A stretch of DNA of 64,000 bases from Ensifer sp. LC163. GTDB taxonomy: Bacteria; Pseudomonadota; Alphaproteobacteria; Rhizobiales; Rhizobiaceae. Shown piece by piece: positions 1 through 64,000 of the stretch. The notes beneath the pieces were generated by a model, which saw nothing but the letters and a program-made list of their open reading frames with translations, had not been told where the DNA came from and did no database searches. Positions within the stretch are counted from its first letter, which is position 1. Each line of letters begins with the position of its first letter. The translations under genes were made by a program, and so were the position numbers. The DNA is taken from positions 1 through 64,000 of the forward strand of contig NZ_MBSS01000016.1 in the NCBI RefSeq assembly GCF_001695855.1. Reading direction: 5' to 3'.

Positions 1-248
1 GGCTGGCGGGCGTCTGCCGATCCGGCAGACGCATAGCCCATCGTCGAATTACCACCATTTCTGAGTGTGCGCGCCTGCAGGTCCGCGCTTGTCACCGAGC
101 CAAGGATCGAGTCGACGTCATTTCCCAATCGCCCCTCGTCCTGAGAGACGCAGCCCATGGCCAGCAGACAGACACCGAAAAACAAAGCCGTCCGAAGAAC
201 TGTACCGCTAGATCTCATCTCGTCACGACTGATTCTCGCTTCACTCAT
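1..248 (-). CDS. Partial lipoprotein gene, probable T2SS secretin GspD (N-terminus only)
   Basis: An open frame starts at 248 and runs off the left edge, giving about 82 residues. The N-terminus has a basic stretch, then a hydrophobic segment ending LLAMGC near residue 33, which is a lipobox-like signal for lipoprotein modification. The mature part seen so far is polar and Gly/Ser/Asn-rich with no domain I can identify. It is divergent from gspE across about 190 bp, and gspD is the only core T2SS outer-membrane gene missing from the adjacent cluster. I therefore infer a secretin with a lipoprotein signal. A pilotin-like lipoprotein is the alternative. An internal Met at residue 11 is another possible start. 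The gene assignment rests on context alone. Confidence 0.45.
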   Translation of the reverse strand, partial: MSEARISRDEMRSSGTVLRTALFFGVCLLAMGCVSQDEGRLGNDVDSILGSVTSADLQARTLRNGGNSTMGYASAGSADARQ

Positions 249-439
249 GTCGAAGCCTAGCATTTCTGTAAGAGACCACTATTATTATCCGCGGCTAATC
301 CACTTCTTCCATCACGGTTCTTGGGGATAACCGCATCCGGTCGCCAAGGCCGGCATGTAACAGTCCTCGATGTCGCCGAGCCGCCAAAGACGGCGGCTGA
401 ACGAACGAGGCGGTGCGGTGGCATACGGCGGCGGGACGG
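249..439. promoter_or_regulatory. Divergent promoter region between the lipoprotein gene and gspE
   Basis: This stretch separates two outward-facing T2SS genes. It includes an AT-richer segment around 260-300 that is compatible with promoters in both directions. I see no clear operator palindrome. A GTG at 413 could start gspE 27 bp earlier, but the ATG at 440 is preceded by GGGACGG and is preferred. Confidence 0.4.
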
Positions 440-2134
440 ATGAATACGGCAAAGACTGTAACGCAATTCATTCGCTATCTATTGACGAGAGAGGACCTGG
501 TCGGACCATCGGAGAGGCTGACCTTGGAGCGCTTTCTCGCGGATACGCCCTCAAATTACGCCGGCCTTTGGGAAACTGGGCTTTTGTCGGGAGAACTGCT
601 TGCCGACGCAATTGCCGAGTTTCATGGCCTGAGCCGGGCCGCATTCGACCACATCGAGTTTCGTCCCGAACTGACTGAAGATTTATCGGCACGTTTCCTG
701 CGCGCCGCATGGGTCGTGCCGGCGCTCGAGGGTGAGTGTCGGTTGCTGGTCGTTGCCGATCCGAGCCGAAGCGACGCGATCGAAGCAGCCTTGGCGGCCC
801 TTGGCCAACAGGTGGAATTGCGGATCGCGACGTTCGAGGAAATGGCGATGCTGTTCGAGCGCATGCTTTCCCAGGAGCAGGTCGAAGACCAAAGGACAGA
901 GCAATCGGCGGCACCTGTTCCTGGCGATCGAAACGAGGAGGATCTCGATCGGCTCCACGATATCGCCAGCGGGGCGCCGATCGTTCGGGCCGTGGACCAG
1001 CTCCTTGAAACCGCCCTCAGCCTATCGGCAACGGACATTCACATCGAGCCTCAACCTGACGGCGTAAGGCTGAGGATGCGCGTCGATGGAATGCTGCGGA
1101 CGATGCAGCCACTTTCGAACGAGATCGCGCGCGGCGTCATCTCACGTATCAAGATCCTGGCAGGGTTGAATATTGCCGAACGCCGGCTGCCGCAAGACGG
1201 CCGCGCGCGCATATTGATCAATTCGACTCGTGCCGATTTTCGGGTGGCGACGATGCCGACGCTGCACGGAGAGGCCCTGGTCGTGCGCATCCTCGTCAAA
1301 GGTGCCGAAGCCCTCGATCTTTCCCGTCTGGGCATGTCGTCGCGCGACTTCTCCGTTCTTCATAGGCAGCTGGCCGAACCTCACGGCCTCGTTGTCGTGG
1401 CCGGCCCGACGGGCTGCGGCAAGACGACCACACTGACGGCGGCATTGTCCAATCTGAACAGCCCCGAACGCAAGATCATGACGATCGAAGATCCGATCGA
1501 ATATCAGATGGCGGGCGTCAGCCAAACCCAGGTCAAGCCGTCCATAAACCTGACGTTTGCCAATGCGATGCGGTCGTTCCTTCGTCAGGACCCCGACATC
1601 ATGATGGTGGGTGAGATGCGGGACAGCGAAACCGCCTCGATCAGTCTCCAGGCAGCGTTGACAGGCCACCTGGTCCTAACGACCCTGCACACCAACAGCG
1701 CGGCAGACGCCATCATAAGGTTGATGGATCTGGGCGTCGAAACCTTCCTTCTGGCGTCCGCATTGCGTTGCGTCATTGCTCAGCGCTTGGTCAGAAGGTT
1801 GTGCGAGCGTTGCAAGGCGCCGATTGAAGACGAAGCGCACGCCACCTCGACATCGGCGGCGCGTCAGCGCTTTGCCGAACGCCCCGGCGACACCTGCTTT
1901 CGCGCGGTCGGTTGCTCCTATTGCGGTGACAGCGGCTATCGCGGGCGCGTTGGAATATTTGAGGTCCTGCCTGTCGATGGCGAGATCACCGCATTGATCC
2001 GAAAGGATGCGGATCCTCAAAAGATTCAGACCGTCGCCGTCCAGGCGGGCATGACAACCATGCTGGAAGACGGGCTTGCGAAGTACCGGCGCGGCGTCAC
2101 CTCGATCGAAGAGGTTCTGCGCGTAACGGTCTGA
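440..2134 (+). CDS. gspE: Type II secretion ATPase GspE
   Basis: This is the cytoplasmic hexameric ATPase that powers pseudopilus assembly in type II secretion. After an N-terminal MshEN-like region of about 150 residues comes the PilT/GspE catalytic domain. It has the Walker A motif GPTGCGKTTT at about residues 322-331, an Asp box followed by a Walker B segment (DPDIMMVGEMRD), and a His box around LTTLHTNSA. A C-terminal four-cysteine zinc module (CERC and CSYC) is typical of GspE and PilB. The length, about 564 residues, is normal. The ATG at 440 has a GGGACGG ribosome site; a GTG at 413 is the alternative. Its stop codon abuts the stop of the convergent gspC-like gene with no spacer. It is the only plus-strand gene in the T2SS cluster. 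Confidence 0.95.
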   Translation: MNTAKTVTQFIRYLLTREDLVGPSERLTLERFLADTPSNYAGLWETGLLSGELLADAIAEFHGLSRAAFDHIEFRPELTEDLSARFLRAAWVVPALEGECRLLVVADPSRSDAIEAALAALGQQVELRIATFEEMAMLFERMLSQEQVEDQRTEQSAAPVPGDRNEEDLDRLHDIASGAPIVRAVDQLLETALSLSATDIHIEPQPDGVRLRMRVDGMLRTMQPLSNEIARGVISRIKILAGLNIAERRLPQDGRARILINSTRADFRVATMPTLHGEALVVRILVKGAEALDLSRLGMSSRDFSVLHRQLAEPHGLVVVAGPTGCGKTTTLTAALSNLNSPERKIMTIEDPIEYQMAGVSQTQVKPSINLTFANAMRSFLRQDPDIMMVGEMRDSETASISLQAALTGHLVLTTLHTNSAADAIIRLMDLGVETFLLASALRCVIAQRLVRRLCERCKAPIEDEAHATSTSAARQRFAERPGDTCFRAVGCSYCGDSGYRGRVGIFEVLPVDGEITALIRKDADPQKIQTVAVQAGMTTMLEDGLAKYRRGVTSIEEVLRVTV

Positions 2135-2587
2135 TCATTGAATGGGCAGAAACATCTTGTACTCTTGGCTATGCCCACTCTGCTCGAAGGCGACGGTGCG
2201 GCTGTCGACAATCGAGAGGTTCCAGTTCCGATATTTCTCGCCGTCCTTGAGGCGATGAATCTGGCCACTTGCAGCATCCTGGAGAAGGGCTTGCCGACTG
2301 TCTGTCGTCGATATGATGCCGACGAGCTTGAGCTCCGGCGGGGCGTCCGGCACGGTCTCAACGTCGGCGGCGGCGACCGGCGCCGGCGTATCCACCGTCT
2401 CGTCAACAACGGGAGGCTGCCGCGTCGGCGTAAACAAAGGATGCAATCTCGTCGCCTCGAGCCTGTCGAGGGTCGCCCCCTGAAGCCAGGGGGCCTCGTC
2501 GGGTGTTGGTGATTGGGACGACGCGGGGCCTGCGAAAAGCAGGACGGCAATGAGCACCGACAAACGCGGATCCGACAGGGCCGTCAT
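2135..2587 (-). CDS. GspC/HR-domain T2SS periplasmic protein (short)
   Basis: A 150-residue protein begins with a hydrophobic N-terminus that looks like a signal peptide (LIAVLLFAGPASS) rather than a long membrane anchor. A Pro/Ala-rich linker follows. The last 65 residues match the pattern of the GspC homology region: ELKLVGIISTTDSRQALLQD, then a conserved LKDGE and an I.DSRTVAFE strand. In T2SS this region contacts the secretin N0 domain in the periplasm. There is no PDZ domain, so it is a minimal GspC or GspN-like connector. It is the last gene of the minus-strand T2SS operon and overlaps gspM by 4 bp. Assignment to GspC rather than another HR-domain protein is inferred from position and this motif. 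Confidence 0.7.
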   Translation of the reverse strand: MTALSDPRLSVLIAVLLFAGPASSQSPTPDEAPWLQGATLDRLEATRLHPLFTPTRQPPVVDETVDTPAPVAAADVETVPDAPPELKLVGIISTTDSRQALLQDAASGQIHRLKDGEKYRNWNLSIVDSRTVAFEQSGHSQEYKMFLPIQ

Positions 2588-3150
2588 CGTTCAGCCCTCC
2601 GCCAATAGCCTTCGACGAGCGCCAAAACGCGCAATGTCGGCGATGCATGGGGCGCCTCTTCATCGAGCGCCAGGCTCTCGATGTTGATGGATTTGACAAC
2701 CAGCGCTGTCGTGTTGGTCTCGGTCGCGAACAGTATCTTTTGCAAGGGTTCGATGGTGGTGTGGAAGAGAATCCGCATTTCGACCGTGCCCCCGGCGGGG
2801 TCGGTCTCTTCGGACGCGACAAATTCGAACTGCGAGACCACAGCACCGGTCTGGCCGATGATATCGGTGACGAGCCGCTGAAGCTCGGCGCCTGCAATAG
2901 CGGGCGTATCCCCGGGCAAATAGGAGCGTACGCTCGCGCCATCACCAACGCCGCCCACACCGCCGCCAAGCGCAGACAGCCGAGCTTTGAGTGTGTCGAC
3001 CAGGGCCGTGTCGTTCCTGTTCTCCTCAGCAAGACGCGACACGACTATGGCACTCCACGCAACGACAAGGACCGGCAGCAGCACCAGACAGGAAAGTGCG
3101 GCAATCGCCGCTACCCTGACACGTCGTGTGCTGCCGCGTGGGGTTCTCAT
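2584..3150 (-). CDS. gspM: T2SS inner-membrane protein GspM (GspMb/PilO-like)
   Basis: This 188-residue bitopic membrane protein has a short basic cytoplasmic tail, one transmembrane segment at about residues 13-37, then a coiled region and a periplasmic ferredoxin-like domain of the PilO/GspMb type. The motif around ELQRLVTDIIGQTGA is typical of this family. GspM partners GspL in the inner-membrane platform that couples GspE to the pseudopilus. It overlaps gspL and the gspC-like gene by 4 bp at each end, indicating translational coupling. The family is poorly conserved in sequence, so the call relies on topology, length and operon position. Confidence 0.75.
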   Translation of the reverse strand: MRTPRGSTRRVRVAAIAALSCLVLLPVLVVAWSAIVVSRLAEENRNDTALVDTLKARLSALGGGVGGVGDGASVRSYLPGDTPAIAGAELQRLVTDIIGQTGAVVSQFEFVASEETDPAGGTVEMRILFHTTIEPLQKILFATETNTTALVVKSINIESLALDEEAPHASPTLRVLALVEGYWRRAER

Positions 3151-4202
3151 TGTCTACCCGTTTCCGTAAAGCGCGCCAGGATCTCAAATCGTTCCAGTTT
3201 AGTATCATTGTCACGAATGATGGGTGCGGAAAAACCGGCCGCCTCCAACATATCCGAGTTTTCTAAGAGGCTGATTAAATTGGCCGCGTTTGTGGAAAGA
3301 CCTGTGACCCGGACATCGCGATCGTCTACGTCGAGAGTTGTGAGGTAAGTGGTGTCTGGAACTCGCTTGGAAAGTTCATCGAGCAGCAAGACCATGGGTA
3401 CGGCGTCCCATTTGCGCGCCAGTTTGAGCCCGGGGTCCTTCGTCGTCTCTGCCTCCTTGCGGGCCACCTCGATGGCGCCACGCAGACTTGCGAGAGAGGC
3501 GTCGATGCGGGCTGCCTCCGCGGCGGCACGATTGACGCGCCAGCCGGCGCCTGTCACCAGGATCGCGCCCACGCCCGCCAAGACGCAAAGGCAAAACAGG
3601 GAAATGTGCCGTCGCCTCTCGCGCAACGCCGCCTTGGCGCCCGGCAAGAGGTTGATCGTGCTTGGGCTATCCGGCGGGTCCGACGCAAGACCCACAACGA
3701 CCGGCGTTATGCCGACTGCTTGGTACGGTTCGATGGCGCTGCGCATCGTCGTGAGCGACGTCGCGACAAGCCGCACATGCAACTGGCCGGAAAGCCTGGC
3801 GGCCTCGTTCTCCTGGATGTCGTAGTCGTACACCATCTTCTCCGATGGCCACGGCATGATCTGCTCGATCTGATGCCGGATGATCGCCTCGATGTGACCG
3901 CGGCTGGCGGCCGGCAGACGCAGAGAGCGCACCACAACCCCGTCACCCGCCAGCCGCAGCTCGACGGGATGTGCTCCGACTATCTTGTTGAGCCAGCCAT
4001 TCCGCAAATCCGCACGCGCGCCGTCCCCCTTGTGCACCGGTCGGGCGCGGCCGACGCGATAACAGGAGAGCTTCGCCCGTTCATCGACAAGAAGAAATTT
4101 ACCACGCGCCGCGTGCGGGAGCCCGATCATGGCCTGCCACGACGTCATCTCGTCGAGAAGTGCAGCCATCCCGCGCTTGATGTATGCGACAAGACCACTC
4201 AT
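3147..4202 (-). CDS. gspL: T2SS protein GspL (PilM/PilN-type)
   Basis: About 351 residues. The N-terminal half is a reduced actin-like GspL/PilM cytoplasmic domain, including an IIRHQIEQIMPWP segment characteristic of the family. A transmembrane helix follows at about residues 205-228 (ISLFCLCVLAGVGAILVTGA). The C-terminal periplasmic part is PilN-like, with LLDELSKRVPDTTYLTTLD. GspL recruits GspE to the membrane and pairs with GspM. The open frame extends to 4286, but that would run 68 bp into gspK. The ATG at 4202, 16 bp after the gspK stop, avoids this and is chosen. The stop overlaps gspM by 4 bp. Confidence 0.85.
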   Translation of the reverse strand: MSGLVAYIKRGMAALLDEMTSWQAMIGLPHAARGKFLLVDERAKLSCYRVGRARPVHKGDGARADLRNGWLNKIVGAHPVELRLAGDGVVVRSLRLPAASRGHIEAIIRHQIEQIMPWPSEKMVYDYDIQENEAARLSGQLHVRLVATSLTTMRSAIEPYQAVGITPVVVGLASDPPDSPSTINLLPGAKAALRERRRHISLFCLCVLAGVGAILVTGAGWRVNRAAAEAARIDASLASLRGAIEVARKEAETTKDPGLKLARKWDAVPMVLLLDELSKRVPDTTYLTTLDVDDRDVRVTGLSTNAANLISLLENSDMLEAAGFSAPIIRDNDTKLERFEILARFTETGRQ

Positions 4203-4218
4203 CCAATCCGCCCCGCCA

Positions 4219-5100
4219 TCAACGAGCCGCCCGACCTGCAGGAGCCCATTCGTACACAGCATATCCCTTCGCCTCGTCTTCGGCATCCGCTATGATGGCG
4301 TGCGCAGCGCTTGTCCTGCCACTTTCGCTGCGGGCGATCACATTAAGCCGGTATACTTTAGGGCGCTCTTGCGTGACGAATTTGTCATACCGCTGAAACA
4401 GCCCTCGCAATTCGCCGTCGTCACTTTCTGCGCCGCCCGTTTCACTGGCGGCCAAGGCCGAGGCATGCCTATCGCTCATCTCAGGGACAGCCATCAAGAC
4501 ACGGCGCGACAAAGCGGCCGGATAGAGCAAGCCCGTGCGGTTGTAGACGGTGACAAACGCTTCCAGGCGCAGATAGTCGGCTTCGCTCAAACCCCTGATG
4601 AAGCGCAGTTCGCTCACAGACTGGAACGCAACGTTTGCCGGTAGGCCGTTTGTATCGCTTGCCAGATAGTCCGCGCGCTCGGCGCCGCCCGTCGTTCTTT
4701 CATCGTCCTCATCACGCCAGTCGACGACCCGCGCGGCGAATGACTTGGGTGAAAGCGACTGCCCTCTTGCGGCCTTGAACACGCCCTCCAGCAATTCGGG
4801 TGGTGACGCGTTCAGATCCACCCGTCCAGTCTCCGCCGAGACATGCAAGGTAACGCTGCCGCTTGGCAGACGAATTGTCCTTCCATCCACCGACGCGGCA
4901 TCGATATCCGCGATGAAGAGAAGGTATGCAGACGCTGCGACGCCGCTTTCCAGCAGGTTTTCCACCACGAGGTCGTCCGCCCCCAGCCTTGTCAGCACGA
5001 GTGCCGGCCGCGACAGCAGCACCAATGTCGATACAATCCCGGCCAGCAGGCCGCTGACGACAAGCACGGCAAGCGTGGCAAATCCGCTATCGCGCCGCAT
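4219..5100 (-). CDS. gspK: T2SS minor pseudopilin GspK
   Basis: At 293 residues this is the large minor pseudopilin that caps the pseudopilus tip. The N-terminus MRRDSG/FATLAVLVV is a prepilin-type signal cleaved after Gly6. The usual Glu at position +5 is Ala, the known hallmark that separates GspK from the other pseudopilins. The later sequence contains the SAM-like fold region with RVDLNASPPELLEGVF and VDWRDEDDE, both typical of GspK. It overlaps gspJ by 14 bp. The mature protein would need a prepilin peptidase, and none of the GspO type is present in this window. Confidence 0.9.
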   Translation of the reverse strand: MRRDSGFATLAVLVVSGLLAGIVSTLVLLSRPALVLTRLGADDLVVENLLESGVAASAYLLFIADIDAASVDGRTIRLPSGSVTLHVSAETGRVDLNASPPELLEGVFKAARGQSLSPKSFAARVVDWRDEDDERTTGGAERADYLASDTNGLPANVAFQSVSELRFIRGLSEADYLRLEAFVTVYNRTGLLYPAALSRRVLMAVPEMSDRHASALAASETGGAESDDGELRGLFQRYDKFVTQERPKVYRLNVIARSESGRTSAAHAIIADAEDEAKGYAVYEWAPAGRAAR

Positions 5101-5752
5101 TGCCGCCTCCCCTGCAGACGTCTCCCTCGCCGCAGGCCGAAGGCGAGTCGACGTGCGGTGAAATCATCAGCGTCAGCGGTGCCCGCCGCTCGTCGGACCT
5201 GTCCCAAATCTGCAGTCGAACAATGTCCGGAAGCTTGGACTGCGCAACCCAGGATCCGCGCCAGATGGTCCCGCGCTCCGTAATCTCGGCAAAGGAAAAG
5301 CGCCAGCGCCACGCCCCCTCGAACAATGCGATCGGCGCGGACGAGCGAGCCCTTTCGAAATCAGCCGCTCCGGGAACCCGCACGGCTGAAGACCTTGTGA
5401 GCGCGGGCGGCTTGGACCTCACCGCAATCCACACCGTCTGATCCGCCCCAAACTGCGCCTCGACCCTGATGGCAAACCCGAGCGCCTCGTCGCTGCCATA
5501 AAACAGGAGCGGCGCATTGGCTGCCGCGCCTGTCTTGACTGCGGCGATCTGTGAAAAATCTCTTCGCAATGCGGCAAGGCCGGTCGTAAGCTCTTCGAGT
5601 GTGGCAGCCCCTCTCGAAGCCGCGGCCGACGAACGTGTCACGAGCGAAACCGCGAGCATGAGTGCGTGCAGGACAAGTGCGCTGAGCAAGAGCACGGCCA
5701 GTGCTTCAAGAAGCGCGAAACCTTCGTCCTTCGGTGCCCGCACTCTGTTCAT
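5087..5752 (-). CDS. gspJ: T2SS minor pseudopilin GspJ
   Basis: This 221-residue protein has a prepilin signal cleaved after Gly11 in front of FALLEALAVLLLSALVL, with Glu at +5. The rest is the GspJ beta-rich domain, with a WRWRFSFAEI-like strand and a C-terminal segment LPDIVRLQIWD that is typical of GspJ. GspJ forms the tip complex with GspI and GspK. It overlaps gspI by 4 bp upstream and gspK by 14 bp downstream, so it is in the middle of a coupled operon. No deviation from the family is evident. Confidence 0.88.
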   Translation of the reverse strand: MNRVRAPKDEGFALLEALAVLLLSALVLHALMLAVSLVTRSSAAASRGAATLEELTTGLAALRRDFSQIAAVKTGAAANAPLLFYGSDEALGFAIRVEAQFGADQTVWIAVRSKPPALTRSSAVRVPGAADFERARSSAPIALFEGAWRWRFSFAEITERGTIWRGSWVAQSKLPDIVRLQIWDRSDERRAPLTLMISPHVDSPSACGEGDVCRGGGNAAR

Positions 5753-6162
5753 TGGGCAACCCCGACCAAGAGACGGTCAACGGCAAGGACTCGCGAAGCA
5801 GATACCTCGACGGAAATTCTTGCTTCAAGCAGCGCGCGGCCGTTGCCTGGCGGCGCATCGGCTACTTCCGCTGGGACAACAACCACACGCCATCGGCGTC
5901 CCCGCACCTCACCAGAAAAAACACCGGGCCGTGTTCGCCCGTTTCGCAACTCCCCCGCCAAAACCTCCTCGGCGACCAGCCTGGCCTCAAGCCACGCACG
6001 GGAATGACCGATCGACGCGCGGGCAGATACCAGACTGCGAGGAACGACCGAAACCACCGCCGCAAGGATCGCGACCGCAACGAGAACCTCGAGCAGGGTG
6101 AAACCCGCGTCGCCACGGCACTTGTCCTTGGCCACCTCTCGACGAACGACGTGCGGGGTCAT
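5749..6162 (-). CDS. gspI: T2SS minor pseudopilin GspI
   Basis: A 137-residue pseudopilin with a 20-residue basic leader ending in Gly and then FTLLEVLVAVAILAAVVSVV, with Glu at +5. The region after the helix (WLEARLVAEEVLAGEL) is a typical GspI pattern, and the length fits. It overlaps both neighbours by 4 bp, showing ATGA-type coupling to gspH and gspJ. GspI nucleates the GspI-J-K tip of the pseudopilus. The ORF has the same GC-rich codon use as its neighbours. Confidence 0.9.
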   Translation of the reverse strand: MTPHVVRREVAKDKCRGDAGFTLLEVLVAVAILAAVVSVVPRSLVSARASIGHSRAWLEARLVAEEVLAGELRNGRTRPGVFSGEVRGRRWRVVVVPAEVADAPPGNGRALLEARISVEVSASRVLAVDRLLVGVAQ

Positions 6163-6647
6163 CGGCGCATACTCAGTACCTCCGACAGCGTGACGCCCGA
6201 GGTCAAGGGGTTGACCGCTATGCGGTAGGCGACATTGCTCCCTTCGATCCTCAATACGCCGCCGAGCGCGCGTCCATCCGCTTGAAAGACAAACCCGCGG
6301 TGGCCGGCCGCTTGCCGGCGGCCGGAGTTCTCGATCCTCATCGCCGTGCCGTCGGGCAAGACGACCTTTCGACCAGAAGCACCCGAGACCACCGTCCCGC
6401 GCTGCGGATCGACGGCAGAAAGGACCGGCCGCCCCTGCTCTATCGCCGTATTTCTGTCATGGCGCAAAAGTGCGGTGATCTCGGCTGACCGCACCCTCAG
6501 AGCCAAGGCGCGGTTGGCCTGCGACAGGTGGGGCAACGACATTGCGGCAACCAGTGCCACGATCGCGAGCGCAGCCAGGATCTCAAGCAACGCAAATCCG
6601 CTGTCGCATTCCGCATCATTGCTGGATGGTGATATCGGCTGCGCCAT
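6159..6647 (-). CDS. gspH: T2SS minor pseudopilin GspH
   Basis: About 162 residues from the start chosen at 6647. The leader is cleaved after Gly17 before FALLEILAALAIVALVAAM, with Glu at +5. The sequence then shows GspH/FimT features, including RVRSAEITALLRHDRNTAIEQG. The open frame continues upstream to 6797, but that part lies inside gspG. The 6647 ATG gives a sensible leader and a 32-bp overlap with gspG. GspH links the tip complex to the major pseudopilin shaft. It overlaps gspI by 4 bp downstream. Confidence 0.87.
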   Translation of the reverse strand: MAQPISPSSNDAECDSGFALLEILAALAIVALVAAMSLPHLSQANRALALRVRSAEITALLRHDRNTAIEQGRPVLSAVDPQRGTVVSGASGRKVVLPDGTAMRIENSGRRQAAGHRGFVFQADGRALGGVLRIEGSNVAYRIAVNPLTSGVTLSEVLSMRR

Positions 6648-7089
6648 CGGTTCCTCCCTCGACACCATCGGCACCATAAGAGATGATCTGAGGTCTCCCC
6701 TTGCCACCGATACGGTATTGATATGGATTGCCCCAGGGATCGAGCGGCACGGAGGCCTGCTGGATATAGGGGCCCTTCCAGCGCTTGATCGCCGCACCGT
6801 CTACGAGCGCGTCCAGCCCCTCCCGTTCGGTCGGGTAGCGCGCCGTATCGAGATAGAAGAGATCGAACGCCGAAGAGAGAGCCTCGATCTGCAGCTTCGC
6901 GGCGCGGACGCGCGCCTCGGAGAGATATCCAAGCACCCGCGGAGCGGCGATGCCGGCGACGAGGCTGAGGATGATCAGGACGACCAGCAACTCAAGCAGC
7001 GTGAACCCGCCCTCTCGTTCATCGTGCCCATACCGGCAAGCACTGTGGTCGATTGGCTTTGAGCGACGGGGTGTTTTCATAGGGGTCAC
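6616..7089 (-). CDS. gspG: T2SS major pseudopilin GspG
   Basis: This 157-residue major pseudopilin has a leader of 28 residues cleaved after Gly28, before FTLLELLVVLIILSLVAGIA with Glu at +5. The C-terminal domain carries the GspG signature: the Tyr-Pro-Thr motif before GLDAL, then GPYI, and VPLDPWGNPYQYR, which forms the calcium-binding loop region. GspG polymerises into the piston-like shaft. The gene overlaps gspF by 4 bp upstream and gspH downstream. It is among the most confidently identified T2SS genes here. Confidence 0.95.
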   Translation of the reverse strand: MTPMKTPRRSKPIDHSACRYGHDEREGGFTLLELLVVLIILSLVAGIAAPRVLGYLSEARVRAAKLQIEALSSAFDLFYLDTARYPTEREGLDALVDGAAIKRWKGPYIQQASVPLDPWGNPYQYRIGGKGRPQIISYGADGVEGGTDGAADITIQQ

Positions 7090-8303
7090 AACAGCAGTTC
7101 GTTCAGACTGAGCAGGGCAGTGATCACCGAGACGATGATCCAGGCAATGAAGGCGCTGATCGCCAGCAGGACAAGCGGACCCGCTATCGCGGTGGCGCGG
7201 GCAATCGATCGGTCGAGTTTCGTTTCATAGTAGCTTGCGACCCGCCATGCCGCCTTGTCGGCCTCTCCCGTTGTCTCGCCCACTCGCATTATCTGCAGGC
7301 CATAGGGCGGGAGGAAGTCGATGCGAGCGAGCGCATCGGTAAGGCGGCTCCCGTCGCGAACTTCGGCAAGAACTCCGGCGACGAGGTTGGCGGAGTTCTT
7401 GTCTCGCATGAGGTCTCGGATGAGCCGGAGTGCGGTCGGCAGATCGACACCGCTTCTGCTCAGCATCGCGAGCGTCGAACAGAAGACGACAGCGCGCTGC
7501 TGCATGAGCAAGGTGTCGAAACCAGGGATATGGCGAAGCATGGAGATTAGCGCCGCTTTCACCGCGTCGCTGCGCGCGGCGAAAACTGCCGCACCGGTCA
7601 AAACCGCCGCCGCGTATGCCAAAAGTGCGCGGTGCCCAACGGCAATGCGCGACAGCGTGAATACCAAAGGTTCGGATCCGAGCGACGAGTTGCCCGTTTC
7701 GACGAGCGCTTGGTCGAATTGCGGAACCACGACGATAAGCACAAAGAAGAACACGCCGATCGCCGCGAAAATCAGAAAACAGGGATAGGCCAGCGCAGAG
7801 GTCAACCGATGCCTCAGTTCGCTCTGGCGCCGTCGATTTTGAGCGATCACTTGCAGCGTGACATCGAGATTGCCGGCGACTTCCGCGACCTCCACCATTT
7901 TGACGTAGGTTCGCGGAAAGGCCTTTGGATAAGCCGCTATCGCCTCACCAAGACTGTGGCCCTTCGATATAACTTCCCAGATCGAATAGACGATGCCGGC
8001 GAGCGCGCGGCGTTTGGTCGATTGATAAATGATCTGAAGGGCGCGGTCCAAAGCGACGCTGCCGGTGAGCAGGGCTGCAAGATCCTCGGTGAGCGCTGTT
8101 ACATCTTCGTATGATGGCGTCGGCGCCAGGATTGAAGCGCGTCGCTTCGGGGCGGATCGGTTCACTTCCTCTATGTCTATCGGCAGAAGAGACCGGCGTT
8201 CGAGTTCAGTCGTCATCACCGCGCTCGAAGCCGCGTCCAGATACCCCTCTAGTATGTGTCCGGACTGGTCGATAGCCCGATACCGGAAGCTCGGCATAAC
8301 CAT
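7086..8303 (-). CDS. gspF: T2SS inner-membrane platform protein GspF
   Basis: At 405 residues this has the normal GspF length. It contains two T2SSF repeats, each ending in long hydrophobic helices: one around residues 165-195 (FLIFAAIGVFFFVLIVVVPQF) and the last at the extreme C-terminus. The N-terminus MPSFRYRAIDQSGHILEG and the AFPRTYVKMVEVAEVAGNLD segment are characteristic. GspF is the polytopic core on which GspE acts. It is the first gene of the minus-strand operon, and its promoter region faces that of the multicopper oxidase gene. Confidence 0.95.
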   Translation of the reverse strand: MVMPSFRYRAIDQSGHILEGYLDAASSAVMTTELERRSLLPIDIEEVNRSAPKRRASILAPTPSYEDVTALTEDLAALLTGSVALDRALQIIYQSTKRRALAGIVYSIWEVISKGHSLGEAIAAYPKAFPRTYVKMVEVAEVAGNLDVTLQVIAQNRRRQSELRHRLTSALAYPCFLIFAAIGVFFFVLIVVVPQFDQALVETGNSSLGSEPLVFTLSRIAVGHRALLAYAAAVLTGAAVFAARSDAVKAALISMLRHIPGFDTLLMQQRAVVFCSTLAMLSRSGVDLPTALRLIRDLMRDKNSANLVAGVLAEVRDGSRLTDALARIDFLPPYGLQIMRVGETTGEADKAAWRVASYYETKLDRSIARATAIAGPLVLLAISAFIAWIIVSVITALLSLNELLL

Positions 8304-8579
8304 TCACCACCACTGGAGTGCTGCAGACGGGCGAGAACTCAACCCTGGCGATAAAGCCGGATCGAATACTAAGCTCAAGGTAATTATAAAAGAATGTCGG
8401 AAATCCTCAACAGAGGAACGTCGCAAAACCGGCGACCGACAACAATTCGTTCGATCTAAGTCGGAATAGTTATAAGACTAAAGTCTGGTCTAATCATTGT
8501 GATTGCAAGTGTTGAGGGGTACTATCTGCAGACATACAGATCGGAGGACCATGAACTACATTTGATAGGGGCGGATTAA
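8304..8579. promoter_or_regulatory. Shared divergent promoter region: T2SS operon and multicopper oxidase
   Basis: This 276-bp, relatively AT-rich region lies between gspF (minus) and the oxidase gene (plus). It contains a short inverted repeat AGACT-AA-AGTCT at 8475-8486, a candidate operator. It also contains a strong GGAGG site at 8543-8547 serving a tiny ORF. Sharing one intergenic region suggests that the secretion system and the oxidase are co-regulated. The regulator is unknown. Confidence 0.5.
8551..8565 (+). other. Possible 4-residue leader ORF upstream of the oxidase
   Basis: ATG AAC TAC ATT TGA (Met-Asn-Tyr-Ile-stop) follows a perfect GGAGG site with a 3-nt gap. It ends 14 bp before the oxidase start codon at 8580, which has its own AGGGGCGG site. 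It could be a translated leader that affects initiation of the oxidase, or it could be chance. Confidence 0.25.
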
Positions 8580-10904
8580 ATGTACATTTCTAACGATGCG
8601 TCGCGGGCGCGACAGAGAGAAGCGCGGCTCGCACGGGAAAACCGTGCCGAGATCGCTCGGGCAATCAATCAGGAACAGGTAACACGTCGCGAGTTGTTGC
8701 GATGGGGCATCTTCACGGCCAGCGGAATGCTCGCCATGAAAAATGGGCTCAGTCCGTTTGCAAAAAGCGCCTATGCGGCGGTGCCCACCGGGGCGCCGCG
8801 TACGCCGCTGTTCGGCATCAAGAAATTCTCGCAACCGATGAATCGTTTGCACCTGCTCAACCCTGTGCCGATGACGCGGACGTCAGAGGGTCATGCCGCA
8901 TTTCCCGCACAACTGGCTGAAAGGCCGGCGAAGCGATTGTCCTATCACACCGACTTTTCGGCCGATCCGACAAACAGGCAATTCATCAATCCCAGGACCA
9001 ATCGCGGGCCAATCGAGGGCCGGCCGCCCGGCGAAATCTTCGCGCATCAGCGCTGGGACGAGTTCTTTCCCAAGGTCGGTTACATCATGAGGCTGGGCCA
9101 GATTACCCAAGGCGCTACCGGCGGATACTTTCACGATGGTTTTCCGCACCAACAGCCAAACAGCGCCTGGTGCTATGGCGCCGGCAGGGCCGGCGAATGC
9201 AGCCTGCCGCCGTTCCTCATCAAGGGCCGTTACGGCGAACCCATCGTCACGCGGATCTACAATGATCTGCCCGTCGACAGGGCGGAGAACAACGGCTTCG
9301 GCCGCAACGAGACCCAGCTTCACTTTCACAATGCGCACAATGGCGCCGAAAGCGATGGCGCAGCGAATGTGCACCACTTCCCGGGCACGTTCTACGACTA
9401 CCGCTGGAGCACGACGCTTGCGCGGCGCGACAAGATCAACACACAGGCCACCGATCGGCGGGCATCAGGACCGGACGATAGTACCGGTCTCATCAATGTC
9501 CCCGGAGACTTCCGCGAACTGCAAGGCAGTATGTGGGCGCACGATCACCGCTTCTTTTTCACCGCGGAAAACGTCTACAAGGGCAATTTGGGCGCCATCA
9601 ACTACTATAGCGGCCCTGACCGCGGCAACGAGGAGCTCTCCGACGGCGTCAATCTGCGGCTGCCCAGCGGCAAACTGCTGGGCTGGGGCAATGTCGATTT
9701 CGACGTCAACCTGATCTTTTCCGATTGCGCATGCGACGCGTCGGGCCAGCTGTTCTTCGACATTTTCGACACGGACGGAATGCTCGGCGATGTGCCGCTG
9801 GTCAATTTCGGCTATGCGCCATTCTTCGAAGTCCTGCCGCGAAAATATCGCTTCCGCATTCTGAACGCCTGCATGTCACGCTTCCTGAAGCTTGCCCTGG
9901 CCGATGCCAAAGGAAATCCTGTCCCGATCAAATTCATCGCCAATGACGGGAACCTGGTGGTCACCCCCCTGACCTTGACCTCCCTTCCCGTGCAGGGGAT
10001 CGCCGAACGCTACGATTTTATCGTCGACTTTTCCGGCTTCCGCGTCGGCGACAAGATACGGGTGGTCAATCAGATCCTCCATGACGATGGCCGCGGGCCC
10101 AAGGAAGAACTCAGCCTGGCAGCGGCCATCAAGGGCCTTTCCAAGGATCCGGTGGTCGGGCCGATGCTTGAGTTTCGGGTGGTCGGCGCAGTCGAAAGCG
10201 TCGATGTGCCCGGTGTCATCCACCGCGCCACGGACCCGGACGTCAGCCGCGTTCCGCCCAAATTAACCGAACAAATACCGATCGTTACGCCGGTGCGCAC
10301 AAGGCTCGTCGAGTTCGGCAGGTCGGGAGATGGGGATTCCCGCGGGCCGGACGGGTGTGTTCCGGATTGTGGCGAAATGGTCAACTTCCCCTGGACGATT
10401 CGCATCAATGGCGAAACGTCGCATTCCATGAATGCCAACCGAATTTCCCTGCTGGTTCCGAAAGCCGGCGAGGTGGAGCATTGGACCTATAGGAACGGCG
10501 GCGGCGGGTGGGATCACCCTATTCACCTCCACTTCGAGGAGGGCGTCACCATTTCGCGCACCGGAATGAAGCTTGCAGCGACCGAGAACCTCCAGCGGAA
10601 GGACGTCTGGCGGCTTGGCGAAAGCGGCAGCGTCACCTTCCAGGTGCAGTTCGGCGAATTCGGCGGCGCCTATGTCAACCATTGCCATAACACCGTGCAT
10701 GAGGACTTCGCGATGCTGGCGCGCATTCAACTGCTGACCGGTGTGGCCGGCTCACCCCAAAGCGCGGTGACCCCTACTCCAAACCCAACCCCGGACGGCG
10801 TCGTTTTCACCACCCCGGAGATCCTGCCCGAAGGCGCGCCCAAGGGCTGGCAGGACAGCCAGCCGATGCAGGCCGCACAGCTTTCAGGCACTGTTGTTCC
10901 TTGA
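8580..10904 (+). CDS. Tat-exported multicopper oxidase
   Basis: A 774-residue copper oxidase. The N-terminus carries a twin-arginine signal (RRELLRW at about residues 41-47, then a hydrophobic stretch to an Ala-rich cleavage site), so it is exported folded. Copper motifs are complete: HFH at 248-250, HDH at 321-323, HPIHLH at 646-651, and HCHNTVH at 701-707 with Cys702 as the type-1 ligand and Met712 as the likely axial ligand. Such enzymes oxidise phenols or metal ions and reduce oxygen to water. It faces a T2SS operon and precedes a SCO-cytochrome gene, suggesting secretion beyond the outer membrane. Mn(II) oxidases of other bacteria belong to this superfamily, but the substrate cannot be deduced from sequence. 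Confidence 0.92.
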   Translation: MYISNDASRARQREARLARENRAEIARAINQEQVTRRELLRWGIFTASGMLAMKNGLSPFAKSAYAAVPTGAPRTPLFGIKKFSQPMNRLHLLNPVPMTRTSEGHAAFPAQLAERPAKRLSYHTDFSADPTNRQFINPRTNRGPIEGRPPGEIFAHQRWDEFFPKVGYIMRLGQITQGATGGYFHDGFPHQQPNSAWCYGAGRAGECSLPPFLIKGRYGEPIVTRIYNDLPVDRAENNGFGRNETQLHFHNAHNGAESDGAANVHHFPGTFYDYRWSTTLARRDKINTQATDRRASGPDDSTGLINVPGDFRELQGSMWAHDHRFFFTAENVYKGNLGAINYYSGPDRGNEELSDGVNLRLPSGKLLGWGNVDFDVNLIFSDCACDASGQLFFDIFDTDGMLGDVPLVNFGYAPFFEVLPRKYRFRILNACMSRFLKLALADAKGNPVPIKFIANDGNLVVTPLTLTSLPVQGIAERYDFIVDFSGFRVGDKIRVVNQILHDDGRGPKEELSLAAAIKGLSKDPVVGPMLEFRVVGAVESVDVPGVIHRATDPDVSRVPPKLTEQIPIVTPVRTRLVEFGRSGDGDSRGPDGCVPDCGEMVNFPWTIRINGETSHSMNANRISLLVPKAGEVEHWTYRNGGGGWDHPIHLHFEEGVTISRTGMKLAATENLQRKDVWRLGESGSVTFQVQFGEFGGAYVNHCHNTVHEDFAMLARIQLLTGVAGSPQSAVTPTPNPTPDGVVFTTPEILPEGAPKGWQDSQPMQAAQLSGTVVP

Positions 10905-11008
10905 ACGGTTGGCCGAGCCGAGGCCCGGTCAACCAGGAAGGGATTTGTCCTCGTTATGTGAGCTTGGCGCGCGTGCCGCGCCGGCTTGCCTGCTGTTTGG
11001 AGATCCAG

Positions 11009-11998
11009 ATGAAACGATGGTTCGCGGCCGTCGCGGCGGTAACCGCAATTTTTCTATCCAGCCCAGGCGAACCGGCGGCCAAGAGTTCGCGTTGGGGAAA
11101 GGACTACTTCCCGAATGTCGACGTCGTTACCCAAAATGGCGACAGGGTTCGGTTCTATGACGATCTGATCAAGGACAGGATCGTCCTCATCAGCTTCATC
11201 TTCACCAACTGCACGGACCTTTGCCCGCTGACGACAGCGCGCATCGCCCAGGTGGTGGACAGGTTGAGAGACGAAATCGGCAACGACATTTTTGTACTCT
11301 CGATCACGGTCGACCCCGAAAACGACACGCCGGACAAACTGAGAACCTTCGCCAACGCCTTTTACACCGGCCCTGGCTGGACATTCATCACGGGGAAGCC
11401 AGCCGACATTCGTGCCATCAATTCAAAGCTTGGCAACAAGAGCGATGTGGCGACCCAGCACCGCAACGAAATCGTTCTTGGCAACGACAAAACTGGCGAA
11501 TGGACAAGAAACTCGCCGTTCGCGGACATCGAGAACCTCGAGCTTGCCATCCGCGACATGGATCCGGACTGGCGGGATCGTCGTCACGTTCGGCAGGATG
11601 CCTTGGCAGCGGACCATGACCCACAGGGCCTGACAATCGGCCGCGAACCGGGGCAGGTCCTGTTCAAGAAGATCTGTGCACCTTGCCACACAGTGGGCGT
11701 AACCGATCATATCGGCCCCGATCTGCTCGGCGTCACGGACCGGCGTGACCCCAAGTGGCTGGTGGAAATGATCATGAACCCGGCCGGACTGCGCGCAAAT
11801 AGAGACCCAATCCTCGCCGACCTCGACGCGAAATACAAAGGCGTCCGCATGCCAAATCTCGGCCTGTCGGCGAGCGACGCATCGGACCTCATCTCGTATC
11901 TGGCCAGCAAAACGGCTCAGATAGAGGAGTTGCGGGCCGAGCCCGAGGAATCGCATCTCCACCCCACACAAGGCGGGTCTCATCACCAGCACAAATAG
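11009..11998 (+). CDS. SCO1/SenC copper protein fused to cytochrome c, with His-rich tail
   Basis: A 329-residue exported protein with an N-terminal signal peptide. The SCO/thioredoxin-fold domain has the copper-binding CTDLC motif (Cys68 and Cys72) and a candidate distal His at 151. It is followed by a class-I cytochrome c domain with CAPCH (Cys223 to His227) and Met281 as likely axial ligand. The tail ends in His residues (HPTQGGSHHQHK). SCO proteins deliver copper or reduce thiols; here the haem domain could pass electrons. The start at 11009 has a GGAGAT site 7 bp upstream. The frame continues to 10901 but that would overlap the oxidase end. It lies 104 bp after the oxidase and probably shares its transcript. 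Confidence 0.9.
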   Translation: MKRWFAAVAAVTAIFLSSPGEPAAKSSRWGKDYFPNVDVVTQNGDRVRFYDDLIKDRIVLISFIFTNCTDLCPLTTARIAQVVDRLRDEIGNDIFVLSITVDPENDTPDKLRTFANAFYTGPGWTFITGKPADIRAINSKLGNKSDVATQHRNEIVLGNDKTGEWTRNSPFADIENLELAIRDMDPDWRDRRHVRQDALAADHDPQGLTIGREPGQVLFKKICAPCHTVGVTDHIGPDLLGVTDRRDPKWLVEMIMNPAGLRANRDPILADLDAKYKGVRMPNLGLSASDASDLISYLASKTAQIEELRAEPEESHLHPTQGGSHHQHK

Positions 11999-12313
11999 AC
12001 GACCGCCGCTTCCCACTAAAGTACGGCGCCGCCCGACAGACTGGCTGGCCGTGAGCTTTCGGGAAGTCGCACTTAGCGGGCGGATTCGGGAGCCTGGCGT
12101 TGCAGCCTCAAGTTTTCCAGATCGCTCTGAATGAACTTTCACAACAATGCACGCCTGTTGCCTTGAGACGCCAAACGCGGCTGACAGCGATGGCATCATG
12201 CCGGCGACCATGAACGCCGGCGCGGTCAGCGAGCAGATCGTCACGATCGAGACAGGCGCTTGAACGCTGGTTCGGATCTATCTCGGTTCATGGAAAGCAA
12301 AATTTAACCATAC
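11999..12313. other. Intergenic region, no clear gene
   Basis: About 315 bp. On the minus strand, about 12150-12244 reads as a hydrophobic peptide (MTICSLTAPAFMVAGMMPSL...) resembling the first helix of an MFS transporter, after which the frame loses sense. It may be a decayed remnant. No terminator or repeat is evident. Confidence 0.3.
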
Positions 12314-13747
12314 TTGTTCATCTTTTGTCGATCGGTCGTCAAGAAGGGGACAATCCGGGAAATCGCGCAGCGGTGGTCGATCACCGGCCTGAAGGCCTTT
12401 GCAGGATTTACTGGCTTGATATGCGTTGTGAGTAAGGTCGTTCGTCCAAAGTCTTTGCACCGTCTGTTACGCCCGCTGCTGATCACGTGCTGCGGCCTCG
12501 CCTTTGCCGGCGTGGCTGCGGGGTCGGTCGCCGGCATGGTCGCAATGGGCAGCTTTTTCGCTCATGGTTCGGGCCACTTCCTGCCCAAGCCGCAACTCCA
12601 TGTGGCAGAGAGAGTAAAGGAGCGCCCGTGGGTCAAGCAGGCCAGGGTCAAACAGACGCCGAGATTGGTCGCCGCCGCGGCTGAGCCAGTCGTGCTCGCA
12701 AGCCTTACCAGTGGCCGAGCGAGATCCGCCCACGGCCCCGATGTTCCCGGAGATGCCGAGATGAGCGGCAACGCAGTGCACTTCGACGCCTTGGCGAGGC
12801 GGGCCACAGTGACATCCGAGAAACCCGCGAGCAATTTCCGGGCCTCTGGTTCCGCCACGTCGCGCCCCGCGACGGCAAAGGTTGTCGGGCCTGCGCTGGA
12901 CCGGTTCGGGCCACCGCGCGCCGGTTCGACCGATAAGCCCGAGGCCTCGCTCGCCTATGCCGACCCCTCGCAGAGCGGAGCGAACGGCGTTGCGTTTTCG
13001 GCGTTACTGGCGCCGCCGCTGGATGACGACCTCGCCGCCCTGCCAGACTATGAAGATACACCATCCTTCGGCCCTCTGCCGCAGGTCCGTCCCCGTGACA
13101 ATCAAACCCAAAAGCCTGCTGCTGAAACGGAGAACTCCGAGATCAGGCAGGCCGAAGCCGGGGCAGCGTCGAAGGTCGACGAAACCACGAAGGCCGACGA
13201 ACGCGAAACGCCGAGGCAGCAAAAGCTGGCTTATGCGCGGCCGGACGATCCGGCGGAGAACAGATCCGGCGGCGGCCTCGGCCAGGCCTTGCGCAGCATG
13301 TTCGGCGGTGGAACCAAGGCGGGAAATGGCGTCGCGGTCTACGACATCAGCGCCGCGAAGGTTTACATGCCCGACGGCAGTGTGCTCGAGGCCCATTCCG
13401 GCATCGGCAAGATGGCCGACAATCCGCGCTATGTGGATGTCAAGATGACCGGACCGACCCCACCGCACACCTACAATCTCAAGATGCGCGAAACGCGCTT
13501 CCATGGTGTCGAAGCGATCCGCATGCTGCCTATCGACGGAAAGAACAAGCACGGCCGCGACGGCTTCTTGACCCACAGCTACCTGCTGCGCGGCGGCCGA
13601 GCGGAATCGCATGGCTGCGTCGCCTTCAAGGACTACAGGCGTTTCCTCACCGCCTTCAAGGAGGGCAAGGTCCGGCAGATCGTCGTGGTGCCGAGCGGCG
13701 GACGCGCGGCTGGCATGCAAATGGCATCGAACGGAAAGAACACCTGA
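12314..13747 (+). CDS. DUF2778 (Tlde1-like) periplasmic L,D-transpeptidase-type protein
   Basis: About 477 residues. An N-terminal hydrophobic segment (residues 55-77) anchors or exports the protein. A long Ala/Pro-rich linker of some 200 residues follows. The C-terminal domain has features of DUF2778: GVAVYDISAAKVYMPDG, a THSYLLRGG segment, and SHGCVAF with Cys435 as the probable catalytic residue. This family acts on peptidoglycan peptides. The start is uncertain: the first ATG at 12314 adds a poorly conserved leader, and an in-frame GTG near 12429 would place the hydrophobic segment close to the N-terminus. It stands alone, followed by a RIME-type repeat. Confidence 0.75.
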   Translation: MFIFCRSVVKKGTIREIAQRWSITGLKAFAGFTGLICVVSKVVRPKSLHRLLRPLLITCCGLAFAGVAAGSVAGMVAMGSFFAHGSGHFLPKPQLHVAERVKERPWVKQARVKQTPRLVAAAAEPVVLASLTSGRARSAHGPDVPGDAEMSGNAVHFDALARRATVTSEKPASNFRASGSATSRPATAKVVGPALDRFGPPRAGSTDKPEASLAYADPSQSGANGVAFSALLAPPLDDDLAALPDYEDTPSFGPLPQVRPRDNQTQKPAAETENSEIRQAEAGAASKVDETTKADERETPRQQKLAYARPDDPAENRSGGGLGQALRSMFGGGTKAGNGVAVYDISAAKVYMPDGSVLEAHSGIGKMADNPRYVDVKMTGPTPPHTYNLKMRETRFHGVEAIRMLPIDGKNKHGRDGFLTHSYLLRGGRAESHGCVAFKDYRRFLTAFKEGKVRQIVVVPSGGRAAGMQMASNGKNT

Positions 13748-13835
13748 CAGGCTCACCCGGCAGTCGGCTGGTTGAAGCAAGAGATGGCGATCAAGGCTTT
13801 CGCCAACGAGGGGTGGGCATTAAGATCTCGCCTTC

Positions 13836-13941
13836 TACAGCGCCGCGCGTCAAATATGACGCGCAAAGGACGCTGTAACACTTTGAGTTGCTGCATAATT
13901 TTGTCCTTAAATCGATTCCGATTTAAGGAATTATGCAGTAG
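13836..13941 (+). repeat. RIME1-type two-palindrome repeat, copy A
   Basis: First palindrome arms are TACAGCG...GCGCGTC / GACGCGC...CGCTGTA. The second palindrome arms are CTGCATAAT..TCCTTAAATCG / CGATTTAAGGAATTATGCAG with a TTTG bulge in the left arm. It matches five other copies in the window. It lies between the DUF2778 and DUF2277 genes and ends 33 bp before the latter. Confidence 0.85.
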
Positions 13942-13974
13942 AGAAGCCAGTTTAAAGCGGACCGGGAGCCAGTC

Positions 13975-14241
13975 ATGTGCCGAAACATAAAACCCCTGTT
14001 CAATTTCGATCCACCAGCGACTGACGAGGAGATCCATGACGCCGCGGTGCAGTTCGTGCGCAAGCTGAGCGGAACGACCAAACCGTCCAAACGCAATCAG
14101 GCGGCCTTCGAGCGCGCGGTCAATTCGATCGCGGCCTGCGCCCGAGAATTGCTCGATACGCTCGATACTTCGCAGCCCCCACGCAACCGCGAAGAAGAAG
14201 CAGCCAAGGCGCGCGCTAGATTGGCGATCCGGTTCGCCTGA
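13975..14241 (+). CDS. DUF2277 family small protein
   Basis: An 88-residue soluble protein. It opens with MCRNIKPLFNFDPPATDEEI and continues with AAVQFVRKLSG, which together are the signature of the DUF2277 family, widespread in alphaproteobacteria and actinobacteria. The function is unknown. The C-terminal half is helical and charged. A GGGAG site lies 10 bp upstream of the ATG. The upstream RIME-type repeat is probably within its leader or promoter region. It is monocistronic. Confidence 0.85.
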   Translation: MCRNIKPLFNFDPPATDEEIHDAAVQFVRKLSGTTKPSKRNQAAFERAVNSIAACARELLDTLDTSQPPRNREEEAAKARARLAIRFA

Positions 14242-14321
14242 CGAGAGCAGCCATCAGCCTGCCATAAGCCTGGGTCTCCTCCCGCTATCTCGCGATCGAT
14301 TGCCCCGGCAAACCGCTCCGC

Positions 14322-14600
14322 TCACGCGAGGATGAAGCCGAGATTGATGTGGCCGTCCTTCAGACCGCGGATGATGTCGTTGGGCGAACCGCTTGATACA
14401 TGCAGCTCGATATCGGGATACTTGCGGCTACTGCATAATTCCTTAAATCGGAATCGATTTAAGGAGAAAATTATGCAGCAAGTTTAAAGCCTTACAGCGT
14501 CCTTTGCGCGTCATATTTGACGCGCGGCGCTGTAATACGCCCCAGGAACGCCGGCAGCACGCCAATCGTCGCGGGATAGATGCGTCCCGGCAAGCCTCGA
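14322..14600 (-). pseudogene. LysR regulator remnant split by a RIME-type repeat
   Basis: On the minus strand, 14536-14600 encodes GRIYPATIGVLPAFLGR, the first strand and helix of a LysR ligand-binding domain. After the repeat at 14428-14535, the reading resumes as RKYPDIELHVSSGSPNDII and then RGLKDGHINLGFILA-stop (14427-14322), which are the next elements of the same fold. In intact LysR proteins these two pieces are contiguous. The helix-turn-helix domain and the rest of the ligand domain are absent, so the gene is dead. The repeat appears to have inserted exactly between the two pieces. Confidence 0.7.
14428..14535 (-). repeat. RIME1-type repeat, copy B
   Basis: Same element as copy A in the opposite orientation, with both palindromes intact. 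It sits inside the LysR remnant, so this copy marks an insertion event. Confidence 0.85.
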
Positions 14601-14611
14601 CAGGTGTCGCA

Positions 14612-14648
14612 GGCCATGGATGCGGCCACGGGCGCCGCATCCATGGCC
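14612..14648 (-). terminator. Perfect 15-bp hairpin after the alpha/beta hydrolase gene
   Basis: GGCCATGGATGCGGC pairs with GCCGCATCCATGGCC around a 7-nt loop, 11-47 bp beyond the hydrolase stop codon. No U-run follows, so it may be a transcript 3' stabiliser rather than a classical intrinsic terminator. Confidence 0.55.
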
Positions 14649-14658
14649 TCATCCGATA

Positions 14659-15495
14659 TCAGGCCTCGATGAAGGCGATCAGGTCGCCATTGAGGACGTC
14701 GGCATTGATCGTCAGCATACCGTGCGAGAAGCCCGGATAGGTTTTCAGCGTGCCGTTCTTCAGGAGCTTGATGGCCTTGAGCGCGGCGTCGGCGATCGGG
14801 ACGATCTGGTCGTCGTCGCCATGCAGGACCAGTGTCGGCACGCCGATCGCCTTCAGGTCCTCTGTCTGGTCGGTTTCCGAAAAGGCCTTGATGCCCTCGT
14901 AATGGGCCTTGGCACCGCCCATCATGCCTTGCCGCCACCAATTCTGGATCACGCCGTCCTGCACTGTCGCGCCGTCGCGATTGAAGCCGTAGAACGGACC
15001 GGCGGGGACGTCACGGAAGAACTGCGCCCGATTGGCAGCCAGCGCGGACCGGAAGCCGTCGAAGACTTCAATCGGCAGACCTTCGGGATTTGATGCCGTC
15101 TTGAGCATCAGCGGCGGTACGGCGGAGACCAGCACCGCCTTAGCAACGCGGCCTGACGGTTCGCCGTGTTTGGCGACATAGCGGGCAACTTCGCCACCGC
15201 CGGTCGAATGGCCGATATGGACGACATTCTTCAGATCGAGCGCTTCGACGACCGCAAAGGCGTCGGCGGCGTAGTGATCCATGTCGTGCCCTTCGGAGAC
15301 CTGCGCCGAGCGGCCATGACCGCGGCGGTCATGGGCAACCACGCGGTAACCCTTCGACAGGAAGAACAGCATCTGCGCGTCCCAGTCGTCGGATGAGAGC
15401 GGCCAGCCATGATGGAACATGATCGGCTGCGCGGCCTTCGGACCCCAGTCCTTGTAGAAGATTTCGGTTCCGTCTGCGGTGGTAACAAAGCCCAT
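14659..15495 (-). CDS. Alpha/beta hydrolase (non-haem haloperoxidase/esterase-like)
   Basis: This 278-residue single-domain hydrolase has the oxyanion segment HHGWPLSSDDWD, HDRRGHGRS, the nucleophile elbow GHSTGG with Ser97, an acid residue in HGDDDQIVP and the catalytic His in GFSHGM. The order and length fit the cofactor-free chloroperoxidase/esterase group. The physiological reaction is probably ester or lactone hydrolysis, and the substrate is unknown. Its promoter region holds a copy of the AATTGC-N17-AATTGCG element shared with the DoxX and VOC dioxygenase genes. This places it in the putative quinone-stress regulon. GAAAG/GGAG-type ribosome site precedes the start. Confidence 0.9.
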   Translation of the reverse strand: MGFVTTADGTEIFYKDWGPKAAQPIMFHHGWPLSSDDWDAQMLFFLSKGYRVVAHDRRGHGRSAQVSEGHDMDHYAADAFAVVEALDLKNVVHIGHSTGGGEVARYVAKHGEPSGRVAKAVLVSAVPPLMLKTASNPEGLPIEVFDGFRSALAANRAQFFRDVPAGPFYGFNRDGATVQDGVIQNWWRQGMMGGAKAHYEGIKAFSETDQTEDLKAIGVPTLVLHGDDDQIVPIADAALKAIKLLKNGTLKTYPGFSHGMLTINADVLNGDLIAFIEA

Positions 15496-15586
15496 GTCTT
15501 TCTCCTTTGGCGATCTGGATGGTGGGTTGTTTCGCGGCGTTTCGATTGTCTATGCAGAGATATTGGACCGAGAAGAGAATGCCGAC

Positions 15587-15616
15587 AATTGCAACAATAG
15601 TATCGATTGAATTGCG
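15587..15616. promoter_or_regulatory. Putative LysR operator, site 1 (AATTGC-N17-AATTGCG)
   Basis: Located about 92 bp upstream of the hydrolase start. The 30-bp element matches sites 2 and 3 at most positions and has the same 23-bp period between half sites. It continues into ATTGC-N7-GCAAT at 15611-15627, an inverted repeat typical of LysR-type binding sites. Confidence 0.6.
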
Positions 15617-15634
15617 AATTTAGCAATTAAGGGA

Positions 15635-15652
15635 GGGCGGCTGAAGCCGCCC
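15635..15652 (-). terminator. Hairpin after the MFS transporter gene
   Basis: GGGCGGC-TGAA-GCCGCCC lies 8-25 bp past the MFS stop on the minus strand. It is followed on that strand by TCCCTTAATT, so it is a plausible intrinsic terminator that also insulates operator site 1. Confidence 0.6.
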
Positions 15653-15659
15653 CCGTTGG

Positions 15660-17264
15660 TCACGCCGATACCTTACCCGGCCGGTTGATGTTCAGAAAGT
15701 GCCTGACGACAGGCTTCTCCGCTCCCGAGTGATAGGCAAGCACCTTGCCCTGCACATCGGCATCAGCCAGCGACACGCGCTTGTGCTGCCTGAGATGTTC
15801 CGCCCAGGATTCGACCATGAACCACTCGACCATCCTTTCCGGATCGGCCGAATCCTCGGTTATGCCCCAGCCATAGGCGCCGTCACGGCGTCGTTCGTGC
15901 GACAGCTCGTCAAGCGCATGCAGGAATGCGGCACGGTTTTGTCTCTCGACCTGATACTCGATCAGGATCAAAACCGGGCCGCGGTCATGCGGGACCGGTT
16001 CTGCGACGAGCGGCTCCGGCCAATGGTTTGACGGGACCAGACCGGCATCACCCGCCGGCAACTTGATACGGTGCATGATCAGTCCAGCCACGAACAATCC
16101 GCCCGCTCCGATCAGCAAGGTGCCCGAGACACCGGCAACTTCGCCGACTGCACCCCAACCGAGGCTCCCGGCAGTCATCGCACCGTTGAAGACGGTCAGA
16201 TAGACGGCGAGCCCGCGTCCCCGGACCCAGTTCGGCAGGATCGCCTGAGCGGCACCATTCAGGGTGGTCAGGGCCGTGATCCATGCAGCACCGAGGAAGA
16301 GCAAAATGACGACGGCAAGCCATTGCGGCGGCGCCAGCGACAGCGCTGCCATGACCAGCGCCGTCACGAGCGCAGATCCGAACAACAGGCCATCGGCGCC
16401 GAAATGTTGGCGCAGCCTCGGCATGACGAGGGCGCCGCCGATCGCACCGGCCCCAACCGAGCCAAGCAGGATCCCGTAGAAGCTGGCGTCACCGCCGAGC
16501 AGCTGGCGCGCCACCAGCGGAAGCAGTGCCCAGACCGCACTGGCGAAGGCGAAGAAGACGGCAGCCCTCAACAGAACGACATGCAGCGGCCGGCTGGCAC
16601 GGGTGTAACGCAGCCCCGCTCGAAATGCCCCGAAAAAGCCTTCCGAAAGCGCGTCATTCGCATCCTTGGCGCGCGGCCACCAGACCAATGCGGCGACGAC
16701 GAGCACGTAGGACGCCACGTCGGCGCCGTAAGTAACGGCGGCGCCGAGGGAGGCAAGCAGCAGACCGCCCGCCGCCGGACCGATGGAGCGCGCGATGTTG
16801 ATGCCCAGCGAATTCAAAGCGACGGCACCCTTCACATCCTCGCGCGGTACGAGTTCGGGAACGATCGCCTGCCACGTCGGCCCCATGAGCGCCGCGCCGA
16901 TACCGCCCATGAACGTCAGGGCGATCAAGGCGCTGACCGACAACATGCCCATATGAGACAGCGCCATCAGCGTTATGCTGACGCTGGCGAGCAGAAGCTG
17001 AACGGCGATGAGGAATTTTCGCCGGTCGAGAATGTCAGAGAGCACGCCGGCCGGAATTGCCAGCAGGAAGATCGGCAACGTGCCGGCCGCCTGTACCATG
17101 GCCACGGCCGCAGGCGCTGCAGAGAGATCCGTCATCAGCCAGGAGCTGGCGACATCGCGCATGAAGCTGCCGGTGTTGCCGAGAACCGTTGCTGCCCAGA
17201 GGACCGCGAAGACGGGTTGGCGAAGCGGGGCAAAGCTGCCGCCTGAAGATTTTGGGGCGCTCAT
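15660..17264 (-). CDS. MFS exporter (MFS_3/EntS-type) with C-terminal soluble domain
   Basis: About 534 residues from the ATG at 17264. The first 400 residues form a major facilitator transporter with about twelve hydrophobic helices, beginning FAPLRQPVFAVLWAATVLGN and containing the loop DILDRRKFL. The last ~130 residues form a soluble ABM-like domain with RRDGAYGWGITEDSADP, as is usual in the PF05977 group. It likely exports small organic molecules. The start is set by an AAAGGAG site and by ATGA overlap with the end of the DoxX reading frame. The longer frame to 17369 is rejected. It is co-transcribed with DoxX. Confidence 0.88.
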   Translation of the reverse strand: MSAPKSSGGSFAPLRQPVFAVLWAATVLGNTGSFMRDVASSWLMTDLSAAPAAVAMVQAAGTLPIFLLAIPAGVLSDILDRRKFLIAVQLLLASVSITLMALSHMGMLSVSALIALTFMGGIGAALMGPTWQAIVPELVPREDVKGAVALNSLGINIARSIGPAAGGLLLASLGAAVTYGADVASYVLVVAALVWWPRAKDANDALSEGFFGAFRAGLRYTRASRPLHVVLLRAAVFFAFASAVWALLPLVARQLLGGDASFYGILLGSVGAGAIGGALVMPRLRQHFGADGLLFGSALVTALVMAALSLAPPQWLAVVILLFLGAAWITALTTLNGAAQAILPNWVRGRGLAVYLTVFNGAMTAGSLGWGAVGEVAGVSGTLLIGAGGLFVAGLIMHRIKLPAGDAGLVPSNHWPEPLVAEPVPHDRGPVLILIEYQVERQNRAAFLHALDELSHERRRDGAYGWGITEDSADPERMVEWFMVESWAEHLRQHKRVSLADADVQGKVLAYHSGAEKPVVRHFLNINRPGKVSA

Positions 17265-17697
17265 TTGCCTGCTCCTTTGGTTATATCGATTGCCGCGACG
17301 AGGATGAACGCGCCGGCGAGGCCCAGATGCTCGAAGAAGGCATTGGTCGCCATCCCATGCCCGGCGCAATCTCCGAGAAGCGAAGCGCGACGAAGGTCGC
17401 GAGAACGGTGAAAGCGGCCAGAGCCAACGCGCCCAGCCAACGCAGGAAACCTGAGAGAATCATGGCCGAGGCAGCAAGCTCGAATGCGATGACGGCAACA
17501 GCGAATAGGCCTGCCGGATGAAGGCCGAAATGCTCCATCTCGGCAATCGCGCCGGTGAAGTCGAAGATTTTGGTGAGCGGCCCCTGAATATAGGCCGCAC
17601 ACAGCGCGAGAAGCGCGATGGCGCGCGTGACAGGTGCCGCGGCAGCCCTTTCAAGAAGCCTGCCGGGGCGATTGAAGGAAAAAGAACGATCAGTCAT
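17261..17697 (-). pseudogene. DoxX-family membrane protein gene with a frameshift
   Basis: The start is at 17697 (MTDRSFSFNRPG). The product has four hydrophobic helices and the DoxX pattern (YIQGPLTKIFDFTGAI, HFGLHPAGLFAVAV). At about 17354 the frame is lost. The expected DoxX ending MATNAFFEHLGLAGAFILV continues in a different frame from 17353 and stops at 17261, overlapping the MFS start as ATGA. As it stands the first frame runs on into an unrelated Ser-rich tail. A single-base deletion (or sequencing error) near 17354 explains this. DoxX proteins such as MhqP act in quinone or thiol stress. The upstream region carries operator site 2. Confidence 0.8.
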
Positions 17698-17785
17698 TTC
17701 TGCTCCTGCAATCTTCGCCGCTCGGTAAGAGCGACGGTGTGTTCGTCTGATGGAGGCTATGTTGCCCGGGAAGATTGCCGCCAAC

Positions 17786-17815
17786 AATTGCAGCAATAGT
17801 TTTGATTTAATTGCG
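17786..17815. promoter_or_regulatory. Putative LysR operator, site 2 (AATTGC-N17-AATTGCG)
   Basis: Located about 89 bp upstream of the DoxX start, nearly the same distance as site 1 from its gene. Both half sites are identical to those of sites 1 and 3, and the partial inverted repeat ATTGC-N7-GCAAc follows. Confidence 0.6.
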
Positions 17816-17885
17816 CTTCTTGCAACAATACGGCCGTAAGACGAGGAAGTCGGCTTCCAAGCTACGGCGACATGGGGCTCGGGAA

Positions 17886-17915
17886 GAACGGGCAGCAACA
17901 ATCCGCTGCCCGTTC
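17886..17915 (-). terminator. Hairpin after the amidohydrolase gene
   Basis: GAACGGGCAGC pairs with GCTGCCCGTTC around an 8-nt loop, 25-54 bp past the amidohydrolase stop on the minus strand. It is a likely terminator for the VOC-to-amidohydrolase transcription unit. No clear U-run follows. Confidence 0.55.
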
Positions 17916-17939
17916 AATGCTTAATGACTTAGCTGCGTT

Positions 17940-19922
17940 TCACACGGCCCAGCAGGAGCAACCGAGCGCACCGAAGAAACCCTTGAGGTCGGCGATCGGC
18001 AGTTTCGACGTCCAGGCGCCGGCATGGTCGTGGCCATGCACGCCGCAGTCGTTGACACAGCCGCATGTCGAGATTGCCGTGCGGCGGAGCGAGCGCTTGC
18101 CTGCACCTTCTGGCTCACCCCAAGCGGCGTATCCGCCGAACGCGCGCACCGGCGACCAGTTCGGCATGGCCGGCGGTACGTCGTTTTCATCGAGTGCCTT
18201 GAAGGCACCGGCACCGTAGACGATCTTGCCGCCCACCATGGTGAGGTGCGATGTCAGGAAGGAAATCTCGTCTTCGGCGCAGGAAAAGAAATCCTTGTCC
18301 GGCACGACGAGATCGGCGAACTGCCCCTTCTCGATGCGGCCTTTCTTGCCCTCTTCATTGGAAAACCAAGTGACCTTTTCCGTCCACATGCGCAGCGCCG
18401 TCTCGCGATCGAGGCAATTGGCACGAGGATAGAGTTGCATGCCGCCGACAGTCTTGCCGGTCACCATCCAGGAGAGCGAGACCCAAGGGTTATAGGATGC
18501 GACACGCGTCGCATCCGTACCGGCCGAGACGTTGACACCCTTCTCAAGCATGCGCTTGATCGGCGGCGTCGCTTCGGCAACGCCATGACCATAACGCTCG
18601 ACGAAATACTCCCCCTGGTAGGCCATGCGATGCTGGGTGGCGATGCCGCCGCCCAGAGCTGCGATCCGGTCTATGGAACGATCCGAAATGGTTTCGGCAT
18701 GGTCGAAGAACCAGTTCAGTCCCTCGAGCGGGATGTCCTTGTCGACCTTTTCGAAGACGTCGAGCGCGCGGCTGATGGTTTCGTCATAGGTGGCGTGAAG
18801 GCGCCAGGGCCAGCGGTTCTCGGCCAGCACACGAACGACCTCCTCGAGTTCGCCTTCCATTTCCGGAGCCATCTCCGGCCGGGGTTGGCGGAAGTCTTCG
18901 AAGTCCGCAGCGGAGAAGACCAGCATCTCGCCCGCGCCGTTGTGACGGAAGTAGTCATTGCCCTGCTTGTATTTGACCGACTGCGTCCAGTTCAGGAAAT
19001 CCTGCTTCTCTTCTTTCGGCTTCTGGGTGAAGAGGTTGTAGGCAAGCCGAACGGTCAGCTGATCCTCATCGGAAAGTTTCTGGATGACGGCATAGTCATC
19101 GGGATAATTCTGGAAACCGCCCCCGGCATCGATGACGCCGGTGATCCCCAATCGGTTCAGCTCGCGCATGAAATGACGGGTGGAGTTGACCTGATAGTCG
19201 AAGGGCAGCTTCGGTCCCTTGGCGAGCGTTGAATAAAGGATCCCCGCATTCGGCTTGGCAAGCAGCAAGCCGGTCGGATTGCCGTTTGCGTCGCGGGTGA
19301 TCTCGCCGCCCGGCGGGTTCGGCGTGTCTTTGGTGTAGCCGACGGCGCGAAGCGCTGCCCCATTCAACAAAGCACGGTCGTAAAGATGCAAAAGGAACAC
19401 GGGCGTATCAGGCGCAACCGCGTTGATCTCGTCGATGGTCGGCAGACGCTTTTCGGCAAACTGATGCTCGGTGAAGCCGCCGACGACGCGAACCCATTGC
19501 GGTGCGGGCGTGATCGCCACCTGTCGCTTCAGCATGTCCATGGCGTCGGCCAGGCTGCGAACGCCGTCCCAACGCAATTCCATGTTGTAGTTCAGGCCCC
19601 CACGCACCACGTGGGTATGGTTGTCGATCAGTCCCGGCAGCACGCGCTTGCCTTTCAGATCGACGATTTTCGTCTCCGGACCCGCCAGGGCCATGATCTC
19701 GCCGTCGGTGCCCACCTTCATGAACAGGCCGTCCTTGATGGCGATCGCGGTGGCATTCGGGTTGGCGCGGTCGAGCGTGGTGATCAATCCGCTGTGAAGG
19801 ATGATATCGGCGTGCATGGGATCGGCTCCGGTCTTGCTGGGATCGGCGGCATTTGCCGGTGAAAACAGGCTGGGAAAGGCGAGGCTCGTCGCTGCGCCCA
19901 GAAAGGTTCGGCGCGTCGTCAT
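17940..19922 (-). CDS. Tat-type amidohydrolase (YtcJ-like) with Cys/His-rich tail
   Basis: A 660-residue protein starting MTTRRTFLGAATSLAFPSLF, a twin-arginine signal. The composite beta-sandwich and TIM-barrel amidohydrolase fold is indicated by VLPGLIDNHTHVVRGG (metal-binding HxH), a central KNK/HATYDE region and SAGTDATRV near the C-terminal half (metal Asp). YtcJ-like enzymes hydrolyse C-N bonds of amides or cyclic imides. The last 45 residues are unusual: TCGCVNDCGVHGHDH and then a terminal GCSC. This looks like an added metal site. It overlaps the XapX gene as TGATG, so the two are coupled. The substrate is unknown. Confidence 0.88.
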   Translation of the reverse strand: MTTRRTFLGAATSLAFPSLFSPANAADPSKTGADPMHADIILHSGLITTLDRANPNATAIAIKDGLFMKVGTDGEIMALAGPETKIVDLKGKRVLPGLIDNHTHVVRGGLNYNMELRWDGVRSLADAMDMLKRQVAITPAPQWVRVVGGFTEHQFAEKRLPTIDEINAVAPDTPVFLLHLYDRALLNGAALRAVGYTKDTPNPPGGEITRDANGNPTGLLLAKPNAGILYSTLAKGPKLPFDYQVNSTRHFMRELNRLGITGVIDAGGGFQNYPDDYAVIQKLSDEDQLTVRLAYNLFTQKPKEEKQDFLNWTQSVKYKQGNDYFRHNGAGEMLVFSAADFEDFRQPRPEMAPEMEGELEEVVRVLAENRWPWRLHATYDETISRALDVFEKVDKDIPLEGLNWFFDHAETISDRSIDRIAALGGGIATQHRMAYQGEYFVERYGHGVAEATPPIKRMLEKGVNVSAGTDATRVASYNPWVSLSWMVTGKTVGGMQLYPRANCLDRETALRMWTEKVTWFSNEEGKKGRIEKGQFADLVVPDKDFFSCAEDEISFLTSHLTMVGGKIVYGAGAFKALDENDVPPAMPNWSPVRAFGGYAAWGEPEGAGKRSLRRTAISTCGCVNDCGVHGHDHAGAWTSKLPIADLKGFFGALGCSCWAV

Positions 19923-20212
19923 CAGCTTTTGTCCTGTGGCAAATGTTGGCTGGTGGTGGCTACGTTCACCGCGTTGACGCCGCCCTTCGGCAAGTGGCCG
20001 AACATGTGCGGCTTCACCTGGTGTAACCAGGATAGAGCGGCCGGCTCGCGGGCCCAGAAGCTCTTTGCCAGCGGCACGAGCTGCTCTCCGACAAGGATGC
20101 CGAGCAGCCCGATGAGGGCGACGACGGGCGGGGCGGGCGAACGCACGTTAAGCAGGCTGTAGATCGCGCCCACCAGCAGGCCGGCACCGAGTGACAGAAG
20201 ATAGACTTTCAT
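19922..20212 (-). CDS. XapX-domain small membrane protein
   Basis: A 96-residue protein with two hydrophobic helices. The first 55 residues carry the XapX pattern (YLLSLGAGLLVGAIYSLLNVRSP then PPVVALIGLLGILVGEQ). The C-terminal 40 residues are polar and variable. XapX-domain proteins are uncharacterised and often accompany hydrolase or dioxygenase genes. The stop overlaps the amidohydrolase start codon. It follows the isochorismatase gene by 71 bp and is presumably in the same operon. Confidence 0.85.
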   Translation of the reverse strand: MKVYLLSLGAGLLVGAIYSLLNVRSPAPPVVALIGLLGILVGEQLVPLAKSFWAREPAALSWLHQVKPHMFGHLPKGGVNAVNVATTSQHLPQDKS

Positions 20213-20283
20213 TGGGGGAGCCTCGCGTGGTGAAAGAGAGGTCGCTCCGGCAGCAAGCGCCCTGCCGGAGGGATCGGCGGTGG

Positions 20284-20973
20284 TTACTTGGCGGGATTCG
20301 GGCCGATCCGCTTGCCGTGGCTGACGCGCTCAGTGCTACCGTGGACATGCGTTACCGCGTAATCGATGCCCATGCCGTAAGCGCCGGAATGCTCCTTCAC
20401 CAGCGCAGTGACAGCGTCGTAGGTTTCCTTGCGTGCCCAATCGCGTTGCCACTCGAGAACCACCTGCTGCCAGGTGACCGGAACGACGCCGGCCTGCACC
20501 ATGCGGTCCATCGCATATTTGTGTGCGTCAAGAGACGTGCCGCCCGACGCGTCCGCGACCATGTAGATCTCGTAGTCGGTATCGTGCATGCAGGAGAGCG
20601 CGAATGTCGTGTTGCAAACCTCGGTCCACAGGCCCGAGACGACAACCTTCTTGCGCCCGTTTGCAACGTTCTTCGCAAGAGCATCGCGCACATTCTGGTC
20701 GTCCCAGGAGTTCATCGAAGTGCGCTCGAGAATGTCGTTCTCGGGGAAGACGCCGAGCAGTTCGGGAAAGGTGTTGCCGGAGAAGCTGTCTGTTTCGACG
20801 GTCGTGATCGCCGTCGGGATGCTGAATATCCTTGCAGCCTTGGCGAGGCCGACGACATTGTTCTTCAGGGTCTGACGATCAATCGACTGGACGCCGAAAG
20901 CCATCTGCGGCTGCTGGTCGATGAAGATGAGCTGGCTGTTCTGCGGGGTCAGGACTTCGAGTTTGCTGGACAT
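20284..20973 (-). CDS. Isochorismatase-family cysteine hydrolase (YcaC-like)
   Basis: About 229 residues from the ATG at 20973. The alpha/beta fold of this family is indicated by LIFIDQQPQM (catalytic Asp), the basic VANGRKKVVVSG strand and GLWTEVCN with the nucleophilic Cys. The sequence resembles YcaC-type hydrolases rather than true isochorismatases. The likely reaction is hydrolysis of an amide or ester bond. It lies 154 bp downstream of the VOC dioxygenase gene and upstream of XapX and the amidohydrolase, all on the same strand. The longer frame to 21060 lacks a ribosome site; GGAGAG precedes 20973. Confidence 0.88.
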   Translation of the reverse strand: MSSKLEVLTPQNSQLIFIDQQPQMAFGVQSIDRQTLKNNVVGLAKAARIFSIPTAITTVETDSFSGNTFPELLGVFPENDILERTSMNSWDDQNVRDALAKNVANGRKKVVVSGLWTEVCNTTFALSCMHDTDYEIYMVADASGGTSLDAHKYAMDRMVQAGVVPVTWQQVVLEWQRDWARKETYDAVTALVKEHSGAYGMGIDYAVTHVHGSTERVSHGKRIGPNPAK

Positions 20974-21127
20974 TGGGTCTCTCCTTCGTGAGTTATGTGC
21001 CGTTTGGGCGGCGGGCTGGGAACTGAATAGGCTCGGCCGATCGGACGCCGGTGTTTCCACAGTTCGTCCGAAGCCTCAAAGTGGAAGAGAGGCGGACCGC
21101 CTGGGGCGGCCCGCGGGAGTTCGTTCG

Positions 21128-22060
21128 CTACGCTGCAAGCGGAGCGAGGCCTGCCTCAATCCGGTCGCGCAAGGGTTCGTAGCGTACGGGCAGCTTCAGC
21201 GCCTCGCCGAGATGTGCGGTATCCTCGTCACGATCGAACCCAGGCTCGTTGGTTGCGATTTCGAACAGAACGCCGCCGGGGCTGCGGAAATAGATCGCCC
21301 AGAAGTAGTCGCGGTCGATGACCGGCGTGACCTGATAGCCCGTATCCATCAACGCCTTGCGAACCTCAAGCTGTGCCGCCCGGTCAGCCACGGCAAATGC
21401 GATATGGTGTACCGAGCCGGCCCCCTGGCGAGCGAACGGCGTTTGCGGCAGAGCCTCGAGATCGATCGTATCGGCGCCGTTGCCATTGGGGATCACCAAG
21501 CGCGTGACGTTGCCTTCCTTTTCTGCTCGCTCATACCCCATGAAACCGAGAAGCTCCTCCATGGCTGCGGTATCGTGCAGGCTCAATCTGGCGCCGGCAA
21601 AGCCACGGATCGCAGCACCGGCCGGCACGCCCGCGGCGGTCCAGGGAGAGCGAGCGTCCTCGACCTTTTCGACCAGCGCCAATCCGTCGCCATCCGGGCC
21701 GCTGAACCGCAGGCGGTTGGCACCGAAGATCGTGTCGACCTTGATGCCGCCGACACCCTGCGATATCAGCCGGTCCTTCCAATAGGTCAGCGACCCCTCA
21801 GGAACCGAAAACTGGGTTTCGCCAACTTCTCCGACGCCGGGGCGGCCGCGCATCATGTGATCGAAAGGGAAGTATGTCATCACCGTTCCGGCTGCGCCCA
21901 TTTCATCGCCATAGTATAGATGGTAGACGCTCGGCTCGTCGAAATTGACGGTCTTCTTGACCCTTCGCAGACCGAGGGTATTCGTGAAAAACGTGTCGTT
22001 CCGCCGGGCGTCCGACGCCATCGACGTCACATGATGAAGTCCTTTGATATCCTTGATCAT
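21128..22060 (-). CDS. Ring-cleaving VOC dioxygenase (MhqO-like)
   Basis: A 310-residue double-VOC protein. It starts MIKDIKGLHHVTSMASDA with the metal ligand His in GLHHVTS. A second set of ligands appears in SVHHIAFAV and the Glu of LFEIATNEPGF. The length and order match MhqO/LinE-type extradiol dioxygenases acting on hydroquinones or chlorohydroquinones. The longer open frame to 22714 runs antisense through the LysR gene and is not real. It is divergent from LysR, with operator site 3 between them. The ATG at 22060 heads the presumed VOC-isochorismatase-XapX-amidohydrolase unit. Confidence 0.9.
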   Translation of the reverse strand: MIKDIKGLHHVTSMASDARRNDTFFTNTLGLRRVKKTVNFDEPSVYHLYYGDEMGAAGTVMTYFPFDHMMRGRPGVGEVGETQFSVPEGSLTYWKDRLISQGVGGIKVDTIFGANRLRFSGPDGDGLALVEKVEDARSPWTAAGVPAGAAIRGFAGARLSLHDTAAMEELLGFMGYERAEKEGNVTRLVIPNGNGADTIDLEALPQTPFARQGAGSVHHIAFAVADRAAQLEVRKALMDTGYQVTPVIDRDYFWAIYFRSPGGVLFEIATNEPGFDRDEDTAHLGEALKLPVRYEPLRDRIEAGLAPLAA

Positions 22061-22130
22061 GACCGTGTTTCCTGCGTTTGTCTGGTGTTGGCTGCTGAAA
22101 ACAAATCTACGCAGATTGCCGCGACGACGG

Positions 22131-22160
22131 AATTGCAATATTAATTTCGAATGAATTGCG
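22131..22160. promoter_or_regulatory. Putative LysR operator, site 3 (AATTGC-N17-AATTGCG)
   Basis: Located between the divergent VOC dioxygenase gene (71 bp away) and the LysR gene (18 bp from its start). Its position in a regulator-target divergent gap is the classic place for LysR autoregulation. Both half sites match sites 1 and 2. Confidence 0.65.
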
Positions 22161-22177
22161 ATTTTTGAAATAATGAG

Positions 22178-23077
22178 ATGAACGACTACAAAGCTCTTCG
22201 CACCTTCCTGATGGCCGCCGAAAAGAGGAACTTTGCGCAGGCCGCCCGCGAACTCGACATGACGCCCGCCGCGGTGACCCGAGCGATCGCCGCACTTGAG
22301 GCTGATCTTGGCGTTCAATTGTTCGTTCGGACCACCCGGCAAGTGTCGCTCACGACGGACGGTGCGATTTTCGCCGCCCAAATTCAGCCCGCCGTGGAAA
22401 CGCTCGAGAACGCACGACGCGACGTGATGAACGCCAACAAGGCGGATGAAGGTCGTCTCAGGATCAGTGCTCCGACCTGGCTGGGAAAAACCGTCCTGCC
22501 TCCCATCCTGTCGGGATTCAAAGAACTCTATCCCAAGATGGGCTTTGAGATTTCCCTTTCGGACGGGCTCGTGAATATCGTCGACGATGACTATGATCTG
22601 GCGATCCGCATCTCCGCGCAGCCTTCCGACAAGTTCACCATCTGGCGAAAGATATGCGCCATACCGCGCATGCTGGTCGCAGCACCTGGCAGTCGGTTCG
22701 CAGACCTCAACCACCCCAGCGAACTGATGCCTGACGAGTGCCTCGCTTACAGTGACGAGAGCCGTCGAGAGAGCTGGGTTCTTTCAGACGGTGGTTCATC
22801 CGTAACAATATCAGCAGGTCGCGGCTTCAGCGCCAACAGTGGCGAGGTTCTCGCCGACATGGCGGCTGACGGTGCGGGCGTGGCGCTACTTCCGGGCTTT
22901 CACATCGCCGAACATCTGCGGACCGGACGGCTGGTGCATGTGTTCAAAGGATGGGCACCACAGGATCTGTGGCTGACCCTCTATTATCCGCCCTATCAGG
23001 CGCTGCCGCCACGCATCGTCTCGTTCTCGAAGTTTTTTGAGCAACAGGTTCCGGGATTCATGATTGCAGTTCACTGA
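22178..23077 (+). CDS. LysR-family transcriptional regulator
   Basis: A 299-residue regulator. The N-terminal winged helix-turn-helix reads FLMAAEKRNFAQAARELDMTP through VQLFVRTTRQVSLT, and the ligand-binding domain follows with GRLRIS-like and LVAAPGSRF segments. The closest architecture is the AaeR/PecT-like LysR group. It is divergent from the VOC dioxygenase gene. I infer it controls the three promoters that bear AATTGC-N17-AATTGCG, and it would respond to a quinone or aromatic ligand. Its own start lies 18 bp from site 3, consistent with autorepression. A RIME-type repeat follows it. Confidence 0.92.
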   Translation: MNDYKALRTFLMAAEKRNFAQAARELDMTPAAVTRAIAALEADLGVQLFVRTTRQVSLTTDGAIFAAQIQPAVETLENARRDVMNANKADEGRLRISAPTWLGKTVLPPILSGFKELYPKMGFEISLSDGLVNIVDDDYDLAIRISAQPSDKFTIWRKICAIPRMLVAAPGSRFADLNHPSELMPDECLAYSDESRRESWVLSDGGSSVTISAGRGFSANSGEVLADMAADGAGVALLPGFHIAEHLRTGRLVHVFKGWAPQDLWLTLYYPPYQALPPRIVSFSKFFEQQVPGFMIAVH

Positions 23078-23191
23078 CCTCCACGGGTCGAATTTTGCGC
23101 GGACGAGATCTTGTCCGGTTTTTATGGGGCAACTCCAGTCAATGCGCTGACGCCAATGAAGGCCGCAGCATAATCGAGGCGGAAATCCACT

Positions 23192-23298
23192 TACAGCGCC
23201 GCGCGTCAAATCCGACGCGCAAAGGACGCTGTAACACTTTAAACTTGCTGCATAATTTTATCCTTAAATCGGATCCGATTTAAGGAATTATGCAGTAG
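23192..23298 (+). repeat. RIME1-type repeat, copy C
   Basis: Both palindromes are present: TACAGCGCCGCGCGTC...GACGCGC...CGCTGTA, then CTGCATAAT...GGATCCGATTTAAGGAATTATGCAG. It lies between the convergent ends of the LysR and molybdenum hydroxylase genes. Confidence 0.88.
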
Positions 23299-23363
23299 CA
23301 AAACGCCCCGAACTGTTCAGACAAACCGAGCCAGCTCTGTGGGGACAAGTCGTGCCGGTGTGT

Positions 23364-25466
23364 TCAGCTATCTGTGAGGATCTGGATCAGTCGCTCGCGC
23401 GTCAGCGGCAGATCCCGCAGGCGCACCCCCAGCGCTCGCGACGCCGCGTTTGCGATCGCGGCGGCCACCGGACCTTGCGACGCCTCACCCGCACCAAGTG
23501 GCGGACTGCCGCGATCGACGATGAAGCGCGTCTCGATTTGCGGTACGTCGGAGAACCGCAGGATCGGATAGCTTTGCCAGTCGAGCGCTGGCACGCGGTC
23601 ATTCTCAAGGCTGATCGCCTCCTTCAGCGTCCAGCTGATGGCTTGTATGGCGCCACCTTCAACCTGGTTTCGCGCACCTTCCGGATTGATCAGTAAGCCG
23701 GCATCAACGCACAACCAAAGACGCTTCACCCGGACCGCCTCGTCCACCGTCACCTCCGCAACGGCCGCAAGCCATGCGCCCTTGTTCTTGTAGCGCGCAA
23801 CGCCGATGCCCAGAGCCTGCCCCTCCGCAGCCAGCCGACTACCGGGCCAACCACTGATCTTGGCGGCACCTTCAAGAACCGCGCGGCAGCGTTGATCGCG
23901 AAGGTGACGCAGCCGGAACTCAAGTGGGTCGGCTGCGGCGATCTCGGCAAGTTCGTCCATCGCGGATTCGATTGCGAACACGTTGAGGTGCGCTCCCAAT
24001 GATCGCAGTGACGAGGTCCTAACCGAACTGCTCGTATCGAGGGCGACACACACCTCATGGCTCGGAAAATCATAAATCGCCGCAGCATTGCGCGATGCGC
24101 CGCCGCCGGCCACATCCGGCAAATCCTCGACCCGGCCGGGAAGCTTGCGCGCGTCGAGCGCCTCGGCCGAGGTCAGGTTGACATGACCACCGAAACCCGG
24201 ACGCTGCGCATGGGGCGCGCTGACCACCGACATCCTCCAGGCCGATATGCTTCCCGCGGCATCGAGCGCGGCGCCGATCTCTGCCGACATCGCCGCCCCC
24301 AACGGTGCACGGCTGAGTTCGTCCTGGCGCGACCATTGCACGCGAACCGGGATCCCGGCGTGATCGATAGCGATAATCGCTGCATCCAACGCCGCATCAT
24401 CCGCGCCGTTATGACCATAGCAACCTGCACCATGGGCATGGACGACGCGAACGTTGGCGACGTCGAAGCCGAGACAAGCCGCAATCTGGTCCCGAAGAGC
24501 GAAAATTCCCTGGGAATGCGTCCAGACCGACAGTTGCCCATGTTCATAAAACGCGAGACCGCAACTGGGTGCGATCGACCCATGGGCGACATAACCGCGC
24601 GAGTAGCGGGCTCTAAGGGCCAGATTTGTCATCGATAGCGGGACTTCGCCATCGCGGATCACCGCACGCATTTCGCCCGCCGTCTGTGCCGGCTGCCAAC
24701 GCCCGGATTCCTCCGACCAGGTCAGGAACGCGTCGGCATCTGCCTGCGCGGACTGAACATCGAATTCATCGGGCCCGACAAGAGCGACAAAGTCTTGCCT
24801 GCATAGCAACTCGACGCCCGGATAGTGTTTCGAAAGCCAGGCCGTGTCGGCGTTGGTCAGCCTGGCAAGGCGAAAGGGCTGCCGGACGACGCGCGCATGC
24901 AGCATATTTTCGAGCGCGATGTCGTGAATGTACCCACCGCGTGAAATTTTGACAGCCAGGTCGAGACGCAGCGGGCTGGTACCGACGATCGCGTAATCGG
25001 CTGCCGCCCTTACCGCAATCGGCCCTTCGACAGCCTTGGTCCAATCGACATCTGCAGCCACCGTCCAGAAATCGAGCCCGACCGGCTCCACGCCCCTGAA
25101 AAACACACCGTCTCTGCAAGACAGGATTTCGGGAGCAGCCTGCAAACGTCTTGAAGCTGTTTGAAACAGCTCAGCGCGCGCATGCGCGGCCACGAGCCGC
25201 AACGAGGCGCCCGACATTTCGATCGATTGGCTGCCGGCAGTGATCCCTTCGTCCGGTGAGACGGCAGTGTCTGCCGAGCAAATCTCGATCTGTCCAAGGG
25301 ACAGGTCCAGTTCCTCGGCAACGATCTGAGCAAGCGCCGTCAGAATGCCTTGTCCAAGCTCGACCTTTCCCGGTCTGATCAGGACCTTTCCGGGTACCTC
25401 GAACGAAATCCAGCGGGCAAGGATGGGATTGTCCTTAAGGCTCTTCGGCGTTGAAGCAGCGGTCAT
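23364..25466 (-). CDS. Molybdenum hydroxylase large subunit (IorB/NicB-like)
   Basis: About 700 residues from the ATG at 25466. It has the two-part molybdopterin-binding architecture of isoquinoline 1-oxidoreductase and nicotinate dehydrogenase B subunits. Signposts are GKVELGQGILTALAQIVAEE, HGAGCYGHNGADDAA and the C-terminal GAGEASQGP, whose Glu is the catalytic base position. The enzyme hydroxylates a carbon next to a ring nitrogen or an aldehyde using water. No cytochrome c domain is attached. It overlaps the [2Fe-2S] gene by 4 bp. The frame upstream of 25466 lies within that gene and is excluded. Confidence 0.88.
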   Translation of the reverse strand: MTAASTPKSLKDNPILARWISFEVPGKVLIRPGKVELGQGILTALAQIVAEELDLSLGQIEICSADTAVSPDEGITAGSQSIEMSGASLRLVAAHARAELFQTASRRLQAAPEILSCRDGVFFRGVEPVGLDFWTVAADVDWTKAVEGPIAVRAAADYAIVGTSPLRLDLAVKISRGGYIHDIALENMLHARVVRQPFRLARLTNADTAWLSKHYPGVELLCRQDFVALVGPDEFDVQSAQADADAFLTWSEESGRWQPAQTAGEMRAVIRDGEVPLSMTNLALRARYSRGYVAHGSIAPSCGLAFYEHGQLSVWTHSQGIFALRDQIAACLGFDVANVRVVHAHGAGCYGHNGADDAALDAAIIAIDHAGIPVRVQWSRQDELSRAPLGAAMSAEIGAALDAAGSISAWRMSVVSAPHAQRPGFGGHVNLTSAEALDARKLPGRVEDLPDVAGGGASRNAAAIYDFPSHEVCVALDTSSSVRTSSLRSLGAHLNVFAIESAMDELAEIAAADPLEFRLRHLRDQRCRAVLEGAAKISGWPGSRLAAEGQALGIGVARYKNKGAWLAAVAEVTVDEAVRVKRLWLCVDAGLLINPEGARNQVEGGAIQAISWTLKEAISLENDRVPALDWQSYPILRFSDVPQIETRFIVDRGSPPLGAGEASQGPVAAAIANAASRALGVRLRDLPLTRERLIQILTDS

Positions 25467-25942
25467 CGGCTCGCCTCCGCCAGGCCCTTCGCAGCGCGTT
25501 CGACGGCGCGCAGGATGCCGCCGTGGGCGCCGCAGCGACAAAGGTGGCGATCAAGCGCTTCGATCACTGCCTCACGTGTCGGAGAACCGTTCGCTTTCAA
25601 CAAGGCGAACGCAGACATGACGATACCGGAGAGGCAATATCCACATTGGCCGGCATGCTCGGCGTCAAAGGCTTCGAGCAGAGCACGACCGACCGGATCG
25701 TCGGCTAGCCCCTCCGGGGTGACGATCGACGCACCATCCAGAAACGATACGGGCAAGGCGCATGAATAGCGGGCCTGCCCATCGATGCTGAGGACGCAGG
25801 CGCCGCATTGTTCCAGGCCGCACCCGAAGTGGCTCGCCTTCAAGCCAAGCCGGTTTCGCAGCGCCAACAGGAGCGGCTCATCGAGGCGCCCCTCGAAGGA
25901 GACCTCGGCACCATTGACCTGGCATTGGACCCGATTGGTCAT
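25463..25942 (-). CDS. Molybdenum hydroxylase [2Fe-2S] small subunit (IorA-like)
   Basis: This 159-residue subunit has both iron-sulfur clusters of the xanthine-dehydrogenase family. The plant-ferredoxin type is GCGLEQCGAC plus a later Cys; the helical type is QCGYCLSG with LCRCGAH. It passes electrons from the molybdenum site. It overlaps the AraC gene upstream and the large subunit downstream by 4 bp each. No FAD subunit is encoded nearby, so the electron acceptor is unknown. The complex is a two-subunit form. Confidence 0.93.
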   Translation of the reverse strand: MTNRVQCQVNGAEVSFEGRLDEPLLLALRNRLGLKASHFGCGLEQCGACVLSIDGQARYSCALPVSFLDGASIVTPEGLADDPVGRALLEAFDAEHAGQCGYCLSGIVMSAFALLKANGSPTREAVIEALDRHLCRCGAHGGILRAVERAAKGLAEASR

Positions 25943-26976
25943 TGCTGCCCGCCCACCATGTCTGCCTTGGCAGCGGCTCGCTGCGACGCACCTGCTTGCG
26001 GAAAGGCAGAGGTGGCGGCGGTCGCCCTCACATTGGCCTTTGCCTGCTTGAGTCGATAGGCGGTTGGCGTCATTCCGACGGACTTGCGAAAGGCGCGCAG
26101 GAAGTACTTTTCGTCGTTGTAACCGACCGTATAGGCGATCTGGCTGATCGTTTCGTCGGTAAGAACAAGCCGCTCCCTTGCATCCTCGATACGCATCTGC
26201 CGAATGAGCGCGTTGAAGCTCGTGCCGGAATATTGTCGGAGCAGTGAGCAGAGCCGGCTTCGCGAAAGCCGCACCGCTTTGGCCGCTTCTTCGAGCGTCG
26301 GCCCCCTTAGATAATTGTCGGAAATGAAATCGGCGATCCGACGCATGTTCCCGCTATCGCGACCGATGGCGGGCAAAACAGGCGATAACTCGTTGAATGA
26401 CGTTTCATAGCTCTGGCTGATGCTTGCCAACATCAGCGCGAGCTCACCCCTGATCATCTCGGTGGCACAAAGGCGTTCGCCGCCGTATTGATCGATCATG
26501 GAACGGCAAGCCTGCTCGACGCGCGCCATCTGCGTGCTGTCGAGGTTGAAGTCGATGTGGCCCTGCCAGACGAATGGCGTCAACTCCGGCGCCAATCGAA
26601 CAAGCTCGGCGGTCGGATAGGTCCGCGTGATGGCCGGCCTCAGGAAGTCGAGATCGAAATAAAGTACGATGCATCGTGTCATCAGGTCGAAGCGGATCTG
26701 ATGCGGAACCATCGGAGCGATGAAATAGATCGACCCCGCCCGTGGCTTACAAGACGTCAGGCCGATCCGCGCCGTCGGCGCCTCCGTCATGAAGTAAATG
26801 ATCTGGAAGTAATCGTGCTTGTGTGCGGGATAGAGGCGCTGGGTTTTCTCGACCAATCGAACGTGAAAACGCGGTTCGCCGGATCGCTCCAGAGCATAGG
26901 AGCGGAAAGGCGCCGACATGTCGTCGATTCGATCCGAAGCCTCGCCGGTATTATGCTTCTTGACCGCCCGCTTCAT
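25939..26976 (-). CDS. AraC-family transcriptional regulator
   Basis: About 345 residues. The N-terminal part is a cupin-like sensor (YPAHKHDYFQIIYFMTEAP, PGSIYFIAPMVPHQ). The C-terminal part is a double helix-turn-helix with TLEEAAKAVRLSRSRLCSLL and the signature QIAYTVGYNDEKYFLRAFRKSVGMTP. The start at 26976 is chosen because GGGAGG lies 5 bp upstream. It is the first gene of the unit AraC-[2Fe-2S]-Mo subunit, with 4-bp overlaps, so it probably regulates the hydroxylase it is coupled to. A C-terminal Ala-rich tail of 30 residues is extra. Confidence 0.92.
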   Translation of the reverse strand: MKRAVKKHNTGEASDRIDDMSAPFRSYALERSGEPRFHVRLVEKTQRLYPAHKHDYFQIIYFMTEAPTARIGLTSCKPRAGSIYFIAPMVPHQIRFDLMTRCIVLYFDLDFLRPAITRTYPTAELVRLAPELTPFVWQGHIDFNLDSTQMARVEQACRSMIDQYGGERLCATEMIRGELALMLASISQSYETSFNELSPVLPAIGRDSGNMRRIADFISDNYLRGPTLEEAAKAVRLSRSRLCSLLRQYSGTSFNALIRQMRIEDARERLVLTDETISQIAYTVGYNDEKYFLRAFRKSVGMTPTAYRLKQAKANVRATAATSAFPQAGASQRAAAKADMVGGQQ

Positions 26977-27025
26977 GATACCTCCCATCTGCCCGATCAC
27001 TCACAGTGTTGCGTCCAGTATCTCA

Positions 27026-27964
27026 CTATCCTGCCGGCATGGCCGCCCGAATCTCCGGGACAGCCTCGAAGAGGTCGGCAACCAAGCCATAGTCCGCGAC
27101 CTGAAATATCGGCGCTTCCGGATCCTTGTTGATGGCGACGATCACCTTCGAATCCTTCATGCCCGCGAGATGCTGAATGGCGCCCGAGATGCCGCAGGCG
27201 ATGTAGAGGTCGGGAGCGACGATCTTGCCGGTCTGCCCGACCTGGAGATCGTTGGAAACGAAGCCGGCATCCACCGCAGCCCGGCTTGCGCCAAGTGCAG
27301 CGCCGAGCGCATCGGCAAGGGGAGCCAGGACCGCCTCAAAATTCTCGGCCGAGCCAAGTCCCCTTCCGCCGGACACAACGATGCGCGCCGAGGTCAGTTC
27401 CGGACGATCCGAACGCGCCATGACCTTGGCAACGAATGAGGACAAATGGGGGCCACGCTGAAAGTTTACGGGTTCTATCGGCTTTGCGTGCTCGCTGGGC
27501 GCGGGAGAAAATGCCGAGGTTCTGATCGTCAGGACCTTCTTGCTGTCTCTTGACCGCACGGTCTGGATGATGTTGCCTGCATAGATCGGACGGCGGAAGC
27601 GATCCGGTGCCTCGACGGCGATCACGTCGGAAATCTGCATCACGTCGAGCAGGGCCGCCACCCGCGGCATCACGCTTTTGCCCGACGTCGTTGCCGGCGC
27701 GACGAACGCGTCATAGCGTTCGCCGAGGCCTGCGATCAATCCAGCGAGCGGCTCACAAAGCTGGTCTGCGAGATCGCCATCGTCGGCAATCAGGACTTTC
27801 GCGACTCCCGCAAGCATCGCCGCCCTCGCTGCCACGGCGCCGCAGTCCCGTCCGGCGACGAGGACATGGACGTCCGGATCGACAAGAATGGCAGCCGTTA
27901 CCGCTCGGGCGGTGGCGTCGTCAAGGACTAAGCCGTTGTGTTCGGCAAGAACAAGCACACTCAT
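27026..27964 (-). CDS. etfA: Electron transfer flavoprotein alpha subunit
   Basis: A 312-residue ETF alpha subunit. It shows the N-terminal [11 protein letters not shown], the linker [19 protein letters not shown], and the C-terminal FAD-binding motif with [18 protein letters not shown] and [16 protein letters not shown] accepts electrons from acyl-CoA dehydrogenases and passes them to ETF-ubiquinone oxidoreductase. It overlaps the beta-subunit gene by 4 bp. It is a dedicated copy in the catabolic array rather than the housekeeping pair, inferred from context. Confidence 0.93.
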
Positions 27965-28713
27965 GACAGGACTCCCGCTTCGCTACGCAACCGTTCGACA
28001 AGCTCCGTCGCCGAGCCAACTTTTATGCCGGCTAGACGCCCGGCCGGCTCCTCCAACCGAACGATTTCCAACCGTTGCTCAACGACGATGCCGTAATCTG
28101 CCGGCTGCCGTTCCGCGATCGGCTTCTTCTTCGCCTTCATGATATTGGGCAGCGATGCATAGCGCGGTTCATTCAACCGAAGATCGACCGTGATCACCGC
28201 GGGCAGGACCAATCGCACGGTCTGCGAACCGCCATCGACCTCACGCGTGACCGTGACCGCATCGCCTTCGACGGCCAGGTTCGAGGCAAAGGTGCCCTGC
28301 GCCCAGCCGAGTTGGGCGGCCAGCATCTGACCGGTCTGATTGCAGTCGTCATCGATTGCCTGTTTGCCAAGCAAGATCAGATCCGGCTTTTCTTCAATCG
28401 CGGCCGCCCTCAAGAGCTTGGCAACCGACAGCGGCTCGATCGGAGCATCCGTCTTGATGAGAAGGCCGCGGTCGGCTCCCATCGCAAGCGCGGTGCGCAG
28501 TGTCTCCGTTGCCTTATCCGGGCCGATGGAGACGACGAGGACCTCGCTCGCAATAGCCAACTCCCTCAACCGGACCGCCTCCTCGACGGCGATCTCGTCG
28601 AAGGGGTTCATCGTCATCTTGAGTCCCGTGAGGTCGATGCCGCTTCCATCGGCAAGCAGCCTCACCTTGACGTTGGGGTCGACGACCCGCTTGACCGCAA
28701 CCATGATCCTCAT
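27961..28713 (-). CDS. etfB: Electron transfer flavoprotein beta subunit
   Basis: About 250 residues starting [16 protein letters not shown], with the AMP-binding beta-ETF fold. The family landmarks [17 protein letters not shown] and [19 protein letters not shown] are present. The ATG at 28713 is preceded by GGGAGGG. It follows the acyl-CoA dehydrogenase gene by 35 bp and overlaps etfA. The three form a compact electron-transfer module for a CoA-linked oxidation step in the array. Confidence 0.93.
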
Positions 28714-28748
28714 CTGTCTCCCTCCCATTTGGACAGCGGCTGGAAATG

Positions 28749-29993
28749 CTAGTTTTCAGGACCAGCGTATTTTCCGGCCGTCGCCGGGAACATCGTCTTG
28801 ATGATCTTCATCCGGCTGACATCGACGGTCGCATCCATGTGCAGGAAGATCGCCGCGTCGCGGAACAGCTTCTCGATGCCGAACTCCAGCATGGCGCCGT
28901 TGCCGCCATGCAGTTCAAGCGCATGGGTGGCGACCTTCATGATTTCCTCGGATGCATAGACCTTGGCCATGTTGCACAACGCATCCATGTCGGGGTGGCC
29001 CTCGTCGACGGCGCGCGAGGCGCGCTCAATGAGCGAGCGCACGGCTTCGATGCGCGTCGCCATATCGGCAAGCCGCAGGGCAACCGCCTGATGCTTGATG
29101 AGGATGCGGCCGCCCTGGACGTAGTTCTGGACATAGTCCGCGGTGCGCTCGAAGCAAGCAACGCCAACGCCAAGGTTCTTGGCCGCCTGGATGATCTTGC
29201 CGGCGCGGAAGTATTTGCCGGCGCTGCCAAGCGCCGTGTTCTGGACGAGCAGGTGGTCGGCGGGAACGCGGCAATCCTCGAAAACCAGTTCGCCGTTGTT
29301 CATGAAGCGGCAGCCCATGGTCTCGTTGCATTTGGTAACGGTCAGACCCGGCGTGTCGCGCGGGACGAGAAAGCTCGAGGTGCCTTGCAGCATGCCGACC
29401 GAAGTATCGGTGTTGGCGTAGACGACGTAGAGGCTTGCATCAAATCCGTTCGAGATGAACTGCTTGCGCCCGTTGATGACCCAGTGCCCATCCTTCAGCA
29501 CGGCCTTGGTGTGCATGGCTGCCTCCGGAACATTGTAGGGCAGCCAGCGATCGGACGCGCCACGCGGCTCGGTCAGGCAATGGGCCAGGAGAAATTGCGG
29601 ATCGGCCAGGAGCCGCGGAAACCACTTGTCCTGCAGATGCTTCGGCGCGAATTCGCGCAGGAGGATCGACACCTTCCAGTTCTGCACGAGCTTGTCGGCT
29701 AAGCCGGAATCGCCACGGGCGATTTCCTCGGAGATGAGCGCGAAGGTTCTGACTTCGGTGTCGTGCTCAAGGTCGACGCCGCCATGGGCCTCCGGCACGC
29801 CGAGCGTGCGCACGCCGATGGTCTCAGCGCCCTCCAGGATAGACCGTGGCAACCGTTCGCCAGGGCTCATGTCCCACTCGCGCTGCCAGTTCGACCGGAT
29901 GAAGGGGGTCACCGCATCATCGACGAAGGCGCGGCAACTGTCGCGCATCAATCTCTGTTCCTGGGACAATGAGCCGTCATCGGCGTAGATCAT
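28749..29993 (-). CDS. Acyl-CoA dehydrogenase
   Basis: A 414-residue flavoprotein with the three-part acyl-CoA dehydrogenase fold. It has LTEPRGASD-type flavin contacts, [20 protein letters not shown] in the middle domain and [21 protein letters not shown] at the C-terminal domain. The Glu of AMLEF sits at the position of the medium-chain catalytic base. The natural substrate is unknown; it pairs with the adjacent ETF. An element TTGCACTTTAGG lies just upstream and recurs before the hydrolase gene at 31207. A 153-bp gap to that gene may hold a separate promoter. Confidence 0.93.
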
Positions 29994-30145
29994 GTTCTCG
30001 CTCCCTAAAGTGCAACTTCGGCAGGCATTGAGTGCCTTCCTCCCACCGTTTTATTGCTAGCATCGGCCTTAGAAGTGGATCAGGTCGTGACGTCCTCTTC
30101 TGGTGGACTATCGTCCAATTCGACGTGGACTATCAGAGAACACAC

Positions 30146-31207
30146 CTATCGCTTTTGGCCGGAAAACCGGTCGTTCAACCAATCGGCAACGAGCGGGCGG
30201 TAGAGCCAGGAGATGTTGTTGCAGACATGATTGCCTTCGGGAAACACGTGGATTTCGGCGCCCCTCGCACAGGCTTCAGCACATTTCCTCGCTTCGGCAG
30301 GCGGAAAGATCCGGTCGCGGCCACCATGAAGGATGAGCGCAGGCGCGTCCGGTGCGGCACGGCCACGAAGCGTGAACCGTTCGGCGCTCTCGCGGATGTC
30401 CTCACCGCCGAGCGCAAAGCGCATGTTGTCCCGATAGACCTGCGGCAAATCGGGCCAAAAACTGCCGAGATCGAAGAAGCCGTTGATCGAGACGACGCCG
30501 ACGATATCTGGAAGCGATGCCGCGGCTCGAAGCGCGAGAAAGCCGCCGAACGCCATGCCGACGAGACCGACCTCTCCCGACAATCCTTCTCGCCCTTCGA
30601 CCACCCTCATCGCCGCGGCAAGGGCGTCAGCGAGATCCGGCCGCAAGGGACCGAACACACGCCCTTCCCCCTGCCCCGGACCGTCTAGCGACAAGGTTGC
30701 GATACCGCGTGCATGGAAGTGCCGTTCGAGAGCCGGAAACTCCTCCTTGGTCGAATCCGACCCGGGTACGATCAGCGCGAGCGGATAGCTGCCGCCACCC
30801 GGGGGAAGACGCAGGCAGGCCCGCAGCGCGCCGCCCTCGAACGGAATGTCGAGTATTTCGCCTGGCGGATCGAGCAAAGGGGCAGCCAGTCGATAGAGTT
30901 CGACCTTTCTTGCAGATGCCTTTTCCTTGGCCGCCAGGTCGTCGAACGCCATGAACTGGCCGAAGTGATAAAACAGGCTGGCGCGAGCGTAAGCTTCGCC
31001 CGCCGTTACTCGGCGCCCGACGGCCAGGGCATCAGCGGCCATCTCGGCATGCCGCTCCCCTTCCTCGCTCCACGCAGCAAGCCAGTTCTCCCAGACGCCG
31101 GCACGTTCGATGACCGCCCTCGCGGTGGGCGAGGGAATGCCCGCCACCTCAATACGCGGCAGCCAATGCTCGACCACGCTTAGAAGACGGTTCTCTTGCT
31201 GGTCCAT
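30146..31207 (-). CDS. Alpha/beta hydrolase of the 2,6-dihydropseudooxynicotine hydrolase/FrsA type, nucleophile Ser replaced by Ala
   Basis: A 353-residue protein with an N-terminal helical domain of about 110 residues, then an alpha/beta hydrolase core. This layout resembles C-C hydrolases such as 2,6-dihydropseudooxynicotine hydrolase. The nucleophile elbow reads GMAFGG: the expected Ser at residue 219 is Ala (codon GCG at 30551-30553). The acid (HGGRDRIFP) and His (FPEGNHVCNN) positions are present. The protein may be inactive, noncatalytic, or use another mechanism. A serine TCG codon would differ by a single base. It is encoded between gamma-carbonic-anhydrase-like and acyl-CoA dehydrogenase genes. 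Confidence 0.82.
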   Translation of the reverse strand: MDQQENRLLSVVEHWLPRIEVAGIPSPTARAVIERAGVWENWLAAWSEEGERHAEMAADALAVGRRVTAGEAYARASLFYHFGQFMAFDDLAAKEKASARKVELYRLAAPLLDPPGEILDIPFEGGALRACLRLPPGGGSYPLALIVPGSDSTKEEFPALERHFHARGIATLSLDGPGQGEGRVFGPLRPDLADALAAAMRVVEGREGLSGEVGLVGMAFGGFLALRAAASLPDIVGVVSINGFFDLGSFWPDLPQVYRDNMRFALGGEDIRESAERFTLRGRAAPDAPALILHGGRDRIFPPAEARKCAEACARGAEIHVFPEGNHVCNNISWLYRPLVADWLNDRFSGQKR

Positions 31208-31253
31208 GTCTCACCTCCTGCACCACTTAAAGTGCAAACGAACCGGGGAATTG

Positions 31254-31823
31254 TCAGGGTCCGTCGCGGTCGGGGCCAATCGCGCGAAGCTCCTTGGGAT
31301 ATGTCTCGGACTTTGCCCGATACCGCGCCGCGGCCAGCATAAGCTTGCCGGCCGTGTCAGCGTTCAGGGCGCGCACGATCTGGGCTGGGACACCGACGAC
31401 GAGCGAGCCGTCCGGGACCACCATGCCTTCCCGCACGAGCGAGTTTGCACCGATCAGACACCGGGCACCGATCTGGGCACCGTTCAGCACCGTCGCTCCC
31501 ATTCCGATCAGGCTGCCCTTGCCGATCCGGCATCCATGGATCGTCGCGTTGTGCCCGACGGTCACGTCCTCGCCGATCTCGACGGGATAGCCGGGGTCCG
31601 TGTGGATGACGCATCCATCCTGGATGTTGCTGCCGTCACCAAGGACGATCGGCTCATTGTCGCCTCGCAGCACCGCGTTGAACCAGATGCTGACGTCCCG
31701 TCCGATGCGCACGTCACCGATAACGATCGCACCGGGCGCCAGGTAAAAGCGGCCGTCGCCGGGGACGACCGGGGCGAGAGATCCCAGGCGATAAAGGCCC
31801 GAACCGTTCATCGCATTTTCCAT
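31254..31823 (-). CDS. Gamma-carbonic-anhydrase-like (PaaY-type) hexapeptide protein
   Basis: A 189-residue left-handed beta-helix protein built of hexapeptide repeats (for example IVIGDVRIGRDVSIWFNAVLR). His residues that could bind metal occur in HTDPGY and VGHNATIHG. PaaY-type proteins are thioesterases associated with phenylacetate or aromatic-CoA breakdown; others are carbonic anhydrases. In this array a role in releasing trapped CoA esters is a reasonable inference. It is followed by a 46-bp gap to the alpha/beta hydrolase gene and preceded by a 40-bp gap to the cupin gene. Confidence 0.85.
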   Translation of the reverse strand: MENAMNGSGLYRLGSLAPVVPGDGRFYLAPGAIVIGDVRIGRDVSIWFNAVLRGDNEPIVLGDGSNIQDGCVIHTDPGYPVEIGEDVTVGHNATIHGCRIGKGSLIGMGATVLNGAQIGARCLIGANSLVREGMVVPDGSLVVGVPAQIVRALNADTAGKLMLAAARYRAKSETYPKELRAIGPDRDGP

Positions 31824-31863
31824 TGCTCATCCCGCAGAAGTCGCGGGCCTGTGACAGCGGCAC

Positions 31864-32196
31864 TCATGTCGGCATGGCCAAAAGGATGGAGGCCGGCGCG
31901 TTGGTGCGATTGACAAGCGCCCGCGCCTCCCCTGGCGCGAGCCGACAGCTGTCGAGGAAGCCGAGCGTCACCGTGTCCGTCGAGGTCTCAACGGTAACCT
32001 CTCCGGCAACGACGATGTAGATCTTTTCCACCGCCGCGTCCTTGAGCGACGTGTATCCGCCGGGAAGCAAATGCGACAAACCAACCCAGATCGTGTCGGT
32101 CTGCGTCGCCTCCTTGCCCTGAAGACGCAGACAGCGCATGTCGTAATGCTCCGGTGCATCGTAGCGTCGCGCGTCACTGTAGCGTGTAACCTGCAC
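31864..32196 (-). CDS. Cupin-domain protein
   Basis: A 110-residue single cupin domain. Segments LLPGGYTSLKDAAVEKIYIVVAGEV and later LAPGEARALVNRT mark the two cupin motifs, but the usual His pair in motif 1 is not evident, so metal binding is doubtful. It may act as an isomerase, decarboxylase or sensor for a pathway intermediate. It lies 9 bp from the oxidoreductase gene upstream. Function unknown. Confidence 0.8.
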   Translation of the reverse strand: MQVTRYSDARRYDAPEHYDMRCLRLQGKEATQTDTIWVGLSHLLPGGYTSLKDAAVEKIYIVVAGEVTVETSTDTVTLGFLDSCRLAPGEARALVNRTNAPASILLAMPT

Positions 32197-32205
32197 GACC
32201 GGCCC

Positions 32206-33210
32206 TCAAGGCTTGAGAAGAACCCGTTCCGGGGTACCTCGGAGCACCGACGCATAGGCCGTGGCGGCATCTGCAAGACCGTAACAGGTGGCGGGATTTA
32301 TCGGGAACGGCTTCAGCTTGCCTTCCTCGAATTTCGGCCGCAGCTTGTCGAAAATGCGGGCGCCTTCGACAGAGGAAAGCGCAAGCGTGTCGATGCCGAT
32401 ATACTTGTGCCGCCCCCTGAAGAAATTGAAGATATCGAAAGGCACCGAGCGGTCGAAGGTCGAAATGAACACCTGGCGGGCCTGCTTGGCCATGGCATTG
32501 TTGGCAATCTCGAAATAGGGACTGCCGACCGTGTTGAAGACGATGTCGGCACCGTGTCCGCCGGTCTTTTCGCGCACGATCGCGGCTATATCGTCCGTTG
32601 CGCTGTTGAGCATCTCAACCGGTGCGTTGGTGTGGGCCAACAGAGGCTGCTCGTTGTATTCGACGGCGAAGACCTTGGCCCCGGCCATGGTGGCAAGCTG
32701 GATGACGGCCTGCCCGACCTTGCCGTTGCCGCCACAGACCAGAACGACATCGGTCGGCTGGACGCCGCCGGCCTCGCGCAGTCCCTCGAAGGCGGTGATG
32801 AAGGGGACGCCGATCGAGCCTGCCTCTTCCATCGTGAAGTTCGCAGGCTTCGCCCGAACGGCCTTCTGGTCAAGAACCATCCACTTGCCGTGGCTGCCGT
32901 CCTGGGTGATGCCGAGTTCGCCGCCACCGCCCCATACTTCCATGCCGATCATGGCGGACGGGCCTTCCCGCACGATCCCGCCGAAATCACGCCCCGGGGT
33001 GCGCGGCCAGATAGCATGCGGCATGTGCCCAAGCGATGCCTTGACGTCGCTCGGGTTAACACCGGCCGCGACGATCTCGATCAGGACTTGTCCCGGGCCG
33101 TGACGCGGGACGGTCACATCGACGAGATCGATCCGAAGATTGTCCAGATCGGGCGATTTCTCCGTGACTTTCAGGGCCTTGGCTGCCTTGGTGTCCACCT
33201 GGATGTTCAT
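32206..33210 (-). CDS. Quinone-oxidoreductase-like MDR-family dehydrogenase
   Basis: A 334-residue medium-chain dehydrogenase/reductase. The GroES-like N-terminal domain has GVNPSDVKASLGHMPHAIW and lacks the catalytic zinc Cys/His set. The Rossmann domain carries VLVCGGNGKVGQAVIQLA for NAD(P) binding. This points to a zinc-independent quinone or enoyl reductase. It sits between BKACE and the cupin gene. The substrate is presumably a pathway intermediate. Confidence 0.88.
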   Translation of the reverse strand: MNIQVDTKAAKALKVTEKSPDLDNLRIDLVDVTVPRHGPGQVLIEIVAAGVNPSDVKASLGHMPHAIWPRTPGRDFGGIVREGPSAMIGMEVWGGGGELGITQDGSHGKWMVLDQKAVRAKPANFTMEEAGSIGVPFITAFEGLREAGGVQPTDVVLVCGGNGKVGQAVIQLATMAGAKVFAVEYNEQPLLAHTNAPVEMLNSATDDIAAIVREKTGGHGADIVFNTVGSPYFEIANNAMAKQARQVFISTFDRSVPFDIFNFFRGRHKYIGIDTLALSSVEGARIFDKLRPKFEEGKLKPFPINPATCYGLADAATAYASVLRGTPERVLLKP

Positions 33211-33240
33211 TTTTTGCCTCCTTGAATTTTAACGATCTTT

Positions 33241-34119
33241 TCAGGCAGAAAGCCCGAGCATGGCGCGCGCTTGCGACGGACTGGCAATCTGGCCGCCGAG
33301 CTTGACGATCAGGTCCTTGGCGCGCTCGACCAGCTCGCCATTGCCTTTCGCCAGCACGCCCTTGGTGAGGTAGGAATTGTCCTCAAGGCCGACGCGAACG
33401 TGGCCGCCCAGCAGATAGGCCTGCATGGCCATCGGAAACGACATTCGCCCAACGCCGAAGCCCGTCCACACCGCATCTCGGGGTAGCATGCGTGCGGCAA
33501 GCGCCATCACGTCGGGGGTCGACGGGAAACCGTATTTGACGCCGGTCACGATCGTGAACATCGCCGGCGACTTCAGCACGCCTGCAGACAAGAGATCCTG
33601 TGCAAGCAGGATATGACCGGTATCGAAGACCTCGAGTTCCGGCTTCGAGCCGGCGTCGTTGATAATCTCGGCCATGATCTTCACATTGCCGGGCGTATTG
33701 ATCACCACCTCCGATCCGAAGGTCATGGTGTTCAGATCGAGCGTTGCGATATCAGGCTTCAGGGCAACGATGTGCTCGACGCGCTTTTCCGGCCGCATCA
33801 ATGTGGTTCGCGGGCCCGCGACGGCAGGGTTCTCCTCGGACGGATGATAACGCCCCCCGGGTCCGGTGGTGACGTTGAGGATCAATGCGTTGTTCTTGGC
33901 CCTGATGCGCTCGATTACCTCTCGGTAGTATCGCAGCTCCATGGACGGTTTGCCGGTCTCCGGGTCGCGAACGTGGATATGGGCGATGGCCGCGCCCGCG
34001 TCGGCGGCTTCCAGGCATGCGTTTGCGATTTCCTCGGGCGTTACCGGCAAACCCGGATGGTGCTCCCGCGTGGTCAGGTTGCCGGTTACGGCACAGGTGA
34101 TGATGACGTTTGGCTGCAT
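33241..34119 (-). CDS. Beta-keto acid cleavage enzyme (BKACE, DUF849)
   Basis: A 292-residue TIM-barrel protein of the BKACE family, known from 3-keto-5-aminohexanoate cleavage. It has AIAHIHVRDPETGKPS (zinc-binding His pair), LNVTTGPGGRY and LDLNTMTFGSE. BKACE enzymes condense a beta-keto acid with acetyl-CoA to give acetoacetate and a new acyl-CoA. Its start codon overlaps the SDR stop as TAATG. The adjacent CoA-linked and ETF genes fit such chemistry. The particular beta-keto acid is unknown. Confidence 0.93.
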   Translation of the reverse strand: MQPNVIITCAVTGNLTTREHHPGLPVTPEEIANACLEAADAGAAIAHIHVRDPETGKPSMELRYYREVIERIRAKNNALILNVTTGPGGRYHPSEENPAVAGPRTTLMRPEKRVEHIVALKPDIATLDLNTMTFGSEVVINTPGNVKIMAEIINDAGSKPELEVFDTGHILLAQDLLSAGVLKSPAMFTIVTGVKYGFPSTPDVMALAARMLPRDAVWTGFGVGRMSFPMAMQAYLLGGHVRVGLEDNSYLTKGVLAKGNGELVERAKDLIVKLGGQIASPSQARAMLGLSA

Positions 34120-34883
34120 TACAGATGCCTTCCCCCATCGACGACGATCCTGTCGCCGGTCGAAAACCTTAAGTGTGTGGCGCAGGCAAGGATCGCGTCT
34201 GCGACATCGGCCGGAGACGTGATCCGCTTGAGCGGTGTCGTTGAAGCGACCTTGTCATTGAACTCCTTGCCGCGCCCGGGTACGAACTGCGTGTCGACGG
34301 CACCCGGCGAAACCGTCAGAACACGAATTTCCGGCGCGAGCGCCCGTCCAAGCGAGTTTGCCATGATGTCGAGGCCCGCCTTGGCGCCGCAGTAGGCAAC
34401 GTTCGAGCCGATACCGGTGAAGGCGGCGATCGATGACACATTGACGACGAGACCGTCACCGGTAGCACGCAAGGCCGGTGCAAAGGCGCGGATGGTGGCA
34501 AACACGCCGCGCCAGTTGTTGATGAATATCTGGTCGATGAGCTCGTCGGTCAGGGCGTCGAGATCGGCATGGGGAACCGGCTTCGTGACGCCGGCAGCAT
34601 TGACGAGGATGTCCACGCGTCCCGTCGCTTCAAGCGCGCGGTCGCGGAAAGCCTCGATGCTCGCCGTCTGCTCTATCGAGACCGGCAATGCCAGATGCCC
34701 GGTCCCTGCCAGGTTGGCGGCCAACTCTTCCGCCCGTTCCTTTCCAGCGCGATAACCGACGACCACGCGGGCGCCGGCCGAAGCTGCCTGCCTGCAGGTC
34801 TCCTGGCCAATGCCGCCCGACCCTCCGACGATAATTGCGACCTTGCCTTCAAGGGGCTGGCCCGAACGTGACATCGTGGTCAT
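34119..34883 (-). CDS. Short-chain dehydrogenase/reductase
   Basis: A 254-residue SDR. The nucleotide-binding motif is GGSGGIGQE, NAAG follows in VNAAGV, and the catalytic Tyr-Lys pair is in YCGAK after a conserved SSIAAF. It oxidises or reduces a hydroxyl/keto group with NAD(P). It overlaps the dioxygenase gene by 4 bp upstream and BKACE downstream. An obvious role is to produce the beta-keto acid for BKACE, which is an inference from adjacency. Confidence 0.92.
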   Translation of the reverse strand: MTTMSRSGQPLEGKVAIIVGGSGGIGQETCRQAASAGARVVVGYRAGKERAEELAANLAGTGHLALPVSIEQTASIEAFRDRALEATGRVDILVNAAGVTKPVPHADLDALTDELIDQIFINNWRGVFATIRAFAPALRATGDGLVVNVSSIAAFTGIGSNVAYCGAKAGLDIMANSLGRALAPEIRVLTVSPGAVDTQFVPGRGKEFNDKVASTTPLKRITSPADVADAILACATHLRFSTGDRIVVDGGRHL

Positions 34884-35806
34884 GCCTTTTTCCCCGAGAT
34901 CGGAGGGATGGGATAGCTCGGCGTTCCCGCCACGAGCTTGAAGTCATAGCGGCATGTGTAGAACGGTGCCTTCATGCCGGGGAATTCGACATCCGGCCTG
35001 TCGTGGCGCACGAAATCGCCGACGATCTGCTGCTTGGCACCGAAGACCACATCGGCAAGCAGGGCGTCTTGGCTGTCGGCGAAAATCTGCGTCACCAGGG
35101 TCTTGTGTCCTGGGGCATAAACGATGAAGTGGATGTGGGCAGGCCGCATCGGAGCACGCTGCTGGGCTCGCAGCAGATCGCCGACGGGACCGTCGGTGGG
35201 AACCGGATAGCCGGCGGGCTTGACTGATACGAAGTGAAAGCATCCGTCCGCATCGGTCGTGAATTTTCCGCGCAGGTTGAAGTCGCCCTGGCTCTCGTCC
35301 TGGTTCTCGTAGAGCCCGACCGGCGATGCCTGCCAGACATCCAGTACAGCGCCTTCGACCGGATAGCCTTGGGCACCGATCACCCGGCCCGTGAACACCA
35401 GGCCGGCACCCGGGGTCTCTGATCGCGCGATGCATTCGCCAGAGACGCAATGCGGCGCGTGGCCCCGATAAAACGGTCCGAGCAACGCCGACATGGTCTC
35501 GCCTTGCATGCCGTTGTTGTTGATAAGATCGATGAGGGTTGAGACGCCGATGACGTCAGCCGCGAGCACGACCTCGTTGTTGCTCTCGTTGGTGTGATGT
35601 CCGAGAGCCGCGATCCAACGCAGACCGAACTCGAACTCCTCCTCCGTCAGGCGCGCCTCCAGGACGAACTGATGCAGGTGCGAAACCAGCGACGTCATGA
35701 CCTGCTTGAGGCGAGGGTCGCTCGTATTGGCCATCGCCTCAAGCACGACGGGAGTAACGTCCCCTTCCCGTGATATCAGCTTCCGAGCAATGTGCATGTG
35801 GTTCAT
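34880..35806 (-). CDS. Intradiol ring-cleavage dioxygenase (hydroxyquinol/catechol 1,2-dioxygenase)
   Basis: A 308-residue non-haem Fe(III) dioxygenase. It has the N-terminal helical dimerisation domain (DPRLKQVMTSLVSHLHQFV) and the catalytic beta-sandwich. The ligands are Tyr in VGLYENQ, Tyr in PAGYPVP, and His in RPAHIHF. The size suits hydroxyquinol 1,2-dioxygenase. It cleaves the ring between two hydroxyl-bearing carbons. It overlaps the SDR gene by 4 bp. This is the clearest evidence that the array degrades an aromatic compound. Confidence 0.93.
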   Translation of the reverse strand: MNHMHIARKLISREGDVTPVVLEAMANTSDPRLKQVMTSLVSHLHQFVLEARLTEEEFEFGLRWIAALGHHTNESNNEVVLAADVIGVSTLIDLINNNGMQGETMSALLGPFYRGHAPHCVSGECIARSETPGAGLVFTGRVIGAQGYPVEGAVLDVWQASPVGLYENQDESQGDFNLRGKFTTDADGCFHFVSVKPAGYPVPTDGPVGDLLRAQQRAPMRPAHIHFIVYAPGHKTLVTQIFADSQDALLADVVFGAKQQIVGDFVRHDRPDVEFPGMKAPFYTCRYDFKLVAGTPSYPIPPISGKKA

Positions 35807-35836
35807 GGTCAGTCTCCAATCGTCATTGCAACGGCG

Positions 35837-36631
35837 TCAGGCCACGGCCGGCTCGGTGCCCTTTTGTGCGATATTCAGGTGCGGGTATTTTTCGGTGAGC
35901 AGCGAGCCGTGGTAGAAGGCCTCGGCATAGGCTGCGGTCGCTTGAAACGCGGCAAGCCAGGCGGCGATTGCCGGATAGGCCCGCCACATGGCGGACAGAT
36001 TGATGTCGGCCATACGGACAATGACGGGCATGATGGCGATATCGGCAAGCGTCATCTCGCGCCCCATCACCCATGGACCGCCACTGTCTTCAAGCCATCG
36101 CGCCATGCGGTCGATGCCGCGTTGCAGCCGTCCCAGAGCCTCATCCATCTCGGCTTCAGGAAACCCGGTCTTGCCCATTTTCATCAGGAATTCGCGCCTG
36201 AGCGGCTTGCTGTCGCAAAGCGCCTGAAACTCCGCATCGCTCATCGACTGGAAATGCGGAAGGAAGGCGAGGTTATAGGAAGGAACGCGGATCGCAGGCG
36301 TCGGCACCTCGTCTATGAAGCGCATCTTGGCTCGCATCTCCGCGGCGCGAAGTGGTGTCGCCGGGCGAAGGGGGGCGACATCCGGCAGGATGTCTTCGAG
36401 ATACTCGATGATGACTGCTGAATCCGTGACAGCCATGCCGTCGTGCACCAGCGCTGGCACCACGCCGTTGGGGTTGATGGCGAGATAGTCCGGGCTCAGC
36501 TGGTCGCCGCGAAAGAGATCCAACCTTCTTTCTTCGAACGCCTGGCCTTTGGCGTGCAGCACGTACCGGACGCGCTGGCTGCAGGTTGACTGCGGCGCGT
36601 TGTAGAGAACGAATTCCGTCATTGTCGTCAC
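35837..36631 (-). CDS. Glutathione S-transferase family protein
   Basis: A 264-residue protein with an N-terminal thioredoxin-like domain (YNAPQSTCSQRVRYVLHAKG; NPNGVVPALVHDG; DSAVIIEYLED) and a helical C-terminal domain. In aromatic catabolic arrays such proteins often act as isomerases or dehalogenases. It lies 30 bp upstream of the dioxygenase and 48 bp after livM. The specific reaction is unknown. Confidence 0.9.
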   Translation of the reverse strand: MTTMTEFVLYNAPQSTCSQRVRYVLHAKGQAFEERRLDLFRGDQLSPDYLAINPNGVVPALVHDGMAVTDSAVIIEYLEDILPDVAPLRPATPLRAAEMRAKMRFIDEVPTPAIRVPSYNLAFLPHFQSMSDAEFQALCDSKPLRREFLMKMGKTGFPEAEMDEALGRLQRGIDRMARWLEDSGGPWVMGREMTLADIAIMPVIVRMADINLSAMWRAYPAIAAWLAAFQATAAYAEAFYHGSLLTEKYPHLNIAQKGTEPAVA

Positions 36632-36679
36632 TCCCGGAGTTCTAACGGTGATGGTCTCGGTGACCCGCTCTGGTCGTCC

Positions 36680-37723
36680 TCAGTCCCAGTTGAGGAACCG
36701 CGGCAACTTGTCTTTTCGCGCCAGTGTCCCGATGACTCCGAGCGGGAAGAACATCAGGCCGATCGCCATCACCAGACCAGTGCCGAGGATGTTGATCTCG
36801 GAAGCCCCCATGGTAGCCACGAAGAGTTCGTTGATAGCGACGATCAGGATCGCACCGATGACCGGACCGGCGATCGTGCCCTTGCCACCCAGGATGCACA
36901 TGAGCACGAGGTTGGCCGACACCAGAATGATCAGGAAGATGTTGGGACGCAGGTAGGTGAGGTATTCGCCCCACACTGCGCCGGACATTCCCACGAAGAA
37001 GGCGGACGAAGCAAAGGCGAGGACCTTGTAGAAGCGCGTATTGATACCAGCGCTTTCGGCCTTGATCTCATCCTTGGAAATCGCGCGCAGACCGAGCCCG
37101 AACTTGGAATGCTTGATCCTGTAAGTCGCCCAGACCGTGAAGGCGGCCATCGCGATGAAGGCGTAGTAATAGGGAACTTTCGCCCACAGCACGGACAGGT
37201 CGTTGATCGGCAAGGACAGGCCGTTGGCGCCGCCAATGAAGGTCCAGTGATCGAAGAGAATGCGCACGATCATCAACAATGCGATCGAAGAGATGATGAA
37301 GCTTGGACCGCGCACTTTCAACGTGATGAGACCAACGAGGTACCCGACGATGGCCGCGACGAGACCGGCGAGCGGCGCGGTCAGGATGGTGGAGATGCCG
37401 AGCCGCGCGAGCAGCATGCCGGAGAAATATCCTCCAATCGCAAAGAACACCGCGTGTCCGAGCGAGACGTAGCCCGCAAAACCGCCCAGGATGTTCCACC
37501 CCGACGCCATCACGACATAGGAAGCGGTGAACAGGACAAGATGAAGGACATAGTTGTAGTTGCCGGTGAGCTGCACGAGCGGCAGGGCCGCAAGGACCAG
37601 GAGCAGGGCGACGGGGAACCAGGTCGCTCGTTTCTGGTCGGCTCTGCGGGCAAGCCGTTCATTGTGGGCGCGGCGCGCGGCGAGCAGGTCGTCGGCATTG
37701 GTGTTCTGGAAACTGAGGGCCAT
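36680..37723 (-). CDS. Branched-chain-type ABC transporter permease LivM
   Basis: About 347 residues from the ATG at 37723, which overlaps the livH stop as TAATG. The longer frame to 37942 lies within livH and is rejected. It has about ten hydrophobic helices, the LivM segment SLGHAVFFAIGGYFSGML, and a late GGKGTIAGPVIGAIL loop. It forms the channel with LivH. In this context the transported solute is probably the aromatic substrate of the array, not an amino acid. Confidence 0.92.
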   Translation of the reverse strand: MALSFQNTNADDLLAARRAHNERLARRADQKRATWFPVALLLVLAALPLVQLTGNYNYVLHLVLFTASYVVMASGWNILGGFAGYVSLGHAVFFAIGGYFSGMLLARLGISTILTAPLAGLVAAIVGYLVGLITLKVRGPSFIISSIALLMIVRILFDHWTFIGGANGLSLPINDLSVLWAKVPYYYAFIAMAAFTVWATYRIKHSKFGLGLRAISKDEIKAESAGINTRFYKVLAFASSAFFVGMSGAVWGEYLTYLRPNIFLIILVSANLVLMCILGGKGTIAGPVIGAILIVAINELFVATMGASEINILGTGLVMAIGLMFFPLGVIGTLARKDKLPRFLNWD

Positions 37724-38601
37724 TATGCCAACTCCGGTTTTTCGCCGAACAGGCCCTGCGGCCGTACCAGCAGAATGACGAACAGGGCGAGGAAGAAGGT
37801 CATCGTCGACCAGGTCGCACCCACCCAGGTCCCGACGAAGGCGGCGATGATCGAAAGCGAGAAGGCCGCGATCACCGTACCGAGGATGCTTCCCATGCCA
37901 CCGAGCACGACGACGGACATCAGCATCGCAATCCATTCCCATTGCTTGGCGGGGAAGAAGCTGAAGACGAAGCTGACGAGCGATCCGGCGGCCCCGGCAA
38001 GTCCGATGCCGATGGCGAATGCGAGGACGCTGATGAAGTTGACGTTGACCCCGAGAAGCTCTGCCGCATCGCGGTTCTGCGTCGTCGCCCGGATGGCATA
38101 GCCGAGCCTTGAATACTTCAGGAACAGGCTGAGGCTGGCGATGATGACGATGGAAACGATACCGGCATAGAGCTGCCCCTTCGGAACGAAGACGTCACCG
38201 ATGAAGAACGCAGCCGTGGCATAGTCTGGCGAGGTGACGCGCTGCGTATTGGTGAACAGCCCACCCAGAAGTCCCTCGACCATCATTGCCAGGGCGAAGG
38301 TCAAAAGCACCGTCATTTCCGAGTAGCGCGCGCTTTTTGCCTCCCGTGCAAACATCAGGCGGTAGATGAGGACACCGATTGCCGCCATGATCAGCGAGGC
38401 GACCGGCAGCATGACGATCGGATCGACGCCCCAGAGCTTGAAGCCCCAATAGGTGACATAGGCGCCCGCGATGATCAGTGATGGATGTGCGAGATTGACG
38501 ATGCGCATTACGCCGAACACGAGCGACAGGCCCGAACCCATCAGCGCGATGACGCCGCCGAGCGCCAACCCCAAAATTGTGACTTGTATGATTTCTGACA
38601 T
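37723..38601 (-). CDS. Branched-chain-type ABC transporter permease LivH
   Basis: A 292-residue permease beginning MSEIIQVTILGLALGGVIAL, with typical LivH features (NLAHPSLIIAGAYVTYW, and the coupling loop AIRATTQNRDAAELLGVN). It has eight or so helices. It overlaps livM by one base and is separated from livF by 12 bp. Confidence 0.93.
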   Translation of the reverse strand: MSEIIQVTILGLALGGVIALMGSGLSLVFGVMRIVNLAHPSLIIAGAYVTYWGFKLWGVDPIVMLPVASLIMAAIGVLIYRLMFAREAKSARYSEMTVLLTFALAMMVEGLLGGLFTNTQRVTSPDYATAAFFIGDVFVPKGQLYAGIVSIVIIASLSLFLKYSRLGYAIRATTQNRDAAELLGVNVNFISVLAFAIGIGLAGAAGSLVSFVFSFFPAKQWEWIAMLMSVVVLGGMGSILGTVIAAFSLSIIAAFVGTWVGATWSTMTFFLALFVILLVRPQGLFGEKPELA

Positions 38602-38613
38602 GTCTTCCCTCCG

Positions 38614-39342
38614 TCAGGCGGCCTTCTTGCCGCCGAGGTAGAGTTCCTGGATCCTGGGATCGGAAAGAACGTTGGTGGCTGGGCCTTCGAAAAGGGTTTT
38701 GCCGAGATCAAGAACGACGCCCCAATCGGAGTTTTTTAGCCCCATCGTCGCGTTCTGCTCGACGAGCAGGACCGTGACGCCTTCCGCAGACATCATCTTC
38801 ATGATGTCGAACATCTCCTGGACGATCTTTGGCGCGAGGCCGAGTGACGGCTCATCGAGCATGACGATCGCCGGCTTGATGATCAGCGTGCGGGCCATGG
38901 CAAGTGTCTGCTGCTGGCCGCCGGACATTGTCCCAGCGTGCTGGTCGGCACGTTCGCGCAGAATGGGAAAGCGCTCGAGAATCGCTTCTATCCGCCGTTC
39001 CAGTTCACGCGCGTCATCAAGAATGAAGCCTCCCATCCGCAGGTTTTCGCGAACGGTCATCTTCGGAAAGAGAGCGCGTTCCTGCGGAACGAAGCAGATA
39101 CCCTTGCGCAGGATCTGGTCGGGACGCAGGCCATTCAGGCGCTCACCCTTGAAGACCACGTCGCCCTTGCGGATCGTCAGCATGCCGCAGATTGCCTTGA
39201 GCAGCGTCGATTTGCCGGCGCCATTGGGGCCAATGATGCAGTGGACCTTGCCGGGCTCGACCGTCAGGTGAGCGCCGTCGAGGATGGCCGGGCCGTCGCC
39301 ATAGCCGGCGGTAATGTTGGTAACCCGGAGAAGTTCGCTCAT
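38614..39342 (-). CDS. Branched-chain-type ABC transporter ATPase LivF
   Basis: About 242 residues. Walker A is GPNGAGKSTLLK, the signature is MSGGQQQTLAMAR, Walker B is PAIVMLDEPSLGLAPK. The ATG at 39342 overlaps the livG stop (TGATG); a GTG at 39345 is in frame. Together with LivG it energises the importer. The family is the small LivF type with the conserved C-terminal end AYLGG-like YLGGKK. Confidence 0.93.
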   Translation of the reverse strand: MSELLRVTNITAGYGDGPAILDGAHLTVEPGKVHCIIGPNGAGKSTLLKAICGMLTIRKGDVVFKGERLNGLRPDQILRKGICFVPQERALFPKMTVRENLRMGGFILDDARELERRIEAILERFPILRERADQHAGTMSGGQQQTLAMARTLIIKPAIVMLDEPSLGLAPKIVQEMFDIMKMMSAEGVTVLLVEQNATMGLKNSDWGVVLDLGKTLFEGPATNVLSDPRIQELYLGGKKAA

Positions 39343-40118
39343 CACGCCGCCTCCGCCTCGAGCACGCCGCCGAGATAGGCGTCGAGAACGTCCCGATCCT
39401 TTCTGACGATCTCGGGCGTTCCCTGGCAGATCACCCTGCCCTGCGCCATGACCACGACCTTGTGCGAGAGGCGCATGATCAGGTCCATGTTGTGCTCGAC
39501 GATGAGGACGGTCAGCCCCTTTGCGTTCAGCGCGAGGATATGACCGACGATCTCCTCCAACAGCGATGGGTTGACGCCTCCGGCGGGCTCGTCGAGCAGG
39601 ATGATCTTCGGATCCGACATCAGGAGTGCCGCCAGATCCATCAGCTTTTTCTGACCGTAGGAAAGATTGTGCCCGTCTTCATAGGCAATGCGGGTAATCC
39701 CGAGGAAGTCGAGGATTGCCATGGCCTTGTCCTTTTCGCGCGGCGAGACGGCCGGGCTGAACAATCCGCGGATGCCCTCGGCGCGCGATTGCACGATGAC
39801 ATTCTCGAGAACCGTCATATCGGCCAGATTGCGCGAGATCTGAAACGTACGGCTGAGCCCCTTGGAAGTGATTTTATGCGGTCGCAGATGATCGATGCGC
39901 TGACCGTCAAGCCAGACTTCGCCGCTGGTCGGGACGACCGTGCGGCTGATGCAATTGAAAGCGGTGGTTTTGCCGGCCCCGTTCGGTCCGATCAGGGCGG
40001 TGATCGAGCCCTGCTCGACCTTGAACGTTGCCGCGTCGACGGCTTTGATGCCGCCATAATGCTTACAGAGATTCCTGACTTCGAGCACGGGCTCGGCCTC
40101 CTTGCGTGAAAAATGCAT
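39342..40118 (-). CDS. Branched-chain-type ABC transporter ATPase LivG
   Basis: About 258 residues from the ATG at 40118. Walker A is GPNGAGKTTAFN, the signature is LSYGQKKLMDLAALL, Walker B is PKIILLDEPAGGVNP. The frame upstream to 40256 is inside the intergenic region and binding-protein end, so it is excluded. It follows the binding-protein gene by 50 bp. Confidence 0.92.
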   Translation of the reverse strand: MHFSRKEAEPVLEVRNLCKHYGGIKAVDAATFKVEQGSITALIGPNGAGKTTAFNCISRTVVPTSGEVWLDGQRIDHLRPHKITSKGLSRTFQISRNLADMTVLENVIVQSRAEGIRGLFSPAVSPREKDKAMAILDFLGITRIAYEDGHNLSYGQKKLMDLAALLMSDPKIILLDEPAGGVNPSLLEEIVGHILALNAKGLTVLIVEHNMDLIMRLSHKVVVMAQGRVICQGTPEIVRKDRDVLDAYLGGVLEAEAA

Positions 40119-40168
40119 AGGAACGGATGGGAACGCCGAGCCGACGGCGTTCCCATTGGCAGGCGGCC

Positions 40169-41446
40169 TTAAAAGCCCGCCTTCGGATATGCCATCGGGG
40201 AAATCCCCTCGAACTCCCCGGTCGGGTAGACAAATCGCATCTGCCCGTCCTGCCACTGGGTCATGATATGAGATTTGCTCTCGGGCAGGCCGATGTCGTC
40301 CCAGGAGAACCGCCCAAGCACCGTGCGCACCGGATCATCCTTGGTCCGCGCGTTCAGCCATTCGCCCATCTTGGCGTTGTCGGTGGTGCCAGCCCCGATG
40401 ATGGCCTGCTCGATCCCCTGGCAGACTGCAAAGGGAATAGCGCTGTCCTCATCCGGTTCGGCCGAATACTCGGCTTCGAATGCCTTGACGAAATCGGCAT
40501 TATTGAAGGGTTTTCCGGCAATCGTGCTTTCGAACGGCACGTCCTTATGCCAGGTCGTATGGATAACGACACCTTCAGCGGCTTCCTTACCCACACCCTC
40601 GATGTATTCGGTCTGAGCGCCCTGGCTGAGATAGACGAGTTTCGGGGTTGCGCCGACGGTCTTGAGGCTGCGCGTCAGCTGCACCGCCTCTTCTGCCGAG
40701 GCGGTCAGTCCGATGATCATCTCGGCGTCCGATCGCTTGATCGAGTTGGCAAGATTGAGCCAGTCGTTGAAGCCTTCTTCAGGCCATTTCTCTTCCATCA
40801 CGACCTTGATGCCGGCATCCGCGAGATAACCGGGCGCGAGATCGGCGATTTGCTTGTCGTTTGCCGGATCGATCACCTTCTGGCCGAGAAGCCCTGCGGC
40901 AATGGCATTTGCAAAGAAGTCGTCGGCGTGAACGATGGCCACGGACTTCGGTGCCTGGTCGGCCGGGATCAGCGCCTTGATCATGCCGACGACGTCCTTG
41001 CCGGTGTATTCGGCGGCATTGACCTGGAAATAGAACATGTTCTTGAAGCCCTGGGCGTAAATGCGCAGCGCCCCGCCCGAAGGGATCGGATGGACCATGT
41101 TGTACTTGGAGAGCACGCTTCCGACCGGAAACGTCAGCCGACTTGAGAACGTCCCGTATACCGCATCGACCTTGTCGACATTGATGAACCGTTCGTACTG
41201 GTTGATGGCGGTCGCCGGATCGGACCGGTTGTCGCTGACGATGAGCTCGACCTGCCGGCCGAGAATGCCGCCGGCCTCATTGATCAGCTTTGTGCAGAGC
41301 TCATAGCCCCGCTTATGTTTCTCACCGCTGACGGAAAGCCCGCCGGTAATCGGCAATGATGCGCCGATTCGCAAGGTCTCCGCGTAGGCGGCATTGGACA
41401 TCAGCATCGCGGCCGTCGCGGCCAAGACAAATTTCAACTTTCCCAT
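40169..41446 (-). CDS. ABC transporter substrate-binding protein (Liv/amide-urea type)
   Basis: About 425 residues from the ATG at 41446 (GGGAGGAG site upstream). The signal peptide is MGKLKFVLAATAAMLMSNAAYA. The Peripla_BP_6 fold follows, starting LRIGASLPITGGLSVSGEKHKRG. It captures the substrate for the LivHMGF permease. One of three LacI-type palindromes lies only 17 bp before the start codon, in the leader, so expression should be repressible by the adjacent LacI regulator. It heads the array. Confidence 0.92.
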   Translation of the reverse strand: MGKLKFVLAATAAMLMSNAAYAETLRIGASLPITGGLSVSGEKHKRGYELCTKLINEAGGILGRQVELIVSDNRSDPATAINQYERFINVDKVDAVYGTFSSRLTFPVGSVLSKYNMVHPIPSGGALRIYAQGFKNMFYFQVNAAEYTGKDVVGMIKALIPADQAPKSVAIVHADDFFANAIAAGLLGQKVIDPANDKQIADLAPGYLADAGIKVVMEEKWPEEGFNDWLNLANSIKRSDAEMIIGLTASAEEAVQLTRSLKTVGATPKLVYLSQGAQTEYIEGVGKEAAEGVVIHTTWHKDVPFESTIAGKPFNNADFVKAFEAEYSAEPDEDSAIPFAVCQGIEQAIIGAGTTDNAKMGEWLNARTKDDPVRTVLGRFSWDDIGLPESKSHIMTQWQDGQMRFVYPTGEFEGISPMAYPKAGF

Positions 41447-41462
41447 TGGTGCTCCTCCCAAA

Positions 41463-41474
41463 GCAATCGATTGC
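41463..41474. promoter_or_regulatory. LacI-type operator O1 (GCAATCGATTGC)
   Basis: Perfect 12-bp palindrome with a central CG, typical of LacI-family sites. It overlaps the leader of the substrate-binding protein gene. Confidence 0.75.
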
Positions 41475-41598
41475 ATACCCTCTTCCGAAAAAACCCCCGA
41501 GATTGACCTCAAGGGCACCATTGCCGGTCTGCCAGGCTCCTCAACCCGAAAAACCGCCTGCGTATTCTGGATTGCACTAGCGTTGCGTGCCATTCACG

Positions 41599-41610
41599 CA
41601 ATCGATTGCA
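41599..41610. promoter_or_regulatory. LacI-type operator O2 (GCAATCGATTGC)
   Basis: Identical palindrome 136 bp from O1 and 54 bp from O3, midway in the divergent promoter region. Confidence 0.75.
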
Positions 41611-41652
41611 TTCGACATTTGCAAATTTCCGAACCGGCGTCAAGTCAATCTC

Positions 41653-41664
41653 GCAATCGATTGC
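41653..41664. promoter_or_regulatory. LacI-type operator O3 (GCAATCGATTGC)
   Basis: Identical palindrome upstream of the lacI-family gene, likely for autoregulation and DNA looping with O1. Confidence 0.75.
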
Positions 41665-41713
41665 ATGAAATTTCGTTTGGATGTATGAGATGGTTCGAAA
41701 GGTGCGGGCCGTC

Positions 41714-42790
41714 ATGTTGAAGAAGCGAATAACCCTCAAGGACATAGCTCGGGAAACCGGCGTTCACGTCTCGACCGTTTCGCGCGCCCTCGATCCGGTG
41801 GAACGCAGAAGCATAACCCCGGAAGTGATCGAGAAGGTGCACGGAGCTGCCGAACGGCTCGGCTATCGGCCGAACCGGATTGCCGCCGGTCTGCGCACCA
41901 ACCGCACCATGACAGTCGGGGTAATGATCCCTGATATCACCAACGTGATCTTTCCGCCCATTCTCCGTGGGATAGAAAGCGTGCTGGAGCCACTCGGCTA
42001 CGCCTCGATCATCGTCAACACCGATAGCGAGAAGGAGCGGGAAAGCCGGCTTGTGGATGTGCTGCGCGACCGTGGCGTCGACGGGATCATCCACGCGGCT
42101 GCCTTGCGCAGCGATCCTTCGATCGCTCGGGCCGCCGAGGACGGCATGCCTGTCGTTACGCTCAACCGCCGTGTCGAACGCGCCTGCATTCCCTACATCA
42201 TCAACGACGAGGAAGGCGGCATCCGGCAGATGCTGTCACACCTCAGCGACCTCGGTCATCGTTCGATTGCCCACATCGCCGGACCACAGAATCTTTCGAC
42301 CGGCCAGTTGCGGCTTGCTGCCTTTCGGGATTGCGTAACCTCCATGAAGCTTTCGCACAACGAGCGGCTGGTGGTCACTGCAACGCGTTTCGACGAGGAC
42401 GAAGGCATGCGTTGCGTCGACGCCCTCTTGTCGTCGCAAGAGCCGTTTACCGCGATCCTCTGCGCCAACGACCGTCTTGCGCTTGGCGCCATCGAACGCT
42501 TGCGCGGGCGCGGCTTGCATTGCCCGACCGACGTATCGGTAAGCGGCTTCAACGACATGCCCTTCCTCAACCTGATCCGCCCGAAGCTGACGACGATCCG
42601 CATTGAGCAACACAGCGCTGGGCGGACGGCGGCAACGCTGCTCATGCGGCTGATCAATTCGAACGACCTTGAGTCCGTGCCGATCGAGACAATCCTGCCG
42701 GTCGAATTGATCGTCCGGGACAGCACTGGCCCTGCAAAGGACGCCGCGCCGAGGCCGACTGGGCGCTACAGCGCCGCGCGTCATACATGA
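41714..42790 (+). CDS. LacI-family transcriptional regulator
   Basis: About 358 residues from the ATG at 41714. The helix-turn-helix reads ITLKDIARETGVHVSTVSRAL, and the periplasmic-binding-like domain follows (TVGVMIPDITNVIFPPILRG, CANDRLALGAIERLRGRG). Two upstream ATGs (41681, 41690) would add 8-11 residues; the chosen start has AAGGTG 11 bp upstream. It is divergent from the catabolic array, and three identical palindromes lie between. The last seven codons and the stop are encoded by a RIME-type repeat that begins at 42767, so the natural C-terminus may have been replaced. Confidence 0.93.
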   Translation: MLKKRITLKDIARETGVHVSTVSRALDPVERRSITPEVIEKVHGAAERLGYRPNRIAAGLRTNRTMTVGVMIPDITNVIFPPILRGIESVLEPLGYASIIVNTDSEKERESRLVDVLRDRGVDGIIHAAALRSDPSIARAAEDGMPVVTLNRRVERACIPYIINDEEGGIRQMLSHLSDLGHRSIAHIAGPQNLSTGQLRLAAFRDCVTSMKLSHNERLVVTATRFDEDEGMRCVDALLSSQEPFTAILCANDRLALGAIERLRGRGLHCPTDVSVSGFNDMPFLNLIRPKLTTIRIEQHSAGRTAATLLMRLINSNDLESVPIETILPVELIVRDSTGPAKDAAPRPTGRYSAARHT

Positions 42791-42871
42791 CGCGCTGAGG
42801 ACGCTGTAACGCTTTAAACTTGCTGCATAATTTATCCTTAAACCGATTCCGATTTAAGGAATTATGCAGTA
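42767..42871 (+). repeat. RIME1-type repeat, copy D, overlapping the end of the lacI-family gene
   Basis: Both palindromes are present with an altered spacer (GACGCGCTGAGGACGCTGTAA). The first 24 bp supply the final codons and TGA stop of the LacI-family regulator. Confidence 0.85.
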
Positions 42872-43118
42872 AGCGGCGCCACTGGTGCGCGGCCTGCCAA
42901 ATCGATCGATGTTTGCAAACGCAGCCGCCTCGGCTTCTTTCGCCGCGAGGGATGCCTCCCACTTGGATCCCGCCTCCCAGCCGCGACCACAGGTGCTTGA
43001 AAAGGCGATCTAATCTTTAACGGCCTACCAAGCGCCGACCACAGCATGCGTCAGGTGCGCATTTTTGCCGACGGCTACCGGTTGCCAAGCGTCGATCGGC
43101 AATGCCCCGGCGCTCTGA

Positions 43119-43589
43119 TCAATAGTATGGCGAAATGCACTCCTGGCGTGGCCCATAATAGGGCTGAAACGTGTTGTCGTAGGCCCTGTATGAACGGTAG
43201 GTGTTGTAACACCATTCGACGTGGGCTGAACTGGCGTTCGAATAGACCCGACGGGGTGGCGACGCGATCGCACCACCGATGGCTAAGCCTGCTCCGAATG
43301 CGGCCAGAGGATACCACCATCCATCATTATGCCGACGGTAGCCGTCCCGTCGGTAACGGTAACCCTGGTAGCCGTTGTAATAGCCGTATCGTGGGCCCGA
43401 ATTGTAACGATGATTGCTGTATCCGCGTGAGTGCGGCGGACCACCATAATGACCGGGCTTGTGGTGGATCAGCTCTGCAGCCTGGAAATTCGGAGGATTC
43501 ACCGACATTGGAGACATAGGCAATGCCTGTGCCGACACTGCCGTAAGGGCCGTGGCAACTGCAACTAACACTGCACCTATTTTTTTCAT
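43119..43589 (-). CDS. BA14K-family secreted protein
   Basis: A 156-residue exported protein. A clear signal peptide ([20 protein letters not shown]) precedes a Tyr/Gly/Arg-rich stretch and one hydrophobic segment ([18 protein letters not shown]). The C-terminus carries the BA14K signature [19 protein letters not shown] and ends [11 protein letters not shown]. The family is named after an immunogenic Brucella protein. It may associate with the envelope. It is monocistronic with no neighbour of linked function. Confidence 0.9.
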
Positions 43590-43910
43590 GACATCACCCG
43601 ACAGTTTTTCGTCAGGTCATTTTCCAGTGAACGCCATGAACACAGCATGAACAGCATTCGGCTCGCCAGAAACTTGCGCCAACAACCGCCAACCTTCACT
43701 TTAAGCTGCCATTGAACGGGGACTCCGTTCTGCGCTGCGCCACGAATGTGATGCGCTCGCTTCACGTGCCCATGCCATGCCTTGCGCGGACAAGTGAGCG
43801 AGGTGCGGCAAAGGGCCAATGAGACGATCCGGCTCGGGGTCCCATGACGTTTTCGACTTCTGGCACCACCACAAAGGTAGCGCTCACCTCCCTGCCGAAC
43901 TCGATGGGAG
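43590..43910. other. Intergenic region upstream of BA14K, no gene seen
   Basis: About 320 bp. It holds the presumed BA14K promoter. A minus-strand frame across it encodes an Arg/Cys-rich peptide without any recognisable pattern and is treated as spurious. No repeat or strong hairpin was noticed. Confidence 0.4.
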
Positions 43911-44405
43911 TTAAACACGAATGCGCTTGATGATCGCCGCATGGGCGTTGAGGCACGCCAGAAATACGAGCACAAGCAGGACGAGCCCCGTCGGCGATCT
44001 CAGCACAACCGACCAGCTACTGGCGGGAAGCTGAGAGAATGAAGCGCTGGCAAGCCCTGCGCCGTTTCCTGAGATCTGGATCACCGCAAGCCCTGAGGCG
44101 ATGAGCGCGACATGCGCGTGAACGAAGCGCAGTCGCAGATATCGTTCCGGGCGCACGGCGAGATAGGCACCAACCGCGGCGCCGACGGTGAGCATCGCGA
44201 CCGCGCCCCAGAATACCGACTCTGGAGCGGAGACGAGGGTAAGCACGAGTCCGCGCGTCGAGGGCACCAAGGCCATATACACGCCCCAGGCGAGTGCGCT
44301 GGACGGCGCGTTTGCGACCAGCGCGACGCTGATAAGGGAGAGGGCGGCGGCCCCGTAGACCGCGCAAGGCCCAAGCCGAATGACCGTCATTACTGAGGCT
44401 CGCAT
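43911..44405 (-). CDS. Small four-helix membrane protein, family unknown (paralogue of 62878-63435)
   Basis: A 164-residue protein with four hydrophobic segments. The segment RPERYLRLRFVHAHVALIASGL between helices two and three recurs almost unchanged in the gene at 62878 (RNPKRYLRARFVHAHIALLA), as do the N-terminal MRAxVxxxxRLGPxxVYxAxA and a terminal IxxRIR. The two proteins are clearly related. I do not recognise the family. No operon partner is apparent; it lies between the BA14K and TPR lipoprotein genes. The two conserved His residues could bind a metal or haem, which is speculation. Confidence 0.7.
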   Translation of the reverse strand: MRASVMTVIRLGPCAVYGAAALSLISVALVANAPSSALAWGVYMALVPSTRGLVLTLVSAPESVFWGAVAMLTVGAAVGAYLAVRPERYLRLRFVHAHVALIASGLAVIQISGNGAGLASASFSQLPASSWSVVLRSPTGLVLLVLVFLACLNAHAAIIKRIRV

Positions 44406-44725
44406 GTTTCGATTCCTATCCCCCGCACGCGCCGAGCAAGAAAATATAAGATGACGCTTAATTGAGGCTTACCGAGGTGCCGCTACCTCGGATAAGAATC
44501 GGTCCATCTGCTTTTATTACTCCCGCCGCCTCGTATTTGTCGTCATCAAGCAGACGGCTATCGTGCTCACAAGACCGGAGCGAAAAACGGACCTTCGAGC
44601 TCGTCGTCAGTGTCTCTTTAATGCGACTCGCAATTTCAATTCTTTCTTTATTAGTTATTTTTCAGCAAGATTTTCGATGAGCCCATCTGCAGGCGAGGCT
44701 AGGATACCCGAAATTAGGGGGACGA
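44406..44725. other. Intergenic, AT-rich promoter region
   Basis: About 320 bp separating the divergent small membrane protein and TPR lipoprotein genes. It is AT-richer around 44430-44460 and 44620-44680. I see no convincing gene or palindrome here. Confidence 0.4.
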
Positions 44726-45247
44726 ATGGTAATGTCTCGGAGCAAATCAGGACGCGTTGTGCTTTTGATCGTTGGGGGGCTGATACTGGCCGGATGCCAA
44801 ACGGACGCGCTGGACGATGTGGCCGCCTTCGGCGATAGCGCGAAAACTCTCAACGATGATTCGGCGGCCGCCTTCTACAAGGACGATGAACTGGTGACCA
44901 CGGGCAAGCTCCAGTTTCAAGAGAAGAACTACGGAAAGTCCTACGCGATCTACAAGCGGGCAGTTGACGTCTTTCCGCGAGACCCTGCCGCATGGTTGGG
45001 CTTTGCGGCCTCTTCCGACATGATCGGTCGCTTCGACACGTCCGACCGCGCCTACGCGCAACTCTCCAAAATGATTGGCGGTACGGCCGTCTACTACAAC
45101 AATATTGGCTATTCCCACTTGCTGCGCGGCGACCTGCCCGGGGCCCGCAAGTACTTCCTGAAAGCATACGAGCTCGATCCGGCGAACGAGACGACGGCCA
45201 GGAACCTGGAGCTGATGAAGAACAGCGTCAAATACGCGCAGCGATAA
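44726..45247 (+). CDS. TPR lipoprotein, TadD-like
   Basis: A 173-residue lipoprotein with the signal LIVGGLILAGC (Cys24 as lipidation site). Two to three tetratricopeptide repeats follow: AFYKDDELVTTGKLQFQEKN, YAIYKRAVDVFPRDPAAWLG and a C-terminal YYNNIGYSHLLRGDLPGARK. TadD-type lipoproteins act as outer-membrane pilotins or assembly factors for Tad pili. It is encoded 1.2 kb from the end of the Tad operon on the opposite strand. The start ATG is preceded by AGGGGGACGA; a second ATG lies at codon 3. A hairpin terminator follows. Confidence 0.82.
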   Translation: MVMSRSKSGRVVLLIVGGLILAGCQTDALDDVAAFGDSAKTLNDDSAAAFYKDDELVTTGKLQFQEKNYGKSYAIYKRAVDVFPRDPAAWLGFAASSDMIGRFDTSDRAYAQLSKMIGGTAVYYNNIGYSHLLRGDLPGARKYFLKAYELDPANETTARNLELMKNSVKYAQR

Positions 45248-45270
45248 GCCGCGACACCACCCACACGGGT

Positions 45271-45294
45271 CCGCCGGCGCCAAAACGCCGGCGG
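45271..45294 (+). terminator. Strong hairpin after the TPR lipoprotein gene
   Basis: CCGCCGGCG pairs with CGCCGGCGG around CCAAAA, 24 bp past the stop codon. It is likely the transcript end. Confidence 0.6.
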
Positions 45295-45351
45295 TGAGCT
45301 TCCTTATGCAGCTTCCGTTCCGAACTGAACAACGGCAGTGCCGCCGGAGCG

Positions 45352-45455
45352 CTGCTGCATGTTTCCTTAAATCCTAGCCGATTTAAGGAAACATGCAGCA
45401 ATTCAAAGTCCTACAGCGACCTTTTGCGCGTCTGATAAGACGCGCGGCGCTGTAG
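45352..45455 (-). repeat. RIME1-type repeat, copy E (divergent)
   Basis: Opposite orientation. The second palindrome has arms CTGCATGTTTCCTTAAATC / GATTTAAGGAAACATGCAG, where both arms differ from the other copies but still pair perfectly. The first palindrome loop also differs (TTATCA). Confidence 0.82.
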
Positions 45456-45550
45456 AAGACGCACAACGCCAGGCAACAGCCAACCGCTGCCATAGCAACG
45501 CTGCGTCGAGCAATTTGCGGGAGAGAATCTATTTCAAGGCAGGTTCGGCC

Positions 45551-46129
45551 CTACCGCACCTTTCTCAGCACAAGCTTGCCATCCGCCGAGACAGACCGTT
45601 CGTAGCGTGGCAAGTTCGCGATGGAACCGCCCTGAGGATCGGCTGCGGCCAGGACATCGTCGACTGCGTTTTCCGGAGCGGAGACCGAATAGGATGATGG
45701 CGCCAAGCGCTGGGTCACTTCCTTTCCAGGCGCGCTGATGATCATGCTGCCGCTGGAGGCAAACATGCTCGGGTTCATGCGGTCATCGAGATCGGCGACA
45801 TCCTTTTGCAGCTCCTCGACAGTCTTTCGAACGGCCGCCATGTCGTCGGCCCTGGCGCCGTTGGCGATGTTCGCGGCCTGTTTGCTAATCTGCTGCTTCA
45901 AACCATCGATCGAGCGCTTGAGAGCGGAAAGGCTTTCTCGGCTCTCGCGGACGTCTGCGGCATTCTTGGCCGTGTAGAGCAAAATACCCGTGTTGAGCGG
46001 CAGCAGCATAAGGGCCAGTGCGATGATCGGCGTGCTCCGCGAACGGCTTGGCTCCTTGGCGGCGTGCTCGTTACGCCGCAATGCAGCGTCGGGCTTGATG
46101 TCGACCTCGACATTCGAAATATGCGTCAT
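45551..46129 (-). CDS. Single-span membrane protein with coiled coil, function unknown
   Basis: A 192-residue protein. A 32-residue polar N-terminus precedes one transmembrane helix (residues 34-52, TPIIALALMLLPLNTGILL). A heptad-like helical region from about residue 60 to 118 follows (SLSALKRSIDGLKQQISK ... VEELQKDVADLDDR) and suggests a coiled coil in the periplasm. The C-terminal 70 residues are polar. I do not recognise the family. It lies between two RIME repeats near the Tad locus, but no shared transcript is evident. Confidence 0.7.
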   Translation of the reverse strand: MTHISNVEVDIKPDAALRRNEHAAKEPSRSRSTPIIALALMLLPLNTGILLYTAKNAADVRESRESLSALKRSIDGLKQQISKQAANIANGARADDMAAVRKTVEELQKDVADLDDRMNPSMFASSGSMIISAPGKEVTQRLAPSSYSVSAPENAVDDVLAAADPQGGSIANLPRYERSVSADGKLVLRKVR

Positions 46130-46298
46130 CGAATTCCTCCGTCACGAAGCCGGGCCTTAGCCCAACCTCTCTGTGTTTCCCGAAACCCCAGATCCCCTTG
46201 GGGCCACGTTCACTTCAGGCGTTCCGCGTTGCCGAGCTCATGATCGTTTGCCTCAGTATTTCAGACATCTCTTAATGACATCCCATTGTCGGCCCACT

Positions 46299-46405
46299 TT
46301 ACAGCGCCACGCGTCAAACATGACGCGCAAAGGACGCTGTAACGCTTAAACCTGCTGCATAATTTTCTCCTTAAATCGCTTCCGATTTAAGGAATTATGC
46401 AGTAG
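46299..46405 (+). repeat. RIME1-type repeat, copy F
   Basis: Both palindromes present; the first has one arm mismatch (CCACGCGTC instead of CCGCGCGTC). It lies 8 bp from the end of the last gene of the Tad operon, so it can form hairpins in its 3' untranslated region. Confidence 0.85.
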
Positions 46406-46413
46406 CCCCCGCT

Positions 46414-47718
46414 TCAGTCCAATGTGAACACCCCTCCCCAAGCCCGGTCCAGCATCTCCAGCGACGCGACCTTCGGCATGTCGTTGAACTCGCAATAGGA
46501 GGAAATGAAATCCAGGAGATATTTGGGATGGTAGCAGGACGCTGGCATATCCCCCTCGTATTTTCGTTCGTAGAACAGGTGCAAATCACTGCTCACCAAG
46601 TCTATCGCGGCCTTGCGGGCGTAGGACTCAAAGATACGTAGATATTCATCCCGCGAAGGGTTGTTCACATATATCTTATATTTGAGGCGCCGCAGGCCGG
46701 CTTCGTCGGAGAGCTCTCGTGGTGCAATGTTGGTCGAAAAGACGACAAGCTCATCGAACGGCACCTTGAACTTCTTGCCGGTATGCAATGTCAGGAAATC
46801 GTAGCCCCGCTCGAGCGGCACGATCCAGCGGTTGATGAGCGCCTGGGGTCGGTCCTGCTGGCGCCCAAAATCGTCGATGATGAAGACTCCGCCTGATGCC
46901 TTCAGATGCACCGGGGCTTCGTAGACACGGGAGCCTGGGCTATAAGTCAGGTCGAGCAGATCCAGGGTGAGCTCGCCACCGGTCTTGATGACCGGCCGCC
47001 GGCATTCCACCCATCGCTGGTCGGCCTTCGGGTGCGGCCTGACCGCCGGTTCACTCACTGGCTGATGCGTCGCCTCGTCATAGAAGCTGATGACATAACC
47101 GCCGACCTCGATGGCATAAGGCACCCAGATCGTCTGCACGAAAAGCTCCGAGGTCCGCTCGGCGATGCTTGTCTTACCATTGCCGGGGGGGCCATAGAGC
47201 AGGATGGAAAGGCCCGAATTTACGGCCGGCCCAAGCTTCTCGACCAACGCCGGCGACAGCACCAACCCTTCCAGACTCCGGACTAACCGCTCATAGGTGA
47301 CGCGTTCGTGGTGAATTGACTGCAAGCCGATCTGGCGACAGAAGGCATCGAGAGACACGGGAGCCGGGCCAATGTATTCTGACTGTCGTGCCGCCGCCTG
47401 CGCATAGTCCATGCCCTTCATCGAAAGCGCATAGCGGATGTCGGACTTGACGTCCTCCCCCGCAAGCCCCCTCGCCTCGATATATGCGAGCTTCACCAGC
47501 TCCTTGATCAGAAGATTGATCACCACCTTCGGCAGCTTCATCCGGGCCGCCAGGTGCGATGGCGTCACGGTATCCCGTTCCGTCGCGCATTTTGCCGCCA
47601 GCCGCAACATGAACGACACATCAAGGCCGGTTTCCTCGAGGCTCATCGGCGCCATCGGCATCCGCGGATCGAGTGCGACGGCGAAGTCTTCGCGATCTTG
47701 TTCGGGTGAATACTGCAT
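46414..47718 (-). CDS. AAA-type ATPase at the end of the Tad operon
   Basis: A 434-residue protein. The N-terminal ~150 residues include a winged-helix-like part (VTPSHLAARMKLPKVVINLLIKEL). The AAA domain has Walker A GPPGNGKTS, a Walker B GGVFIIDDFGRQ and a sensor motif VVFSTNIAPREL. It resembles the poorly described ATPases often found near rhizobial Tad or exopolysaccharide loci, so function is not established. It follows tadC by 15 bp, same strand, making co-transcription very likely. It could control pilus assembly or be an unrelated chaperone-type ATPase. Confidence 0.82.
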   Translation of the reverse strand: MQYSPEQDREDFAVALDPRMPMAPMSLEETGLDVSFMLRLAAKCATERDTVTPSHLAARMKLPKVVINLLIKELVKLAYIEARGLAGEDVKSDIRYALSMKGMDYAQAAARQSEYIGPAPVSLDAFCRQIGLQSIHHERVTYERLVRSLEGLVLSPALVEKLGPAVNSGLSILLYGPPGNGKTSIAERTSELFVQTIWVPYAIEVGGYVISFYDEATHQPVSEPAVRPHPKADQRWVECRRPVIKTGGELTLDLLDLTYSPGSRVYEAPVHLKASGGVFIIDDFGRQQDRPQALINRWIVPLERGYDFLTLHTGKKFKVPFDELVVFSTNIAPRELSDEAGLRRLKYKIYVNNPSRDEYLRIFESYARKAAIDLVSSDLHLFYERKYEGDMPASCYHPKYLLDFISSYCEFNDMPKVASLEMLDRAWGGVFTLD

Positions 47719-47733
47719 ATAGCCCCCTACGTC

Positions 47734-48681
47734 CTATCCACCAGGCTTCAGGCCGGTGAGAATGCCGACGACACGCATGACGATGGGCACGAGCACGATA
47801 ATGAGGCTCACGGGAAACAGGAACGCCCCGAGCGGCAGCAGCATCTTGATCGGCAGGGAATTGGCCTTTTCCTCGGCCCGCACGACACGAAGATCGCGCA
47901 TTTCCTTACTGTAAACGCGCAGCGTCTGCGTGACGCTCGTTCCCAGCTCCTCCGACTGGCGAAACAGCACCGCGAGCGCTCGCGCTTCGTCAATCCTGAG
48001 CCGCGTTGCCAGGTTGGCCAGGGCATCACGCAAGCGACGTCCGCCGCGCACCTCCAGCATCATGATCGAAAGATGCAGGCCGAAATCCTGCCGCTTGTGG
48101 ACGAATTCTCTCGCGACACGGTTTGCCGCCGCCTCGATGCTCATTCCGGCATCCAGGCAGACGATCAGCATGTCCATGAAATCGGGAAAGAGCCGCCTGT
48201 ACTCGCGCTCCTTGGCCTGACCGCGCCGATCGATTTGGATGTTGACCAGAACAAAAGTGATGCCGGCGGCAAACATGGCGACGACCACGCCTGCGAGGCG
48301 CGACATTTCAGGAATGAAGCGGTCAAGGGCCCAGACGGCTGCAACCAGGACACCAATGCAGATGAGCGCACGGATCAATTGGAACACCGTTACCGCGCCC
48401 GCACTGAAATACCCGGCGCGGATCAGCCGGTTCTGTGTCGAGTTGGCATTCCGATCGCGTCGGGTGATCTCGAAATAGCGGCGGATCAATCGGTTTTCGA
48501 CTTCACCGAAGTCAACAATCGCACCGTCGCCAAGCTGGAGTTCCTCCCCGCCTGCCGTCACCGTCGTTTCCGATATTCGGAGACCGACCTCGCGGCGCCG
48601 GAAGACAAATTCGGATGCGGCGCCGGTAAATATCAGCACCGAGAAGAAAACGATGAGATAAATTCCATACTCACCTAGCAT
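47734..48681 (-). CDS. tadC: Tad inner-membrane platform protein TadC
   Basis: About 315 residues from the ATG at 48681. It contains a T2SSF domain (YRRLFPDFMDMLIVCLDAGMS ... EELGTSVTQTLRVYSKEMRD) with transmembrane helices at both ends. With TadB it forms the platform for Flp pilus extension. It starts 7 bp after tadB. The frame upstream to 48759 overlaps tadB and is excluded. Confidence 0.93.
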   Translation of the reverse strand: MLGEYGIYLIVFFSVLIFTGAASEFVFRRREVGLRISETTVTAGGEELQLGDGAIVDFGEVENRLIRRYFEITRRDRNANSTQNRLIRAGYFSAGAVTVFQLIRALICIGVLVAAVWALDRFIPEMSRLAGVVVAMFAAGITFVLVNIQIDRRGQAKEREYRRLFPDFMDMLIVCLDAGMSIEAAANRVAREFVHKRQDFGLHLSIMMLEVRGGRRLRDALANLATRLRIDEARALAVLFRQSEELGTSVTQTLRVYSKEMRDLRVVRAEEKANSLPIKMLLPLGAFLFPVSLIIVLVPIVMRVVGILTGLKPGG

Positions 48682-48688
48682 GGTGGCC

Positions 48689-49642
48689 TCAGTACTCGAA
48701 GTTAACCATCTTGTAGAGAATGACGTTTCCGACTGCCATGATCGCAAACAGAACCACAACCACGGTTGTGCCGTGGCCGCTATTCCAAACAGGGTCGAAA
48801 TACGTCGGTGAGAGCGTCTTGATCATTGCATAAAGAAGAAACGGATAGAGTGACATAAAGATCGCGGTGATCCGTCCCTCCGACGAGATCGCCTTGACTT
48901 TGGCCTTCAGCATTGAGCGATCACGCAACGTCTTTGAGAGATTCTGAAGGATCTCGACAAGATTGCCGCCGGTCCCTGCCTGAACGCTCAGCGAGATCGC
49001 CAACAGATTGAGGTCTTCCGCACCCACGCGATCGCCAAGGTTGGCGAGTGCATCGTCCAACGTGACCCCATAGGTCAGTTCGTCCGATAGAAGACCGAAC
49101 TCCGTTCCGACCGGATCAGGCATTTCGCGCGCCACCAGGGCAATCGCGGCCGGCAGTGGATGGCCGGCTGCAAGGCTCCGATTGGCAACATCGAGTGCTT
49201 CTGGAAGTTTTTGCGTGAATTTTCGAATACGGCTCGCCCTGGCGCGCCAGACGACAAGCACTGGAAGGAGCAGGCAAATCATCAGGAAAACCGGAACCCG
49301 GACGATGTTGCTCGGCACCAGAAACTGGACGATCAACCAGATGAAAAGCCCGCCAGCAATTGCATAGAGCACAAATCGCCTTGGGTCGAACTTGATGCCG
49401 GACTGCGTGTAGAACTGTCTGATGAACTGCATCAATGGCAGCGAACGCCAATCCTCGTCGGCACCGCGCTCCTTCAGCATATCGCGATAGGTTTTGCGAT
49501 GGTCATCACTTTCATCAAGCAGGCTCAGGCGATGGTTGACCGCCCGCTGACGCTCCGATTTCGTGAAGTAACTGCGCAGCAAAGCTTCGGCGGAAACCAG
49601 CACTGCGATGAACACGGCGGCATAGAGCAGGAGCAGACTCAT
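48689..49642 (-). CDS. tadB: Tad inner-membrane platform protein TadB
   Basis: A 317-residue protein with hydrophobic N-terminus and T2SSF domain (LPEALDVANRSLAAGHPLPA, QAGTGGNLVEILQNLSKTLRDR). It partners TadC. Its start overlaps the cpaF stop by 4 bp, showing coupling to the ATPase gene. Confidence 0.93.
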   Translation of the reverse strand: MSLLLLYAAVFIAVLVSAEALLRSYFTKSERQRAVNHRLSLLDESDDHRKTYRDMLKERGADEDWRSLPLMQFIRQFYTQSGIKFDPRRFVLYAIAGGLFIWLIVQFLVPSNIVRVPVFLMICLLLPVLVVWRARASRIRKFTQKLPEALDVANRSLAAGHPLPAAIALVAREMPDPVGTEFGLLSDELTYGVTLDDALANLGDRVGAEDLNLLAISLSVQAGTGGNLVEILQNLSKTLRDRSMLKAKVKAISSEGRITAIFMSLYPFLLYAMIKTLSPTYFDPVWNSGHGTTVVVVLFAIMAVGNVILYKMVNFEY

Positions 49643-51096
49643 GGTTCAACGACCCCCGTTTGCAGCGGCTTTCCAGGATCGAAAATCAGCGGGGAGACGG
49701 CGATCCCGAGGTCCGCGAACTCCTCGATGAAACGAGGGCGAAGCCCGGTTGCCCGGAATTCCCCGCGAATGCGGCCATCATCCTCTGTGCCGGTCCTCTT
49801 GAACCGCATGATCTCCTGCATCTGGACGACCTCGCCCTCCATGCCTGTGATTTCGGAAATCGAGACGACCTTGCGACTACCGTCGCTCAAACGCTGAACT
49901 TGCACGATAACCCGTATCGCGGAGGAGATCTGCGAGCGGATACTGAGCTGCGACATGGGCATGCCCGCCATGCCGACCATCTGTTCGAGCCGGCCGACGG
50001 CGTCACGCGGCGTGTTGGCGTGAATGGTTGTCATCGATCCCTCGTGACCAGTATTCATCGCCTGCAGCATGTCGAAGGCCTCCTCGCCGCGCACCTCGCC
50101 GACGATGATTCGATCGGGACGCATGCGCAGCGCATTCTTCAGCAGCTCGCGCTGCCGAACCTCATTGCGGCCGTCGAGCGTTGGCGGTCTGGTCTCCAAT
50201 CGCCCGACATGCGGCTGCTGCAGCTGGAGCTCGGCCGCATCCTCGATTGTGATCAGACGTTCCTTCGGCGAGATCTGCGACGACATGGCGTTGAGCAAGG
50301 TCGTCTTGCCCGAGCCGGTGCCACCCGAGATGATCATCGACACCTTGCCTTTGACCGCAGCGCTCAGAAGAATGCGCATCGCATCCGCCATGGCGCCGTA
50401 TTCGACCAGGCGCTCCAGCGTCAGAGGCGAGCGGGTGAATTTGCGGATCGAAACAAGCGGCCCGTCAACCGAGATCGGCCGGATGGCAACGTTGACGCGC
50501 GACCCGTCCTTGAGGCGGGCATCGACCAGCGGTGTCGATTCATCGACGCGACGTCCGACAGCTGAGACGATCTTGTTGATCACCCGCAACAGGTGATCCT
50601 CGTCCTTGAAGCGAACCGCCGTGCTTTCGAGCCTGCCCCTTCGTTCGACATAGACACTTTTGTAGCCGTTGATGAGAATATCCGCGATCGTATCATCGGC
50701 CAGCAGCGGCTCTATGGGCCCGAGCCCGAGCATCTCGTCGGTGATCTCACGGATCAGATCATTGATTTCCTTGGCGTTGAGCGGGAAGTTGTTGCGGCGG
50801 ATATAATCCTTGACCAGCGGCCTGATCTCGGCGGCGATCTCTTCGTTGTCGAGTGTGTCGAGAATGCCGAGATTGATGCGGTCCAGCAGGTAACGATGCA
50901 GGTTGACCCGCTCGGCGACCATATCGAGGCCGAGCGAGGCTTCCAGCCCGACGGTTGCGGCAGCTTCGCCAACATGGGGACTAGGCGCCACCGTGTTCGC
51001 AGGCACCTCAGCGGAAAGAAGATCAGCGGGCTCCGCAAGTTCCCCATCACCCGTCTGCGTCTGCTTGTAGAAACGTCCGATGAACCCGGTTGCCAT
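49639..51096 (-). CDS. cpaF: Tad pilus ATPase CpaF/TadA
   Basis: A 485-residue secretion ATPase. It has Walker A GGTGSGKTTLLN, Walker B RPDRIIVGEVRGEEA and a His box AMNTGHEGSMTTIHAN. The N-terminal region before residue 100 is helical (YLLDRINLGILDTLDNEEIA). It drives Flp pilus extension and probably retraction. It follows the L,D-transpeptidase gene by 19 bp. Confidence 0.96.
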   Translation of the reverse strand: MATGFIGRFYKQTQTGDGELAEPADLLSAEVPANTVAPSPHVGEAAATVGLEASLGLDMVAERVNLHRYLLDRINLGILDTLDNEEIAAEIRPLVKDYIRRNNFPLNAKEINDLIREITDEMLGLGPIEPLLADDTIADILINGYKSVYVERRGRLESTAVRFKDEDHLLRVINKIVSAVGRRVDESTPLVDARLKDGSRVNVAIRPISVDGPLVSIRKFTRSPLTLERLVEYGAMADAMRILLSAAVKGKVSMIISGGTGSGKTTLLNAMSSQISPKERLITIEDAAELQLQQPHVGRLETRPPTLDGRNEVRQRELLKNALRMRPDRIIVGEVRGEEAFDMLQAMNTGHEGSMTTIHANTPRDAVGRLEQMVGMAGMPMSQLSIRSQISSAIRVIVQVQRLSDGSRKVVSISEITGMEGEVVQMQEIMRFKRTGTEDDGRIRGEFRATGLRPRFIEEFADLGIAVSPLIFDPGKPLQTGVVEP

Positions 51097-51115
51097 TGAC
51101 CTTCACCCTGTTCGA

Positions 51116-51727
51116 CTATCTCACAATCACTGTCGCTCCGACTTTCACTCGGTCATAGAGATCGATGATGTCGGCATTGCTCATCCGGAAGCATCCCGAA
51201 GACGCGAAGTTCCCGACCGTCGACTGGTCGTTCGTTCCGTGGATGCGGTAAAGCGTGTCGGCGGTTCCGCGGTAGAGATAGATGCCGCGCGCACCGAGCG
51301 GGTTGAACGGGCCAGCAGGCACCAATTCCGGAAGCTCAGGCGCACGCGCCTTCATCTCGGCCGGTGGCCGCCATTCGGGCCACTCTGCCTTTCGACCAAC
51401 CCTGACGACGCCACTCCAACGAAAGCCGTCGCGGCCGACTGCGATCTTGTAACGGATGGCGCGATTGCCGGAGATGATAAGATCGAGCGTCCGATTTTCA
51501 CTGACGATGACGATCGTGCCGGCCGGATAGTTTTTCTCGACCGTCACCGTGGCGCTCGTCCTCGGTCCAAGGTTTCGCGGCACGAGCCCGCTCGCCAATC
51601 CATCGGTGGCGGCGCTTGCAAGTCCAACCGAGACCGCAAACAGCAGGACCCGCACCACTCGGTCGCAAGCTGAAGCATTGCCGTGTCGCCATCTCGGTCC
51701 GTCGCTGCGATGCGCGTACACTCTCAT
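51116..51727 (-). CDS. L,D-transpeptidase (YkuD) embedded in the Tad operon
   Basis: A 203-residue periplasmic enzyme. An N-terminal hydrophobic segment (VVRVLLFAVSVGLASA) is a signal or anchor. The YkuD catalytic motif is HGTNDQSTVGNFASSGCFRM, with the nucleophilic Cys in SSGC. L,D-transpeptidases crosslink peptidoglycan or attach proteins to it. The start overlaps the cpaE stop by 4 bp (ATGA), so it is translated with the pilus genes. It may open or anchor the pilus path through the cell wall, an inference from location. Rhizobial genomes have many such enzymes. Confidence 0.92.
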   Translation of the reverse strand: MRVYAHRSDGPRWRHGNASACDRVVRVLLFAVSVGLASAATDGLASGLVPRNLGPRTSATVTVEKNYPAGTIVIVSENRTLDLIISGNRAIRYKIAVGRDGFRWSGVVRVGRKAEWPEWRPPAEMKARAPELPELVPAGPFNPLGARGIYLYRGTADTLYRIHGTNDQSTVGNFASSGCFRMSNADIIDLYDRVKVGATVIVR

Positions 51728-52866
51728 CTGACAAGCGCTCCAAGCTTGTTGACGGCGCCGCAGAAGCGCGAGCGCGAGTTTACCTCGATCGGCAGCACGC
51801 CACGGTTCACCGCCTCGCTCATCGTGTCCCAGTCATAGGGAATGATATGCGCATGCGTATCCTTGAAGATTTTGTCCACCTGCTCCCGGCGCACGCCAAG
51901 GCTGAAAAACTTCGTCCGATACTTGTTGATGACGATCTGGATCGAGTCCGCGTTGCCGCGCAACCGCACCAGATTGAGGAAGAGATCCTTGGCCTGATGG
52001 AGGGCGGGGATCGTCATCTCCGTGACGATGCAGATGCTGTTGACCGATCCGAGCACAGCATCCTTCCACGGTGTGTTGTAGTAGGGAATATCGATGACCG
52101 TGTGGTCGCTCTCGAAGGCTGCGACATCCAGCATGCGCAACACCAGCTCGGCGCCCTTCGGTGCCAGAAGGACCGACGGTTGTTTGAAGGACAGCAGGGA
52201 AAAGCCGCTCGAATGGCGTTTGCGCACGAGATCGATGAATTCGAGGTCGACGCGCGACGGATTGGCCATGACGGGCTTCAGATCGTAGTCGTTGACAAGG
52301 TTGAGATAGTAGCCGAGCGAGCCACAAGAAAAATCCAGGTCGAACAGGTCGACGCGCGGCGCCGAGTTCTTCGTCGACTGGGCCAGTACATGGGCGAGTG
52401 ACGAGGAGATCACACTGGCGCCGGCGCCGCCAACGGCCGAGACGACGGCATGAACCCGGCTATCGCTGGCGCCCGCACCCGGCGCATGCGTGGAGATCAT
52501 GTCGATCAGCGAGCGCCGCTCGAGCGGCTTCTTCAGCCAATCGTCGCCATTCAGCCGGAAGAGCGGCCGTAGCATCTCGTCCGGCAGATCTTCCGAAACG
52601 ATCACGAGCGGAATGTTGCGGTGGCTGGTGCGGAATGCAAAGAGGCCGGGGCGGTTCAGCATCTCGCCATTGTCGACATCCAGCACGATCAGGTTGAACT
52701 GCGTCGGATCGAACCGCCCCGCATCCGCAAGTGCTGTCAGCGCCATGTGGCGCACTTCGTAGCGCGACAGCGAACCGAACGTATCGAGCATGAAGCTCGC
52801 AGCCGCAGCGTCGTCGGAAAGGACAAGGATCTTCGTGGATGCTGCGAAGTTCATATGAGCTGTCAT
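51724..52866 (-). CDS. cpaE: Tad pilus localisation ATPase CpaE/TadZ
   Basis: About 380 residues. An N-terminal receiver-like domain (KILVLSDDAAAASFMLDTF, LIVLDVDN) precedes a MinD/ParA-like domain (VSAVGGAGASVISSSLAHVLA with a deviant Walker A). CpaE positions the pilus at the cell pole. The P-loop lacks the usual GK(S/T), so it may not hydrolyse ATP normally. An in-frame ATG at codon 5 is an alternative start. It overlaps the L,D-transpeptidase gene. Confidence 0.9.
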   Translation of the reverse strand: MTAHMNFAASTKILVLSDDAAAASFMLDTFGSLSRYEVRHMALTALADAGRFDPTQFNLIVLDVDNGEMLNRPGLFAFRTSHRNIPLVIVSEDLPDEMLRPLFRLNGDDWLKKPLERRSLIDMISTHAPGAGASDSRVHAVVSAVGGAGASVISSSLAHVLAQSTKNSAPRVDLFDLDFSCGSLGYYLNLVNDYDLKPVMANPSRVDLEFIDLVRKRHSSGFSLLSFKQPSVLLAPKGAELVLRMLDVAAFESDHTVIDIPYYNTPWKDAVLGSVNSICIVTEMTIPALHQAKDLFLNLVRLRGNADSIQIVINKYRTKFFSLGVRREQVDKIFKDTHAHIIPYDWDTMSEAVNRGVLPIEVNSRSRFCGAVNKLGALVR

Positions 52867-52887
52867 CTCACTATCCCACGCTGTATT

Positions 52888-53532
52888 TTAAGGAGCCGGG
52901 CAGGTTGAACATGTCCGGAGGTCTTCCGAAGTAATCGTCACCGGATGGGCGGGAATGGTGATGTCATTGAGCCCAAGCAGCGCGCCGAGGATGGGCAGGT
53001 CGAAGGTGATGTTCTGGCTTGCAAGGCGGATCGTGACCACTGCACCGTCTGGGCGGCCCCAGTAGCCGAGCCCCGAACGCTCATAAGTGACGACCACGTT
53101 ATTCTTTCGAAACCGCGGATTGATGTGGCACATCCCGGGACGTGCCCCGAGCGCAAGCTCCGGGCAACTCTCCGCCGCGGCGGAACCGTAAACGATACGG
53201 TTCAATTGACTGTTGCAGTTGACGCCCTCGCAGGTCCATATGCGCGGAAGGCCGGCTGGAGCGGGTCGGACGCCTGTTCCGACGACCAGGGGATCGGTGG
53301 ACTCAACAGCCGTAACCGGGTTGAAATTGGAGTTGACGGGATCAGAGACTGCCGCCAGGCGCGCTCCGTATTGCAGTGCCTTGACCGTCTGGTTCCACTG
53401 ATGCATGGCATAGCCGAACTCGACGAAGGCAGCAAACATCAGAATGACGAGCGGAAAGGTAATCAGCCCTTCGGTGAGGCTGACGCCGCGGGTATCCTGC
53501 CAGAAGGCGCCGACTGTGCGGAGGGTCACCAT
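52888..53532 (-). CDS. TadE-like pseudopilin (1)
   Basis: A 214-residue protein with a leader ending in Gly16 followed by VSLTEGLITFPLVILMFAAF; Glu at +5. This is the TadE/TadF-type class. The C-terminal region has two Cys pairs (CEGVNC, CSTC). It overlaps the next gene (53526-54005) by 7 bp. TadE/F pseudopilins are processed by the prepilin peptidase and are needed for pilus assembly. Confidence 0.86.
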   Translation of the reverse strand: MVTLRTVGAFWQDTRGVSLTEGLITFPLVILMFAAFVEFGYAMHQWNQTVKALQYGARLAAVSDPVNSNFNPVTAVESTDPLVVGTGVRPAPAGLPRIWTCEGVNCNSQLNRIVYGSAAAESCPELALGARPGMCHINPRFRKNNVVVTYERSGLGYWGRPDGAVVTIRLASQNITFDLPILGALLGLNDITIPAHPVTITSEDLRTCSTCPAP

Positions 53533-54005
53533 CCAATATACCTCTCTTCATGGGAGGAGTTGATGGTGATGGTGTCGATGCCGAGCCAGCCGAACAGAGG
53601 CGAAGTCTGGTAGAGATGCGACGTTTCGACGGTGATCGTGCCGTTGGTGCTGATCGGCGAAATATCGAGTGCCGCCGTACCCGGGCCCCAGCCTGGAACA
53701 CGCAAGGGTGTTCCCGTGGGCGGAATGGGGCTGCCATAAAACGCGATCTTCCTTGCAATATCTTCAGTGCAGTAAGAGGTGTATGTTGGAGATTGTCGGC
53801 AGCGCGACCAATAGCGCCCGGCGTCTCTGAGCCCCGCGTCGATCTGCATCCGTTCCCAAAAGATGTTGCCGAATTCGAGTATGCCCGCCGCAAACAGCGT
53901 GACGAAGGGCACCACCACCAGCGCCTCGGCAAGCACAGCGCCCTCCTCCCTCCGCCAGAAGCCGAGACAGAGCCGATGCCGGATCAGGTGTCGGAGCGCC
54001 ATCAT
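53526..54005 (-). CDS. TadE-like pseudopilin (2)
   Basis: A 159-residue protein with a leader ending in Gly22, then AVLAEALVVVPFVTLFAAGI, with Glu at +5. It has the TadE pattern (EFGNIFWERMQIDAGLRDAGRY). It overlaps tadG by 4 bp. Together with gene (1) it forms the minor pseudopilin pair that is standard in Tad loci. Confidence 0.88.
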   Translation of the reverse strand: MMALRHLIRHRLCLGFWRREEGAVLAEALVVVPFVTLFAAGILEFGNIFWERMQIDAGLRDAGRYWSRCRQSPTYTSYCTEDIARKIAFYGSPIPPTGTPLRVPGWGPGTAALDISPISTNGTITVETSHLYQTSPLFGWLGIDTITINSSHEERYIGW

Positions 54006-55606
54006 CGGACCAACTCAGCTTCTTCGCGCAGGAACTCATCGAGCGTGCCGCGTCCGCCCTGCCCGGTTATGTCGATGGTTTCGAGCGTCATATAGCGGTC
54101 GCTGCCAGAGGATTGGGCAGGTTTGACCAGAAACATCCGTGCGAAGGCCAGCGCCTTGACGCGGTCGTGCCCCGTCGGGTCCTCATGAATGCAGTTCACG
54201 ATCGCAGCGAAGATCTCCCTCCGGTTGCCGTACACACTGTCCGGATAGGTGGAGAGATCGTAGCCCTTGTGGCATTGCGGAATACCGGTCTCGCCACTCG
54301 GCGCCTTGTCCGCCAACAGATTCGCTTTGCCGAGCTCGTAGTTATAGACGTCGTAGGCAGACGGATTGACGCCGGCCGGTGTCGGCCCGCCCGGATAGCT
54401 GGAGGAATAGGCCTTGATCTCCGACGCCGGCGCAGCGGGCGGGGTGTAGCTAGGATTGGACTTCAACGGGCTCGGCTTCTTACCCGAATGCGTAATGTCC
54501 CAATACATGTTGACGTTCCAATTGTTGCTGGTCGCAATCCTGCCGCCGCCACCACCGATGCCCTGCATCGTCGCGCCATAGCCGAGCGGAACGGCATCAT
54601 AGGCCTGCTCTTCGGGAGAGTAGGACTTGCAACTATTACCGGACTGCTGCTGCGCCATGCGGACATTGCCTGCAGGCCGGTAGAGCGTGTTGTTAGTCTC
54701 GTTGTTGAACGAGCCGCCGTAAAGTCCGAAGCGCGTGTTGAGCCCATCCTCAACCGGCCCGGCCATCACGCCCGTCTTGGTTTCGAGATCTTCCTGCTTG
54801 TAGCAGACACCCGGCTTGCCGGAGCCGAGAGCCTCGGCCAACGCGCTAGCTCCATTGCCGAGGGCCGTTCGGAGGAAGCCAAAGTTACCGGGTCCGACGC
54901 TGTAACTGCCGCTGTTGTGCAACTCGATCTGCACGCCATAGAGATCACCGGCCGCAAACTTTTGGTGGTAGTCCCGGGCTGAACCCTCCGGGTCGCCCCC
55001 AGCCGGATCCTCGAAAGGATTGCAGATATAGATCGGCGTCACGTCGCAGGCGCTCGCCCGGTAGACTGCCACCGCCTCGGCGGAGACGCTGATCGTATCC
55101 CTGCTGAAACCCACCGGCAGAGGGAAGATCGTTTGCATCTGTACGCGCTCGTTCGGGACGAAGACCCAGGCGTAGGACGCCTCGTTTGAATTCGTCGTCT
55201 CCATCGATCCGGTGATGGGATCGTCATCGTTGGCGGGAATTTCCTTGAGAAATCGGACGTTGACCGTGCCCTTTGCTGGATCCCCGGCGTCGAAGGACAC
55301 GGGGTCGTATGAGCCGAGCGACATGCCGGTTCCGCCGCCGGCAAAGGCCGCGCTGTTGGTGACCCTCTTGATCGCCGCTTCGGCCCGCTCGATCGCGTCG
55401 TCGCGGCCGTCAAGCTCGCGGGCGCCTGCAAGCGCCATCGCGTCGACGGCGTTCTGAAGGTCGGTATGGAGATTGCTGCTGCGCCCGACATCGATGACCA
55501 GCAGGGAGAAGCCGAGCAGCAGCGGCATGGCAATCAGCGTCAAAGCAATGACGTAGCCGCGATGATCGTTCCAGAACCGTCCTATAGCCCTGTTCAACAT
55601 TGGCAT
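54002..55606 (-). CDS. tadG: TadG-like pilus assembly protein
   Basis: A 534-residue protein. The N-terminal TadG/PilX-like segment RGYVIALTLIAMPLLLGFSLLVIDVGRSSNLHTDLQNAVDA is the Flp pilus-assembly TadG signature (PF13400-like), a transmembrane helix with downstream helical part. The remaining 470 residues are a large periplasmic region with Cys pairs. TadG anchors or stabilises the assembly complex. It lies directly downstream of the short lipoprotein gene and overlaps the TadE-like gene. Confidence 0.88.
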   Translation of the reverse strand: MPMLNRAIGRFWNDHRGYVIALTLIAMPLLLGFSLLVIDVGRSSNLHTDLQNAVDAMALAGARELDGRDDAIERAEAAIKRVTNSAAFAGGGTGMSLGSYDPVSFDAGDPAKGTVNVRFLKEIPANDDDPITGSMETTNSNEASYAWVFVPNERVQMQTIFPLPVGFSRDTISVSAEAVAVYRASACDVTPIYICNPFEDPAGGDPEGSARDYHQKFAAGDLYGVQIELHNSGSYSVGPGNFGFLRTALGNGASALAEALGSGKPGVCYKQEDLETKTGVMAGPVEDGLNTRFGLYGGSFNNETNNTLYRPAGNVRMAQQQSGNSCKSYSPEEQAYDAVPLGYGATMQGIGGGGGRIATSNNWNVNMYWDITHSGKKPSPLKSNPSYTPPAAPASEIKAYSSSYPGGPTPAGVNPSAYDVYNYELGKANLLADKAPSGETGIPQCHKGYDLSTYPDSVYGNRREIFAAIVNCIHEDPTGHDRVKALAFARMFLVKPAQSSGSDRYMTLETIDITGQGGRGTLDEFLREEAELVR

Positions 55607-55702
55607 GCCCCTCCATCGCGGCGGCGTTGCCGTCGTGACGCGCTGTTTCTACTGCAGTCCTTTCCGGCGCTGCCGCCGTTTCTTAAACGCTGCCTTCTAA
55701 CA

Positions 55703-56005
55703 TCACTGCCCGGACATCGCTCCGTTGGACGACTGCGCAGGCGCGGGCAGGACCATCGCCGATGGCCCTCCACCGTTCTGATAGCTGCGGACAGCCCTAT
55801 GGACCACCTTGCCGTCGGCGGCGATGTGGGTGTTCTGTGCCACCCGCGGGAAGGGATCCTGTGTGTGGATGCCTTTGTTCGCTTCCACCGCGTTTCCAAG
55901 CCCGAAGGTGATCGTGTCCCTGTGGTTCATGTAGTCGGCGCAGCCGGTGACAAGGCTCGCAACAGCAACGACCAGCAGTGCGCGCCTACTTCTTCGCAAC
56001 AGCAA
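55703..56005 (-). CDS. Short CpaD-like pilus lipoprotein, probable TTG start
   Basis: About 100 residues. After an RRSRRALLVVAVASLVTGC lipoprotein signal, the mature part has DYMNHRDTITFGLGNAVEAN and DPFPRVAQNTHIAADGK, a pattern seen in CpaD-type proteins in Tad loci, but it is far shorter than typical CpaD. The only ATGs upstream (56041, 56020) lack a ribosome site. A TTG at 56005 has GGGAGG five bases upstream and removes most of the overlap with cpaC. I prefer it. CpaD is associated with the outer membrane. Confidence 0.7.
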   Translation of the reverse strand: MLLRRSRRALLVVAVASLVTGCADYMNHRDTITFGLGNAVEANKGIHTQDPFPRVAQNTHIAADGKVVHRAVRSYQNGGGPSAMVLPAPAQSSNGAMSGQ

Positions 56006-57473
56006 GTTCGCCTCCCACATTGAGATCGAGACGGTGGCCATAGGGACCTGTCACGCCTTCGCCATCGCGGAAGCGGCGCAGCATGTCCTTGTCGACCTCC
56101 AGGATGCCGAGCGCAAACAGCTCGACATCATTCGACGAGCGCGTCTGGTCGAGCGGAGTGTAAAGGTCCTCGCCGGGTGCTGCCGGTCGCACGATACGCG
56201 GCGTGACGACGATGACGAGATCGGATTCCTTTTTCAGAAAGCTGGTCGAGCGGAACAGCGCGCCAATCACGGGAAGTTTCCCCAATCCCGGCAATTGCTG
56301 GATGTCCTTGGCGTTGGTCGACTGCAAGAGACCGGCCATTGCGAAGCTCTGGCCGTCGCGCAGCGCCACCGTGGTCTTGGCCGCGCGTGAAATGAAGCCG
56401 GGATTGCCGTTGACGTTGATCGATGTGTCGAGCTCGGAAACTTCCGGCTCGACCTTCAAGCTGATCAGTCCGCCGTCGAGCACCACCGGCGTGAAGGACA
56501 GCCGCACGCCGAACGGCCGGTAGTCGGTCTGGGTCGCAACCGTCGCACCGTTGGCCACAGTTGTCAGGATCGGCACTTCACCGCCCGCGTGGAAATTTGC
56601 GGTCTCACCGCTCATCGCGATCAGGTTCGGCTGCGCCAGGCGGCGCACCAGCCCCTTTTGTTCAAGAGCGTTGATGACGACATCGATTTGGCCGCCGGAA
56701 ATTTCGAGCACCTTGGCGATCAATTGGCCGAAAGGCTGCATGCCGGTTGCCGCGCCGGCCGCATCCCCCAGCGTACGGACGAGTGCGCCGTCGTCTACCG
56801 CGATACCCTGGCTCGTCGTTGCCTTGCCGATGCCGTTCCTGCCCTGCCCCGACCAGCCGATGCCGAGGTCCCGGCCGGTTTGGCGCGAGGCTTCGATCAC
56901 CCGGACCTCAAGCATCACCTGCTGGGAATCGTTGACGCGCAACTGGTTGAGGACCGGCTGATCGGAATAGGATTGGGCAATTTCCAGCACCCGCTGCAAC
57001 TCAGTGGCGTCGCGGACGATGCCGGTCAGGCGGATGCGGTCATTCGAGTTGATCACCCGAACCTGCGACCCCGGCGAGGCGGAGCGGATGGCCGAGGCGA
57101 CTTCGCTGAAATCGCTGGCGATGCGGATATCGATGACACCGACAAGCTTCTTGTCGTCGTCATAGACCGAGATGTTCGTGGCCCCGGTCTTCTTGCCGCG
57201 AATGAACAGCGACCTGTCGGAAAGCGGCACCACATCGATCAGCTCGGCGCTGCCTATGACGAGATCCCCGAACGGCTTGGCGGTTCTGATCGTCATCGTC
57301 TCATTCGGCGGGAGGTTCACCTGCTGAACGGCCCCCCCGAGGTTGACGAATTTTTCCTGTGCATCGGCGCGTCCGGCCAGGCCGGGGCCTAAGACGCCAT
57401 AGGCCGAAACTACGGCGACCGTCGCCGCGAGGGCTTTGGCACGTGCCGCCCCCTTCAAGCTTCCCCTCAACAT
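55986..57473 (-). CDS. cpaC: Tad pilus secretin CpaC/RcpA
   Basis: A 495-residue outer-membrane secretin. A signal peptide precedes the N-domain (VNLPPNETMTIRTAKPFGDLVIG), a BON-like segment (RIRLTGIVRDATELQRVLEIA) and the secretin core (MLEVRVIEASRQTGRDLGIGW ... FRSTSFLKKESDLVIVVTPRIV). Its gate forms the pilus pore. It follows cpaB by 64 bp and overlaps the small lipoprotein gene by about 20 bp. Confidence 0.95.
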   Translation of the reverse strand: MLRGSLKGAARAKALAATVAVVSAYGVLGPGLAGRADAQEKFVNLGGAVQQVNLPPNETMTIRTAKPFGDLVIGSAELIDVVPLSDRSLFIRGKKTGATNISVYDDDKKLVGVIDIRIASDFSEVASAIRSASPGSQVRVINSNDRIRLTGIVRDATELQRVLEIAQSYSDQPVLNQLRVNDSQQVMLEVRVIEASRQTGRDLGIGWSGQGRNGIGKATTSQGIAVDDGALVRTLGDAAGAATGMQPFGQLIAKVLEISGGQIDVVINALEQKGLVRRLAQPNLIAMSGETANFHAGGEVPILTTVANGATVATQTDYRPFGVRLSFTPVVLDGGLISLKVEPEVSELDTSINVNGNPGFISRAAKTTVALRDGQSFAMAGLLQSTNAKDIQQLPGLGKLPVIGALFRSTSFLKKESDLVIVVTPRIVRPAAPGEDLYTPLDQTRSSNDVELFALGILEVDKDMLRRFRDGEGVTGPYGHRLDLNVGGELAVAKK

Positions 57474-57537
57474 TCCAGCCTTAGCCTCCTCTCGTCGAAG
57501 CCCGGCCTGCCCCCCTCAGAGCAGGCCGTATTTCATC

Positions 57538-58551
57538 TCACTGGATCAGACCCACCCGGTGTTCTTCACGTTTGGTCGTGTTCCAGACACCGACGGTCGC
57601 CCACTTGGGTTCCATCGGCAAGATGGGTTCGACCTGACGCTCCACGATTTGCACCTGTTTTTCACGCAGCGGCGTATTCATCCTGCTTTCGACCGAATTC
57701 AGTCTGCCTCCGAGGTCGTCGCCAACCTTCCGCACCAGGCGCTCGATCACATCGAAGCGCCCATCGTCAGACTTTTGCGCAATGTCGTTACCAAGTTCGA
57801 CTGCCATCGGACCTCCACCAAGATCCGCCACGGTGACCGGCCGTGTCTGCTCGACGTCGGCGGACGCGATATTACGCAAGGCCAGCGACAATGTGCCGAT
57901 ATTGGCGCCGAGCGTCAGGCGCTGCGCTTCGTCGGTCGTCACCTCGAAGGTCACGGTCTTGACGACCGAGGGTTCGTCCTTGCGCTCATCGGCCGTCTGG
58001 TCCACCGCCAGAACTTTCACGCCCTGGAGCAGAACATCGACGGAGGTCTGTTCGCTGCCATTTTTCTGGTTCTGCACAACCCGGGTCAGAAGGACGTCGA
58101 CGCGGTCCGAGGGACGCACGAAGCCTGCGACGCCGAGAACGTCGTTGACGCGGATGGAAACGGCCTTCATTCCCTGGTCGAGCGCCGCCGACAAGGTGGC
58201 CCGCTCACCGGCACCGGTAATCTTCGAGGAAAGCACCGGCTCACCGGGATCGATCGCCTCCATGGCATAGCGCGGCTCGTCATTGTTTCCAATCACCGCC
58301 TCGATCGCCTGGAACGAACCCTCGGGCCGCTCCTCGGACGGCCAGGGAATGGCCTTGAGGTTTTCGGGGCGTACCCGATCGCCGAAGCGCATGGCCTTGG
58401 CGGCAACGACAAGCGTTTTTTCCTGGGATGTCTTGGCGCTGGCGGCCGCAAGCCGCGCCTGTTGGTCGGCAAGATAGGTGCGCGTGGCAAAAACCGCAGC
58501 GAGGCCAAGCATGAGCGCAATAACAAGACTGATGATCGTCGAAGAACGCAT
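57538..58551 (-). CDS. cpaB: Tad pilus assembly protein CpaB/RcpC
   Basis: About 337 residues from the ATG at 58551 (MRSSTIISLVIALMLGLAAV). One N-terminal transmembrane helix is followed by an SAF domain (KTLVVAAKAMRFGDRVRPENL, VLGVAGFVRPSDRVDVLLTR). CpaB modulates assembly at the periplasmic side. The upstream frame to 58566 adds five residues and cannot be excluded. A hairpin lies 56-81 bp upstream, between flp and cpaB. Confidence 0.93.
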   Translation of the reverse strand: MRSSTIISLVIALMLGLAAVFATRTYLADQQARLAAASAKTSQEKTLVVAAKAMRFGDRVRPENLKAIPWPSEERPEGSFQAIEAVIGNNDEPRYAMEAIDPGEPVLSSKITGAGERATLSAALDQGMKAVSIRVNDVLGVAGFVRPSDRVDVLLTRVVQNQKNGSEQTSVDVLLQGVKVLAVDQTADERKDEPSVVKTVTFEVTTDEAQRLTLGANIGTLSLALRNIASADVEQTRPVTVADLGGGPMAVELGNDIAQKSDDGRFDVIERLVRKVGDDLGGRLNSVESRMNTPLREKQVQIVERQVEPILPMEPKWATVGVWNTTKREEHRVGLIQ

Positions 58552-58606
58552 CGTCGGTACTCGCACAATGGATAAAAATACTTCGAAAAGTCGTAACTAA
58601 ATTAGC

Positions 58607-58632
58607 GGAGAGGAGTTAACAAACCCCTCTCC
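58607..58632 (-). terminator. Hairpin between flp and cpaB (attenuator)
   Basis: GGAGAGG pairs with CCTCTCC around a 12-nt loop, just after the flp stop (58658). It probably lowers read-through into cpaB so that pilin is made in excess, which is a common arrangement in such loci. Confidence 0.5.
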
Positions 58633-58657
58633 TTCTTTTTCGCTCGCCTCGCGCGTA

Positions 58658-58876
58658 TCAACCGCCTGCCGGAGGAGTGGTGGGAGTCGGCGTGTATTGA
58701 GTCTGAGTCCAGAAGGTGCCCCAAGTACTCCAAGCTCCTTCCAAGTTGTTGCCGGCTGCTATCACGGTGCCAACAACCCCGCCGACAAGCAGGCCGAGCA
58801 GGATCAGATATTCGGTCAGCGCTACGCCGTCTTCTTCCCGCGCGAAAGCGCGTACTTTGGACAAAAGTGCTTTCAT
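58658..58876 (-). CDS. flp: Flp/Fap-type major pilin
   Basis: A 72-residue pilin. The leader (MKALLSKVRAFAREEDG) is cleaved after Gly17 before VALTEYLILLGLLVGGVVG; Glu at +5 and the following Tyr form the Flp motif. The C-terminal 20 residues are Pro/Thr-rich (TPTPTTPPAGG). It is the first gene of the pilus operon and would be the structural subunit. CpaA at 59201 is the cognate prepilin peptidase. Confidence 0.94.
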   Translation of the reverse strand: MKALLSKVRAFAREEDGVALTEYLILLGLLVGGVVGTVIAAGNNLEGAWSTWGTFWTQTQYTPTPTTPPAGG

Positions 58877-59200
58877 CGAGAATTACCTCCAGATTATTTT
58901 CTGCGTGCCGCTTGTTCCCCGGCTCGCCCCCGTCATTGAGACCACCTCTCCGACTGCCATGATTAATAATCTCTTAATTATTATATCGTCAACTTCTAAT
59001 GTGGAGTCATGTCGCACATCTATATTTTATGGTTAAAATCGGAACTTGGAGGAAACTGAATTGACGGGGATATACGCTACCGAAATACGACAGGCCGTAA
59101 TATTTATTGACAGAGGCCTAACCCAAAAGGATTAGAGATAACTTGGAATTAGTCGAAAGTTGCTGAAATTACGACCACATGACACGAAAGGGGGCAAAAC
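58877..59200. promoter_or_regulatory. Divergent promoter region between flp and cpaA
   Basis: 324 bp, clearly AT-richer than surroundings (58960-59130), as expected for strong promoters driving pilin on one side and the peptidase on the other. I see no palindromic operator I can support. Confidence 0.5.
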
Positions 59201-59722
59201 ATGACATCGATAATCGACATTATTACTATGATCTCGGTACTGCTTTTTCTCTATGCCGCCTGGAGTGATTTTCGCAGTTGGAAGATACCGAATACCGCCA
59301 TCCTGGCCCTTCTCGCCCTTTATTCCCTGCGCGCTTTGGCGGAATTGCTGACGAGCGGGGACGTCGGCGCGGCGCTCTTTTCCTCCACCGGGATCGGCGG
59401 CGATCTCGCGGCCGGTCTGCTGCTTTTCGTCCTCGGCGTCTGCCTCTGGGCCCTCGGCATGTTCGGCGCCGGCGATGCCAAGCTCTTCCTGCCGATCGGC
59501 CTTTTCATCGGCTGGCACGGCATGCTCCCCTTCGTTGCCTTCCTGCTGATCGGCGGTGTTGTGACATTGCTGGCGCTCAAATGGCCGATGCCGCTGCAAC
59601 TGGCGCATTTTTCGGTTGTTGTGCGCATCGAGGAAATCCGCGCCACGCGCAAGATCCCCTACGGTGTCATCATGGCCTTGGCGGCACTGGCCACGATGGC
59701 CGTGTCCTACACCAAGTCCTGA
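59201..59722 (+). CDS. cpaA: Prepilin peptidase CpaA/TadV
   Basis: A 173-residue membrane protease of the A24 family without the N-terminal methylase domain. The two catalytic Asp residues are in SDFRSWKIPN and GAGDAKLF. Several hydrophobic helices fill the rest. It cleaves Flp prepilin and TadE/F pseudopilins. It is divergent from flp. GGGGGCAAAAC precedes the ATG. It is the only prepilin peptidase in the window; whether it also serves the T2SS pseudopilins is unknown. Confidence 0.93.
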   Translation: MTSIIDIITMISVLLFLYAAWSDFRSWKIPNTAILALLALYSLRALAELLTSGDVGAALFSSTGIGGDLAAGLLLFVLGVCLWALGMFGAGDAKLFLPIGLFIGWHGMLPFVAFLLIGGVVTLLALKWPMPLQLAHFSVVVRIEEIRATRKIPYGVIMALAALATMAVSYTKS

Positions 59723-59771
59723 CAGTCCGCTGGCGGACCGGATAACCGTGCCTTCTTCCACGGTGCATCCT

Positions 59772-60335
59772 AAGCTTGACTTTGTACATTATGCGGCAAA
59801 GCAAAGCGCCTGTGCCATGCAGATGCGGGAGGTATTTTATGCATTTCCGGGTTCGACGGGCAGTGTCGATAAAGATCGTCGCTCCACAAAACGAGGCGCA
59901 CAGCAGCGATCGCATCTGTGAATGTGAATTCTGTTTTCTTGTACCATGCGGCGGCGTAAGGGCGCGTGGTTTGGCTAGAAAATCCCCCGCCCACAGCGTC
60001 ACGAGACTATAGAGCGCCAGGAGCGAAGGCGTCGTGCGGATGATGGCGTTGCCATTCCACTGGCGCTGGGTCTCCACCCCAAGATGGGCGCGTGTTTCGG
60101 CGAACGTCACTTCGATCTGCCACCGTCGAACGAAGTAGGCGATGATCTGGGTCGGCTCGAGCTCGGTATTTGTGCTCATGAACGCCTGCGGTTCGCGGCG
60201 GCCCGTCGGGTCTCGAACCAGGGTTGCGCGAAACCCGTCTCCAATTCGCGCAGCCACGATGCGTCTTTCAAGTCGTTTGAACAGTTGCTCTTCGCGCATC
60301 GGTCGCCGAAACTTCGGGTATTGAAGAGCGCGCAA
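59772..60335 (-). pseudogene. Degenerate DDE transposase fragment
   Basis: The minus strand encodes the C-terminal half of a DDE transposase: LVRDPTGRREPQAFMSTN, then FVRRWQIEVTFAETRAHLGV with the catalytic Glu in the RWQIEVTFAE helix, and QRQWNGNAIIRTTPSLLALYS. After about 59990 the expected continuation (AAAWYKKTEFTFTDAIAAVR) is in another frame, so there is a frameshift. The N-terminal half and the terminal repeats are not seen. The family is likely IS701/IS4-like. It marks the start of a decayed accessory zone beyond cpaA. Confidence 0.78.
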
Positions 60336-60379
60336 GTTGCGAAAACACCTTGGTGGTGGGAAAGGTCAATCCAAATTTT

Positions 60380-60548
60380 TCGATCAGGCTGTCGAGCCGA
60401 TCACCTTCCGGTTCCTCCGGCTCTATTCCCAATTCTTCAAGGATATAGCGAGCAACGAAATCGAACTCGGAATCAGTGTCGGTCCCCGGCGGATGTTGCC
60501 GTCTTCGGACTTGGTAACCCTGACATGGAAGTTTGAACCGCGTTCCAT
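60380..60548 (-). pseudogene. Fragment related to the small phage-like ORF at 62545
   Basis: Starting at 60548, one frame reads MERGSNFHVRVTKSEDGNIRRG, close to VRVTKNEDGSIRR in the ORF at 62545-62733. The frame then changes to DSEFDFVARYILEELGIEPE, a plausible acidic continuation. It looks like a broken gene of the same family. No known function. Confidence 0.4.
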
Positions 60549-60590
60549 TTGACAACTCTGACGGCTTCTACGCGGCCGGCGCGAAGCGTT

Positions 60591-60716
60591 TCAGTTCAGC
60601 GAGTTGCATGGGAAAAATCCTCGGTGGAGGTCGTATTCGGTCGGTGTTTCGCTGTTCGCGAGATGCACCGCGACGGTCTCCCGCAACGTGTCATCGCTAC
60701 AAGGCTCAATGGGCAT
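60591..60716 (-). pseudogene. Mini-ORF with shared head (MPIEPC..D..LRETVAV), copy 1
   Basis: A 41-codon ORF whose first 17 residues match the head of the ORF at 62545-62733; the tail is unrelated. The start is preceded by GAGGTGACCG. It is probably a truncated duplicate. Confidence 0.45.
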
Positions 60717-60774
60717 CGGTCACCTCGTGAGGCCGGAGGATAGGTCAATGCACATGCAGAATCGGCGGCCGAAG

Positions 60775-61806
60775 TCATCGGTCGCCTTCAAGTCGATCAG
60801 CGAAGAGGGAAGGATAAGGCGCGGTCGGCGCCTGTCCTGGCACGTATTGCTCCTGCCGCCGAGCAAGTACGACCCGGATGGCAAGGATCGAAGTCACGGC
60901 GACAACAGCACCGGCAATAACATCGGTCAAATGGTGGCCACCTTCAGGCAAGGTTCCGACAATCATTATCGAATTCAGAATGGCAGCCGGAGCGGCGGCA
61001 GGCCGGATATGTCGCAATGAATAGACGACCATTATTCCGACAGCCGTATGATACGAAGGGAAGGTCACCAACCCTTCGGCTTCTGCAACGAATAGATTGA
61101 AGGCCTCCCCAGATCGGAGCCTCAGCAATTCCGAATAATGCCACATCCCGGCCTTTGTCGTGAAAGCGTCAAACGCCTCCGGAGCCGGCTGGAAATGTGC
61201 ATATGCCCCGGCGGTCGGGAACGACGCCATTAGCGCCGCCGTGAACACCGACGACACGGCCAGCAGCGCCACGAACTCCAACAGCTTATCCGCACGTTGC
61301 GCCGCGCTATAGCCCACGAACAGGACGATTATCTGAGCCGTCAGGCTATGATAGGCCACCACGAGCGCGAGTGCGAACACAGGAGAGCCGTTAGCCGTCG
61401 CCAGAAATGACGGCCAATGGAACCCGAGCGCGGCATCCACCGCGGCTAGGCTTCCATCGATCAATGGCATGTCGGTCGCGGATGCCAAATACATGAACAC
61501 CCCAGTGACGAAGCCAAGAGGCAGGAATAGAGCGGATATTGAAACCAGGGCAATCAGGCTGTTTGCGATCCACCGAAGACCGCCGGCCGCTCGGGATGCA
61601 TCACCACGCACCCGATAGATGACAAATCGGCCGATCAGATAGGCCGCGAGAAACCCGCCCGCGATCTTCGCCAATTGGCTGATGTTTCGCGGATCAAGGC
61701 TGACCATCGAAAATGGCAGCCATGCAGCATCGACAGCCGCAAACAACACTGTCACGGCAACTATGACAAAGACTAGTCGGCGATTGTCCCTCATTGGAGC
61801 ATACAA
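60775..61806 (-). CDS. PAP2-family phosphatase (AUR1/PAP2_3-like) membrane protein
   Basis: About 343 residues with eight or so hydrophobic segments. The phosphatase motifs appear as TFPSYHTAVGIM and, later, GTLPEGGHHLTDVIAG, where His residues of the PAP2 site are retained. This spacing fits the AUR1-type subgroup, which act on phosphosphingolipids or phosphatidyl lipids. It lies alone in the accessory zone. A start at the fifth codon (61794) is also possible. The substrate is unknown. Confidence 0.85.
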   Translation of the reverse strand: MYAPMRDNRRLVFVIVAVTVLFAAVDAAWLPFSMVSLDPRNISQLAKIAGGFLAAYLIGRFVIYRVRGDASRAAGGLRWIANSLIALVSISALFLPLGFVTGVFMYLASATDMPLIDGSLAAVDAALGFHWPSFLATANGSPVFALALVVAYHSLTAQIIVLFVGYSAAQRADKLLEFVALLAVSSVFTAALMASFPTAGAYAHFQPAPEAFDAFTTKAGMWHYSELLRLRSGEAFNLFVAEAEGLVTFPSYHTAVGIMVVYSLRHIRPAAAPAAILNSIMIVGTLPEGGHHLTDVIAGAVVAVTSILAIRVVLARRQEQYVPGQAPTAPYPSLFADRLEGDR

Positions 61807-62101
61807 CTATTATATGTCGGCGCCATCAATGCCATTCTTTACTCAAGGTAAACGTCCTGCCTTACGAGCACGGGAAGGCAGATTCCCGCACATCGCAGGG
61901 CCACAGCGGCCATATTCCGGCGCAGAGTTGAGGCAACATTCGTCCCGAATGCTACGGTTTGCGCGGCATCGGAAAGCAGATGGCCGAGACTTGAGAAGTT
62001 TGTCGACGTTATACAGCCCGGCGGATGCCTCTACTGTTTCCTGCAGCACGTCGTCAGGAGTGGGCATTGGTCACTTCATGGGGAAGGAGAAGGAGGCGCG
62101 C
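61807..62101. other. Accessory intergenic region with a mini-ORF head, copy 2
   Basis: Contains at 61843-62067 (minus) a 74-codon ORF beginning MPTPDDVLQETVEA, a weaker match to the heads at 60716 and 62733. The rest is an Arg/Cys-rich stretch of no recognisable type. No other structure is supported. Confidence 0.35.
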
Positions 62102-62516
62102 TTAGTCCTCGGTGACAGTCGAGGCCGTTGTCAGGCGGGGCGTCACGCCGCTGGAAACGGAGATGTTCGGAGTGACTGTGCCGGAATACAGGAGTTTGCC
62201 GGCCAACGTCGCGACAGTGCCGACACCGAAGTGCGTGATGGTGTTCGTGCCGCCGGTAGCAGCCGGGAAATCGATGTTCGCGACCGGGGAGACGGAGTTG
62301 TTGGTGACGGTCCAGCCGCCTGTCGTGCGCGCAACGGCGACGCGGGCATAGGAGGTGTAGGTGGCCTCGCGCCGCGAACACACCGGGCGGGATTGGCAGG
62401 TAGCCCTCGAGCAACGGCAACGCGACTTCAAGGCCCGAGAGCAGGCCAGCAAGGATCATCAGGCGGATGCTCCAGCCGTACCGGAGCACCGCCCGCCAGT
62501 TGGCGATCAGTTTCAT
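62102..62516 (-). pseudogene. Fused phage-like remnants: holin-like start and tail-protein end
   Basis: From 62516 the minus strand encodes MKLIANWRAVLRYGWSIRL and then MILAGLLSGLEVALPLLEG, the start of a small membrane protein like phage holins. After about 62365 the sense moves to another frame encoding ARVAVARTTGGWTVTNNSVS, FPAATGGTNTITHFGVG and LLYSGTVTPNISVSSGVTP, typical of short phage tail or structural proteins in rhizobial prophages, ending at 62102. Neither gene is complete. This is a junction of two phage genes joined by deletion. Confidence 0.6.
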
Positions 62517-62544
62517 GGTGATTGTTCCTGATGGATGGTTTGGA

Positions 62545-62733
62545 TCAGTCGTAGCGAAGCGTGGATGCAAACTGCTGAAGCATTGTGATCACCTCCGCCT
62601 TGGAGACATCCCGGACCTTGTAGTCGCCGTCCATCATCTCCCGGCGGATGCTGCCGTCTTCGTTCTTGGTGACGCGGATGTACACCGCGACCGTCTCGCG
62701 CAACACATCATCAATGCAAGGCTCAATGGGCAT
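62545..62733 (-). CDS. Small phage-like ORF (62 aa), function unknown
   Basis: Encodes MPIEPCIDDVLRETVAVYIR, VTKNEDGSIRREMMDGDYKV and a C-terminal SKAEVITMLQQF. A GAGGTGACCA site precedes the ATG. Its head recurs at 60716 and less well at 62067; a VRVTKxEDGxIRR segment recurs at 60548. Location next to phage-tail and holin fragments suggests phage origin. No family recognised. Confidence 0.55.
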   Translation of the reverse strand: MPIEPCIDDVLRETVAVYIRVTKNEDGSIRREMMDGDYKVRDVSKAEVITMLQQFASTLRYD

Positions 62734-62877
62734 TGGTCACCTCATGGCAGAAAGAAGAGCCAGGCTCGACGGCGGAGCTACACAAGCTTACATTGCACTG
62801 ATCTAGCGGTAAGCCTTGCTCAAGCATCTGCGAATATTCTGCACGCACCGTTGCAACCCGCCGAAGGAGGAAAGCAT

Positions 62878-63435
62878 ATGCGTGCCTTGGTTTTGGTGTT
62901 TGTTCGGCTCGGACCGACTTTCGTCTATGCGGCTGGCGCGATATTCGCGGCCAGCATCATCCTTCTGGCTATGTTTCCGTCCAGCCCGTTCACTTGGTGG
63001 CTGTACCTGATGATACGGCCGGTGTTGCGACTACCCATGTTTACGTTACTTGGCATTCCGGGCATGGACCCATGGCTTCTTTTGTCCGCCTTGGTATCCC
63101 TGGCCGTCGCTGGCGTATTTCTCGCCCGAAATCCGAAGCGCTATCTTAGGGCGCGCTTCGTTCACGCCCATATTGCGCTGCTCGCCTTGATAAGCGCCAA
63201 TACCTGGGCCAGCAGGGCGGAAGCAAGCAGCCTTGGACCATCCGTCCCTGGTGGCATCGACTGGACGCTTGCCATGCCAGCAACCATGCTCGGAACTGTG
63301 CTGATGGCCATCGCTGCGTTGTCCTGCCTCTCCTGCCATTCCGAAATCGTCCGCCGCATTCGCCGCAACGGCAAAGTCGCACGGTTGAAATTTACTAATT
63401 TAACAAGTTGCGATTGCCGTTTGCTGCAACCGTGA
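62878..63435 (+). CDS. Small four-helix membrane protein, paralogue of 43911-44405
   Basis: About 185 residues starting at the ATG 62878 (AAGGAGGAAAGC upstream). It shares the N-terminal RLGPTFVYAAGAIF, the RYLRARFVHAHIALLA block and a terminal VRRIRR with the gene at 43911. It has four hydrophobic segments and Cys residues (CLSCH) in the last one. The longer frame to 62467 runs antisense to phage-like fragments and is excluded. Function unknown. Confidence 0.72.
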   Translation: MRALVLVFVRLGPTFVYAAGAIFAASIILLAMFPSSPFTWWLYLMIRPVLRLPMFTLLGIPGMDPWLLLSALVSLAVAGVFLARNPKRYLRARFVHAHIALLALISANTWASRAEASSLGPSVPGGIDWTLAMPATMLGTVLMAIAALSCLSCHSEIVRRIRRNGKVARLKFTNLTSCDCRLLQP

Positions 63436-63442
63436 CAAACTG

Positions 63443-63468
63443 GCCCCCAACTATAACCAGTTGGGGGC
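63443..63468 (+). other. 10-bp hairpin directly before the methyltransferase-like gene
   Basis: GCCCCCAACT pairs with AGTTGGGGGC around ATAACC; the ATG follows 4 bp later. The GGGGG that should act as ribosome site is inside the 3' arm, so the hairpin could mask it. It could also end the upstream transcript. Confidence 0.55.
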
Positions 63469-63472
63469 ACCT

Positions 63473-64000
63473 ATGAGCATCCGATATTTGGCCCTTGCCG
63501 ACATTCTCGGTAGGATTTTCATCTGTCTCTATTTCATCCCGGCGATGATACCGAAGGTCTTTTACCTTCGGGATACATTCGCGCGCGACGATCTGGCGTC
63601 CATCGATTTTGTGATGGTGGCGTCGATTTTCACGTCTCTGCTGTTCCTCGGCATGATCTGCGCGGTCACGATTACTCGCCTCCCGCCGGTCCGCTCAACG
63701 GATCACGTAGAGGGCTATGTAACGGCTCTGGCCGGGACTTTTCTCATCGGCGCCCTGGTTGGCTATCTGCCGCAGGAGGATGTATCGACGACGACGAGGA
63801 TGATCGGCCTAGTCTTAACGATCATTGGTCTGCTGGCATCTATCTATGTTCTGGCCTGCCTTGGCAGGGCTTTCAGCATCATGCCTGACGCGCGAACACT
63901 GGTCACGAGCGGCCCTTATTCAGTGGTTCGACACCCGCTGTATCTCACCGAAGAGATCGCGGTCGTTGGCATCATCATTCTCAACCTCTCGGTTTGGTCT
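63473..64000 (+). CDS. Isoprenylcysteine carboxyl methyltransferase-like protein (partial)
   Basis: The open frame runs off the right edge after 176 codons. Hydrophobic segments at the start (LGRIFICLYFIPAMI) and middle, and RTLVTSGPYSVVRHPLYLTEE near the end, are the signature of ICMT/phospholipid methyltransferase-type membrane proteins; His-Pro in RHPLY is the conserved SAM-binding element. The acceptor is unknown. The C-terminus lies outside the window. Confidence 0.82.
   Translation, partial: MSIRYLALADILGRIFICLYFIPAMIPKVFYLRDTFARDDLASIDFVMVASIFTSLLFLGMICAVTITRLPPVRSTDHVEGYVTALAGTFLIGALVGYLPQEDVSTTTRMIGLVLTIIGLLASIYVLACLGRAFSIMPDARTLVTSGPYSVVRHPLYLTEEIAVVGIIILNLSVWS

Follow-up and report, generated by a model that had tools for sequence, protein, structure and literature searches.

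The divergent arrangement of type II secretion system (T2SS) genes and a multicopper oxidase (MCO) gene in Ensifer sp. LC163 raises the question whether this secretion machine is specialised to place one copper oxidase outside the cell, as the initial annotation had proposed. The locus lies in the opening stretch of an Ensifer contig (C16), of which we analysed 64,000 nucleotides, called the window here, and its features are as follows.

3..263, minus strand: 5' end of gspD, 87 codons, truncated by the contig edge; 90% (tblastn) to the GspD of contig C30.
413..2134, plus strand: gspE, T2SS ATPase; PF00437 428 bits; NCBIfam GspE 542 bits, below the cut-off of 630.
2135..2587, minus strand: gspC-like gene (PilP/GspC HR domain), 150 aa; predicted model matches the PilP and GspC HR folds.
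2584..3150, minus strand: gspM (subtype b / XpsM type); PF10741; NF040576 74.6 bits, above the cut-off of 60.
3147..4286, minus strand: gspL; PF05137 PilN domain and position.
4219..5100, minus strand: gspK, minor pseudopilin; PF21687; NCBIfam GspK 53 bits, below the cut-off of 130.
5087..5752, minus strand: gspJ-like minor pseudopilin; position, with N_methyl sub-threshold only.
5749..6162, minus strand: gspI-like minor pseudopilin; PF07963 N_methyl.
6159..6797, minus strand: gspH, minor pseudopilin; NF047827 XpsH 59.6 bits, below cut-off.
6616..7089, minus strand: gspG, major pseudopilin; TIGR01710 129.7 bits, above the cut-off of 88.85.
7086..8303, minus strand: gspF, platform protein of the inner membrane, first in the operon; PF00482 158.7 bits; TIGR02120 238 bits, below the cut-off of 424.
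8304..8579, no strand: divergent promoter region, 276 bp, the gap between gspF and the MCO gene; alignment of eight loci.
8580..10904, plus strand: MCO, 774 aa, with a Tat-type N-terminus (TRRELLRW) and four copper motifs; PF07731; bilirubin-oxidase/CotA fold.
11009..11998, plus strand: SCO1/SenC-cytochrome c fusion, 329 aa; PF02630 and PF00034; CxxxC, CxxCH and a His-rich tail by eye.

The coordinates confirm that a gspF-led operon runs divergently from the Tat-type MCO gene over 276 bp, and the profile matches confirm the SCO/cytochrome c gene that follows the oxidase. The placement of gspE at the same divergent promoter was wrong and is rejected, since gspE, on the plus strand, converges on the far end of the operon, its stop at 2134 standing beside the stop of the gspC-like gene at 2135. 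Nine T2SS genes, on the minus strand from 8303 down to 2135, follow in the order F, G, H, I, J, K, L, M and gspC-like; of the operon as first annotated, F to M stand, while the terminal 'gspC' gave no match in Pfam and NCBIfam profile searches at E 0.001 and is gspC-like by its modelled structure, which resembles the PilP and GspC HR domains. Judged by eye, the real start of gspH probably lies between 6647 and 6677, and the SCO-cytochrome most likely begins at ATG 11009, not TTG 10901, because the 329-aa product aligns with its C30 counterpart from residue 1. In the alignment of eight loci, a stretch upstream of the MCO gene, GGAGGACCATG, is common to the Ensifer rows and absent from the Rhizobium rows.

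As for the machine itself, GspE and GspF exceed their Pfam cut-offs and both stay below their NCBIfam equivalog cut-offs, which marks it as a divergent T2SS. GspG scores above its cut-off, GspK matches PF21687, GspO matches PF01478 with no NCBIfam match, and GspJ is assigned by position alone. A complete gspD and gspO are absent from the window, which has just the 87 codons of gspD; the only complete gspD found in the assembly lies on C30, together with gspO, and its product reaches 401 bits against TIGR02517, above the cut-off of 351.

All 12 checked positions for copper ligands (T1, T2, T3) are filled in the window MCO, and the full set is kept in 31 of 34 aligned MCOs, the exceptions being two with an axial Leu and one with Gln. 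Its predicted structure (pTM 0.84) has three cupredoxin domains and is matched by Foldseek to 6iqz_A with a TM score of 0.77 by target length. Tat substrates carry a twin arginine preceding a hydrophobic stretch, and in the window MCO RR stands at 36-37; by alignment and motif rule the site reads RR in 23 of the 34 MCOs and KR in 11. Calculated masses of 10 family members run from 84 to 87 kDa (window MCO, 85 kDa), and the identity to the solved structures was 18-24% among the chains listed (n=50). The predicted three-cupredoxin fold and the ligand set with an axial Met are shared with bilirubin oxidase and CotA laccases; the MCO family differs from bilirubin oxidase in being about 240 residues longer, Tat-type and T2SS-linked. 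For the SCO-cytochrome, the best solved chain was 2l4d, covering the cytochrome part.

The pairing of MCO and T2SS is real, with a linkage far above chance. In a genus sample of 16 genomes the MCO was found in four and GspD in the identical four (Fisher p 5.5e-4); in the family sample the five MCO genomes out of 151 all fell inside the 23 with GspD (p 5.5e-5), and in the order sample the 10 out of 397 all fell inside the 65 with GspD (p 7.5e-9), these p values ignoring kinship among genomes. The claim that the two go together is supported, every MCO genome of the three samples having GspD. The refutation test set by the initial annotation came out mixed: T2SSs overall are mostly found without the MCO (18/23 in the family sample, 55/65 in the order sample). 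Within the T2SS lineage of the window, on the other hand, 10/10 GspD rows come from genomes with an MCO beside T2SS genes, a count that is biased because the rows were mostly found via the MCO. A neighbourhood scan reaching 10 kb from the MCO found at least two of gspD/E/F/G in 30/60 loci and 30/46 genomes, the genomes being tallied by hand; the other 16/46 had no such pair near the MCO in the scanned DNA, some of it on short contigs. MCO and gspD lay apart in 5/10 MCO genomes of the order sample, and second MCO copies without T2SS neighbours were common, mostly without the SCO-cytochrome.

These figures bear on the reading that the MCO is a periplasmic enzyme of CueO-like copper detoxification and the T2SS a chance neighbour. 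Such a reading draws on a weak similarity to CueO and on a search of 13 genomes in which an MCO locus is unlinked (10 of the 16 lacking any linked copy, plus three with a linked copy elsewhere), of which 3/13 have the MCO without a GspD above cut-off. It has to contend with the conserved linkage and with GspD in 10/10 MCO genomes of the order sample, and we consider it very improbable.

We further compared the histories of machine and oxidase, calling the T2SSs at MCO loci of Rhizobiaceae and Aurantimonas group A and those of Hyphomicrobium and Bosea group B; the groups were named by MCO linkage and taxon, and the labels preceded the first tree, while the choice of the A+B and B-alone tests followed it. 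One clade of A and B T2SSs was rejected in trees of GspF, GspE and GspD (dlnL 144, 154 and 387); the GspD tree left out rows L060, L082, L112 and L113, and the GspE and GspF trees left out L109 and L105, respectively, each of at least 700 aa. With the A+B clade failing for three Gsp proteins, a single ancient T2SS-MCO unit inherited jointly is rejected. The MCO tree kept 56 rows, excluding those with <250 bits or <550 aa matched; in it, one clade of B-linked MCOs was rejected (dlnL 69.6, p 2e-4; three of the 18 B rows, L072, L073 and L082, left out), and the A-linked MCOs nest among them. Since the T2SSs of MCO loci are not one lineage, the oxidase has kept company with changing machines. In the nearest sister T2SS (G060), the equivalent divergent slot is filled by an unrelated set of two cupredoxin and two SCO genes, and Nitrospira loci hold an MCO of this family with a second MCO, SCO genes and gspG/F/E, on which that T2SS set is mainly based. 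It is an evenly balanced proposition that a module for export of a copper oxidase by a T2SS, with Mn(II) as the probable substrate, is widespread in Hyphomicrobiales and Nitrospirota, with a stable oxidase-SCO cassette and an exchangeable secretion machine drawn from at least two, probably three, T2SS lineages. On that view, one MCO family with several T2SS lineages, and a close sister T2SS with an unrelated cupredoxin/SCO set, would mean that T2SSs can become dedicated to copper oxidases and be re-targeted to new ones. The pairing also occurs in Hyphomicrobium, Bosea, Aurantimonas and Nitrospira, so that the idea of a system distinctive for a rhizobium has to be given up.

The same comparison weighs on a second reading, in which the T2SS is a general-purpose one exporting several proteins, the MCO merely a neighbouring one among them, and the two are linked because they were transferred together on an accessory island. 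The majority of T2SSs without the MCO is what this predicts, and gene order cannot reveal substrates encoded elsewhere; it accords less well with an MCO tied to differing T2SS lineages, with the other cupredoxin/SCO set in the equivalent slot of the sister T2SS, and with the joint presence or absence of MCO and GspD in the genus. When 13 T2SS stretches were scanned crudely for Tat motifs, four genes matched: the G060 cupredoxin and a gspD, a gspF and a gspM-like gene, the last three being T2SS parts by position. The search for copper genes beside T2SSs covered the PF07732 family, on contigs of which some were short. We regard a general-purpose machine as unlikely, though a serious competitor.

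We therefore favour, with a probability of about 0.75, the reading of the locus as a copper-oxidase export module. The MCO would be folded and copper-loaded within the cell envelope, the Tat pathway carrying it to the periplasm; the SCO part of the SCO-cytochrome may hand it copper, the cytochrome domain may swap electrons with it, or both. The adjoining T2SS would then move the folded enzyme through the outer membrane to a substrate that has to be encountered extracellularly, for which Mn(II) is the likeliest candidate, followed by a halide or phenolics. That the MCO probably acts outside the cell is suggested by the recurrence of the pairing in distant bacteria with differing machines and by a very probable close relative that oxidises manganese in vitro. 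Against the export module stand the weaker KR form of the Tat motif in 11/34 MCOs, the 16/46 genomes without a nearby T2SS pair, the separation of MCO and gspD in half of the order-sample MCO genomes, the 3/13 searched genomes lacking a GspD above cut-off, and the common second MCO copies away from T2SS genes.

Which substrate such a module would serve is best approached through GE001273, the MCO of Georhizobium sp. MAB10, for which Mn(II) oxidation in vitro is reported, as are relatives of >70% identity in Rhizobium, Aurantimonas and Ensifer (PMC11708043, available text). The ge001273 cloning primers match both ends of T2SS-linked MCO genes (L020, 0+0 mismatches; L018, 0+1; the comparison is of primers alone), whose products share 69-70% identity with the window MCO; the window gene itself fits them at best with 5-6 mismatches. 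GE001273, which also has three cupredoxin domains, is thus very probably a close relative of this MCO family by primer fit. Because the primers fit at both ends of a T2SS-linked member of the family in Rhizobium albus, Mn(II) leads as substrate, and the early guess of manganese gains support from the L020 and L018 matches. In addition, the MCO has relatives in Hyphomicrobium and in Aurantimonas manganoxydans, and bacteria described as isolated for Mn oxidation include an Ensifer close to E. adhaerens as well as a Rhizobium (PMC6396730, in part). For Pseudomonas putida, the accessible descriptions place a SCO1/SenC gene after mcoA (PMC11409713) and have the Mn-oxidising factor secreted by a Gsp pathway (de Vrind 2003). 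On the other side, Mn oxidation by A. manganoxydans is ascribed to the haem peroxidase MopA (PMC6247904, in part), and the activity given for GE001273, recombinantly a SUMO-tagged protein of 100.7 kDa, is low at 5.84 per enzyme overnight with copper added (PMC11708043, available text). CotA and CueO oxidise Mn(II) too, with high KM, and in vitro activity therefore need not equal the natural role. Within the export module, an extracellular manganese oxidase stands for us at roughly even odds.

The module might instead hold an iodide (halide) or phenol oxidase like that of Iodidimonas, in whose iox clusters gsp genes are described as flanking an MCO gene and three SCO1/SenC genes, and whose IoxA has relatives in Nitrospirae (PMC9415286, in part), the Nitrospira loci described above being in keeping with this. 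Of the iox-type gene set the window has only the MCO and the SCO-cytochrome with gsp neighbours, followed downstream by an unrelated gene. IoxA is 62 kDa and the window MCO 85 kDa; with GE001273 as the probable close relative oxidising Mn(II), we hold an iodide or phenol oxidase to be rather unlikely.

Precedents for T2SS-linked copper oxidases exist in Iodidimonas, Geobacter and Pseudomonas. The iox genes share with the window an MCO and SCO1/SenC genes adjoining T2SS genes (PMC9415286, in part; PMC4082002); compared by description, they encode IoxA (62 kDa) and IoxC (71 kDa) with separate SCO genes, whereas the window has a single 774-aa MCO and a SCO-cytochrome fusion, and the part of the review available calls the need for gsp genes in secretion of the Iodidimonas enzyme unclear (PMC9415286). 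OmpB of Geobacter sulfurreducens is likewise described as an outer-surface multicopper protein tied to an atypical T2SS, in a cluster with cytochrome and SCO1/SenC genes (Mehta 2006; PMC5566968, both in part), but it is by description an OmpB/MofA-type MCO with a fibronectin domain, associated with Fe(III) reduction (PMC5566968). P. putida GB-1 offers the mcoA-SCO1/SenC order and a Mn-oxidising factor whose secretion requires a Gsp pathway (de Vrind 2003), but the mcoA operon, compared by description, is presented in the accessible part of PMC11409713 without a named T2SS gene. In PMC11708043 'type II secretion' appears once in the main text, within the reference list, and the T2SS link is therefore not discussed there under that name; for Ensifer/Sinorhizobium, none of the papers listed by a search with most subscription journals outside it concerned a T2SS-MCO link, judged by title or abstract opening.

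Recognition of folded substrates by T2SSs is a long-standing open question, and these loci present natural swaps both ways: one substrate family with different T2SS lineages, and related T2SSs with different copper-oxidase sets. GspD, GspC and the minor pseudopilins, compared with the oxidases, could reveal co-changing parts. The pairing also sets an enzyme family of soil and marine bacteria, probably one that oxidises Mn(II), beside a machine that may export it and is amenable to knockout.

Finally, the locus is duplicated in the strain of the window. On C30 a second MCO, with 94% identity to that of the window, and a SCO-cytochrome (93%) stand divergently to gspD, and the C30 copy has lost 7.5 kb. 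C16 and C30 share 78-94% DNA identity in their common parts with no match downstream of the SCO gene, and we therefore rejected an assembly duplicate. A tblastn search of the assembly for the rest of the C16 gspD returned no further large fragment, so the remainder is lost or inside a gap. C30 also holds a 29-aa gspD remnant.

The window covers the first 64000 bases of contig C16, from a draft genome of 6.5 Mb, and contains genes of a type II secretion system (T2SS), a multicopper oxidase (MCO) gene and a SCO-cytochrome gene in the following layout.

413-2134, plus strand: gspE, running towards the gspF-to-gspC-like operon
8303 down to 2135, minus strand: gspF, G, H, I, J, K, L, M and a gspC-like gene
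8580-10904, plus strand: MCO, directed away from gspF
11009-11998, plus strand: SCO1-cytochrome c, directed away from gspF

The divergent arrangement of gspF versus the MCO and SCO1-cytochrome c genes, described in the initial annotation, was borne out, with a 276-bp region in between. The same annotation had wrongly placed gspE at this region; the gene faces the gspC-like end of the operon and therefore has no part in it. A family search with the gspC-like gene gave no match; its structural model, with a pLDDT of about 90 in the beta domain, matched PilP (2y4y, E 0.007) and the HR domain of GspC (3oss, E 0.01), the best match being the pilus-machine model 3jc8 (E 5e-4). Immediately 5' of the MCO start, at 8540-8580, GGAGGACC is followed by a short frame, ATG AAC TAC ATT TGA; of the four Ensifer rows in an upstream alignment, three share it unchanged and Lc04 has it altered, and it is absent in this form from the Rhizobium rows.

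The best reading of the locus, to which we assign a probability of roughly three in four, is a predicted copper-oxidase export module. All copper ligands of the window MCO are filled, with Met 712 as axial ligand, and all 12 ligand positions are kept in 31 of 34 aligned MCOs. Its structural model (pTM 0.84, mean pLDDT 78) is similar to the structures of bilirubin oxidase and CotA, with a TM score of 0.77 by target length for 6iqz_A and a range of 0.70-0.84 among the 50 matches listed. The N-terminus reads TRRELLRW, followed by a weakly hydrophobic stretch, and the twin-residue site is RR in 23 and KR in 11 of the 34 MCOs. By eye, the SCO-cytochrome carries the motifs CxxxC and CxxCH and ends in a His-rich stretch; for its cytochrome part the closest match is 2l4d, a deposition named SCO1/SenC family protein/cytochrome c.

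At the contig edge, 87 codons of the gspD of C16 are seen, and no further large piece of it was found in the genome assembly. The one complete GspD of the genome is encoded on another contig, C30, with the prepilin peptidase gene gspO behind it; its gene stands back to back with second copies of the MCO gene (94% identical) and the SCO-cytochrome gene (93%). The C30 copy equals the window layout minus bases 709-8218: window 1-708 aligns to it at 86% and window 8219-12006 at 89%, the two alignments abutting with an overlap of 4 bases at the join of this 7.5-kb deletion, where remnants of gspE and gspF persist (9766-10131 of the C30 stretch L004). In relatives such as E. oleiphilus HO-A22 and Rhizobium sp. 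CF122 the parent layout lies on one contig, as gspO-gspD (left), gspE (right), gspC to gspF (left) and MCO-SCO (right). Comparison of these sequences thus indicates that in LC163 the locus was duplicated and that complementary parts survive. About 4.6 kb past the second MCO, C30:41347-41433 encodes 29 residues that share 72% identity with the GspD secretin end. In E. adhaerens SD006 a transposase-like ORF (by eye; L137 11750-12517) adjoins gspD on the expected gspE side, and the contig ends there.

The MCO was found in 4 of 16 genomes of the genus sample, 5 of 151 of the family sample and 10 of 397 of the order sample; GspD was found in 4 (E at most 1e-70), 23 and 65 (E at most 1e-90), respectively, and these included every MCO genome, so that the oxidase is always accompanied by a T2SS there (Fisher p 5.5e-4, 5.5e-5 and 7.5e-9, kinship ignored). 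The co-occurrence that the initial annotation proposed to check thus holds in one direction, but beyond the genus most T2SS genomes lack the oxidase. In five of the ten MCO genomes of the order sample, MCO and gspD share a contig and are about 12 kb or less from each other; in the other five they are apart.

A scan with an alignment of nine MCOs yielded 60 loci, the window's own genome being absent from these. At least two of gspD, E, F and G occurred in the available flanking DNA (up to 10 kb per side) in 30 of the 60 loci, representing 30 of 46 genomes when counted by record title, from Ensifer, Rhizobium, Aurantimonas manganoxydans, Hyphomicrobium, Bosea, other Hyphomicrobiales and Nitrospira. 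Of the 30 unlinked loci, 12 are fragments or additional copies from genomes in which another copy is linked; the other 18 come from 16 genomes, some with contigs below 5 kb. We searched for GspD in 13 genomes of unlinked loci, ten of these 16 plus three whose linked copy is at another locus: all 13 gave matches, above the cut-off in ten, with none above it in Aromatoleum, Methylomirabilis and one Nitrospira. For two of these genomes (L127 and L128) the GspD tree places the T2SS with the Hyphomicrobium/Bosea type, although the MCO found lies elsewhere. Seven second MCO copies in Ensifer, Rhizobium and Bosea-like genomes (L038, L039, L041, L044, L052, L063, L064) have no T2SS neighbours, and six of them lack the SCO-cytochrome.

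In the GspF, GspE and GspD trees, which like the MCO tree contain long branches, the T2SSs at the MCO loci of Ensifer, Rhizobium and Aurantimonas (group A, rows mostly found via the MCO) are separate from those of Hyphomicrobium and Bosea (group B) and closer to T2SSs without this MCO. A single clade of A and B was rejected (dlnL 144, 154 and 387 for GspF, GspE and GspD), and Nitrospira forms a third group in the GspE and GspF trees. In the MCO tree the A-linked oxidases are nested within the B-linked ones, and B-linked MCOs as a single clade were rejected (dlnL 69.6, p 2.3e-4). On the simplest reading of these trees, the oxidase family would have been linked to a B-type T2SS before it swapped partner towards Rhizobiaceae and Aurantimonas.

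The T2SS nearest to group A is that of genome G060 (L108), with support of 100/99 (GspD), 96/90 (GspE) and 95/92 (GspF) and the same gene order. This locus has no MCO of the window type. Divergent from gspF, its slot for the group A MCO-SCO is occupied as follows.

L138 1318-5233: two tandem cupredoxin genes (a Tat-type 474-aa and a 407-aa protein) and two SCO1/SenC genes

The 407-aa protein had no real similarity to the window MCO in sequence comparison, and the tandem pair is perhaps a two-chain copper oxidase. Among 18 family genomes with GspD and without the MCO, 16 have a Cu-oxidase_3 match somewhere, and G060 alone has one near gspD.

As for the substrate, GE001273 of Georhizobium sp. 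MAB10 is reported to be an MCO with three cupredoxin domains whose relatives in Rhizobium, Aurantimonas and Ensifer exceed 70% identity; its recombinant SUMO fusion (100.7 kDa) oxidised Mn(II) in vitro, slowly and with copper added (PMC11708043). Translated, the gene parts of the primers printed there give MYIAEN and DLIPKN, with which the MCOs of L020 (a Rhizobium albus NBRC 110149 contig) and L018 begin and end, and the DNA mismatches at the two gene ends are 0+0 and 0+1, respectively; in both loci the MCO is divergent from gspF, and the T2SS, with gspD and gspO, has the A order. The computed mass of ten family members, 84-87 kDa, agrees with that of the fusion. Given the primer fit at both ends and this agreement, GE001273 very probably belongs to the window MCO family. 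Its low activity, the added copper, the Mn(II) oxidation by CotA and CueO with high KM and the use of MopA for Mn oxidation in A. manganoxydans (PMC6247904) count against simply equating the window MCO with a Mn(II) oxidase. We consider Mn(II) the leading candidate substrate of the predicted export module, at about even odds.

Geobacter sulfurreducens OmpB is reportedly secreted by an atypical T2SS (attributed to Mehta, 2006), and a Gsp pathway is said to secrete the Mn-oxidising factor of P. putida (attributed to de Vrind, 2003). Iodidimonas iox clusters combine an MCO and three SCO1/SenC genes with gsp genes on their flanks, and it is termed unclear whether secretion requires the latter (PMC9415286; PMC4082002); OmpB/MofA clusters contain SCO1/SenC and cytochrome genes (PMC5566968), P. 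putida mcoA is followed by SCO1/SenC (PMC11409713), and Ensifer and Rhizobium isolates oxidise Mn (PMC6396730); the Mn oxidiser Bosea BIWAKO-01 has a MoxA-like MCO (PMC5122683). A T2SS adjoining an MCO/SCO cluster is thus already known. Our literature search found no T2SS partner exchange, sister cupredoxin set, split duplicated locus or T2SS beside the GE001273 family. In Nitrospira L084 (9929-19410), whose layout resembles the described iox layout, genes for a SCO-cytochrome and a DUF5666/Ig protein come after an MCO with extra C-terminal Ig-like domains, and after them a second MCO gene, a SCO gene and then gspG/F; L054, L058 and L071 have a similar order.

Elsewhere in the window, the next gene after the SCO-cytochrome (12314-13747) encodes a protein of 477 aa whose C-terminal part is an L,D-transpeptidase-like Tlde1 domain, and 23367-25541 encodes a molybdopterin cofactor-binding protein of 725 aa (PF20256, PF02738). 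A Tad/Flp pilus cluster at 49642-57473, unrelated to the T2SS, includes the following genes.

49642-51096, minus strand: T2SSE-type ATPase
54005-55606, minus strand: Tad-domain protein
55989-57473, minus strand: secretin
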